This document shows, piece after piece, positions 1-31,502 of a stretch of DNA of 31,502 nucleotides. Source of the stretch: a virus. Every line of letters begins with the position of its first letter. Positions within the stretch are counted from its first letter, which is position 1. The stretch covers positions 1-31,502 of IMG/VR virus record IMGVR_UViG_3300017744_000082. One strand, written 5' to 3'. Under the pieces are notes generated by a model, which was not told the DNA's origin, searched no databases, and worked only from the letters and a program-made list of their open reading frames with translations. The translations under genes and the position numbers were made by a program.

Positions 1-49
1 TCAAAGTTCGGCTTTTTTTAGGACAAAGTCAAATCAAAAAAAAAGAATT

Positions 50-154
50 ATGTCAACATTTAGAAGCATTAAAGTAAAAAGACAAGTGGCAAAGCAAAAA
101 AAGCAAGCCAAAGAACTAATAAACAAATACAAACACCTAAATAAAAAGTACTAA
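50..154 (+). CDS. Very small basic protein, 34 aa, unknown function
   Basis: I do not recognise this gene. The open frame runs from an ATG at 50 to a TAA at 152. The product is extremely basic, with about a dozen lysines and arginines and a Q/K-rich helix-like centre (VAKQKKQAKEL). The start follows the A-rich stretch and AATTATG context seen before several other genes here, which supports translation without a Shine-Dalgarno site. It is the first gene of the plus-strand run, but it is short and has no recognisable domain, so it could be a chance frame. Confidence 0.35.
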   Translation: MSTFRSIKVKRQVAKQKKQAKELINKYKHLNKKY

Positions 155-165
155 TATCATAACTA

Positions 166-208
166 ACCTATATTGGATTATAGTAGGGTTCGATTCCCTA
201 CATAGGTA
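166..208 (+). other. tRNA-like T-arm with short acceptor-like stem (tRNA remnant or attachment-site candidate)
   Basis: Bases 184-200 form a canonical tRNA T-arm: stem TAGGG, seven-base loop TTCGATT and stem CCCTA, with the invariant G-C pair closing the loop. The next seven bases (201-207) are followed by an A in the discriminator position. The last six of them (202-207, ATAGGT) pair perfectly with ACCTAT at 166-171, giving an acceptor-plus-T-arm minihelix of about 42 bases. No D-arm or anticodon arm fits between the stems. Choosing a more distant 5' strand (135-141) gives only five acceptor pairs and no credible D-loop. It is therefore not a normal tRNA gene. A degraded tRNA, a tRNA mimic or the 3' end of a tRNA used as an attachment site are all possible. 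Confidence 0.4.
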
Positions 209-220
209 CTAACTTGCCCG

Positions 221-260
221 AACACGTGATGGGCCACCAACAATAGGTGAATGGCGTGTT
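221..260 (+). promoter_or_regulatory. Structured leader just upstream of the gene at 267
   Basis: AACACG at 221-226 pairs with CGTGTT at 255-260. Inside that stem, CACC at 235-238 pairs with GGTG at 246-249 around a seven-base loop. The structure ends seven bases before the ATG at 267, so it would sit at the ribosome loading region of that gene. It matches no known riboswitch that I recognise. The pairing is visible in the sequence, but a regulatory role is only inferred. Confidence 0.3.
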
Positions 261-266
261 AATATT

Positions 267-530
267 ATGCGTACTCGCATTTTTAAAACAGTAGCGAAAC
301 CTTTATCAAAAGCGTTTCCAGGTAAGTATCGTGCAGCACACACAGCAACAGCTGATGAAATAGTGCAACGATATGTAGATAGTGACTTAATGCTCGTGCC
401 TAAAAAACACAGAGCCAGAAAACTGAAGAACTATATCTTCAAGACATGGTCACACAATACTAAAGTTTACAGGGCACTTGTAGACAAGTATGTTATAACT
501 GAAACGTTTAACCCAATATCTGTACTATAA
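267..530 (+). CDS. Small basic hypothetical protein, 87 aa
   Basis: I do not recognise the family. The protein is basic and soluble, with a K/R-rich middle (VPKKHRARKLKNYIFKTW), no signal peptide and no membrane segment. The start at 267 follows a structured leader (221-260). Its TAA stop at 528-530 shares a base with the ATG of the next gene (TAATG), so the two are probably translationally coupled. It belongs to the run of small early genes, many of which in phages act on host processes, but nothing in this sequence says which. Confidence 0.6.
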   Translation: MRTRIFKTVAKPLSKAFPGKYRAAHTATADEIVQRYVDSDLMLVPKKHRARKLKNYIFKTWSHNTKVYRALVDKYVITETFNPISVL

Positions 531-748
531 TGACTAATAAACTAGAAAAGAACCTCGAGCTACGCCAGGCGTTGGCTGAGGTGGATAGATTAACATCAGA
601 GAATGTTGAACTTAAAAATAAAATAGATGAACTTGAAGATAAATATAGAGGACTAAAACTCCGAATAACTAATCAAGTAGCTTTATTTCAAATGGGCAGT
701 CAAAGTCCATATGAAATGGCAAGAATAATTAAAGAAATTTTAAAATAA
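530..748 (+). CDS. Small coiled-coil protein, 72 aa
   Basis: Residues about 5-50 have heptad spacing of leucine, isoleucine and valine with charged residues between (for example LTSENVELKNKIDELEDKY), which indicates a coiled coil and hence an oligomer or partner-binding protein. No catalytic motif is visible. The start overlaps the stop of the preceding gene by one base. The function is unknown. Confidence 0.6.
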   Translation: MTNKLEKNLELRQALAEVDRLTSENVELKNKIDELEDKYRGLKLRITNQVALFQMGSQSPYEMARIIKEILK

Positions 749-754
749 TAAACC

Positions 755-786
755 AGTACTCTAAAAACTAGGAACCCTTGAGTACT
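755..786 (+). promoter_or_regulatory. Inverted repeat between small genes
   Basis: AGTACTC at 755-761 and GAGTACT at 780-786 form a perfect seven-base stem with an 18-base loop in the gap after the stop at 748. No clear T-run follows, so it is a weak terminator candidate. It could instead be a processing or regulatory site ahead of the gene at 805. Confidence 0.25.
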
Positions 787-804
787 TCTAATAGGGACAA
801 AACT

Positions 805-1248
805 ATGACTACAAATAAAGTCCGTAACTACTTGCTGAACGATAGATCAGCACTAGACAACGAAGGTATCACACTTGAATACCTTGAAGCAGCTACATGT
901 AATACTAAATGGGATGAGCTATTGCTATCTCACAAGTATGATCAACTGTTAGCTGCAGTAAAAGCTAACCCATACGAAAGAGCACACCAAGCTTTTCGTA
1001 GAGATAATGCTTCTATGATTATTAAAAGCACCAATAAGGTATCAATGACTATCACATTCCTTGATGGCGAAACTAAAACAGCTGATACATTTATCAACTT
1101 TGAGAAAATAGTTGAAGCTTTTAACTCATCATACAACAAACGTAAGCGTAAGTATATTAATACTTATCTTGCTAAGTTCAAGAAGAAACAAGTTTCTAAC
1201 TTTCACATGGCTAGTAATAAGCTAGGTGATTTTATGCCACAGAAATAA
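805..1248 (+). CDS. Hypothetical protein, 147 aa
   Basis: I do not recognise this protein. The reading frame is open from a TTG at 778, but that codon lies inside an inverted repeat. The ATG at 805 follows the A-rich context GGGACAAAACT and is the likelier start. The N-terminal half has alternating helices (LDNEGITLEYLEAATC, WDELLLSHKYDQLLAAVKAN). The centre looks like beta strands (SMTITFLDGETKTADTF), and the C-terminus is very basic (KKRKYINTYLAKFKKKQ region). No signal peptide or membrane segment is present. A nucleic-acid-binding role would fit the basic tail but is a guess. Confidence 0.6.
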   Translation: MTTNKVRNYLLNDRSALDNEGITLEYLEAATCNTKWDELLLSHKYDQLLAAVKANPYERAHQAFRRDNASMIIKSTNKVSMTITFLDGETKTADTFINFEKIVEAFNSSYNKRKRKYINTYLAKFKKKQVSNFHMASNKLGDFMPQK

Positions 1249-1267
1249 TGTGGAGTTATATAACAAT

Positions 1268-1296
1268 GAGCATAGTGGTATTTTACTGCTATGCTC
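1268..1296 (+). terminator. Strong hairpin in an intergenic gap, terminator-like
   Basis: GAGCATAGTGGT (1268-1279) pairs with ACTGCTATGCTC (1285-1296) around a five-base loop, giving a 12-pair stem with two G-T wobbles. Only three T residues follow (TTTACG), so termination would be inefficient. It sits between the genes ending at 1248 and starting at 1312. It may instead act as an RNA processing or stability element. Confidence 0.4.
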
Positions 1297-1311
1297 TTTA
1301 CGACTATCACT

Positions 1312-1620
1312 ATGGGAAAGACTGTAAAAGATAGAGTATACAACATACTCTTAAACGACACGGATAACAAATACCGTGATGACGACCAACGATTAGTTGC
1401 TCGAATAATATGGGAATGTATGGAAGATAAAAACATACCTGCACAGCAAATGCTGCACAATATGTTTATAGCTAAAATATATCCCAAACCAAAATCAATA
1501 GAACGCTGTTCCCGTGCATTGCAAAATGAATATCATGGACTGCGTGGTAAAAAATGGGTAGACAGACAAGCTAAGTCTGAAATAATAAGAACTAATATTA
1601 CTAAAGCATTTGAATTATGA
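1312..1620 (+). CDS. Small basic phage protein, 102 aa, possible DNA-binding
   Basis: The frame could begin at 1291, but that ATG lies inside the hairpin at 1268-1296. The ATG at 1312 gives MGKTVKDRVYNIL and is the better start. The segment KPKSIERCSRALQNEYHGLRGKKW resembles a small phage family in which a helix with the pattern SIxRxxRxLQ precedes LRGKK. I recall it from other phage genomes only as an uncharacterised, probably helix-turn-helix protein. The stop overlaps the next start (ATGA at 1617), implying coupling. Confidence 0.6.
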   Translation: MGKTVKDRVYNILLNDTDNKYRDDDQRLVARIIWECMEDKNIPAQQMLHNMFIAKIYPKPKSIERCSRALQNEYHGLRGKKWVDRQAKSEIIRTNITKAFEL

Positions 1621-1814
1621 AAAATAGAAGCTTAATAGATGATGGCTTAGACGCCATACACGATCTTGATACAATCAAGAAATACATAGACGATAGACTA
1701 ACAGAACTTCGTGAAGAAGTATATAAATATACATCAGATGTCTATGATGAAACAGTAATAGCAAGGTTAGATGAACTAACCAAACTAAAATATAAAATCA
1801 ATAACTTAATATAA
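1617..1814 (+). CDS. Small acidic helical protein, 65 aa
   Basis: Unrecognised. It is predominantly helical and charged (DDRLTELREEVYKYTSD and ARLDELTKLKYKINNLI), consistent with a short coiled coil or partner-binding protein. It starts inside the stop of the upstream gene (ATGA overlap), so the two are probably translated together. No further function can be read from the sequence. Confidence 0.55.
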   Translation: MKNRSLIDDGLDAIHDLDTIKKYIDDRLTELREEVYKYTSDVYDETVIARLDELTKLKYKINNLI

Positions 1815-1823
1815 CCTATTATT

Positions 1824-2051
1824 ATGAATATTATTTGGATGAGTGCAGCTAGCGCTGCTGGTTTCTACTTGATCTTACGCAAAGTAATGACAAGAAAAAC
1901 GTTTATTAAAACTAACGTATTTTGGGACGTCCTACTTACACTCGGACTACCACTACTATTTCTGGGCACATTCTCAGGTATGATAACAGCTATCTTAACA
2001 GGGCTGATCTTTACCATTGGTACATCACTAATGAAAAAATATAATTTTTAA
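1824..2051 (+). CDS. Small membrane protein, 75 aa, 2-3 transmembrane segments
   Basis: Hydrophobic stretches at residues about 2-19, 33-48 and 52-68 are separated by a short basic loop (RKVMTRKTFIK), and the protein ends in KKYNF. This is an inner-membrane protein with no recognisable family. Its place in the early cluster, away from the late-strand holin, makes a lysis role less likely. Exclusion of other phages or modulation of the host membrane is possible but unsupported. Confidence 0.55.
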   Translation: MNIIWMSAASAAGFYLILRKVMTRKTFIKTNVFWDVLLTLGLPLLFLGTFSGMITAILTGLIFTIGTSLMKKYNF

Positions 2052-2069
2052 TATCAAAAACAATAAACT

Positions 2070-2429
2070 ATGTCAAATTTAATTAAAGGTAAATTTCAAT
2101 CATTTACAAACAACGGAAAAACTAAAATTAACTGTTTAGTATCTATTAAAGAACTACAACGTATAGCTGCAGACAGCGGCTACGTTGCTTTTACAATCAT
2201 CCCACAGGATGATAAGTTCTTAGATAATAACGAACACATTAAAAAGTATGGTAATCACTATGCAATTAAAAACACTCAGTATAACATTAAACTTGGATAT
2301 GCTCTTAAAAAAGCTCAACAGTTGGCTGAAGCAACTATTATGGAGCCTGAAATTGCTGAAAAAGAAGCTGAAGCTACTTTTACGCAAGAAGAATTAGACG
2401 CATTGTATAACACATATACAGATAGATAA
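2070..2429 (+). CDS. Hypothetical protein, 119 aa
   Basis: The start follows the A-rich context AAAACAATAAACTATG. The N-terminal half looks like a small beta-rich domain (GKFQSFTNNGKTKINCLVSI, then YVAFTIIPQDD). The C-terminal third is acidic and helical (AEATIMEPEIAEKEAEATFTQEELDAL), which could form a tail that contacts a partner. I do not recognise the family. Its stop shares a base with the following start (TAATG). Confidence 0.6.
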   Translation: MSNLIKGKFQSFTNNGKTKINCLVSIKELQRIAADSGYVAFTIIPQDDKFLDNNEHIKKYGNHYAIKNTQYNIKLGYALKKAQQLAEATIMEPEIAEKEAEATFTQEELDALYNTYTDR

Positions 2430-2632
2430 TGAGAGTTAAAGCAAGCGAACGCTACGATAAGATTGTAAGCGTTATCAAGAGTTGTGAAACAAAAGAACAA
2501 CTTAAAAATGCAAAAAACATGTGTGAAACACATTTGCAAGCTACAGAAAACATGAACGAATACATGTTTTTAATGAATCATTTATTAAATAAAGAAATGC
2601 GTTTAGGTTATGAAACAAAAAATAATAGATAA
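2429..2632 (+). CDS. Small helical hypothetical protein, 67 aa
   Basis: Unrecognised. It is a mixed-charge, mainly helical protein (ERYDKIVSVIKSCETKEQL, then MNEYMFLMNHLLNKEMRL) without membrane segments. It is coupled to the upstream gene by a TAATG overlap. Its last 23 bases overlap the next small gene, which begins at 2610 in another frame. Confidence 0.5.
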   Translation: MRVKASERYDKIVSVIKSCETKEQLKNAKNMCETHLQATENMNEYMFLMNHLLNKEMRLGYETKNNR

Positions 2633-2759
2633 ATTACATAAAGCTATCAAGCACCTTGAAGGTGTGAACGATGATAGAATACGATACAATACAGAGCGTA
2701 TTGCAATAACGCTTAGGTATCGATACAATAAATTCATCGAAAAACTAAAAATTAAATAA
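2610..2759 (+). CDS. Very small basic protein, 49 aa
   Basis: An ATG at 2610, inside the end of the previous gene, opens a frame reading MKQKIIDKLHKAIKHLEGVNDD and continuing to a TAA at 2757. The product is helical and basic, with an R/Y-rich second half. The TAA overlaps the ATG of the next tiny gene (TAATG at 2757-2761). This matches the coupling style of its neighbours and supports both frames as real. Function unknown. Confidence 0.5.
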   Translation: MKQKIIDKLHKAIKHLEGVNDDRIRYNTERIAITLRYRYNKFIEKLKIK

Positions 2760-2854
2760 TGCATCCTGTATTATCTTTAGTAACATACCTAACAGTTTGC
2801 ACTTCGGTTGCGCTGTTGGTATGTATTATATCATCTAAATTAAAAATCAAATAA
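2759..2854 (+). CDS. Tiny single-pass membrane peptide, 31 aa
   Basis: The frame reads MHPVLSLVTYLTVCTSVALL and continues through VCII to a basic end (SSKLKIK). This gives one hydrophobic segment of about 22 residues followed by lysines, the layout of a single-pass inner-membrane peptide. The start overlaps the upstream stop (TAATG), and the stop lies two bases before the ATG at 2857. The same DNA contains a long hairpin (2783-2824). The short length means the case rests on fit and composition only. Confidence 0.45.
   Translation: MHPVLSLVTYLTVCTSVALLVCIISSKLKIK
2783..2824 (+). other. Long hairpin with TTCG tetraloop inside the tiny membrane-peptide gene
   Basis: ACATACC(T)AACAG at 2783-2795 pairs with CTGTTGGTATGT at 2813-2824, giving 12 pairs with one bulged T. 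Inside, GCAC at 2799-2802 and GTTGC at 2807-2811 close a TTCG tetraloop with one bulged T. C(UUCG)G loops are exceptionally stable in RNA. The hairpin may control translation of the gene at 2857 or protect the transcript. No T-run follows, so a terminator is unlikely. Confidence 0.5.
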
Positions 2855-2856
2855 TT

Positions 2857-3249
2857 ATGGGACTAGATCACGGATTAGTTGCCTATAAAGGCAGAAATAA
2901 AAAACAGATAGATTTTAAATACAATCCATCTGAAGAAATAGATATAACAACTTGGCGTAAACATCCATACCTGCACGGCTGGTTTGATGATTTGTACGCA
3001 GAAAAAGGCGGTGACGCATATACTAATGTTATGGGTGGATTTAATTCATCACATATGCTGCAAGTAACTCACGAGGATTTACTTGATTTGCAAACCAGAG
3101 TACTAACAGGTACATTACAAAAAAGAAGTGGATTCTTTTGGGGTAATAATGCCTGTGAATACTATAAAGAACAAGATTTGCATGCTATTCATGAAGCTAT
3201 GAACTACATAAAAGATGGCTACAAAATCAAATATTGGGCTTGGTGGTGA
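2857..3249 (+). CDS. MGLD-family conserved phage protein, 130 aa
   Basis: The sequence begins MGLDHGLVAYKG. It then follows a pattern I recall from a widespread phage family of unknown function: an xxWRKxxxLHxWF segment, a central LLDLQTRVL helix, GFFWGNNACEYYKEQDL, and an aromatic ending (YKIKYWAWW). Homologues are sometimes labelled phosphoglycerate kinase in databases, which this sequence does not support. The N-terminal GLDHG and conserved WRK/GFFWG residues suggest a compact folded domain. The stop overlaps a GTG start at 3246 for the following gene. Confidence 0.7.
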   Translation: MGLDHGLVAYKGRNKKQIDFKYNPSEEIDITTWRKHPYLHGWFDDLYAEKGGDAYTNVMGGFNSSHMLQVTHEDLLDLQTRVLTGTLQKRSGFFWGNNACEYYKEQDLHAIHEAMNYIKDGYKIKYWAWW

Positions 3250-3536
3250 GTTACGATAATTGGAAACTATCTAATCCACACGATGACGGCTGTACCTCTG
3301 ACGAGGTTACCAGCTGTTGTGGCGTGGAACAAATAGGTAGCGGTGCAAGTAATTGCTGTGACGCTAGATTCTGGGGACATACAGATATTTGTGGTAAGTG
3401 TAAAGAACACGCAGACGAATATATGATATGCACAGAATGCGAAGAAGACGATTCACAATACAATATGATTAGTGAATATGAATATAACGAACGCAGACGA
3501 GAGGACGCGCAAGAACACAATAGAGATGACTATTAA
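3246..3536 (+). CDS. Zinc-ribbon-like cysteine-rich protein, 96 aa
   Basis: The frame is also open from a TTG at 3234, but the GTG at 3246 forms a GTGA overlap with the upstream stop, which is the usual coupling here. The protein has paired cysteines (SCCG, NCC) followed by two CxxC pairs (CGKC and CTEC), plus histidines, consistent with one or two bound zinc ions. Phage zinc ribbons with the CCG...CxxCKEH layout are common, and their function is generally unknown. The acidic C-terminus lacks DNA-binding character. Confidence 0.6.
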   Translation: MSYDNWKLSNPHDDGCTSDEVTSCCGVEQIGSGASNCCDARFWGHTDICGKCKEHADEYMICTECEEDDSQYNMISEYEYNERRREDAQEHNRDDY

Positions 3537-3657
3537 AGAAATGAAAGACAAAGCAATAAGAAATGCTTTGAATAAATATGGAGTAGAAAAAGCGGCAAAA
3601 GTGCTAGGTGTTAGTGCTAGGTCGCTTTATTTATGGAAAAAATCAAATAAATTATGA
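3529..3657 (+). CDS. Mini helix-turn-helix protein (Fis-type), 42 aa
   Basis: A longer frame from 3472 exists, but it would overlap the upstream gene by 65 bases. The ATG at 3529 overlaps it by only eight and gives a self-contained domain. The segment AIRNALNKYGVEKAAKVLGV then SARSLYLWKKSNKL matches the Fis/NtrC-type helix-turn-helix (a helix, KAAKxLGVS, then a recognition helix). It would bind DNA, perhaps as a small transcription regulator of the early region. The protein is only the HTH domain with no dimerisation extension. The stop overlaps the next start (ATGA). Confidence 0.7.
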   Translation, partial: TIKEMKDKAIRNALNKYGVEKAAKVLGVSARSLYLWKKSNKL

Positions 3658-3914
3658 AAGTATTACAATTAAATGTTAACTGCTCTGAAGCCGTAAATAC
3701 GGGTAACTTCGAGTCAGTCAAATGGAACTATGGTGTAACTATAGAAATAGAAGAAGGTGATAACTATGAATCTGTAAAGCAAGAGTGGATAAACGAATGC
3801 GCTAAGACTATAAATAAGTTATCCAAACATACTCGTGGGTTAAAAAAGCTTGAAGCTATAGCTGTCAAAGGCAACCCACAAGTGAATACGTCAATAGAAA
3901 TAATAGAAAAATAG
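3654..3914 (+). CDS. Conserved phage small protein, 86 aa, unknown function
   Basis: The N-terminal pattern VNTGNFESVKWNYGVTIEIE resembles a small phage family I recall with the consensus NxGNYESxxVxVGxT, usually followed by a helix. No function is established for it that I know of. The start is coupled to the upstream HTH gene by an ATGA overlap, and the stop abuts the next ATG at 3915. Confidence 0.6.
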   Translation: MKVLQLNVNCSEAVNTGNFESVKWNYGVTIEIEEGDNYESVKQEWINECAKTINKLSKHTRGLKKLEAIAVKGNPQVNTSIEIIEK

Positions 3915-4157
3915 ATGAAAATTAAAGTAAACAAAGATGCGCAACATAGAAAGCTAATAGACACAACTAATACAGTAGTTGTAATGGCTGAAGATTGTGC
4001 ATTAAGAGGATTAGAAAAATTTATCTACGAATATCCAAAAGGATATGGTTTTAATGCACAACAACTAATAAACCAAGTTGAAAAACAAACTGAAAATACT
4101 GTATATGCAGGTTACGGATCTGTAAGCAACGGTAAAATTAAATTTACAATAAGATAA
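3915..4157 (+). CDS. Hypothetical protein, 80 aa
   Basis: Unrecognised. It is a small soluble protein of mixed secondary structure: a strand-like TTNTVVVMAED near residue 20, a helix (CALRGLEKFIYEY) and a glycine-rich terminal hairpin (YAGYGSVSNGKIKFTIR). It starts directly after the TAG of the upstream gene and precedes the DUF932 gene by two bases, so it is part of the same transcription unit. Confidence 0.55.
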   Translation: MKIKVNKDAQHRKLIDTTNTVVVMAEDCALRGLEKFIYEYPKGYGFNAQQLINQVEKQTENTVYAGYGSVSNGKIKFTIR

Positions 4158-4159
4158 AA

Positions 4160-5029
4160 ATGACATTAAAAGAAATCTTATCTGCCTCTCAGTTAGACTG
4201 GGAGGTGGAAAAGGTTCCATTGTTTACCCAATGTGAGGAGCCGCATTTTGATATTCACGGTAACTTTTATGAAAGTGGGTATTATGGAATCAGAAGGAAA
4301 GATAACCTTGAAGTACTTGGTGTTTGTACCAAACAATACCAAGAAACACAGAATGAACAAATAGTAGAACGCGCTATGCAAATCGCTGAAGCTGTTAGTG
4401 GTGAATATGAATTTCACAAAGCTCTAGCATTGAATGGCGGTAAAAAAATATTTGTTCAATTTAAAATACCACATTCAATTGAAGAATATGACAGATACAT
4501 ATTTGTTGTAGACTCAAATGATGGCAGTATAGGTCTATCTTATGGTATATCTAATACAGTATTATCTTGTGCAAATCAGTTGTACTTATTTGCTAGTAAA
4601 GGTAAGACAGTAAAACATACTAAAAGTATTAATATCAAAGCCGATGAAATAGCTGAAGATATTTCTACCAGATTAATTCACACAGATAATACAATAAGTT
4701 ATTTGAAAAGTCAACTCATTGGTGATCAAGCAGTAAGAAACATTGTAAAAAATGTTATGAAACTACCTGCACATATAAATACAGTTGAATATAATGATAA
4801 TAAAGTTGTTTCTAAAAAAACAAAGAATAAAGTAGATAAACTACTTGAATGTATTGCAAAAGAAACAACTGAAAAAGGTGACACAATGTGGGGTTTACTT
4901 AACGGTGTCACATACTATACTAATCACGAGTTTAAAAATATGGAGCGTGATCCAAATGGTATAGAAAAATTACTATTTAGTAATGCTAATAAAATAAATC
5001 AAATAGCTTGGAATTATGTCACTAGTTAA
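4160..5029 (+). CDS. DUF932 / phage-plasmid-like protein (TIGR03299 type), 289 aa
   Basis: The length and motif order fit the DUF932 family. After an N-terminal segment come YYGIRRKDNLEVLGVCTKQY, a GGKKIFVQFKIP strand pair and an SNDGSIGLSYGIS block. Then CANQL is followed by KHTKSINIKADEI, and the protein ends in WGLLNGVTYYTNHEF. Members occur in phages, plasmids and integrative elements. No biochemical role is firmly established, although their placement near replication genes suggests a DNA-metabolism or anti-host function. No signal peptide or membrane segment is present. The gene overlaps the next one by 14 bases. Confidence 0.75.
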   Translation: MTLKEILSASQLDWEVEKVPLFTQCEEPHFDIHGNFYESGYYGIRRKDNLEVLGVCTKQYQETQNEQIVERAMQIAEAVSGEYEFHKALALNGGKKIFVQFKIPHSIEEYDRYIFVVDSNDGSIGLSYGISNTVLSCANQLYLFASKGKTVKHTKSINIKADEIAEDISTRLIHTDNTISYLKSQLIGDQAVRNIVKNVMKLPAHINTVEYNDNKVVSKKTKNKVDKLLECIAKETTEKGDTMWGLLNGVTYYTNHEFKNMERDPNGIEKLLFSNANKINQIAWNYVTS

Positions 5030-6305
5030 TTATAATACAGTTAGGATGGTGGACTCACCTGTTATAAAAAAAATGAGGTACTACGGCAAACATGTGCCTG
5101 TACCCACAGACACAGATTATGATCTGATGGTAATAGACCATTGTTTAACAAGAGGTGTAAGGGTTGCACCACTGCCAATTGATGTTCAAAGAAACAGACT
5201 ATCTTGGATAGGTTTTGAAAAAGAAATATACTACCCAGAGACTATGTTTAAATGGTCATCTGATAGTGTAAATGTACCAGAGTTGTGGGCTTTATCTTTT
5301 AAATACTTTGAACAAATGCAAAATATGATTACACATGATTTTGCAGAAAAATTAAGTCAAGTAAGAAGTCAACATATAAAAAACTTTTTTACTGATAGTT
5401 TAATTTATAGGCAAGTTTCCCATGAGAAACACGCTTTTGTATTTGGTATAGCACATCGAGATCCTTCAAGAATTAGTTATTTAACTTTTCCAAAATTATC
5501 AAGTATGTGTTTACATCAACAAGATCAAATAGATTACATAAACAATGATAATTTTATGACAGAAATATGCAATGTAGATTTGCGTAAACGTTTATGTATG
5601 ATGGCTTCACCATACAAACTATTTGAACTGCATAATTTCAATCATAGTAATCGAGAAGCAGAAGAACTTGCTAATATCTTAAATATGCAAAATATTTTGG
5701 ATTCTTATTATATAGAAATAGAAGAAGATGTAAAAAAATATATGCATCAAGATTCTTACAGCAGTGAATGGGAAGGTCATGGTGGTGAATACACTGGCAC
5801 TTTGGGCAGTGGTTGTATGCGTTATGACAGATCACAAGAATTTCTTGACATTTATCAAGACAATGAACATTGCAAAATACTTGTGATGAAAGATCAAAAT
5901 GGCGGCATAGTTGCACGCGCAATTTTGTGGCAAAATGTAAACATACATCGTAGAGTAAAAACCATTAATATAATGGATCGTATATATACTTTACGTAATG
6001 CTTATGAACCGATTATGATTAAGTGGGCCAAAGACAATGGTTATCACTACAAAAGACAGCAGTCATATAACTCTGCTGTTCTTATTAATCCAGACACAGG
6101 CAAAGAATCGCGTGGACAAGTTCGTATTCCTATAGAATGGCAAGACTATGATAAGTTACCATATATAGATACATATTGTAACATATATCCTGAATTAGGA
6201 TTTATGAGTAACTCATCAAGAGTCAAACCAGAATCAGGAAATACTACAAGACACATTGCTAGACATACTGATGGATATTATCAAACAACAAATAACTATG
6301 CTTAA
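5016..6305 (+). CDS. Conserved phage protein with CMRY/GNAT-like C-terminal region, 429 aa
   Basis: The segment around residues 265-345 reads GCMRYDRSQEFLDIYQ, CKILVMKDQNGGIVARAILWQ, then MDRIYTLRNAYEPIMIKWAK. This is a pattern I recall from large phages, where it is annotated only as hypothetical. The strand-turn-strand and the following helix resemble part of a GNAT acyltransferase fold, but no acetyl-CoA pyrophosphate loop is obvious. The N-terminal half has no recognised domain. It starts within the end of the DUF932 gene and overlaps the peptidase gene, so the three are probably co-translated. Functional confidence is low; gene confidence is high. Confidence 0.75.
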   Translation: MSLVNYNTVRMVDSPVIKKMRYYGKHVPVPTDTDYDLMVIDHCLTRGVRVAPLPIDVQRNRLSWIGFEKEIYYPETMFKWSSDSVNVPELWALSFKYFEQMQNMITHDFAEKLSQVRSQHIKNFFTDSLIYRQVSHEKHAFVFGIAHRDPSRISYLTFPKLSSMCLHQQDQIDYINNDNFMTEICNVDLRKRLCMMASPYKLFELHNFNHSNREAEELANILNMQNILDSYYIEIEEDVKKYMHQDSYSSEWEGHGGEYTGTLGSGCMRYDRSQEFLDIYQDNEHCKILVMKDQNGGIVARAILWQNVNIHRRVKTINIMDRIYTLRNAYEPIMIKWAKDNGYHYKRQQSYNSAVLINPDTGKESRGQVRIPIEWQDYDKLPYIDTYCNIYPELGFMSNSSRVKPESGNTTRHIARHTDGYYQTTNNYA

Positions 6306-7470
6306 TATGGAATTATCACCAATGCAGAAAGAAACTGTAATAGACAACCTTGAACAAACTTTGTCTATACAAAGCTATTCAGGTAAAGAAGGTAAAATGT
6401 TAGAATATATTATTAATTACCTGAAAGAAAATGAAGACTATGCTAATCTAACAGTCACAACAATGACTGAAGCCAATGGCATTAATCTATACGTAACCAA
6501 AGGCAAAGCAGAAGCTTACCCTTGTGTTGTTGCGCATACAGATACTGTACATCAAATTATTGAAAACTTTAGAGTTTGTTCAATAGATGGTAAATTCTTT
6601 GGCATGAATACCAAAGATATGGAAATGGCAGGCGTAGGCGGTGACGACAAAGTTGGCGTTTGGGCTGCACTAGAGTGCATTAGGAAGTTTGACAATATTA
6701 AAGCAGCGTTCTTTCATTCAGAAGAACAAGGTTGTATTGGTTCAGGCGCTGCATCAGAAGATTTCTTTGATGATGTTGCATACATACTGCAAACAGATAG
6801 AAGAGGTAACAAAGATTTTGTAACAGAAATCAGTGGTATTAATTTGATGTCAAAGAAATTTAAGAAAGCTGTCAAACCATTATTGGATAAACATAATTTT
6901 GAGTTTTGCGACAGAGGTGGCTTAACAGATGTAAAAGCTCTTAAACCCAAATGTAATGTATCTGTAACCAATATTTCGAGTGGTTATTATCAGCCACATT
7001 CAGATGAAGAATACGTAGTTGTATCAGACGCCTTAAACACACTGTCCTTAATGATGAATATTATTGACAAACTTGGCGAAAAGAAATATCCACACAAGTA
7101 TGAACAACCAGTCTATGCATATACGTATGATGGTTGGTACGGTGGATATAATAAAAAACAAACATCGCTTTTTCCAAAAAGTTCCAACGATGGCATCGAA
7201 GACGCTGGGACAATTCAAGAAGAAATCTTCGATGATATAACAGAGCACATGACAAATGTAGATTGGCATACTAATTTGCTAAAAGATAGTTGGGGTTATC
7301 TATATCCTGTTTATAGCGATATATACCCACATGATATTATAGGTGCATATAATCCTGAACTGGATTGTATAGATCCAATAGATCATGTTATAAACGACTA
7401 TCTTACGACAAAAGATGAACCATATTGGTCTTCTCTTGCGAAAAATTTATTATCTTCACCAACTTTTTAA
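6298..7470 (+). CDS. Compact di-zinc peptidase of the M20/M28/M42 (MH clan) type, 390 aa
   Basis: All expected metal and catalytic residues are visible, numbered from the ATG at 6298: His80 and Asp82 in AHTDTV, bridging Asp116/117 in GVGGDDKVGVW, the Glu142-Glu143 pair in HSEEQGCIGSG, Asp167 in QTDRRG and His234 in QPHSDEE. This is the two-metal aminopeptidase or carboxypeptidase arrangement, as in tripeptidase PepT. Only about 67 residues separate Asp167 from His234, so the lid/dimerisation domain that M20 enzymes insert there is missing or tiny, as in M28-like enzymes. A tyrosine-rich extension of about 130 residues follows. The start at 6298 overlaps the upstream stop; 6307 is an alternative. 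The substrate is unknown. Confidence 0.8.
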   Translation: MLNMELSPMQKETVIDNLEQTLSIQSYSGKEGKMLEYIINYLKENEDYANLTVTTMTEANGINLYVTKGKAEAYPCVVAHTDTVHQIIENFRVCSIDGKFFGMNTKDMEMAGVGGDDKVGVWAALECIRKFDNIKAAFFHSEEQGCIGSGAASEDFFDDVAYILQTDRRGNKDFVTEISGINLMSKKFKKAVKPLLDKHNFEFCDRGGLTDVKALKPKCNVSVTNISSGYYQPHSDEEYVVVSDALNTLSLMMNIIDKLGEKKYPHKYEQPVYAYTYDGWYGGYNKKQTSLFPKSSNDGIEDAGTIQEEIFDDITEHMTNVDWHTNLLKDSWGYLYPVYSDIYPHDIIGAYNPELDCIDPIDHVINDYLTTKDEPYWSSLAKNLLSSPTF

Positions 7471-7477
7471 CTATGTA

Positions 7478-8788
7478 ATGCACGATGAATTAATGAAGTA
7501 TGAGCTTGAGATACAACTGTTGTCCAAGCTACTTATGCATCCTGAATTATACTATGAACATGCTGAAAAGTTAAGCCCAAATATGTTTGACAATGCGTTT
7601 CACAAACGTATATTTGAAAAGTTTTTGGTTATGCAATCTGAGCAAAAGGACATAGATTTACTTTCTATGTCCAAAGCTCTGGATTGTAACCATGAAGAAA
7701 ACATTCAATTGTCCAATGTATATACAGCGCCTAACGAATTTATTTCAGTTAAGTCAGCGATAGATTCATTGCATGAGCAAAGTCGTAGACGCACAATGCA
7801 GTCTATGATACAGGAAACACAAAATAAATTTCTGAACGGAGAAACTACAGACGATATTATAGCATTCATGAACAAGATGAACGCTAAGATGATGATAGTT
7901 CAAGATTCTGATGTTGCAGACATTAGATTACAGATGAAAGACTTTCTAAAAGACATTGATAAAAGAATGTCTACAGATGGTATCATTGGTGTAACTACAG
8001 GTTTTAATTCATTGGATGAGTTTACTGGTGGTTGGCAAGGCACAGACCTTGTAATCATTGGCGCAGCATCATCTATGGGTAAAACAAGTCTTGCATTGAA
8101 TCTTGCATATAACGCAGTTAAATATGCAGATAGTCCTGCACTTATATTTAGCTACGAAATGTCTGTAAATCAGCTTATAATGCGTTTGGTTGCATTAGAA
8201 TCTGAAATACCTATACGTTGGATACAGAATGGTGAACTTAAAGATGAAGATCTTTTGAGAGTTCAACAGACTGCTAGCGAAATAATAGATCGAAAGATTT
8301 ATATCGATGAATGTAAACAAACATCATTGAATTATCTAATATCTAAAACTAGACAATATGTACATAGTTGCGGTATTAAGCTTGTGTTTGTTGACTACTT
8401 ACAACTTGTCACAGCGAGTGTCGGATCAAAAGGAACCAGAGAACAAGAAGTTTCCAAGGTTGCCAGGGCACTAAAAAACTTAGCTAAAGAACTTAATATA
8501 ACAATAGTTGCTTTATCACAACTCAACCGTGGTGTTGGGTTCAGGGCAGAAAGCAAACCTACTTTATCAGACTTGAGAGAATCAGGCGAGATAGAACAAG
8601 CTGCTGACATTGTTGCATTAGTTTACAGGCCAGAATACTATGGTATTAATCAAGATGAAAACGGAGAATCTACACAAGGCAAAGCACAAATAATTTTTGC
8701 CAAAGGCCGTAACATTGGTGTTGGTACTGTAACGCTAAACTTTGTTAGCGAACTAACTAAATTTAGAGAAAATTCTTTAGATTTTTAA
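7478..8788 (+). CDS. dnaB: Replicative DNA helicase, DnaB family, 436 aa
   Basis: The protein unwinds DNA at the replication fork as a hexamer. Numbered from the ATG at 7478, residues about 1-100 resemble the DnaB N-terminal helical domain (ELEIQLLSKLLMHPELY). The RecA-like motor holds Walker A GAASSMGKTS (about 195-204), an FSYEMS block, Walker B LVFVDYLQL (Asp about 306) and the SQLNRGV / LRESGEIEQAAD / IFAKGRNIGVG blocks typical of DnaB. The frame is open back to 7415, but that would overlap the peptidase by 56 bases; the ATG at 7478 lies eight bases after its stop. Length is close to bacterial DnaB. No separate primase gene is visible in this window. Confidence 0.93.
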   Translation: MHDELMKYELEIQLLSKLLMHPELYYEHAEKLSPNMFDNAFHKRIFEKFLVMQSEQKDIDLLSMSKALDCNHEENIQLSNVYTAPNEFISVKSAIDSLHEQSRRRTMQSMIQETQNKFLNGETTDDIIAFMNKMNAKMMIVQDSDVADIRLQMKDFLKDIDKRMSTDGIIGVTTGFNSLDEFTGGWQGTDLVIIGAASSMGKTSLALNLAYNAVKYADSPALIFSYEMSVNQLIMRLVALESEIPIRWIQNGELKDEDLLRVQQTASEIIDRKIYIDECKQTSLNYLISKTRQYVHSCGIKLVFVDYLQLVTASVGSKGTREQEVSKVARALKNLAKELNITIVALSQLNRGVGFRAESKPTLSDLRESGEIEQAADIVALVYRPEYYGINQDENGESTQGKAQIIFAKGRNIGVGTVTLNFVSELTKFRENSLDF

Positions 8789-8811
8789 GTTTAATTTTTG
8801 TATTTTTATAT

Positions 8812-9045
8812 GTGGCTAACAACACAAAACTAAGAAAAATAATTGCAGAAATTGCATACGATTTGGGTATAGACAAAAAACTTGTGAAGCGAATACTGAC
8901 TGCAGTATTTCGTGAAATTGGCTTTGCTATTATTCTACGTGGGCGTCCTGTTATGTTCAGGAAATTTCTGAAAATCGTATTCGCGATACGTGCTGGTAAA
9001 AAGACGCACGAAATGTTTAATAAATATGAAACACGAAAGAAATGA
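8812..9045 (+). CDS. Short HU/IHF-like DNA-binding protein, 77 aa
   Basis: The frame starts with GTG. The pattern KLRKIIAEIAYDLGIDKKLV, then VFREIGFAIILRGRPVMFRKFLKI, matches the start of HU/IHF proteins: two helices, then the G-x-x-V-x-F-x-x-F strand. The family's full beta-arm is absent and replaced by a short basic tail, so this is a truncated relative of the usual roughly 90 residues. It probably binds DNA and may help replication or recombination. It sits between dnaB and the recombination genes, with an ATGA overlap into the next. Confidence 0.55.
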   Translation: MANNTKLRKIIAEIAYDLGIDKKLVKRILTAVFREIGFAIILRGRPVMFRKFLKIVFAIRAGKKTHEMFNKYETRKK

Positions 9046-9548
9046 CAAAATTAAAAACAGTTAACATCAAAGGTAAACAATACGTTGAAGTTAACGAAAG
9101 ACTAAAACACTTTAGATCAAACTACAATGGATGGTGCTTAACATCAGATGTTGTAGAACTTACAGATGACCGCTGTGTAATTAAAGCTACAATCTTTGAT
9201 GATAATGGTAACATACGATCTACAGGTCATGCGTATGAAAAAGAAGGTTCGTCCTTTATTAACAAAACAAGTTTTGTAGAAAATTGTGAAACATCAGCTT
9301 GGGGCCGTGCCTTAGCAAATCTTGGTATTGGTTTAGATACATCAGTTGCTTCTTATGATGAAGTAGCCAACGCTGTAACACAGCAGTCTACACCAAAACC
9401 CAAGGCAAAGCTTGATGAAGACAAGTTTAACAATATGCTAAAAGCTATTGAAGCAGGTAAAGGTGATGCTGTAAAAGCTAAGATGCCTAATTACGACATA
9501 CCAGAACATATGTTGAATGTATTAAACGATAATCTAAAATCTAAATAA
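9042..9548 (+). CDS. Phage recombination/annealing-type protein, 168 aa
   Basis: The blocks VNERLKHFRSNYNGW, IKATIFDDNGNIRSTGHAYE and NKTSFVENCETSAWGRALAN followed by LGIG match a common phage family. It is usually found beside single-strand-binding and resolvase genes and is often described as ERF or Rad52-like. The C-terminal third is a low-complexity linker (TQQSTPKPKAKLDED) and a short helical domain. The neighbours (HU-like, SSB-like, RusA-like) support a role in single-strand annealing or recombination. The fold assignment rests on memory of the family and was not tested. Confidence 0.6.
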   Translation: MTKLKTVNIKGKQYVEVNERLKHFRSNYNGWCLTSDVVELTDDRCVIKATIFDDNGNIRSTGHAYEKEGSSFINKTSFVENCETSAWGRALANLGIGLDTSVASYDEVANAVTQQSTPKPKAKLDEDKFNNMLKAIEAGKGDAVKAKMPNYDIPEHMLNVLNDNLKSK

Positions 9549-9549
9549 C

Positions 9550-10122
9550 ATGAATAATGTAATTGCATTTAACTTGGCTAGCTGTCAAGTAAAACCTACA
9601 AAAGTTGTAGAAAACAAAAAGTATTTTAATGAAGGCGCGCATAGGTGTCAAATCTTATCTCTGTCTAATTCATCACAAAGAGCAAACTATATGGGCGCTC
9701 CTTATATTGAGTTTGATGTTGTTAATGAACAAGGAGAATATGGTAGGGCTAAGTTTTGGGCTGTACGTGAAACTGATTCACCTAAGTCAAAAGAATGGAA
9801 AATCAATACACTGCACGAGTTTTTAACAAACTGTGGTGTAACAGATTTTTCTAATGACATTGATTCTATGAAACAGGCTGTAAGCAAATGGATAAATATT
9901 TGTTTTACATTTGAAGAATATATGACTATGAAAGATGGACAACCAGTAAAACGAAAAGCTGTACGTTATCGTTGGTCTAGTGCTGACGGCAAAAAGATTA
10001 AGTATGATCCAAAGTACAATAAACCTATCTCACCTAGAGATGAACAAGAGTATATTGAAGCAAACACCATGAGCGGTGGATCTGCTGTTACTGTTGAATC
10101 AGACGACGGTTTGCCATTTTAA
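9550..10122 (+). CDS. SSB-like protein with acidic C-terminal tip, 190 aa
   Basis: The core (residues about 25-140) alternates strands and turns in an OB-fold-like way (HRCQILSLSNSS, PYIEFDVVNEQGEYGRAKFW, KWINICFTFEEYM). The C-terminus is a flexible linker ending DDGLPF, closely matching the DDxxPF tip by which bacterial SSB recruits partner proteins. It probably coats single-stranded DNA at the phage fork and offers the tip to host or phage partners. It lies two bases after the recombination gene. Core similarity to classical SSB is weak, so the call rests on the tail, layout and context. Confidence 0.6.
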   Translation: MNNVIAFNLASCQVKPTKVVENKKYFNEGAHRCQILSLSNSSQRANYMGAPYIEFDVVNEQGEYGRAKFWAVRETDSPKSKEWKINTLHEFLTNCGVTDFSNDIDSMKQAVSKWINICFTFEEYMTMKDGQPVKRKAVRYRWSSADGKKIKYDPKYNKPISPRDEQEYIEANTMSGGSAVTVESDDGLPF

Positions 10123-10139
10123 ATAATTTTGTAGTTTTG
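10110..10139 (+). promoter_or_regulatory. Bacteroidota-type promoter candidate before the RusA-like gene
   Basis: TTTG at 10110-10113 and TAGTTTTG at 10132-10139 match the -33 TTTG and -7 TAnnTTTG elements of the Bacteroidota primary sigma factor, with an 18-base spacer (19-21 is usual). A second -7-like element, TAATTTTG, lies at 10124-10131. Transcription would begin near 10145, about 13 bases before the ATG at 10158. The -33 element lies inside the upstream gene's end. Confidence 0.5.
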
Positions 10140-10157
10140 TAGACAAACTATAAAACT

Positions 10158-10541
10158 ATGATATTCATAGCAGGGAATGTGCCTTCAAGCAAAAATTCTA
10201 AACGATGGACTGGTAAAATGCTTATCAATTCAAAGACTGTTATGAAATACATAAAGGATACTGATATACAGTATAAAACCTTTAGGAAAGATTTTAAGAA
10301 ATTGATAGCAGGTAAGGAATTGCCTGTTATCGTTTCTTTTAAGTTTATTAGAGGAACAAGACATAGATTTGATTATGTTAATCCCGCACAAACTGTGCAG
10401 GACTTAATGGTAAAAAATGAATGGATTGAAGATGACAACGCTAGTTTTATTATACCAAGCTTTGAAGAGTTTGAATATGATAAAGAGAACCCTGGCGTCC
10501 AAATAAGAGTATATGATAAAACTCAAAGATTTTTTAAATAG
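10158..10541 (+). CDS. rusA: RusA-family Holliday-junction resolvase, 127 aa
   Basis: RusA enzymes cut four-way DNA junctions as dimers, using acidic residues to bind magnesium. The sequence has the usual opening (GNVPSSKNSKRW) and the core RHRFDYVNPAQTVQDLMV followed by NEWIEDDN, which supplies the aspartates at the active site, and then a PGVQI strand. Length is typical. It follows the recombination and SSB-like genes and fits branch resolution of replicating phage DNA. It overlaps the next gene by 29 bases. Confidence 0.8.
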   Translation: MIFIAGNVPSSKNSKRWTGKMLINSKTVMKYIKDTDIQYKTFRKDFKKLIAGKELPVIVSFKFIRGTRHRFDYVNPAQTVQDLMVKNEWIEDDNASFIIPSFEEFEYDKENPGVQIRVYDKTQRFFK

Positions 10542-10899
10542 TTATGTTGTTGCTAACAATATAAGTAAATGTGATTTCACATCTCCAAGTAGAAAAAGGA
10601 TGATTGTGGATGCAAGAATGATATATTGTGTAGTGGCAAGAAATCTTGGTGGATATACATTATCTGAAATAGGTAAAAGTATAAACAGAGATCACGCTAC
10701 AGTACTGTACGCGATCAGAAACTATGAACACTTATCTGCTTATGATCCAGACATCAAAAGCAAATACTATAAAGCATCTGTAATTTATAGAACATTAGAG
10801 TACAAACCAAATACAGAACGTATAGGTTTGATTGATACTTTGTTTGAGACTAATAAAAAGTTAAGACAAAGAATATTAGAATTAGAAAAATTAAATTAA
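10513..10899 (+). CDS. DnaA domain IV-like DNA-binding protein, 128 aa
   Basis: Residues about 30-75 read RMIVDARMIYCVVARNLGG, TLSEIGKSI, then NRDHATVLYAIRNYEHL. This is the C-terminal, DnaA-box-binding domain of DnaA: RDHxTVxxAxxK is the family signature. The AAA+ ATPase domain is absent, and the protein ends in a coiled-coil-like helix (FETNKKLRQRILELEKLN). It could bind the phage origin or compete with host DnaA. The start at 10513 overlaps the resolvase gene; the next start follows closely at 10902. Confidence 0.75.
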   Translation: MIKLKDFLNSYVVANNISKCDFTSPSRKRMIVDARMIYCVVARNLGGYTLSEIGKSINRDHATVLYAIRNYEHLSAYDPDIKSKYYKASVIYRTLEYKPNTERIGLIDTLFETNKKLRQRILELEKLN

Positions 10900-10901
10900 T
10901 T

Positions 10902-11240
10902 ATGACAATAAAAACAAAAACAAAAAAGAAAATTAACATAGACGGCAGCGATGTCAAAGTCGATGTTGATGTTTACAAAGTAATTCAAAATTTATCTGAA
11001 GCTTTGAAATCGCACGAAGTAGCATTATTAACATGGGTACATAAAATATACAATACTAAAAAACGTCACAACGACGATGAAAAAGGATTGCACAATTATT
11101 GTATGATGATTCCTGATGCAAGCAATATTATTAACAGAATGAGACTGATTGATGAAGAAACTGCCAAGAAAAGATCTAATGAAAGCGCAAATCCAGTTGG
11201 AGATGCAAAAGATAATGGATCTACTAATACAGAAAAATAA
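10902..11240 (+). CDS. Hypothetical protein, 112 aa
   Basis: Unrecognised. A basic start (TKTKKKINIDGSDVKVDVDVY) is followed by helices (KVIQNLSEALKSHEVALLTWVHKIY) and a disordered, serine/asparagine-rich end. No catalytic motif, signal peptide or membrane segment is visible. The A-rich context TTAATTATG precedes the start. The following gene begins within this one, in another frame. Confidence 0.55.
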   Translation: MTIKTKTKKKINIDGSDVKVDVDVYKVIQNLSEALKSHEVALLTWVHKIYNTKKRHNDDEKGLHNYCMMIPDASNIINRMRLIDEETAKKRSNESANPVGDAKDNGSTNTEK

Positions 11241-11451
11241 CTCATACGGTAATTCTGCTACACAACCAGCGAAGATTTTTTCAAAAGGGAACGCTGTTGA
11301 AAGTATTAGTGCGCGTATAGATGATAAACTTATGCGTATAGCTAATAAAGGTATTAACGAAAACACTTTAGATACTGTAGATGATTTAATAGGATATTTA
11401 GTTCTGTTGAAAATTGCATGGTCTGAAAAAGGAATAACAAATAGTAAATAA
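11152..11451 (+). CDS. Nmad1-like (DUF1599) protein, 99 aa
   Basis: The core LIQKNNSYGNSATQPAKIFS, then ISARIDDKLMRIAN, then DTVDDLIGYLVLLKIAW matches the nucleotide-modification-associated domain 1 family (KNxxYGNSA, RxDDKLxRI, DLIGYLxLLKI). Nmad1 is linked by context to modified-base systems in phages, with a MazG-like all-helical fold suggested. No base-modifying enzyme is visible nearby. The start is uncertain: ATGs at 11152, 11179, 11203 and 11215 are in frame, and the later ones shorten the overlap with the upstream gene while keeping the domain. Confidence 0.65.
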   Translation: MKKLPRKDLMKAQIQLEMQKIMDLLIQKNNSYGNSATQPAKIFSKGNAVESISARIDDKLMRIANKGINENTLDTVDDLIGYLVLLKIAWSEKGITNSK

Positions 11452-11452
11452 C

Positions 11453-11460
11453 TATCTTTG
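11453..11460 (+). promoter_or_regulatory. Bacteroidota -7 promoter element candidate (TATCTTTG)
   Basis: TATCTTTG is an exact TAnnTTTG match located just after the stop at 11451, with no good TTTG at the -33 position. It would start a transcript near 11467 that carries the hairpins at 11471-11487 and 11520-11537 as a leader before the gene at 11554. The element is short and could arise by chance in AT-rich DNA, but the location is apt. Confidence 0.4.
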
Positions 11461-11470
11461 TATTTCCTCA

Positions 11471-11487
11471 TAGGGCTTTCTGCCCTA
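11471..11487 (+). terminator. Hairpin with following T-runs, terminator or attenuator
   Basis: TAGGGC (11471-11476) pairs perfectly with GCCCTA (11482-11487) around a five-base loop. TTTT follows at 11491-11494, then a run of six T at 11500-11505. This is terminator-like, but the T-runs are not directly attached. It lies at the start of a leader of about 90 bases before the gene at 11554, so it could end the upstream unit or act as an attenuator. Confidence 0.4.
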
Positions 11488-11519
11488 GTGTTTTCATAGT
11501 TTTTTGTTAGTTGTCAAGG

Positions 11520-11537
11520 TCCCAGTCTTTACTGGGA
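11520..11537 (+). terminator. Second hairpin followed by TTTT, terminator or attenuator
   Basis: TCCCAGT (11520-11526) pairs with ACTGGGA (11531-11537) around a CTTT loop, followed immediately by TTTTGG. The seven-pair G/C-containing stem plus T-run has intrinsic-terminator geometry, although the T-run is short. It sits 16 bases upstream of the ATG at 11554, so it would also influence ribosome access. Confidence 0.45.
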
Positions 11538-11553
11538 TTTTGGCACTACACTT

Positions 11554-11886
11554 ATGGAAGAAATAGAATACTGGCAAATAGACAAGATAGAATCTATGTT
11601 ACATCTCTGTCCTTATGACGAGCAAACAAAGACAGATATCCTGAATAATCTACCTGAAACAAAGGAAGAAGCTTACGAGCTACTAGGTAAATTATGGTTT
11701 GATCATATACCTAGAGATCCAAGAGATCAATTTAACAAAATGATGAGTATGAACACATTAATAGAACGAGATTTTAAATTTTCGTATATTTGTAATGATT
11801 GCGGTGAAGACTTTGAATCACCAAACACAGAGACATTATGCACGGAATGCTTAAGTCCAAATATAAAAGAACACAATGAGAGCTAA
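11554..11886 (+). CDS. Protein with C-terminal zinc ribbon, 110 aa
   Basis: The N-terminal part is helical (YWQIDKIESMLHLC, KEEAYELLGKLWFD). The C-terminus holds two CxxC pairs, CNDC and CTEC, about 15 residues apart (YICNDCGEDFESP, then TLCTECLSP), a classic zinc ribbon that may bind nucleic acid or protein. The gene follows the two-hairpin leader and overlaps the next by 11 bases. No specific family is recognised. Confidence 0.6.
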   Translation: MEEIEYWQIDKIESMLHLCPYDEQTKTDILNNLPETKEEAYELLGKLWFDHIPRDPRDQFNKMMSMNTLIERDFKFSYICNDCGEDFESPNTETLCTECLSPNIKEHNES

Positions 11887-12076
11887 AGATCACAAGAAAA
11901 AAGCTGCTGATCTATTGGCGACTTTGTCACATTGGATCAATTACAGCAAATTTGATTATAATCTACAGGATCTATCAACTTTATTAGATGAAGTTAAAGA
12001 TAGATATACAGACTATATAGAGCTGAAATCTAATCCTGAACATGAGTCGAAAATAGAACACAAAAGCTATAAGTAA
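11876..12076 (+). CDS. Small helical hypothetical protein, 66 aa
   Basis: Unrecognised. It is basic at the start (RAKDHKKKAADLLATLSHW), then has an acidic helix (QDLSTLLDEVKDRYTDYIEL). It is coupled on both sides: the start overlaps the zinc-ribbon gene and the stop shares a base with the next ATG (TAATG at 12074-12078). Confidence 0.55.
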   Translation: MRAKDHKKKAADLLATLSHWINYSKFDYNLQDLSTLLDEVKDRYTDYIELKSNPEHESKIEHKSYK

Positions 12077-12468
12077 TGAGCAAAAACACAATCGTTTTTG
12101 AGGGCGGCATTGACAATATACGTACATTAGCCGATAACTCTCTACGTGTCAGTCTTGGCACACCAGAACTCACAGCAGAAATCGTAGGTAATATGTATAG
12201 TATGCTGAAACAACCAGGTTATGTAGTAATATCTACAAAGCCAATATCACAACAACAAATTGATGCTGTAGAAGAAGCAACTGTTGATAGGGAGTTTGAT
12301 ACTAAAACACCATCACAAAGATTGCGTAGTGTATTATACATACTTTGGGAACAAACACAACCTAAAGAAATAAATGCAGAGGGAACAACTGTATACATTG
12401 ATTTTGATTTATTTTATAAACGCAAAATGAATGAACTAACTAAATTTATAAAAGATAAATTAGTATGA
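12076..12468 (+). CDS. Conserved phage protein of unknown function, 130 aa
   Basis: The pattern NTIVFEGGIDNIRTLADNSL, then VSLGTPELTAE, and KTPSQRLRSVLYILWEQ later in the protein resembles a conserved family I recall from Bacteroidota phages and prophages. It usually sits near replication and recombination genes and has no assigned function. The N-terminal half looks like a beta-rich domain and the C-terminal half is helical and basic. It overlaps the following tiny gene by four bases (ATGA). Confidence 0.65.
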   Translation: MSKNTIVFEGGIDNIRTLADNSLRVSLGTPELTAEIVGNMYSMLKQPGYVVISTKPISQQQIDAVEEATVDREFDTKTPSQRLRSVLYILWEQTQPKEINAEGTTVYIDFDLFYKRKMNELTKFIKDKLV

Positions 12469-12563
12469 CTTATAAAGGTAAATTAATAAAATACAAAAGA
12501 TGGCTGCAAAGACAAATTAAAAAAGTGGATGCAGCTTTATTATCTATCAATAAAACTAGATAG
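12465..12563 (+). CDS. Very small basic protein, 32 aa, last plus-strand gene
   Basis: An ATGA overlap with the upstream stop opens a frame MTYKGKLIKYKRWLQRQIKK continuing VDAALLSINKTR to a TAG at 12561. The product is helical and strongly basic. The coupling supports it as a real gene, although it is short. Its last eight bases overlap the 3' end of the opposing metallophosphoesterase gene, so the two transcription blocks collide here. Confidence 0.45.
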   Translation: MTYKGKLIKYKRWLQRQIKKVDAALLSINKTR

Positions 12564-13851
12564 GTACATTGTAGTTTAGTTTTGCCTGAACACCATTGTA
12601 CTTATTCCAAACAAAAGCAGAAGCTTTTTTAACATTACCTACATATCCTTTCATGTCGTGCCACTCATCAGTGGCCGACATACTGGATAGGTTTCTTACA
12701 GTTAAGCCATTTAACTCTTCAACAGCTTGCATCTTGTAAGCTTTATTGGTGTGATAGTGTCCTCTGTGGACCTCAACATGTCTTACATCACTCCATACAT
12801 CTCTATATCTTTGCGATACAATTCCAGGCAAATCATTTAGTTTTGCTCCATCACCATGATCGTTTACTATTAAACATTTTCCATAGTGATATGCTTTCAT
12901 CATAGACATAGAATTATCTACAATCACATTTTCATTTTTTTCATAGTAAATTTCTAATGCATCTCCAATATGCATCATAGACTCTCTGTCGTGATTACCA
13001 GGTATTACCATAACATGTACATGACTTATATCCATAAGCATATTTATACACTCTATAAGAAGCTTTCTACCTGCACGGTACATTTCTATATGTTTATTAG
13101 TATTAAACTGCGGTGTGCCTTTGGTAGTGCTAGGTACAGGCCAATCACCATCTGAGTTTAAAAAATCATTTCCTACCACAAATAATATTTCTTCTATATA
13201 AAATCCACTAGATCTTTTTATAAGATGTTCCAAAGCATTTAACATTCTATCTCTTGCTATGTCAATACTATATACATCTTCCTTTATTCCTATCTTTCCT
13301 ATATGTAAATCGCAAGCGTTAATTTCTAATAGATGTGAATCATCTTCTAAAAAACTAGAAGGTCTTATTGCTATATGAGGTACAGAACCAAAAAGAGGAA
13401 CTAAGTCTGCGACCAATTCCTCTCTTATCTTTTGTATATTCATTGTAGGATCTATACGTTTTAGCCAAGCCTTTGTTCTATACATTGGTATAGTAATAGG
13501 TCTTTTGGCTTTATCAAAGCCTGTAACTTCGTAAGTTCCTATATCATATTTATCTACCTCCCAAACATTTAAATCAACATTGCACGCTTTCAAAAGATCA
13601 TCTAATGATTTTACACGTTTACTATCTTCACATGTTGCTATAGCACCAGTTTTGCTCTCTTCAAATGATGTCTTTTCTTTATCTGTTTGACTTGTTATTT
13701 TTGATCTAAGATTTCTAGCTATACTTCTAACTGTTTCAGAAGCAGTATCAAACATTTGAGCTGTTTGATGATAATCCTTATTAAGTTTTTCTGGATTACT
13801 TGTAAGATATTGTTTTATTTTTTCTGCTTTTTGTCTATTTTGTTTTGCCAT
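12556..13851 (-). CDS. Calcineurin-like metallophosphoesterase with N-terminal helix-turn-helix, 431 aa
   Basis: Residues about 1-50 look like a helix-turn-helix (KEKxNKDYHQTAQMFDTASE style). Residues 82-130 hold a linker domain seen in related phage proteins (SLDDLLKACNVDLNVWEV). The phosphoesterase core has all family metal motifs: Asp181-x-His183 in DLHIGK, Asp229 in VVGND, Asn286-His287-Asp288 in IPGNHD, His332 in NDHGDG, and His365/His367 in RGHYH. It probably hydrolyses phosphodiester bonds with two metals, perhaps in nucleic acid, given the DNA-binding module. It is the last gene of the minus-strand unit and starts inside the gene at 13815. Confidence 0.85.
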   Translation of the reverse strand: MAKQNRQKAEKIKQYLTSNPEKLNKDYHQTAQMFDTASETVRSIARNLRSKITSQTDKEKTSFEESKTGAIATCEDSKRVKSLDDLLKACNVDLNVWEVDKYDIGTYEVTGFDKAKRPITIPMYRTKAWLKRIDPTMNIQKIREELVADLVPLFGSVPHIAIRPSSFLEDDSHLLEINACDLHIGKIGIKEDVYSIDIARDRMLNALEHLIKRSSGFYIEEILFVVGNDFLNSDGDWPVPSTTKGTPQFNTNKHIEMYRAGRKLLIECINMLMDISHVHVMVIPGNHDRESMMHIGDALEIYYEKNENVIVDNSMSMMKAYHYGKCLIVNDHGDGAKLNDLPGIVSQRYRDVWSDVRHVEVHRGHYHTNKAYKMQAVEELNGLTVRNLSSMSATDEWHDMKGYVGNVKKASAFVWNKYNGVQAKLNYNVPI

Positions 13852-14105
13852 CGTCCAAATATATTTTCATCCTCATATCTTGGCCCATATCCATGTTGTG
13901 ATTTGAGTTTGACGTTTATGGCTCTCAAGTTATACTTTTTTGTACCTTTTTTCAACTTACTTAAAGCACGAGTTATCAACATTTCATTGTTAATTATATC
14001 CTCTCTAGTATTACCTTTAACAATCACATCTTTGATTGTATATTGATAACCTTTTTTATTTTCAAATGTCCAGTCAGACATCCAAATTGGTACTTTTACT
14101 TTCAT
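13815..14105 (-). CDS. Small basic hypothetical protein, 96 aa
   Basis: Unrecognised. The N-terminal part is aromatic and beta-like (VPIWMSDWTFENKKGYQYTI) and the rest is strongly basic (LSKLKKGTKKYNLRAINVKL, then KIDKKQKK). It is placed after virion-like genes, which may suggest a minor structural role. Its start overlaps the upstream stop (base 14105 is shared) and its end overlaps the next gene by 37 bases. Confidence 0.55.
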   Translation of the reverse strand: MKVKVPIWMSDWTFENKKGYQYTIKDVIVKGNTREDIINNEMLITRALSKLKKGTKKYNLRAINVKLKSQHGYGPRYEDENIFGRWQNKIDKKQKK

Positions 14106-14725
14106 TATCTTAATACAGTTACATCTAAAATGCCGTCAGATACAGCAGTTTTGTACACATATATATAAAATGGTTTTGTACCCGATATAAATTTTTGTGT
14201 AGTTCCAACAATCTCTGATAAAGATAATTGTTTAGGATTTGATGGTGCTGTTCCTGCCTGGGCTAATAGCATATTTGTTGCCAAATATACAGTATCTTTT
14301 GAATCTTCAATGGCCTTGTTAGGAGAAACTTGTCCTTTTATAGAATCAATATCTAGTCGACTTAAAACTACAGAAAAAGTTAAATTAACTGAAGTGCTAT
14401 TGTTGACAAACAAAATATCTCTGAGTATATTGTGTTCTGTAGAATCATAAATTTTAGTATACTTATCAGTGCCCGTCCTTGTTGCGTATGCTACATCACT
14501 AAACAATCCAAGGCCATCACCCGCATTTTCTGTTAGTCTTTGCCCTTGTGTTTGTGAAACTTTTTGTGTAGCTAATTGTGGTCTTGATAATGTTCTTGGT
14601 TTAACAGAAGAAGGCTGATAGGTAGGTATATTTTGAAATTTTTTACCTGTTGAAAGATCTCTTACACTTTTCTTTTTTGCTCTTTGATTATCATAGAGTT
14701 TTCTACCTTTCTCATATTCTGCCAT
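14105..14725 (-). CDS. Virion-like hypothetical protein, 206 aa
   Basis: The first 70 residues are basic and proline/glutamine-rich (a disordered linker). After this comes a beta-rich region: TKIYDSTEHNILRDILFVNN, then LTFSVVLSRLD, then KPFYIYVYKTAVSDG and ILDVTVLR. The ILRDIL-VNNST-NLTF pattern resembles small virion or tail-associated proteins I recall from marine phages, but no family name can be given. It overlaps DUF5675 by 14 bases, so it belongs to the late operon. Confidence 0.55.
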   Translation of the reverse strand: MAEYEKGRKLYDNQRAKKKSVRDLSTGKKFQNIPTYQPSSVKPRTLSRPQLATQKVSQTQGQRLTENAGDGLGLFSDVAYATRTGTDKYTKIYDSTEHNILRDILFVNNSTSVNLTFSVVLSRLDIDSIKGQVSPNKAIEDSKDTVYLATNMLLAQAGTAPSNPKQLSLSEIVGTTQKFISGTKPFYIYVYKTAVSDGILDVTVLR

Positions 14726-15188
14726 CGAAATCTATATATTCAATTGTTACTTCCTCTCCTTGTTCTATAGCTTTAGCAATAGATGGATAAATCCTTTTAT
14801 ACGCATTGACACTTTTACCAACAAACCCATCACGGAGAATAATATTGTTTTCTTGACTATCTCCAACGATAAGACAACCAGCAGTATGCTCGTCAGTATT
14901 TCCAGTGTGTATAAGAATATATTCAAACCCAGGGACATCAATAACATGCAGCATACCACGATGTACACCAGGATATTTTTTAGTATATCTATTATGAAAT
15001 CCACCTTCTTTTCTTAATTCTATTTGATACGTTCCTGCAGGTATACGAGTTTCACCCTTTACTTTTAAAGCTCTTTGTTCGTCTTCTAAAGTATAACATA
15101 AAAAATGTTTTCCTATATCATTAAGCTCAAAAAGCAGACCGTGTGTACAATCTGCTTGTGAGCTAAACCTTAATACCTGTAAACGCAT
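14712..15188 (-). CDS. DUF5675 family protein, 158 aa, possible cell-wall-active enzyme
   Basis: The family pattern is clear: CYTLEDEQR, then KVKGETRIPAGTYQIELR, a GML-x-V-x-DVPGFEYILIHTGNT block and TAGCLIVGD. The His94-T-G and Gly104-Cys105 arrangement is reminiscent of the HxG...GC motif of L,D-transpeptidase catalytic sites, so a cysteine-dependent action on peptidoglycan is conceivable, but DUF5675 has no proven activity that I know of. No other endolysin is visible in the window, and a holin gene lies in the same unit. The start overlaps the upstream stop by one base. Confidence 0.8.
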   Translation of the reverse strand: MRLQVLRFSSQADCTHGLLFELNDIGKHFLCYTLEDEQRALKVKGETRIPAGTYQIELRKEGGFHNRYTKKYPGVHRGMLHVIDVPGFEYILIHTGNTDEHTAGCLIVGDSQENNIILRDGFVGKSVNAYKRIYPSIAKAIEQGEEVTIEYIDFDGRI

Positions 15189-15616
15189 TAGTCGTCAGTA
15201 TTGATGCCTGTATCAGGACCATCACATAATAAAAACTGCACTTTTTGAGCAGCTGTAGTTGCAGCTAAATCTAAATTATTTGAAGCATCACCTGCTCCGT
15301 CAATGTGTAGTGGTGAAAACATAAATTCACCAGGCTTTAGATTTGCAACTACATCTCCATCAGGTTTGACAGCCACAGGATAGTCAGTATCTACATTTTT
15401 TACAAATGCAAATAATGCATCCTTATGATGTCTAGCTAAATTAATTGTAGTATCACTTGTACCATCTGTTAGAATTTCACCAGAACTAATTACTGCTGCG
15501 TCGCTAGTATTAGATAAGGTTGTAAAAGTTGGTGCAAAAGAAAATACAGTTTGCCCATTACTATCAGTTAATGTAAAAGTGCCTACGACTGTTACGCTTG
15601 TTGCTTGAGTTGCCAT
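15188..15616 (-). CDS. Virion-like small protein, 142 aa, paralogue of the gene at 15633
   Basis: The protein is serine/threonine-rich with beta-strand alternation and no signal peptide, typical of small phage surface proteins. The segment FAFVKNVDTDYPV...ANLKPGEFMFSP aligns with the neighbour's LYVKNMDDTSSL...GVLKPGEFLFTI, which shows duplication and divergence. A decoration or fibre-accessory role is inferred only from composition and position. Its stop shares a base with the DUF5675 start. Confidence 0.6.
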   Translation of the reverse strand: MATQATSVTVVGTFTLTDSNGQTVFSFAPTFTTLSNTSDAAVISSGEILTDGTSDTTINLARHHKDALFAFVKNVDTDYPVAVKPDGDVVANLKPGEFMFSPLHIDGAGDASNNLDLAATTAAQKVQFLLCDGPDTGINTDD

Positions 15617-15632
15617 ATAAATTTATTTTATT

Positions 15633-16022
15633 TTATGCTGCAGAATCAATTTCTACTGCAAAATATTCTGCTGTTACTGTATTGCTAGTTCCTCTAGCAG
15701 TTGTAGCTCCTGTTCCTCTAATAATAGTAAATAAAAATTCACCTGGTTTTAAAACCCCTATTAGATCGTTATCACTAGATGCACCTTCATATATCTCCAA
15801 AGAGCTTGTGTCATCCATGTTTTTTACATACAAAATTCTACCGTGTCCAGGAGCCGCCATTATTGTAGCGTCTGATCCTGTAGCACAATCAATTCTTCCT
15901 GATGCAATTTGATCAACACCAGTTATATTAATTGTTGTAGCTCCACTCATACTAGCAGAATAGCCAGTAGCAGAATTTGCTGTCATAGTTAAACTACCAG
16001 TAAATGTATAATTTTGTGCCAT
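15633..16022 (-). CDS. Virion-like small protein, 129 aa, paralogue of the gene at 15188
   Basis: The sequence is beta-rich and low in charge (YTFTGSLTMTANSATGYSAS). It has a central RILYVKNMDDTSSLEIYEG and a KPGEFLF motif shared with the next gene. Similar small proteins occur in marine phage structural regions, but the exact function is unknown. A TATATTTG promoter-like sequence (16037-16044 on the plus strand as CAAATATA) lies 14 bases before its ATG, so it may have its own late promoter. Confidence 0.6.
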   Translation of the reverse strand: MAQNYTFTGSLTMTANSATGYSASMSGATTINITGVDQIASGRIDCATGSDATIMAAPGHGRILYVKNMDDTSSLEIYEGASSDNDLIGVLKPGEFLFTIIRGTGATTARGTSNTVTAEYFAVEIDSAA

Positions 16023-16036
16023 TGTCTATTTTTTTA

Positions 16037-16044
16037 CAAATATA
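16037..16044 (-). promoter_or_regulatory. TATATTTG (-7-like) candidate promoter before gene at 16022
   Basis: Reading on the minus strand, TATATTTG fits the Bacteroidota -7 consensus TAnnTTTG and lies 14 bases upstream of the start at 16022. The -33 TTTG is not seen at the right spacing, and chance occurrence is plausible in AT-rich DNA. Confidence 0.3.
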
Positions 16045-16053
16045 ATTAATTAA

Positions 16054-16314
16054 TTAATATCCTCCACTACCACTAGATGTATTTGTCGGATTAGAAACAT
16101 TTAGCTCTTGTGCCATCGATAATTCATCTTGTTGTTGTTGAAAGCCTGAAGATGAAGTAGCAGCTGCACCATGTGTTGTGCCACCCATATATCCTATTTG
16201 TCCTTGATACATATGTGTATGATATCCTGACAAACCATTTTGAGCAGCATATGCTAATGCCTCTTCTACTGTGCTAAATAAAGGAACACCATCTATGTTT
16301 GTTAATATAGCCAT
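16054..16314 (-). CDS. Small conserved marine-phage protein with GYHTH motif, 86 aa
   Basis: The frame is open upstream, but the ATG at 16314 overlaps the preceding stop by one base (TAATG), matching its neighbours. The order ILTNIDGVPLFSTVEEALAY, then GLSGYHTHMYQGQIGYMGGTTH, matches a small protein I recall as common in marine phage late regions. The closely spaced histidines and tyrosines could bind metal. The end is disordered and rich in Ser, Gln and Asn. The function is unknown. Confidence 0.65.
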   Translation of the reverse strand: MAILTNIDGVPLFSTVEEALAYAAQNGLSGYHTHMYQGQIGYMGGTTHGAAATSSSGFQQQQDELSMAQELNVSNPTNTSSGSGGY

Positions 16315-16541
16315 TATAATATACTCTTTAATTGAGCACATTTTTCGTACTCTTCTGTTTCAATAAAATAATTAATCATATTATTTATTGTTGCATCCCA
16401 CCCAACATCTGTTTGTAAATCTTCAGGATTAAAAGATAAAAAAACTTCACCTTGATTTTTTTTGGTTATTAAATCATCAATAGTAACGTCACCCATAAGA
16501 ATATGATAGCCATTGTTCATTGCTAAATCTAATTCTTCCAT
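16314..16541 (-). CDS. Small acidic protein, 75 aa
   Basis: A start at 16562 is possible, but the ATG at 16541 lies just after the upstream stop, as in neighbouring junctions. The protein is acidic (MEELDLAMNN...GDVTIDDLITKKNQGEVFLSFNPED) and ends with the pattern YFIETEEYEKCAQLKSIL, which I recall at the C-terminus of several small phage proteins. No catalytic motif is present. It is the only acidic member of a cluster of otherwise basic small proteins. Confidence 0.55.
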   Translation of the reverse strand: MEELDLAMNNGYHILMGDVTIDDLITKKNQGEVFLSFNPEDLQTDVGWDATINNMINYFIETEEYEKCAQLKSIL

Positions 16542-16545
16542 ATCC

Positions 16546-16875
16546 TTAATTGTGTTGTTCATTTAGTCTTGATATTCTTGCGCCACAACAACACATGTTT
16601 TTATCAGCCATGTTACCACGGTATCTCATACCATTTTCAGCTTTTTTCTTTTTATACTTACTTACCCTGCCTTTAGTATTTTTTTCTTTTTTAGCTCTAG
16701 CTTTTTCTGATGGCGATAGTTCTGACCAAGTACTTGGTGTATCTTTAGTTATACGTTTAGTAGGTCTAAAAGTATTTTCACCTTTAGTATAGTCTTTATT
16801 ACCGCGAGGTGTACGCCAATCTTCTTTAAACCATCGTTTTAGAGCTAAACCTTTTTTTGTTTTACGTACTGCCAT
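16546..16875 (-). CDS. DUF5872-like basic protein, 109 aa
   Basis: KKGLALKRWFKEDWRTPRG, then FRPTKRITKDTPSTWSELSP and KARAKKEKNTKGRVSKYKKK match the lysine-rich protein of marine phages that I recall as DUF5872-like. It ends with a CCCGARISRL segment of possible zinc-binding type. The protein is very basic, so nucleic-acid association is plausible. The start at 16875 follows the conserved junction ACAACACGATTAA; the frame extends to 16902 but lacks a better start. Confidence 0.6.
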   Translation of the reverse strand: MAVRKTKKGLALKRWFKEDWRTPRGNKDYTKGENTFRPTKRITKDTPSTWSELSPSEKARAKKEKNTKGRVSKYKKKKAENGMRYRGNMADKNMCCCGARISRLNEQHN

Positions 16876-16876
16876 G

Positions 16877-17068
16877 TTAATCGTGTTGTGCGTATCTGCC
16901 ACCAGTACTATATTCTATTTTCATTCCAGCAGCACCTTTCTTTTTTGATTTATTTCCCCAGTTGGCTGCTCCAACTTTACGACACTTAGCCATTGCACCA
17001 CTTCTGTAGGCAGATGTCTTAGGTCCGTAACGAGATACTACTTTATGATAACAAGCGTCTTTAGGCAT
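16877..17068 (-). CDS. Small cysteine-containing basic protein, 63 aa
   Basis: The motif PKDACYHKVVSRYG, then TSAYRSGAMAKCRKVGAANWGN is typical of a small marine-phage protein I recall (PKDxCYxKVKxRY...SAYASGALxxCRKxGAxNWG). Two conserved cysteines and a basic glycine-rich tail (KSKKKGAAGMKIEYS) are visible. The function is unknown, and packaging into the virion is possible. It ends in QHD at a junction resembling those on either side. Confidence 0.6.
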   Translation of the reverse strand: MPKDACYHKVVSRYGPKTSAYRSGAMAKCRKVGAANWGNKSKKKGAAGMKIEYSTGGRYAQHD

Positions 17069-17069
17069 A

Positions 17070-17246
17070 TTAGTCTAATTGTGGAAGAAAACCTCCTGAT
17101 TGATATTTCATACCCTCACGAGCTTTCTTAGGCTTACTGTGAGTGTATCCTTTTTTTTTCATATCTAAATGATCTTGCATAGTATTAGCCATAAAACCTT
17201 TACCGCTTTTACTATACATCATATGTTTTTTAAATTTCTTTGCCAT
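17070..17246 (-). CDS. Small basic marine-phage protein, 58 aa
   Basis: The ATG at 17246 follows a conserved junction and gives MAKKFKKHMMYSKSGKGFMA. The next part, NTMQDHLDMKKKGYTHSKPK, matches a small protein seen in marine phage late regions (GKGFxANTxxDHxxLKKKGYTHTKP). It is basic and glycine/lysine-rich, with no membrane segment or cysteine. An in-frame ATG at 17282 would overlap the upstream gene by 35 bases and is less likely. Confidence 0.55.
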   Translation of the reverse strand: MAKKFKKHMMYSKSGKGFMANTMQDHLDMKKKGYTHSKPKKAREGMKYQSGGFLPQLD

Positions 17247-17247
17247 A

Positions 17248-17565
17248 TTAATTGTGTTGTGATAAAGGAAAACGACAACCATGATCGCAATTCCATTTAC
17301 GTAATGATTTATTAATTCTTGAATTAGGATCTCTTCTAGTTTTAGCAGATGTTAGTTTAGACTTCATTCCTTTCATTCTAGCGCAAAAAGACTTTCTACG
17401 CTTAGAAGCTTTAGATCCTTTTTTTAATTTAGAAGGCTTGGTTGTAACAGCAGTTTTTAATTTAGATCCAGGATTAGCTCGTCTATACGAAGCTACCCCT
17501 TTTTTATTAAGACCACCAGATTTGGATTTGCCTTCTTTACGTTGCCATGCAGGTGTTTTTGCCAT
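17248..17565 (-). CDS. DUF6321-like basic protein, 105 aa
   Basis: AWQRKEGKSKSGGLNKKGVA, then SYRRANPGSKLKTAVT and SKRRKSFCARMKGMKSKL, then DPNSRINKSLRKWNC form the order I recall for DUF6321-type proteins found in many marine phages. It is extremely rich in lysine and arginine. Function unknown; a DNA-associated or virion-internal role fits the charge. It ends QHN within the repeated junction sequence and lies two bases after the holin stop region. Confidence 0.7.
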   Translation of the reverse strand: MAKTPAWQRKEGKSKSGGLNKKGVASYRRANPGSKLKTAVTTKPSKLKKGSKASKRRKSFCARMKGMKSKLTSAKTRRDPNSRINKSLRKWNCDHGCRFPLSQHN

Positions 17566-17567
17566 TA

Positions 17568-17987
17568 CTATTTATCTTCAGCGTTATTATTTTTGCTACT
17601 CCCACCAAAGAAAAAATCAATTATTGTATTGACTTTTGCAGACATTGCTCCAAAGATAGTTGAAATAAAGCTAATTTCAAACTCGCCCATATCAATTCCT
17701 CCACCAACAAAATGTTGAAACATCACAAAACTTATACCAAAATAAGCTACAGTAAATAATGTTGCTAATATTTTTTGTATAATAGCATCATCTTTATACA
17801 TGTCTCTTGCAGAATTACGATCTTCTACTTCTTTAGCAAAAGCTTCTTTTTCTGCATCAAGCAATACTTTGCGTAGCTGTAGCTTTGCCTCGTCTCTTTC
17901 TTTGTCAGTTGTGATAACTTTATCTAAAATGCCTTCTGCATTGTCAACTACTTTACCTAGTATGCCTCCTAAAAGATTATTAATCAT
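17568..17987 (-). CDS. 3TM holin-like protein, 139 aa
   Basis: The layout matches the GTA/phage 3TM holin family: a glycine-rich start (LLGGILGKVVDNAEGIL), a charged helix (KLQLRKVLLDAEKEAFAKEV, then EDRNSARDM), two or three hydrophobic segments (ILATLFTVAYFGISFVMF and EISFISTIFGAMSAKVNTII) and the terminal FFFGGSSKNN. It would insert in the inner membrane and trigger host lysis. It starts eight bases inside the T9SS protein gene, so both are in the same late transcript. Confidence 0.8.
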   Translation of the reverse strand: MINNLLGGILGKVVDNAEGILDKVITTDKERDEAKLQLRKVLLDAEKEAFAKEVEDRNSARDMYKDDAIIQKILATLFTVAYFGISFVMFQHFVGGGIDMGEFEISFISTIFGAMSAKVNTIIDFFFGGSSKNNNAEDK

Positions 17988-19971
17988 TGATTACTATTTT
18001 TATTATAAAACGCATATTGTTGTATTTTATTATTGCATTGTAAATACCTGCGTCAACTTGTAAAGATACAAAATTTACAGTTTTATGTTCAGATATTTTT
18101 TTACCAACCATACTGTATATATCTACATCTACATTATTTGTAAAATATATTTTTCCTTTGCTAGGATTTGGATATACTGATAATACAGTATTTCTTATAT
18201 TTTGTACATCGGTAGGGCCAGACCAGCCATCTAAACAATATTCATATAAATAATTACAAGTATTGTCCCATTCTACATCACAACAAAACTGATCAACATC
18301 AATCACCCATTCAAAACACTCATTAGGAATATAATATATATCACCAACGTTACAGCCAGCAGAAAAATAACACGTACTGTCTTCCACGTTAGCTGCTGTA
18401 TTGTAATTAACAGCGGTTGGATCAGTGCAACCATACAAAGGGTAAATACAGCTACCATTATCAGTATTTGCAGCCATGTCATAATTAATTGCTGTAGTGT
18501 CTGTGCATCCATATAAATAAAATATACAACTGCCGTTGTCTGTGTTACAAGTATCGCAGTAATTAAACATAGTTGGATCTGTACAACCAAATACTACAGG
18601 TATACATGATCCGTCATCACTATTTGCTAGTGCATTATAGTTAAAGGCTGTACCATCAGTACAGCCCCAGACAATAGATATGCATGAGCCATCATCTGTA
18701 TTCGCTAATGAATCGTAGTTTAACGCAGTAGCATCTGTACAGCCATAAACAAATGGTATACAACTACCATTGTCTACATTTGCGTTAACATTATAATTAT
18801 ACGATGTACTATCAGTACAGCCTTCTACGACAGCAATACAAGAATTAGGTAACTCAACGTTTGCCAATGAATCGTAATTAAGTGCAGATGAATCCATACA
18901 TCCGTATACAACCAACGTAGAACAACTACCATTATCGTAGTCGTAAAACGAGTTATATTCCAAATAAAGTGGATTAGTACATCCTGGATTATAATAACAA
19001 GTTCCGTCATCTGTATTTGCTGTATCATTATAATTTACTGCTAAACTATCAATACAACCATATGTTCTTTCTATACACTCATTACCACAATAAGGCATTC
19101 CGCTAACTATTACAAAAGGAACTAAAGGACTAGCAAATCCTCCTGGAGCATTAATAGCTATGTGCTCTTCAGAGTATACACTATACCCGCATTGTACTGA
19201 TGTAAACTGTGATTGTTGTGTTATGTTAAACTTTACTTGTATTGGTTCTGCAATACTTAATTCAAATGTAAACGTAGTATCAAAGCCATCATCAAGAGTA
19301 AATATACCTAAAAAGTTATTACCCTGAAATACTTGTAGATATGATCCAGCCCAACCATTACCTGCTAAATCTGTAAGCTCAAGTGTGTGTGTACAACTAT
19401 CTATTAATATATCAGTATTAGCTGAATCTATATAGTTAAATGCTAATGAGTCAGTACACCCGTAAACCTTTGGAGTATAACACATACCTGTGTCGACTGT
19501 TGCTATTGGTAAAAACTCTAAGAAATTATTATCCATACAACCAAATATAGGCGGAGGGGGAGCACAGTCATCTATTGTAAATCCGTGATAAGCAACAAAA
19601 CCAAAATTAGCTGAATCCATTTCAACTATTGTGTCATTACATCTTATCAAATAATACGAGCCATCTTGTCCGCCCCATAAACTACCTTGTATACCGTCTC
19701 CATATCCATCGTTTATTACAAATTCGTAATTACCATTAGGGACACATAGCTGCGTAACCTGAGGTGAATAGTCAACTATATTATCATAAGGACCGCCAGC
19801 AACTATAGTGTCTAAATTTTCATCTAATACAACCCAAGATGTTTCTTCTGGATATTGATCTGGGTTTATTACAATATCTAAATATGTTCCGTTAGGACAC
19901 TGAGCGTTTGCAATACATGAAATAAACATTGCAAAAAATAAAAATATATATATGTAAACTATCTTTTTCAC
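17980..19971 (-). CDS. Secreted cysteine-repeat protein with T9SS sorting domain, 663 aa
   Basis: The GTG start overlaps the upstream TAG. Residues 1-23 form a signal peptide (hydrophobic YIYIFLFFAMFISCI, cleavage near ANA-Q24). Residues about 25-135 resemble a domain common in Bacteroidota exoproteins (YPEETSWVVLD, GDGIQ). Units of the type YGCTDxTAxNYDxxANTDDGSC begin at Gly144 and Gly171 and, after a second exoprotein-like domain (about 195-300), nine follow from Gly305 to about Cys534 with a period near 26 residues. Residues about 596-663 (VLSVYPNPSKGKIYF, DIYSMVGK, LQVDAGIYNAII) are a T9SS type A sorting domain. The protein should be exported by the host to the cell surface. A role in adhesion or exclusion is inferred. 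Confidence 0.85.
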   Translation of the reverse strand: MKKIVYIYIFLFFAMFISCIANAQCPNGTYLDIVINPDQYPEETSWVVLDENLDTIVAGGPYDNIVDYSPQVTQLCVPNGNYEFVINDGYGDGIQGSLWGGQDGSYYLIRCNDTIVEMDSANFGFVAYHGFTIDDCAPPPPIFGCMDNNFLEFLPIATVDTGMCYTPKVYGCTDSLAFNYIDSANTDILIDSCTHTLELTDLAGNGWAGSYLQVFQGNNFLGIFTLDDGFDTTFTFELSIAEPIQVKFNITQQSQFTSVQCGYSVYSEEHIAINAPGGFASPLVPFVIVSGMPYCGNECIERTYGCIDSLAVNYNDTANTDDGTCYYNPGCTNPLYLEYNSFYDYDNGSCSTLVVYGCMDSSALNYDSLANVELPNSCIAVVEGCTDSTSYNYNVNANVDNGSCIPFVYGCTDATALNYDSLANTDDGSCISIVWGCTDGTAFNYNALANSDDGSCIPVVFGCTDPTMFNYCDTCNTDNGSCIFYLYGCTDTTAINYDMAANTDNGSCIYPLYGCTDPTAVNYNTAANVEDSTCYFSAGCNVGDIYYIPNECFEWVIDVDQFCCDVEWDNTCNYLYEYCLDGWSGPTDVQNIRNTVLSVYPNPSKGKIYFTNNVDVDIYSMVGKKISEHKTVNFVSLQVDAGIYNAIIKYNNMRFIIKIVIND
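18370..19060 (-). repeat. Nine in-frame cysteine repeats, period about 78 bases
   Basis: Nine tandem units of about 26 codons, each with the pattern GCTDxTAxNYxxxANxDDGSC, lie end to end in the T9SS protein gene. The glycine of each unit is at residues 305, 330, 357, 384, 410, 436, 462, 488 and 514. The DNA copies have diverged, so the array is an old protein repeat rather than a fresh slippage repeat. Each unit holds two cysteines that probably form a disulphide in the oxidising envelope. Confidence 0.85.
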
Positions 19972-20840
19972 TATAAATTATCAAAAGTTACATTAGACAA
20001 ATTAAAGTTTACTCCTAATGCGTTTGAAGAAACATCGTTACCATCTTCTTCTAAAGGATAATAAACAGTAGGATTATCGTTAATTAAAGTTGTGTAATCT
20101 GCCATTATACCATTATTATATAAAAGTTCAACTTTTCCAGCACTTAATTCAGTATTCCATATAGCAAAATCTCTTATACCTAATTTTCCATAAACATCAG
20201 CATACTGCCAATATCCTAAACTAAAACTATCATAATTGCCCACGGTACTGGCTAATGTTCCCGCATCAAGATCTCCTGTTGTTAATGCTTGACCATTCCA
20301 ATATATTGACCAATCACCAGTACCTCTTACAAATGCAAGTTGTACAAACCCATCAGCATTTGTGTTTATATTAGTATTACCACTGCGCCACATATTAGCA
20401 TGATCAGCTGAAGTACTGCCTGTTATATTAGGATTAGTACTAAAGTGTAATCTTCCAAATTCTACTTGTTTTAAATTACTAGGATCTGAAGTTCTTACCT
20501 CTATAAAAAGGTCATTTTTATTATTAGCAGAACTATCTTCTATCGAATAAAAACACCTAATAGCTTCATGTACATCTGTATCGCTGCCTAAGTAAAATAT
20601 TGGTATAACATTTGTACTAGAATCAGCTGGACTATCTGGTATCTCCCAAGTTGCTTTTACCCACATAACAATAGAAACATTATCACCAGTAGTGCCAGTG
20701 CCTGATATAAGCGTTGGGAGTCTACCTAATGAATTTGTTATAGCTCTACTGCTAGTACCATTAAAACTTGCGTACTGAGTTGCGTATGCAGTTTCACAAT
20801 AATCGGATGTTGTTATTGAATTTGATAAAGCTAATTGCAT
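19971..20840 (-). CDS. LamG/concanavalin-like lectin-fold protein, 289 aa
   Basis: Blocks typical of a Laminin_G_3-type jelly roll are visible: YASFNGTSSRAITNSL, VSIVMWVKATW, a DGFVQLAFVRGTGDWSIYWN segment, a long YDSFSLGYWQYADVYGKLGI stretch, and the closing RDFAIWNTELSAGKVELLYN with YYPLEEDGND. Such domains bind sugars or proteins and are common on phage fibres. There is no signal peptide, so unlike its downstream neighbour it is more likely a virion part. The ATG follows the upstream stop directly. Confidence 0.75.
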   Translation of the reverse strand: MQLALSNSITTSDYCETAYATQYASFNGTSSRAITNSLGRLPTLISGTGTTGDNVSIVMWVKATWEIPDSPADSSTNVIPIFYLGSDTDVHEAIRCFYSIEDSSANNKNDLFIEVRTSDPSNLKQVEFGRLHFSTNPNITGSTSADHANMWRSGNTNINTNADGFVQLAFVRGTGDWSIYWNGQALTTGDLDAGTLASTVGNYDSFSLGYWQYADVYGKLGIRDFAIWNTELSAGKVELLYNNGIMADYTTLINDNPTVYYPLEEDGNDVSSNALGVNFNLSNVTFDNL

Positions 20841-21173
20841 TTAAAATTTATTAATTATTAATTCATCTATATAGTCTTGTATTTCTTTTCTTGTAGCTTG
20901 CATTGTAAAACTTAAATCTGCTTGATATCTTTTTATTTCTTCACCATCATCAAATATTACAATAGTTGGAACAATAGCTATATTATATTTTTTTTGATTG
21001 TCATTGTTTTCAATAAAAAAAGACTGCTTATCGCAATCTCCTAACTTGTTAAACCACTCTACACCATTTTGTTTATTCCAATCCGCATTAAAGTGTATCG
21101 CTGTTATCTGAGCTGTACACGTAGTACAAACTGCAAACAACAAAAAAACCAAATATAATATCAACTGTTTCAT
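20841..21173 (-). CDS. Exported thioredoxin-fold protein lacking CxxC, 110 aa
   Basis: A signal peptide (KQLILYLVFLLFAVCTTCTA, cleavage before Gln22) precedes a thioredoxin-like domain. AIHFNADWNKQNGVEWFNKL occupies the place of the active-site strand and helix, with WNKQN where WCxxC is expected. YNIAIVPTIVIFDDGEEIKR supplies the cis-proline and final strands. Without the CxxC it cannot do disulphide exchange, so it is probably a binding or chaperone form. It would act in the periplasm. It lies between a membrane coiled-coil gene and the LamG gene. Confidence 0.75.
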   Translation of the reverse strand: MKQLILYLVFLLFAVCTTCTAQITAIHFNADWNKQNGVEWFNKLGDCDKQSFFIENNDNQKKYNIAIVPTIVIFDDGEEIKRYQADLSFTMQATRKEIQDYIDELIINKF

Positions 21174-21177
21174 TCAT

Positions 21178-21450
21178 TTATTGCATTCTGTCAATTTTAT
21201 CTTCTATACGAATCATACGTTCTTCTAACTTACGTACATCATCTCTTGTTTCAATTATAGTATTTCTAATATTTTCATCTTTCATGTTGAACTCCATTTT
21301 AGAAACTTCAGGAGCTGGCAATTCTTTTGCCTCGCTAATATCAGCTTGCAGTGTAAACCACATTCCAACAAGAGTGAAAATAAGAGCAGCTATTCCAGCT
21401 AGTGTTTTTATACTTATCTTAAAACTTGTTTCTTCGTTAAGCTCTTTCAT
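21178..21450 (-). CDS. Membrane-anchored coiled-coil protein, 90 aa
   Basis: From the ATG at 21450: a short N-terminal charged segment (KELNEETSFKISIKT), one membrane span (LAGIAALIFTLVGMWFTL), a proline-containing linker and a C-terminal coiled coil (TIIETRDDVRKLEERMIRIE, then DKIDRMQ). The frame extends to a TTG at 21495, but the ATG has the better A-rich context. A similar layout is seen in small phage lysis accessory proteins, but no spanin motif is present. A TATATTTG promoter-like site lies 69 bases upstream. Confidence 0.6.
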   Translation of the reverse strand: MKELNEETSFKISIKTLAGIAALIFTLVGMWFTLQADISEAKELPAPEVSKMEFNMKDENIRNTIIETRDDVRKLEERMIRIEDKIDRMQ

Positions 21451-21518
21451 TATTTTTACATTTCTTTCCGCAATGTCCAAAACAAACTTTACCAAAAGTT
21501 ATTTTATAAATTATTTCA

Positions 21519-21526
21519 CAAATATA
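21519..21526 (-). promoter_or_regulatory. TATATTTG (-7-like) candidate promoter before gene at 21450
   Basis: On the minus strand TATATTTG matches TAnnTTTG. It lies in the 86-base gap between the outer-membrane-barrel gene and the coiled-coil gene, one of the longest gaps in the late block. No TTTG at the -33 distance is present. Confidence 0.35.
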
Positions 21527-21536
21527 TTTTTTCATA

Positions 21537-22571
21537 TTAAAATATTATATAATTAATTCCCAATTTAAAATCATACCACTCTCTATTCCAATACTTGTGA
21601 TACTTTCCTTCTACAAAAGTACCTAAATGTTTGTTAATTTTCAAACCAAATATTAATCCTCCAGAATAATCGTACCATTGCTCCCCGTCATTAAAATTAT
21701 GATAAGAATATTCACCCCCATTGTTATAGTGATACGGTATAAAATTACCCCATGTGTGCAACCAAATATTTTTTTTGTAAGTATAATAATCAAAACCAAG
21801 CACAACAGAATGTACCCATTGATTTGGCAATTCATTTCTTTTCTTTTCTACGTAGTTAGATAATACTTGTGGTATAATAACCTCATCCCATACATCTGAG
21901 CTAGTAGCAATTATACTGCCTTCTGGATCTATATATTGGTTATCATATACATCTACGCTATATCCTTCTTGTATTGCTAAATATGTATAATGTAAATTAC
22001 CATTTGACAATATCCATTCTTCTAATGGATCATATCCATATGGTTCTGCAAGTCTTGTAACACCACCTATATTAAATGATAATTTTTTATTGCCTCTAAT
22101 TCTAAATCTTTGTGTAGCTTCATAGTATTCAACATCTGCAAAACCATCTTTCATGTATTCTACTTTTGTCATCCATAATGGTTTAACATAACGTAAAAAA
22201 TGATTTTGATCTATATACTTTATTCCCTCTTGTCTTCTATAGTCTACTTCAAATAAAAATTCAAATGGAGCTAAGCCTATTGTAGCAGCATCACTATAGG
22301 TAGTCTCTGTACCGTCTTTAAACGGACTGTTACCTTCGTATTGGAATCTTTTAATTTTTCTTATACCAGCAGTTAACGAATAGTCATATGGAGTTTCTTC
22401 TATACCTGTGGTAAGTTGGTCTTGAACATTGTATATAGTTTGATCAGACAATGATGTACCACCATTTACTGCTATATAAAACGTAGAAAATTTAAATAAA
22501 CCCTTAAGTTGTGCGTAAGAAGATATGTTGCATAGCAATAATATAAATAATATTACACTATGCTTTTTCAT
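21537..22571 (-). CDS. Predicted outer-membrane beta-barrel protein, 344 aa
   Basis: A signal peptide (KKHSVILFILLLCNISSYA, cleavage before Gln21) is followed by alternating aromatic/polar strands. The protein ends EGKYHKYWNREWYDFKLGIN then YIIF, with the C-terminal phenylalanine typical of barrel proteins recognised by the BAM complex. Several strands can be read, such as FEFLFEVDYRR, VVLGFDYYTY and GLIFGLKINKHLGTFVEGKY. I recall similar proteins in uncultured marine phages, but not a named family. It would reside in the host outer membrane rather than in the virion. Surface masking or superinfection exclusion is a guess. Confidence 0.75.
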   Translation of the reverse strand: MKKHSVILFILLLCNISSYAQLKGLFKFSTFYIAVNGGTSLSDQTIYNVQDQLTTGIEETPYDYSLTAGIRKIKRFQYEGNSPFKDGTETTYSDAATIGLAPFEFLFEVDYRRQEGIKYIDQNHFLRYVKPLWMTKVEYMKDGFADVEYYEATQRFRIRGNKKLSFNIGGVTRLAEPYGYDPLEEWILSNGNLHYTYLAIQEGYSVDVYDNQYIDPEGSIIATSSDVWDEVIIPQVLSNYVEKKRNELPNQWVHSVVLGFDYYTYKKNIWLHTWGNFIPYHYNNGGEYSYHNFNDGEQWYDYSGGLIFGLKINKHLGTFVEGKYHKYWNREWYDFKLGINYIIF

Positions 22572-22937
22572 TTAGATATTGAATGGCTGTGGAGCAAAGT
22601 AACATACACATGTTCCACTATTTAATTCAACAAAATCCCATTTTCCAAATATAGTTACACCTTTAGGAAATGTATGTGATGTAGTTATATCAGTAGCATT
22701 ACCTGCTGCACCGAATCTAACATCATGATCATTTTCTGCTGTTAATGTACTAATAGATCCTATTTGTCCTTTATAGTTTTGTAAGTTTTGAAATGTAGTA
22801 TCAGCTAACATTGTTATTGCTATAACGAACATTGTAGCACTATCTCCATTTAAATCTACTATACTGCCGTCACCTGTTATAAATGATGAACCATATTGTC
22901 CTAATGTAGCGTTGTATAAATCTGTATTGTTTGCCAT
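22572..22937 (-). CDS. Virion-like small protein, 121 aa, paralogue of gene at 22940
   Basis: Its conserved segments (FVIAITMLADTTFQ and FPKGVTIFGKWDFVELNSGT) align with the neighbour's FVAIQFVADTTLD and FPAGLTIFGRWTSINMGAGA, showing a tandem duplication. The FPxGxTIFGxW pattern is common in small proteins of marine phage structural regions. There is no signal peptide. It is likely a minor structural or fibre-associated protein. Confidence 0.65.
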   Translation of the reverse strand: MANNTDLYNATLGQYGSSFITGDGSIVDLNGDSATMFVIAITMLADTTFQNLQNYKGQIGSISTLTAENDHDVRFGAAGNATDITTSHTFPKGVTIFGKWDFVELNSGTCVCYFAPQPFNI

Positions 22938-22939
22938 AA

Positions 22940-23296
22940 TTAATTACCTATGTATGCGATTAATGCTCCTGCTCCCATATTAATAGATGTCCATCTACCA
23001 AATATAGTCAATCCTGCAGGAAAAGAATTACTTACATCTATTGCATCACCACCAGTACCTGCTACTGCAGACTGTGTTGATCCATCATGTATAGACGCAT
23101 TAGTTCCAGGAAAACCTAAACCATCGTTGCCAGTATCTGACACTAAACCTGTACTAGAATCTAATGTTGTATCAGCTACAAATTGTATAGCTACAAAAAC
23201 TTTATTATTAGGAGGTTTGATTTCTCCATCTGCATCAGTAAATATTGAACCTTGTTGTCCAAACTGACTTCTAAATAATTGATCTACGTTTGCCAT
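22940..23296 (-). CDS. Virion-like small protein, 118 aa, paralogue of gene at 22572
   Basis: The first copy of the pair: LFRSQFGQQGSIFTDADGEI, then VFVAIQFVADTTL and FPAGLTIFGRWTSINMGAGA, ending LIAYIGN. It is rich in glycine, serine and asparagine in the middle, which suggests an exposed loop. TATATTTG lies only five bases before the start (23301-23308), which would imply a very short or leaderless transcript if used. Confidence 0.65.
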   Translation of the reverse strand: MANVDQLFRSQFGQQGSIFTDADGEIKPPNNKVFVAIQFVADTTLDSSTGLVSDTGNDGLGFPGTNASIHDGSTQSAVAGTGGDAIDVSNSFPAGLTIFGRWTSINMGAGALIAYIGN

Positions 23297-23300
23297 AATG

Positions 23301-23308
23301 CAAATATA
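23301..23308 (-). promoter_or_regulatory. TATATTTG (-7-like) candidate promoter before gene at 23296
   Basis: The minus-strand TATATTTG matches TAnnTTTG in the 32-base gap upstream of the paralogous virion-like pair. It lies only five bases from the ATG, closer than normal, and no -33 element is seen. Confidence 0.25.
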
Positions 23309-23328
23309 TAAAATTAAATTGTTAAATT

Positions 23329-23676
23329 TTAGACTTTAAATTTGTATATATTGTAATCCAACCCCATAAATGAATGTACTCCATTGTTATCTAAATCTAT
23401 TCTGTTATCTATCCAACCATTAGGTTCTACATAAGACAAAACCTCTGCTTCTGCATCAACAGGATCTAAACCTTTCCATAAAACATCTACATGATATTTG
23501 TCAGATAATACAGGCGCTTTAGTTTCTTCACCATCTTCGTTGTATTCTGCTTGTTCTAAAACAATAAAACCTAGTTTAATAATACAATGTTTATGAGCTG
23601 AAGATTCTTCTAAAGCATTTATCATATCATCTGCTTGTACTAAACTGTTAAATTCGTATTTACCTATCTTATTCAT
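23329..23676 (-). CDS. Small hypothetical protein, 115 aa
   Basis: Unrecognised. It has a mixed alpha/beta core (LVQADDMINALEESSAHKHC, IIKLGFIVLEQA, HVDVLWKGLDP) and an aromatic end (FMGLDYNIYKFKV), without a signal peptide. It sits between the fibre gene and the paralogous virion-like pair and overlaps the fibre stop by one base (TAATG), so it could be a fibre chaperone or a minor structural protein. Confidence 0.6.
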   Translation of the reverse strand: MNKIGKYEFNSLVQADDMINALEESSAHKHCIIKLGFIVLEQAEYNEDGEETKAPVLSDKYHVDVLWKGLDPVDAEAEVLSYVEPNGWIDNRIDLDNNGVHSFMGLDYNIYKFKV

Positions 23677-26210
23677 TAGCTTGTTAAATTTGTAAGTTGT
23701 GCATCACTTAAAGCCTCATTAAATACTGCTAGTGCTTTGCATTTTCCGTAGAAATCATCAGCACCTTGTCCACTATCAAAACTTATGTTGTTTAAAGTAT
23801 CAGCATTAAAAGTAGAGCCACTAGTATCTGAACCTATTTCAACTCCATTAACCCATAAAGCAAAATCATTAGCTTTCCATTTTAAAGCAAATTTTGCAAA
23901 ACTTGTTGAGCCTGATGGATTATATGTAATATCACATTGATTAGAATTACCAACTCTTACTATTGCTCTTATTTGATTATTTGTATTATTTCTAAAATGC
24001 ACACTTACAAAGTTATCATCTGTACTATCATTAATAGTTATATATCTATTTATATTTGTTTGTCCTTCTAATACAGCAATTTCTCCATAAAGAACACCCT
24101 CTGTACTATTTATCAATGTACTATTACCACTACCTGTTAGTGTTTCTGTTGCTCTTGTAACATTACTTGTTGAGTGAACAGGTATGTACGATGTTGAGTA
24201 TTCTAAATTTTCTACTTGCGCTCCCCAAACTAAAACGCTTTTACCTGCCACGCCATTAGTCGCGCCGTCATCTTCTGAAACAGCTCCAAATACATTGGTT
24301 GCAGAAGTGGTTTGTGTGGCTGTAAAAGTATTACTACATCTATACCAGCTGTTACCATAATCTTCTATTTTACCAACTGAAGTTCCTGACTCCGAGCCAA
24401 TAGTTCCGTTTTGTATGTTAAACCATACTCCCGTACTACTACTACTAATATGAGTTATTCTTACCCAAGGATGGTCTACATACTTAAAGAAATAACTTGC
24501 TGTATATTTTTCACCCACAACTAAAACAGGAGGCCCTGTATAAAAGTGCGCTGAAGTGCCATTGTTAGTAACCGTAGATTTGTACACTTTAGTTTTTCCA
24601 TCAGGAGCTAGCTCGTTAGTTAATGTAAAATCACCATTTGCATGGGTCCATTTATTAAAATTTTCACTATAGTCTTGTAGATTAGTAGAAGTAGGCTCTA
24701 ACAATATATGACCATTAGAACCATTACTATCATAGTTTATTCTAGCTAAATCTACATCTGTACCAAATGTAATGTCTTTTACTGATACATTGTCTATTTC
24801 TTGTAAATCACTGCTTCCTGCGTAAAAGATAAGTGCGCCACCACTATGATCTGCCGATGATATATAATACTCATATCCTAAGTTTTCACCTGTTGGTAGT
24901 TTTGTTGATAACGATGTACTTCCTACCAATACGGTAATATTGTCAGCAGATTGTAAAATATCTAAAGTTAATTTGTAATCTTTACTACCATCTAAACTAA
25001 GACTTGATGTAAGGTTTCTATTAGCAGTAGCAGCGTTTGTATCGCATATCGCTCTACCATCAGCTATTCTCCAACCATTACTTCCACCTACATTACTAAA
25101 ACTCCATCTATCATTAGGATCTACTTGTTGTACTGATATACTATTAAGTGTAAAATTATTGTCTGTAGAACCATTTGATACAAAAAACCTACCTACGTTA
25201 CCGTTCACTCCTGCTACAGTAGAAAATAATGTGTTAACACCATTTGATAAATCGGTAAAATTAAAAAGAGTTGTTTGACTATTTGAACTTTTTAAAGCTA
25301 CAAGAGCATTACCGCTTGATATTGTGATGTCTATAACTATTTTATAGGTTTGACCTACTTCTGCTGCTATTGCATTTGTAAAATTTATTTGACCTGTACT
25401 ACCTGAGCTTTTATCGTATGTGTATAAATTAGTTGTAGAGTCTAATATAAAATTAGAGGTAGTTGATACACCAGATGGATAATTAATCCCATTATCACCT
25501 AACTCTTCATAATCACCATTAAGTACTAATTCAGGATCAGTAATACTCTGCATATCTTGTATTAAACCACTAGAGTTTATTCTTGTAGCACTACTTGCTC
25601 TATCAAAAACAAAGTCTGATGATAGGTCTATTAATGATATTGTAAAACTAGATATACTATAAGTTTTTGTACCATCAAAACCACCAAAAACTGTACCATT
25701 ATCTGTAAATTCAATTTCTTTAGTAGTAGTAAAATCATAGTTTTGAAATAAATAACTTGAGCCATCATAAAAATCAAAGTTTAATGTGCCTGTTATTGTT
25801 CCTGTTGGAGTAATGATTAATTTATATTTTCCACCACTTGTAGTATTAAAATCAAATTTTGGTCTTAAACTACTTCCTGTAAATCCATTAGCTGTAGAAC
25901 TATAAGAGTTGTTAGAAATTTGTGTTATACTACCACCAGCAACATTTACTATTGTAGCAGCTGATGGCATTAACTCATCACCTGTAAAGGTTTTTACAGA
26001 ATGTACTTTTGCATCACTTGTTGCAGTAGGAGTAAGTAGTATGGTAGCTTTGTCTAATACATCAGCACTTTTTATTGCCTTAATAGTAGATTTAGATGCA
26101 TCACTATTTTCAAAATATGTTACTCTATCTTTTAATGTAGATAGTAAAGAAGATACTATGTCTCCTATTTTTTTTGCTGTTGTTAATAATATACCTAATC
26201 CTAAACTCAT
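23676..26210 (-). CDS. Tail-fibre-like protein with CBM- and LamG-type domains, 844 aa
   Basis: The N-terminal roughly 60 residues are helical (likely attachment). Beta-rich domains follow. At about residues 200-218 is VFDRASSATRINSSGLIQ, a motif found in many phage fibres. In the middle comes LLEPTSTNLQDYSENFNKW with the WGAQVENLEYSTSYIP and TRATE motifs of a carbohydrate-binding fibre domain. The last 140 residues (about 700-844) form a LamG-type jelly roll ending ALAVFNEALSDAQLTNLTS. This protein probably recognises the host surface. It is coupled to the giant gene by an ATGA overlap. Confidence 0.85.
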   Translation of the reverse strand: MSLGLGILLTTAKKIGDIVSSLLSTLKDRVTYFENSDASKSTIKAIKSADVLDKATILLTPTATSDAKVHSVKTFTGDELMPSAATIVNVAGGSITQISNNSYSSTANGFTGSSLRPKFDFNTTSGGKYKLIITPTGTITGTLNFDFYDGSSYLFQNYDFTTTKEIEFTDNGTVFGGFDGTKTYSISSFTISLIDLSSDFVFDRASSATRINSSGLIQDMQSITDPELVLNGDYEELGDNGINYPSGVSTTSNFILDSTTNLYTYDKSSGSTGQINFTNAIAAEVGQTYKIVIDITISSGNALVALKSSNSQTTLFNFTDLSNGVNTLFSTVAGVNGNVGRFFVSNGSTDNNFTLNSISVQQVDPNDRWSFSNVGGSNGWRIADGRAICDTNAATANRNLTSSLSLDGSKDYKLTLDILQSADNITVLVGSTSLSTKLPTGENLGYEYYISSADHSGGALIFYAGSSDLQEIDNVSVKDITFGTDVDLARINYDSNGSNGHILLEPTSTNLQDYSENFNKWTHANGDFTLTNELAPDGKTKVYKSTVTNNGTSAHFYTGPPVLVVGEKYTASYFFKYVDHPWVRITHISSSSTGVWFNIQNGTIGSESGTSVGKIEDYGNSWYRCSNTFTATQTTSATNVFGAVSEDDGATNGVAGKSVLVWGAQVENLEYSTSYIPVHSTSNVTRATETLTGSGNSTLINSTEGVLYGEIAVLEGQTNINRYITINDSTDDNFVSVHFRNNTNNQIRAIVRVGNSNQCDITYNPSGSTSFAKFALKWKANDFALWVNGVEIGSDTSGSTFNADTLNNISFDSGQGADDFYGKCKALAVFNEALSDAQLTNLTS

Positions 26211-29200
26211 CTTTCTAATAGTGGTTCTGTTATTGCTTTAAACGGTAATATTTTTCTTGCTGTTCCTTTTGCTTTTAAATCTGAACGAGCACCAAATTTA
26301 CTGTCTCTTTGATATCTTTCTAAAGTAATTAATTCTTTACTAAATTGCAAAGCATTTCTACCTGTTGATATTGATGCTGGTGGTATTGTATAATTTACAA
26401 AACGTTTTGTATCTGTAAATATTAATGCATCATTGCTTAGTTTTCTTAAACTATCAGAATATATATCATCATCATCAGATAAGCTACCTAATAATAATAA
26501 CATAGCTGTTAATCCAAAACCCCTTAGTAATGCATGTATAGCATCTTGTCTAAACTCAGGTAAAGCTTCAAACTCTTGTTTAAGCTTCATCATGTCTACT
26601 TCGCCATCAAACATTTTCTTAACAAAATCATATCCAGCTCTATATGATCCAATTTCTTTTTCACCAAACCTGTTTATATCTTCTTGTTTTAATCTATTGT
26701 ATGCTAATGTTATAAACCAACGTTTAAATTGCTGAGCAGCTACACCCAAAGAATACATACTTAATAGTCTTTGATCTAGTTGTGTATAGCCCTCTCCGTG
26801 CATTGTAGCTATACGTGAGTTAATTTCCATAACTCTTTGTTCTGATACCTCACCACTGTCATATTCTTCCTGTGTAAGCTCTCCTAAAAAAGCTGCGCCT
26901 TGTATCCATTTTTCAGATAGCTCCATTGGTAAGAATGCCCATGATTCTATTTGACTAAAAGAATCTTTTGCACCCACAACATCACTGAAAGATAATTCTA
27001 CGATCCTGTATTTTTTAATTATATCCATGCCTTTCCAGCCATCCTTAGTATATGATGTCCAAAATCTTTTTTCGCCTAATATAAATTTCTTACCACCCTT
27101 AGCTCTAACTTCTTGATATTTACCAGCAAGAATGTTACCAACACCAACTGCAGCGCTAAAACCTAAATGCACTAATGCAGTCCATCTGACTAAAAACTGT
27201 GTAGCTTTATCAAAGTTTTTACCGAACATACTCTCTTGTCTTTGTTTTCTTAAAAAACCTTGACGCCATACTTTAGTAAGATATTCAGCAGAATTTTTAT
27301 TTCCCATTTCATTGTTTACTGCAATGACAGCATCAACTAATGTAGCAATATCATTCATGCCTTTAAACTCTCCATATCCATGTACAAATGATACAGACCT
27401 AACATATTGTTTTAAATTTTCTGTAAGATTGTAACTTGTAAGCTCTTGTGCTCTTACAGTTCTACTAGCATTAAATCTACTAAATAATCCACCCTCCATT
27501 AATGTATCCATTTCAAGATCTGTTGCAACTATTGCGTCACCATCTTCATGAACACCAAGTTTTGCTTGAGCTTCAGCTTTCTTTTTTAATTTACTTAATT
27601 CTTTTATATTTCTTCCTTTAACTATTAAACTGCCACCTTCTGTCAAATATAAATCTTTCCAATAACCAAAAGACTGTAATACTTTTTTACCTTCAGGATT
27701 TGTTCCATAAACTTTTATACCATCTATATTATTTGTAGATCCTAGAGAATTAGCATACAACCCTAACAAACCTCTAGCAGACAACGCTTCAAGATTACCC
27801 ATTTGTACGTGCGGTATATAAAACTTACCCATACCATCTTTACCAATCACATTTCTAAATTTAGCTGTTATTTCCATATACTTGTTATAGAAATCTCTTT
27901 CTTCTTGTGATGGATTGCTAGAATTAAACGTAGCCCTATCTACTAAACTTATGCCGTTATTTCTGCCATTTTTTATATCCTCAGTAAACATTTTTCCAAA
28001 CAACTCTTGATGCCTAGCTCTAGGATTATACAGGCCTTTTAAACTAAAACCTTTGCTTCTTCTCAAAGCTCTATGTACTGTGTCTATTTCTTGCACTAAC
28101 GATTGTACTTCACGTACATACTTTCTGTATTCTTTTTCTATTTCATTAAGCATAAACTGTATCTCTGGTCTGTTAGATGTCATGTTATTTGCTCCAAACC
28201 ATTTTCTTATTGCAGATATATCTTCTTGTCCAGCTTCAAATGTTTCTCCTGTTTTGTCTGCAATTTTTTGAGATTGTATACGCATAGCCTTTTTACCAAT
28301 AGCTAAATGTAATTTATGTAATAACTTAGGGCTAGCAAGTTCATCTTCTCTATTTTGTAAATCACCAGCTATCTCAACCAATTCCTTAATTGATCTAGAG
28401 TCCATGTCTTGTAATTTATTTTCCAATGCCTCTACATTAGCTAAAGAATCTAAATACCTTTTATATCTGTCTTCTAAATATCTTTTAACTTTTGGTTCAG
28501 CATTTGTTACTGCATCAGGACTATAACCTAAAAACTTAAGATATTCATTATAAGTAAGCGTCTTAGTTAACTCTTGTAAATGATCTTGATAAAACTCTCT
28601 CTTATTTAGTTTTAGCTTTGCAGTACCACTTGGCTCAAATGTTTCTTGACCTTTAAGTCTTTGTACTTCTTTTTGTGTAGTGGTAGTTTTTTCTTCATTT
28701 CTAAATAGATTAGGATGATTTAGCATTAGTTCATTAGCTTTGTCAACTACAGCAGAATCATCGATAGATGGTGTATTGTTTATTTCTTTTTGCAATAACT
28801 CATCTAACAAACCAAACTTCTCACGAACATAGTTTTGTGCAAACAATGACGTAAGTGTTTTACCCTTAAACCCTAAACCATTTTTAATGTAATCAAACTG
28901 TAATAAAGCGTCTTTAATGTTGTCAGGAAGCGTTGTAAACTCATTACGAGCTATTTGTATAGTTTCCTCTACACTAAACTTATTAATTTCATTAGGATTG
29001 ATTTGTATATTAGTTTTATAAAAATCATCTTGCTGCTCTACATTGCTAAATAGTAAATATTTTTTTACAAAATTATCGCCTGGTAATTTGCTATGAGCCT
29101 CTAATGTATTGTATACATCTTGCAGTGATTTATTATTTATATTCAGTGATGGCACAGCTTCTGCTACCTTCATTAAATAGTAGTCTTCTAATAAACGCTT

Positions 29201-31502
29201 GTGCTCATATCTACCAAAATCAAACTTAATATTTCTAGTATCTTGTATATACTCTATCACCTGTCTTGCTTCAGGTGTATACATGAATGATGTAGACTTT
29301 TGTCTATTTATTTGTTTTTGCAATAAGTTTAATGCATGTTTAACCATTGGATCAGATCTAAAATTACCCAATGTATTAGGATTAAGAAAACTTCCTTTCA
29401 CATCTTCTGTAATAATAGTTACTAGTTGTTGCGCATCGTGTCCAAACTGTGGCACAGATTTGTGTACTGATAATGCTTTACCTATTGAAAAAACTTGATC
29501 TGTAGTTTTTTCAAGTTTGTACAACATATCAAACAAAGCTAACTCAGCATTTTTATTTTTACCTTTAAGTTGTTGTGTATTTAGTTTAATATTCCCTGAT
29601 CCTTTGAAGCTATCTATTTTCTTTTTAGCTGCTTTTTTTCCTACATTAGAATAATATTCTGCATAAGCATTTACTAAAGCTTGATTGGTATTGCTAGTAG
29701 TCATAATAGATTGATCGCCTCTATGCTTATCATATAGCTTAACAATAGGGTGATTCATTATAATTGCAACATCTTTGATGTCAATACCAGTTCTTGCTAA
29801 TAGTGTAAATATATTTACTGTGTTAGGCGTAAGTCCTAGCTTGTTTGCATATTGATACTTAGCATTATCTAAAACTATGTTTAATAGCTGTGCTACTGTA
29901 AATGCATCACCTTCTGGTTTACTTTCATCAAATCTATCTACTAAAGAACTAATCTCATCATAGTTGTCTATTTTCAAGCCAAATGTAAATCCTACTTTAT
30001 GACCTGCCATTACATTTAATATACGTTGTAATGATGCTATAGTACCAATCATATTCTGTGCAGGTACATTATCATTAAAGTATTGTGAATCACCAGTTGG
30101 TGTTAACTGATTATCCATTACAAGTTTTTTGCCATAGAATGATTCGACAGCTGATATAGCTCCTTCTGCTATTTCTTTTATTTCAATAGGCGTAGTTATT
30201 TCTTTATATCTACGACTATCAATCTCTATATCTCCTAATAGTTTAAGATTCAAATCAAGTAATTCATTTGCAGATACTTGATAGTCTTTTAATAAATTAG
30301 TTTGTATTCTTGCTTCTGTTCCTAATGGCGATGTTCTTGTTGTTCCAGGCACATTACCATAATGTTTATAATTTATATATATAGCGTCTCCATCAAGGTC
30401 TGCACCCATTACAGCAGACACCTTTGAAGGTATCTCTATAGTTGATCTAGCGCCTTCTGTTCCTTCTTGTGCAAATCCTTTTACAACAAAAACAACGGAA
30501 GATTGTTTACCGTGTGCAGGTATACGCGTACCTAATACTAAATCACCTACTTTAACACCATCTTGTTTTGCAGTAGCTGGTATAATAGCTTCAGATACAA
30601 CAAAGTCTTTGCCTTCTTCTATTTTGCTATTTAAAACATTTATGTATTGCTCGTTAGTAGACTGGTCAATAAGATCAGATATTTTTATATACGATTTTAA
30701 ATCTCTACCAATTGGCGATGTTTGATATGCTATAGTACCACCAAACATAGCTTTAGTACCAAACTTAACAAGTCTTGACGCGGCTAACTGCTGCATCATA
30801 CTGTGTAGCTGTGGATGTAATCCTGGTGCATATTGTGCAAGTGATGTATTAAGATTGCCAAAAAACTCTTCGCCTATTAGCTTAGATAAAAATTGTACAT
30901 CTTTTTCACGCTGCTTTGGTGTTGATTCATCTGAATATATTACACTACCACTTCGTTCCTGCTCAAACCCTATCATTGACTGTGCAGCTAACTCATGCAT
31001 ACGTTTTACCATAGCTTCTTCACCTGGCTCTAGGTTAGTATGATGATGTCCAAACAACTGCGATGGCATGTGGAATGAATGTCTTTCTTTGTCAAGCTCT
31101 ACTTGTAAACCAAAACCTTCACCGCTAAGTCCTTGCCAACTATCTAATAAGTCTGCTTCTGCTTCACCTTTAGCATTATATATTTCATTTTGTTTATTTA
31201 CTATATCTTCCTCTGTTGTGTTTTCTAAATCATACATATATTCTTTGCCTGGCGCATATACTTTTAATGCTGATTCAAACGTAGCTATAGGAATAAAATC
31301 ATGATTTCTACCTGTAATTTCTGGACCTGGTATTAGCTTAGATGCGCCAATAGCTTCTTTTCTTGCTCTTAATATGTTTGCTATTTTTTTACGATAAGGA
31401 CTATTTTTTTCCATTTCTGGTGTAATCTCATCTATCTTAAACTTTGCAAATGTTCTTTTTCCAAACATTTTACTGTTAGGATTATCTGTTTCTACATAAT
31501 CA
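26207..31502 (-). CDS. Giant virion-type protein with DxDGD RNA-polymerase-like motif, partial (at least 1,764 aa)
   Basis: The gene is cut by the right edge: the frame has no stop upstream of the Met at 31468 and reads DYVETDNPNSK into it, so that Met is not the real start. Numbering from it, Arg315-Ile-Pro (GTRIPAHGKQS) is followed about 42 residues later by KVSAVMGADLDGD, with Asp357, Asp359 and Asp361. Cellular RNA polymerase beta-prime has RAP followed about 35 residues later by NADFDGD, whose three aspartates hold the catalytic magnesium. Single-chain phage polymerases (YonO, crAss-like gp66) keep DxDGD. The C-terminal 500 residues include hydrophobic stretches (VHLGFSAAVGVGNILAG; GFGLTAMLLLLGSL), as in proteins ejected with phage DNA. 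Family assignment is inference. Confidence 0.7.
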   Translation of the reverse strand, partial: DYVETDNPNSKMFGKRTFAKFKIDEITPEMEKNSPYRKKIANILRARKEAIGASKLIPGPEITGRNHDFIPIATFESALKVYAPGKEYMYDLENTTEEDIVNKQNEIYNAKGEAEADLLDSWQGLSGEGFGLQVELDKERHSFHMPSQLFGHHHTNLEPGEEAMVKRMHELAAQSMIGFEQERSGSVIYSDESTPKQREKDVQFLSKLIGEEFFGNLNTSLAQYAPGLHPQLHSMMQQLAASRLVKFGTKAMFGGTIAYQTSPIGRDLKSYIKISDLIDQSTNEQYINVLNSKIEEGKDFVVSEAIIPATAKQDGVKVGDLVLGTRIPAHGKQSSVVFVVKGFAQEGTEGARSTIEIPSKVSAVMGADLDGDAIYINYKHYGNVPGTTRTSPLGTEARIQTNLLKDYQVSANELLDLNLKLLGDIEIDSRRYKEITTPIEIKEIAEGAISAVESFYGKKLVMDNQLTPTGDSQYFNDNVPAQNMIGTIASLQRILNVMAGHKVGFTFGLKIDNYDEISSLVDRFDESKPEGDAFTVAQLLNIVLDNAKYQYANKLGLTPNTVNIFTLLARTGIDIKDVAIIMNHPIVKLYDKHRGDQSIMTTSNTNQALVNAYAEYYSNVGKKAAKKKIDSFKGSGNIKLNTQQLKGKNKNAELALFDMLYKLEKTTDQVFSIGKALSVHKSVPQFGHDAQQLVTIITEDVKGSFLNPNTLGNFRSDPMVKHALNLLQKQINRQKSTSFMYTPEARQVIEYIQDTRNIKFDFGRYEHKRLLEDYYLMKVAEAVPSLNINNKSLQDVYNTLEAHSKLPGDNFVKKYLLFSNVEQQDDFYKTNIQINPNEINKFSVEETIQIARNEFTTLPDNIKDALLQFDYIKNGLGFKGKTLTSLFAQNYVREKFGLLDELLQKEINNTPSIDDSAVVDKANELMLNHPNLFRNEEKTTTTQKEVQRLKGQETFEPSGTAKLKLNKREFYQDHLQELTKTLTYNEYLKFLGYSPDAVTNAEPKVKRYLEDRYKRYLDSLANVEALENKLQDMDSRSIKELVEIAGDLQNREDELASPKLLHKLHLAIGKKAMRIQSQKIADKTGETFEAGQEDISAIRKWFGANNMTSNRPEIQFMLNEIEKEYRKYVREVQSLVQEIDTVHRALRRSKGFSLKGLYNPRARHQELFGKMFTEDIKNGRNNGISLVDRATFNSSNPSQEERDFYNKYMEITAKFRNVIGKDGMGKFYIPHVQMGNLEALSARGLLGLYANSLGSTNNIDGIKVYGTNPEGKKVLQSFGYWKDLYLTEGGSLIVKGRNIKELSKLKKKAEAQAKLGVHEDGDAIVATDLEMDTLMEGGLFSRFNASRTVRAQELTSYNLTENLKQYVRSVSFVHGYGEFKGMNDIATLVDAVIAVNNEMGNKNSAEYLTKVWRQGFLRKQRQESMFGKNFDKATQFLVRWTALVHLGFSAAVGVGNILAGKYQEVRAKGGKKFILGEKRFWTSYTKDGWKGMDIIKKYRIVELSFSDVVGAKDSFSQIESWAFLPMELSEKWIQGAAFLGELTQEEYDSGEVSEQRVMEINSRIATMHGEGYTQLDQRLLSMYSLGVAAQQFKRWFITLAYNRLKQEDINRFGEKEIGSYRAGYDFVKKMFDGEVDMMKLKQEFEALPEFRQDAIHALLRGFGLTAMLLLLGSLSDDDDIYSDSLRKLSNDALIFTDTKRFVNYTIPPASISTGRNALQFSKELITLERYQRDSKFGARSDLKAKGTARKILPFKAITEPLLER

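Follow-up and report, generated by a model that had tools for sequence, protein, structure and literature searches.

Giant virion RNA polymerases, up to ~6,000 aa long, are a hallmark of crAss-like phages (PMC10136315). In phage phi14:2, gp66 is a virion enzyme that transcribes the early genes (PMC7886860; PMC10136315), and RNAP-associated proteins have been detected in crAss001 virions (PMC10172136). The phage cr271_1 and similar gut phages carry the polymerase within a giant chain (cr271_1 gp48, 4,620 aa; genome 93 kb), and P23-45 has a known tape-measure fusion with a metallopeptidase (PMC10770324). Here we analyzed a virus record of 31,502 nucleotides, called the window throughout, whose right end carries part of a giant gene. 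We consider it very probable that the whole gene encodes a DNA-dependent RNA polymerase of the crAss-like virion type, with two barrels on a single chain and a complete core of the cellular type, and that the window shows its C-terminal half. The protein is built as a collinear fusion of three proteins.

A giant gene at the right end of the window

The window is a 31.5-kb virus fragment ending at this edge, so the rest of the gene was read from relatives. A minus-strand frame at 26207-31501 runs open to the edge and has 1,764 codons, or 1,753 when counted from an ATG at 31468, in agreement with the original prediction of a protein of more than 1,750 residues cut at the window edge. One correction is that the frame does not represent a near-complete protein: full-length relatives have 3,645-4,102 aa (the nearest ones are 56-80% identical) and place ~1,890 N-terminal residues outside the window. 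The frame is the second half only of a protein of ~3,650 residues, and one of the two barrels is complete within the window. The frame and the tail protein gene at 23676-26210 overlap by 4 bases. Searches of the giant protein against the curated families of Pfam, PHROG and NCBIfam returned nothing at threshold. The features of the locus are as follows.

26207..31501, minus strand: giant fused protein, 1,764 residues from its C-terminal side (open frame and full-length relatives; gene cut by the right edge)
31390..31501, minus strand: 3' part of the beta-like (lysine) double-psi barrel (Lys 2 in 41/41 and Lys 1 in 40/40 rows of alignment A7)
30353..30760, minus strand: predicted beta-prime-like double-psi barrel region, boundaries approximate and taken from the model of relative L006 (AlphaFold2, Foldseek, VIA-align)
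30500..30526, minus strand: RIPAHGKQS, residues 326-334, matching RIPTEGKQS of crAss phages and RIPNQGQSS of phi14:2
30386..30400, minus strand: DLDGD metal-binding motif, three Asp in 40/40 rows, aligned with DFDID of phi14:2
26210..27121, minus strand: C-terminal region with homology to gp65 of phi14:2 ('RNA polymerase associated protein') plus one hydrophobic helix, limits approximate (hhalign; hydropathy of relatives)
23676..26210, minus strand: next gene downstream, encoding a tail protein (PHROG 5939, E 4.8e-44)

Catalytic residues, relatives and predicted fold

The DLDGD of the sequence GADLDGD was found where it had been placed, at residues 357-361 from the ATG (368-372 of the open frame), and the Arg of RIPAHGKQS lies exactly 42 residues ahead of the first Asp, as the proposed spacing of about 42 had it. 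We assessed conservation in alignment A7, which has 41 rows, 40 of them covering the aspartate site. The three aspartates, on whose conservation the original prediction hinged, are present as D-x-D-x-D in 40/40 covering rows, with G at the fourth position in 28 and I, V or T in 12. Both the Arg and Pro of the R-I/V-P motif and the Asp of the TDAQ/NDAQ motif also occur in 40/40 rows. The partner barrel was beyond the reach of the original prediction; full-length relatives have it, with two invariant lysines (K113, 40/40; K136, 41/41) that are unchanged also among the intermediate sequences taken alone. Lys 2 is residue 20 of the window frame (31442-31444) and Lys 1 falls 4 residues past the window edge. 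The lysines stand in the contexts FKHVY (Lys 1, as read in relatives) and TFAKF (Lys 2) in the family of the window and in QKNFYYD and RQIKNAEF in crAss phages; their likely phi14:2 counterparts are PLKGVYF, identified by eye, and TYLKYS, seen also in the hhalign alignment. Overall, DxDxD, the two lysines, the R/P pair and the TDAQ-motif Asp are unchanged across 41 sequences whose identity goes down to 15-19%.

Scanning viral contigs identified seven loci with 58-76% identity. The gene is whole in L002, L005, L006/L007, L016, L018 and L020, where it encodes 3,645-3,774 residues with DxDGD near residue 2,255-2,380. Alignment-guided scans reached the intermediates (L033-L036, L086, L091, L094, L099, L101 and others; ~23-47% identical to their queries) as well as contigs of crAss-like phages, ~69-98 kb long, in which the barrel alone matches (24-44%). 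The motif reads GSDKDGD, GSDHDGD or GADLDGD in the intermediates, and GSDFDID and similar in the crAss-like contigs. The sole matches in a scan of genome contigs were crAss-like barrels in metagenome-assembled genomes. A direct sequence search of INPHARED recovered one phage genome alone (two records, E 4e-4), and tblastn of the intermediates L034 and L099 against the same database gave no match. In a quick tree of both barrels the window groups with L006 and L016, and midpoint rooting places its family and the intermediates apart from the gut crAss sequences.

We predicted the structure of the 710-residue core of L006, which is 83% identical to the window over the overlap, with AlphaFold2 using 41 sequences and no templates. 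The model is of medium confidence (pLDDT 75.5, pTM 0.75) and represents the relative's sequence, not that of the window. An earlier model of 1,181 residues built from 10 sequences was set aside, its low confidence (pLDDT 44) being due to too few sequences. Foldseek gave 6VR4, the phi14:2 enzyme, as the best PDB match (E 5e-16), followed by QDE-1 and plant RDR2. VIA-align scored QDE-1 highest (Z 17.0) and 6VR4 at Z 15.6 over 586 residues at 4.2 A; it pairs model residues 1-710 with residues 821-1670 of the 6VR4 chain, and hence covers both barrels. Because the AlphaFold2 alignment contained neither gp66 nor any PDB sequence, the 6VR4 match was not put in by hand. Among named viral predicted structures, the best matches are mostly from crAss-like phages. 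The original prediction stood or fell with a double-psi barrel around the motif; the predicted fold, a paired double-psi barrel, matches RNA polymerases of this type, with 6VR4 and QDE-1 aligned across both barrels.

Correspondence to gp67, gp66 and gp65

A profile of nine family members matched phi14:2 gp66 in hhalign (97% probability, E 9.4e-11, gp66 798-1664), which bears out the suggested relation to the crAss-like enzyme. When an HMM of five members was run against the whole phi14:2 genome, the gene it picked was gp66 (E 6.9e-5); in cr271_1 it was gp48 (E 1.3e-9). In the PDB, a sequence search by phmmer did not recover 6VR4, and a profile search returned a repeat protein and a hypothetical protein, no others, which we judged spurious, again without 6VR4. 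We then compared the N part, core and C part of the full-length proteins with 27 proteins of the phi14:2 structural block (the portal being partial) and five cr271_1 proteins. The N part matched phi14:2 gp67 (hhalign 95.8%, E 7e-9), the core matched gp66 best of the phi14:2 structural proteins compared (97.3%, E 2.5e-11), and the C part matched gp65 (96.0%, E 3.7e-9; also by blastp from relative L005, E 8e-4). The other phi14:2 structural proteins compared scored ~1% or below, and sizeable secondary matches were limited to the cr271_1 giants gp47 (N part 89%) and gp48 (core 95.8%, C part 9%). Since each part picks a different phi14:2 gene, and gp67, gp66 and gp65 are adjacent genes in the same order there, annotated from virion MS/MS, these comparisons show that the gene joins three equivalents in one collinear chain, with gp67 at the N-terminus, gp66 as the catalytic core and gp65 at the C-terminus.

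Two further elements lie outside the catalytic core. An HExxH motif is present in the N-terminal half of 14/14 full-length relatives, with a conserved E-E-A/S/T-F ~110 residues after it in most of them; no Pfam peptidase model matched the HExxH region at threshold. A hydrophobic helix near the C-terminus was seen in four of the five relatives scanned. Processing by the zincin-like HExxH motif is speculative.

The window's family shares with phi14:2 gp66 (PDB 6VR4) both barrels on one chain with matching order and spacing (~390 residues from TDAQA to DxDxD), the R-I-P motif, DxDxD and the two lysines, as well as the flanking gp67 and gp65 equivalents and a place in the late structural block. 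It differs in having ~20% identity, DxDGD instead of DFDID, and a single gene of ~3,650 aa where phi14:2 has three separate proteins (1,797 + 2,180 + 1,421 aa). The giant chains of cr271_1 gp48 and its counterparts in similar gut phages resemble it, with RIPxxGKQS...GSDxDxD, NDAQSY and both lysines. In cr271_1, however, the gp67-like part has its own gene upstream (gp47, 2,749 aa), the gp65-like C-terminus of gp48 is weakly indicated (9%), and the fourth motif position is I/V/T. P23-45 gp96 (PMC10770324; PDB 8H2M/8H2N) is likewise a giant protein of the injected type with a two-barrel polymerase (motif DFDGD), a metallopeptidase motif and a membrane segment, but its polymerase forms the N-terminus of a tape measure of 5,002 aa in a long-tailed Thermus phage, and its fold match is weaker (VIA Z 11.2). 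The QDE-1 / RDR polymerases of RNA interference share the two-barrel fold, but are eukaryotic, RNA- or DNA-templated and without gp65- or gp67-like parts. The kind of enzyme is already known; what is new is the single-gene fusion of three phi14:2-type proteins, the small genome size and the bridging sequences that carry DxDGD. We found no report of a gp67-gp66-gp65 fusion in the literature text covered, which did not extend to the figures of Yutin et al., where an earlier description is possible.

Could the core be something other than a virion polymerase? A polyvalent or tape-measure-like injected protein, with a polymerase core that is inactive and serves a structural or DNA-binding role, would account for the giant size, the HExxH motif, the hydrophobic helix and the tail-gene neighbours, and giant injected proteins carrying such parts are common. 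The catalytic residues are nevertheless all invariant over a very divergent set, which is unexpected for a dead enzyme, and we regard this explanation as very improbable. Alternatively, the gene might encode an RNA polymerase that is absent from the virion and synthesized after infection to transcribe middle or late genes, comparable to P23-45 gp64 or the phiKZ-type late enzymes. The fold alone cannot separate these classes, and P23-45 gp64 and a homologue are among the structural matches; this origin is rendered very improbable by the position of the gene in the late structural block, in the order of the MS/MS-annotated phi14:2 gp67-66-65, and by the fusion of the polymerase to gp65 and gp67 equivalents. 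A chance DxDGD in an unrelated protein, which would fit the lack of matches at threshold in Pfam, PHROG and NCBIfam, has a negligible probability and is already refuted by the residue conservation, the profile comparison and the predicted fold. Sequence homology, the match in fold, the conservation of the catalytic residues, the fusion and the neighbouring genes all favour the two-barrel polymerase of the crAss-like virion type. The kinship with the crAss-like enzyme proposed in the original prediction has thus held up through profile, residues and predicted fold; packaging of the protein into the virion would follow by analogy with the homologues.

The phage, its lineage and the proposed working of the polymerase

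One relative, G001 (L070-L073), comprises 67,431 bases with an exact 68-base terminal repeat. Because of this repeat, and because the tail-gene pieces sum to whole codons once the repeat is removed, G001 is probably a complete genome of ~67.4 kb; among those listed, gut crAss-like genomes are mostly 83-104 kb. The best matches of its TerL are crAss phages (E 3e-58), its portal matches PHROG 6547 (E 1e-120) and the phi14:2 portal (E 1e-56), its major head protein is crAss-like, and a crAss tail-barrel ring protein was recognized (PF25702 CrAss_Ring_2, 33.2 bits vs a cut-off of 27). The generic TerL family phrog_2 had no match in the relatives because the crAss TerL belongs to another PHROG (6681). 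Homologues of gp71, gp72 and the portal share the structural block with the polymerase gene, and the order TerL, portal, head protein, gp72-like, gp71-like and polymerase resembles that of phi14:2. A scan of seven structural-block proteins for an IHF/HU domain found none, although remote homologues could escape such a scan. The TerL, portal, head and ring proteins and the gene order place the phage in the crAss-like assemblage, either inside Crassvirales or just beside it. According to Yutin et al. (PMC7886860), environmental phages adjoin the deepest crAss branches.

The window has early-looking genes on the plus strand (267-12468) and late genes on the minus strand. A search of the plus-strand intergenic regions for an early promoter motif gave no clear motif, and ATATTGGATTAT, a candidate at the late/early junction, was not upheld across relatives. 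A conserved TTTTGCGTAAT(A/G)CCTGCACGCA is found at the late/early gene junction of G001 (~42900-42960) and G002 (~30700-30750) and is a possible control region or origin.

Other elements were observed in the window. In the late region, 17980-22571 (minus strand) holds three genes for exported, host-like proteins. One product, of 663 aa, has a signal peptide and a sorting domain of type IX secretion (PF18962, E 1.1e-4, under the curated cut-off); the other two are a thioredoxin-like protein of 110 aa and a possible outer-membrane barrel of 344 aa. The three are 61-91% conserved in G002 and G003 and have no match in G001. On the plus strand, two stable hairpins precede a small ORF (11455-11553, z -5.6); the G001 equivalent (L072:14220-14320) folds alike (z -6.4), with the common stem AAGTCCC/AGGTCCC...GGGATTTTGGC, and Rfam had no match in the window. 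A tRNA-like mini-element at 165-217 (plus strand; ACCTAT ... GTAGGG-TTCGATT-CCCTAC then directly ATAGGT) consists of an acceptor stem and T arm without the other arms, and ARAGORN reported no tRNA.

By analogy with the homologues, the polymerase of the window phage would most likely be made late, packed into the head and driven through the tail into a host of the Bacteroidota, before or with the DNA. Its ejection would occur in a partly unfolded state with refolding in the cell, as described for phi14:2 and crAss001 (PMC7886860, PMC10136315, PMC10172136). The injected enzyme would then transcribe the early genes independently of the host polymerase, with the catalytic magnesium held by the three aspartates and the two partner-barrel lysines assisting. 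It is conceivable, if doubtful, that the one polypeptide is a self-contained delivery-and-transcription device of a compact crAss-like lineage: its N-terminal part would serve in ejection or at the membrane, a zinc protease would release the polymerase once inside the cell, and these would be joined to a complete core with the cellular-type DxDGD site and to a membrane-linked C-terminus.

Our analysis adds to the range of the crAss-like virion polymerase a lineage whose genomes measure ~67 kb and which lacks close relatives in the phage database. Intermediate sequences connect the DxDGD and DFDID forms of the motif. As a single-gene object, the protein is simple for studying the ejection and refolding of so large an enzyme. 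The fusion of the gp67, gp66 and gp65 equivalents points to a single functional complex of these three proteins in other crAss-like phages.
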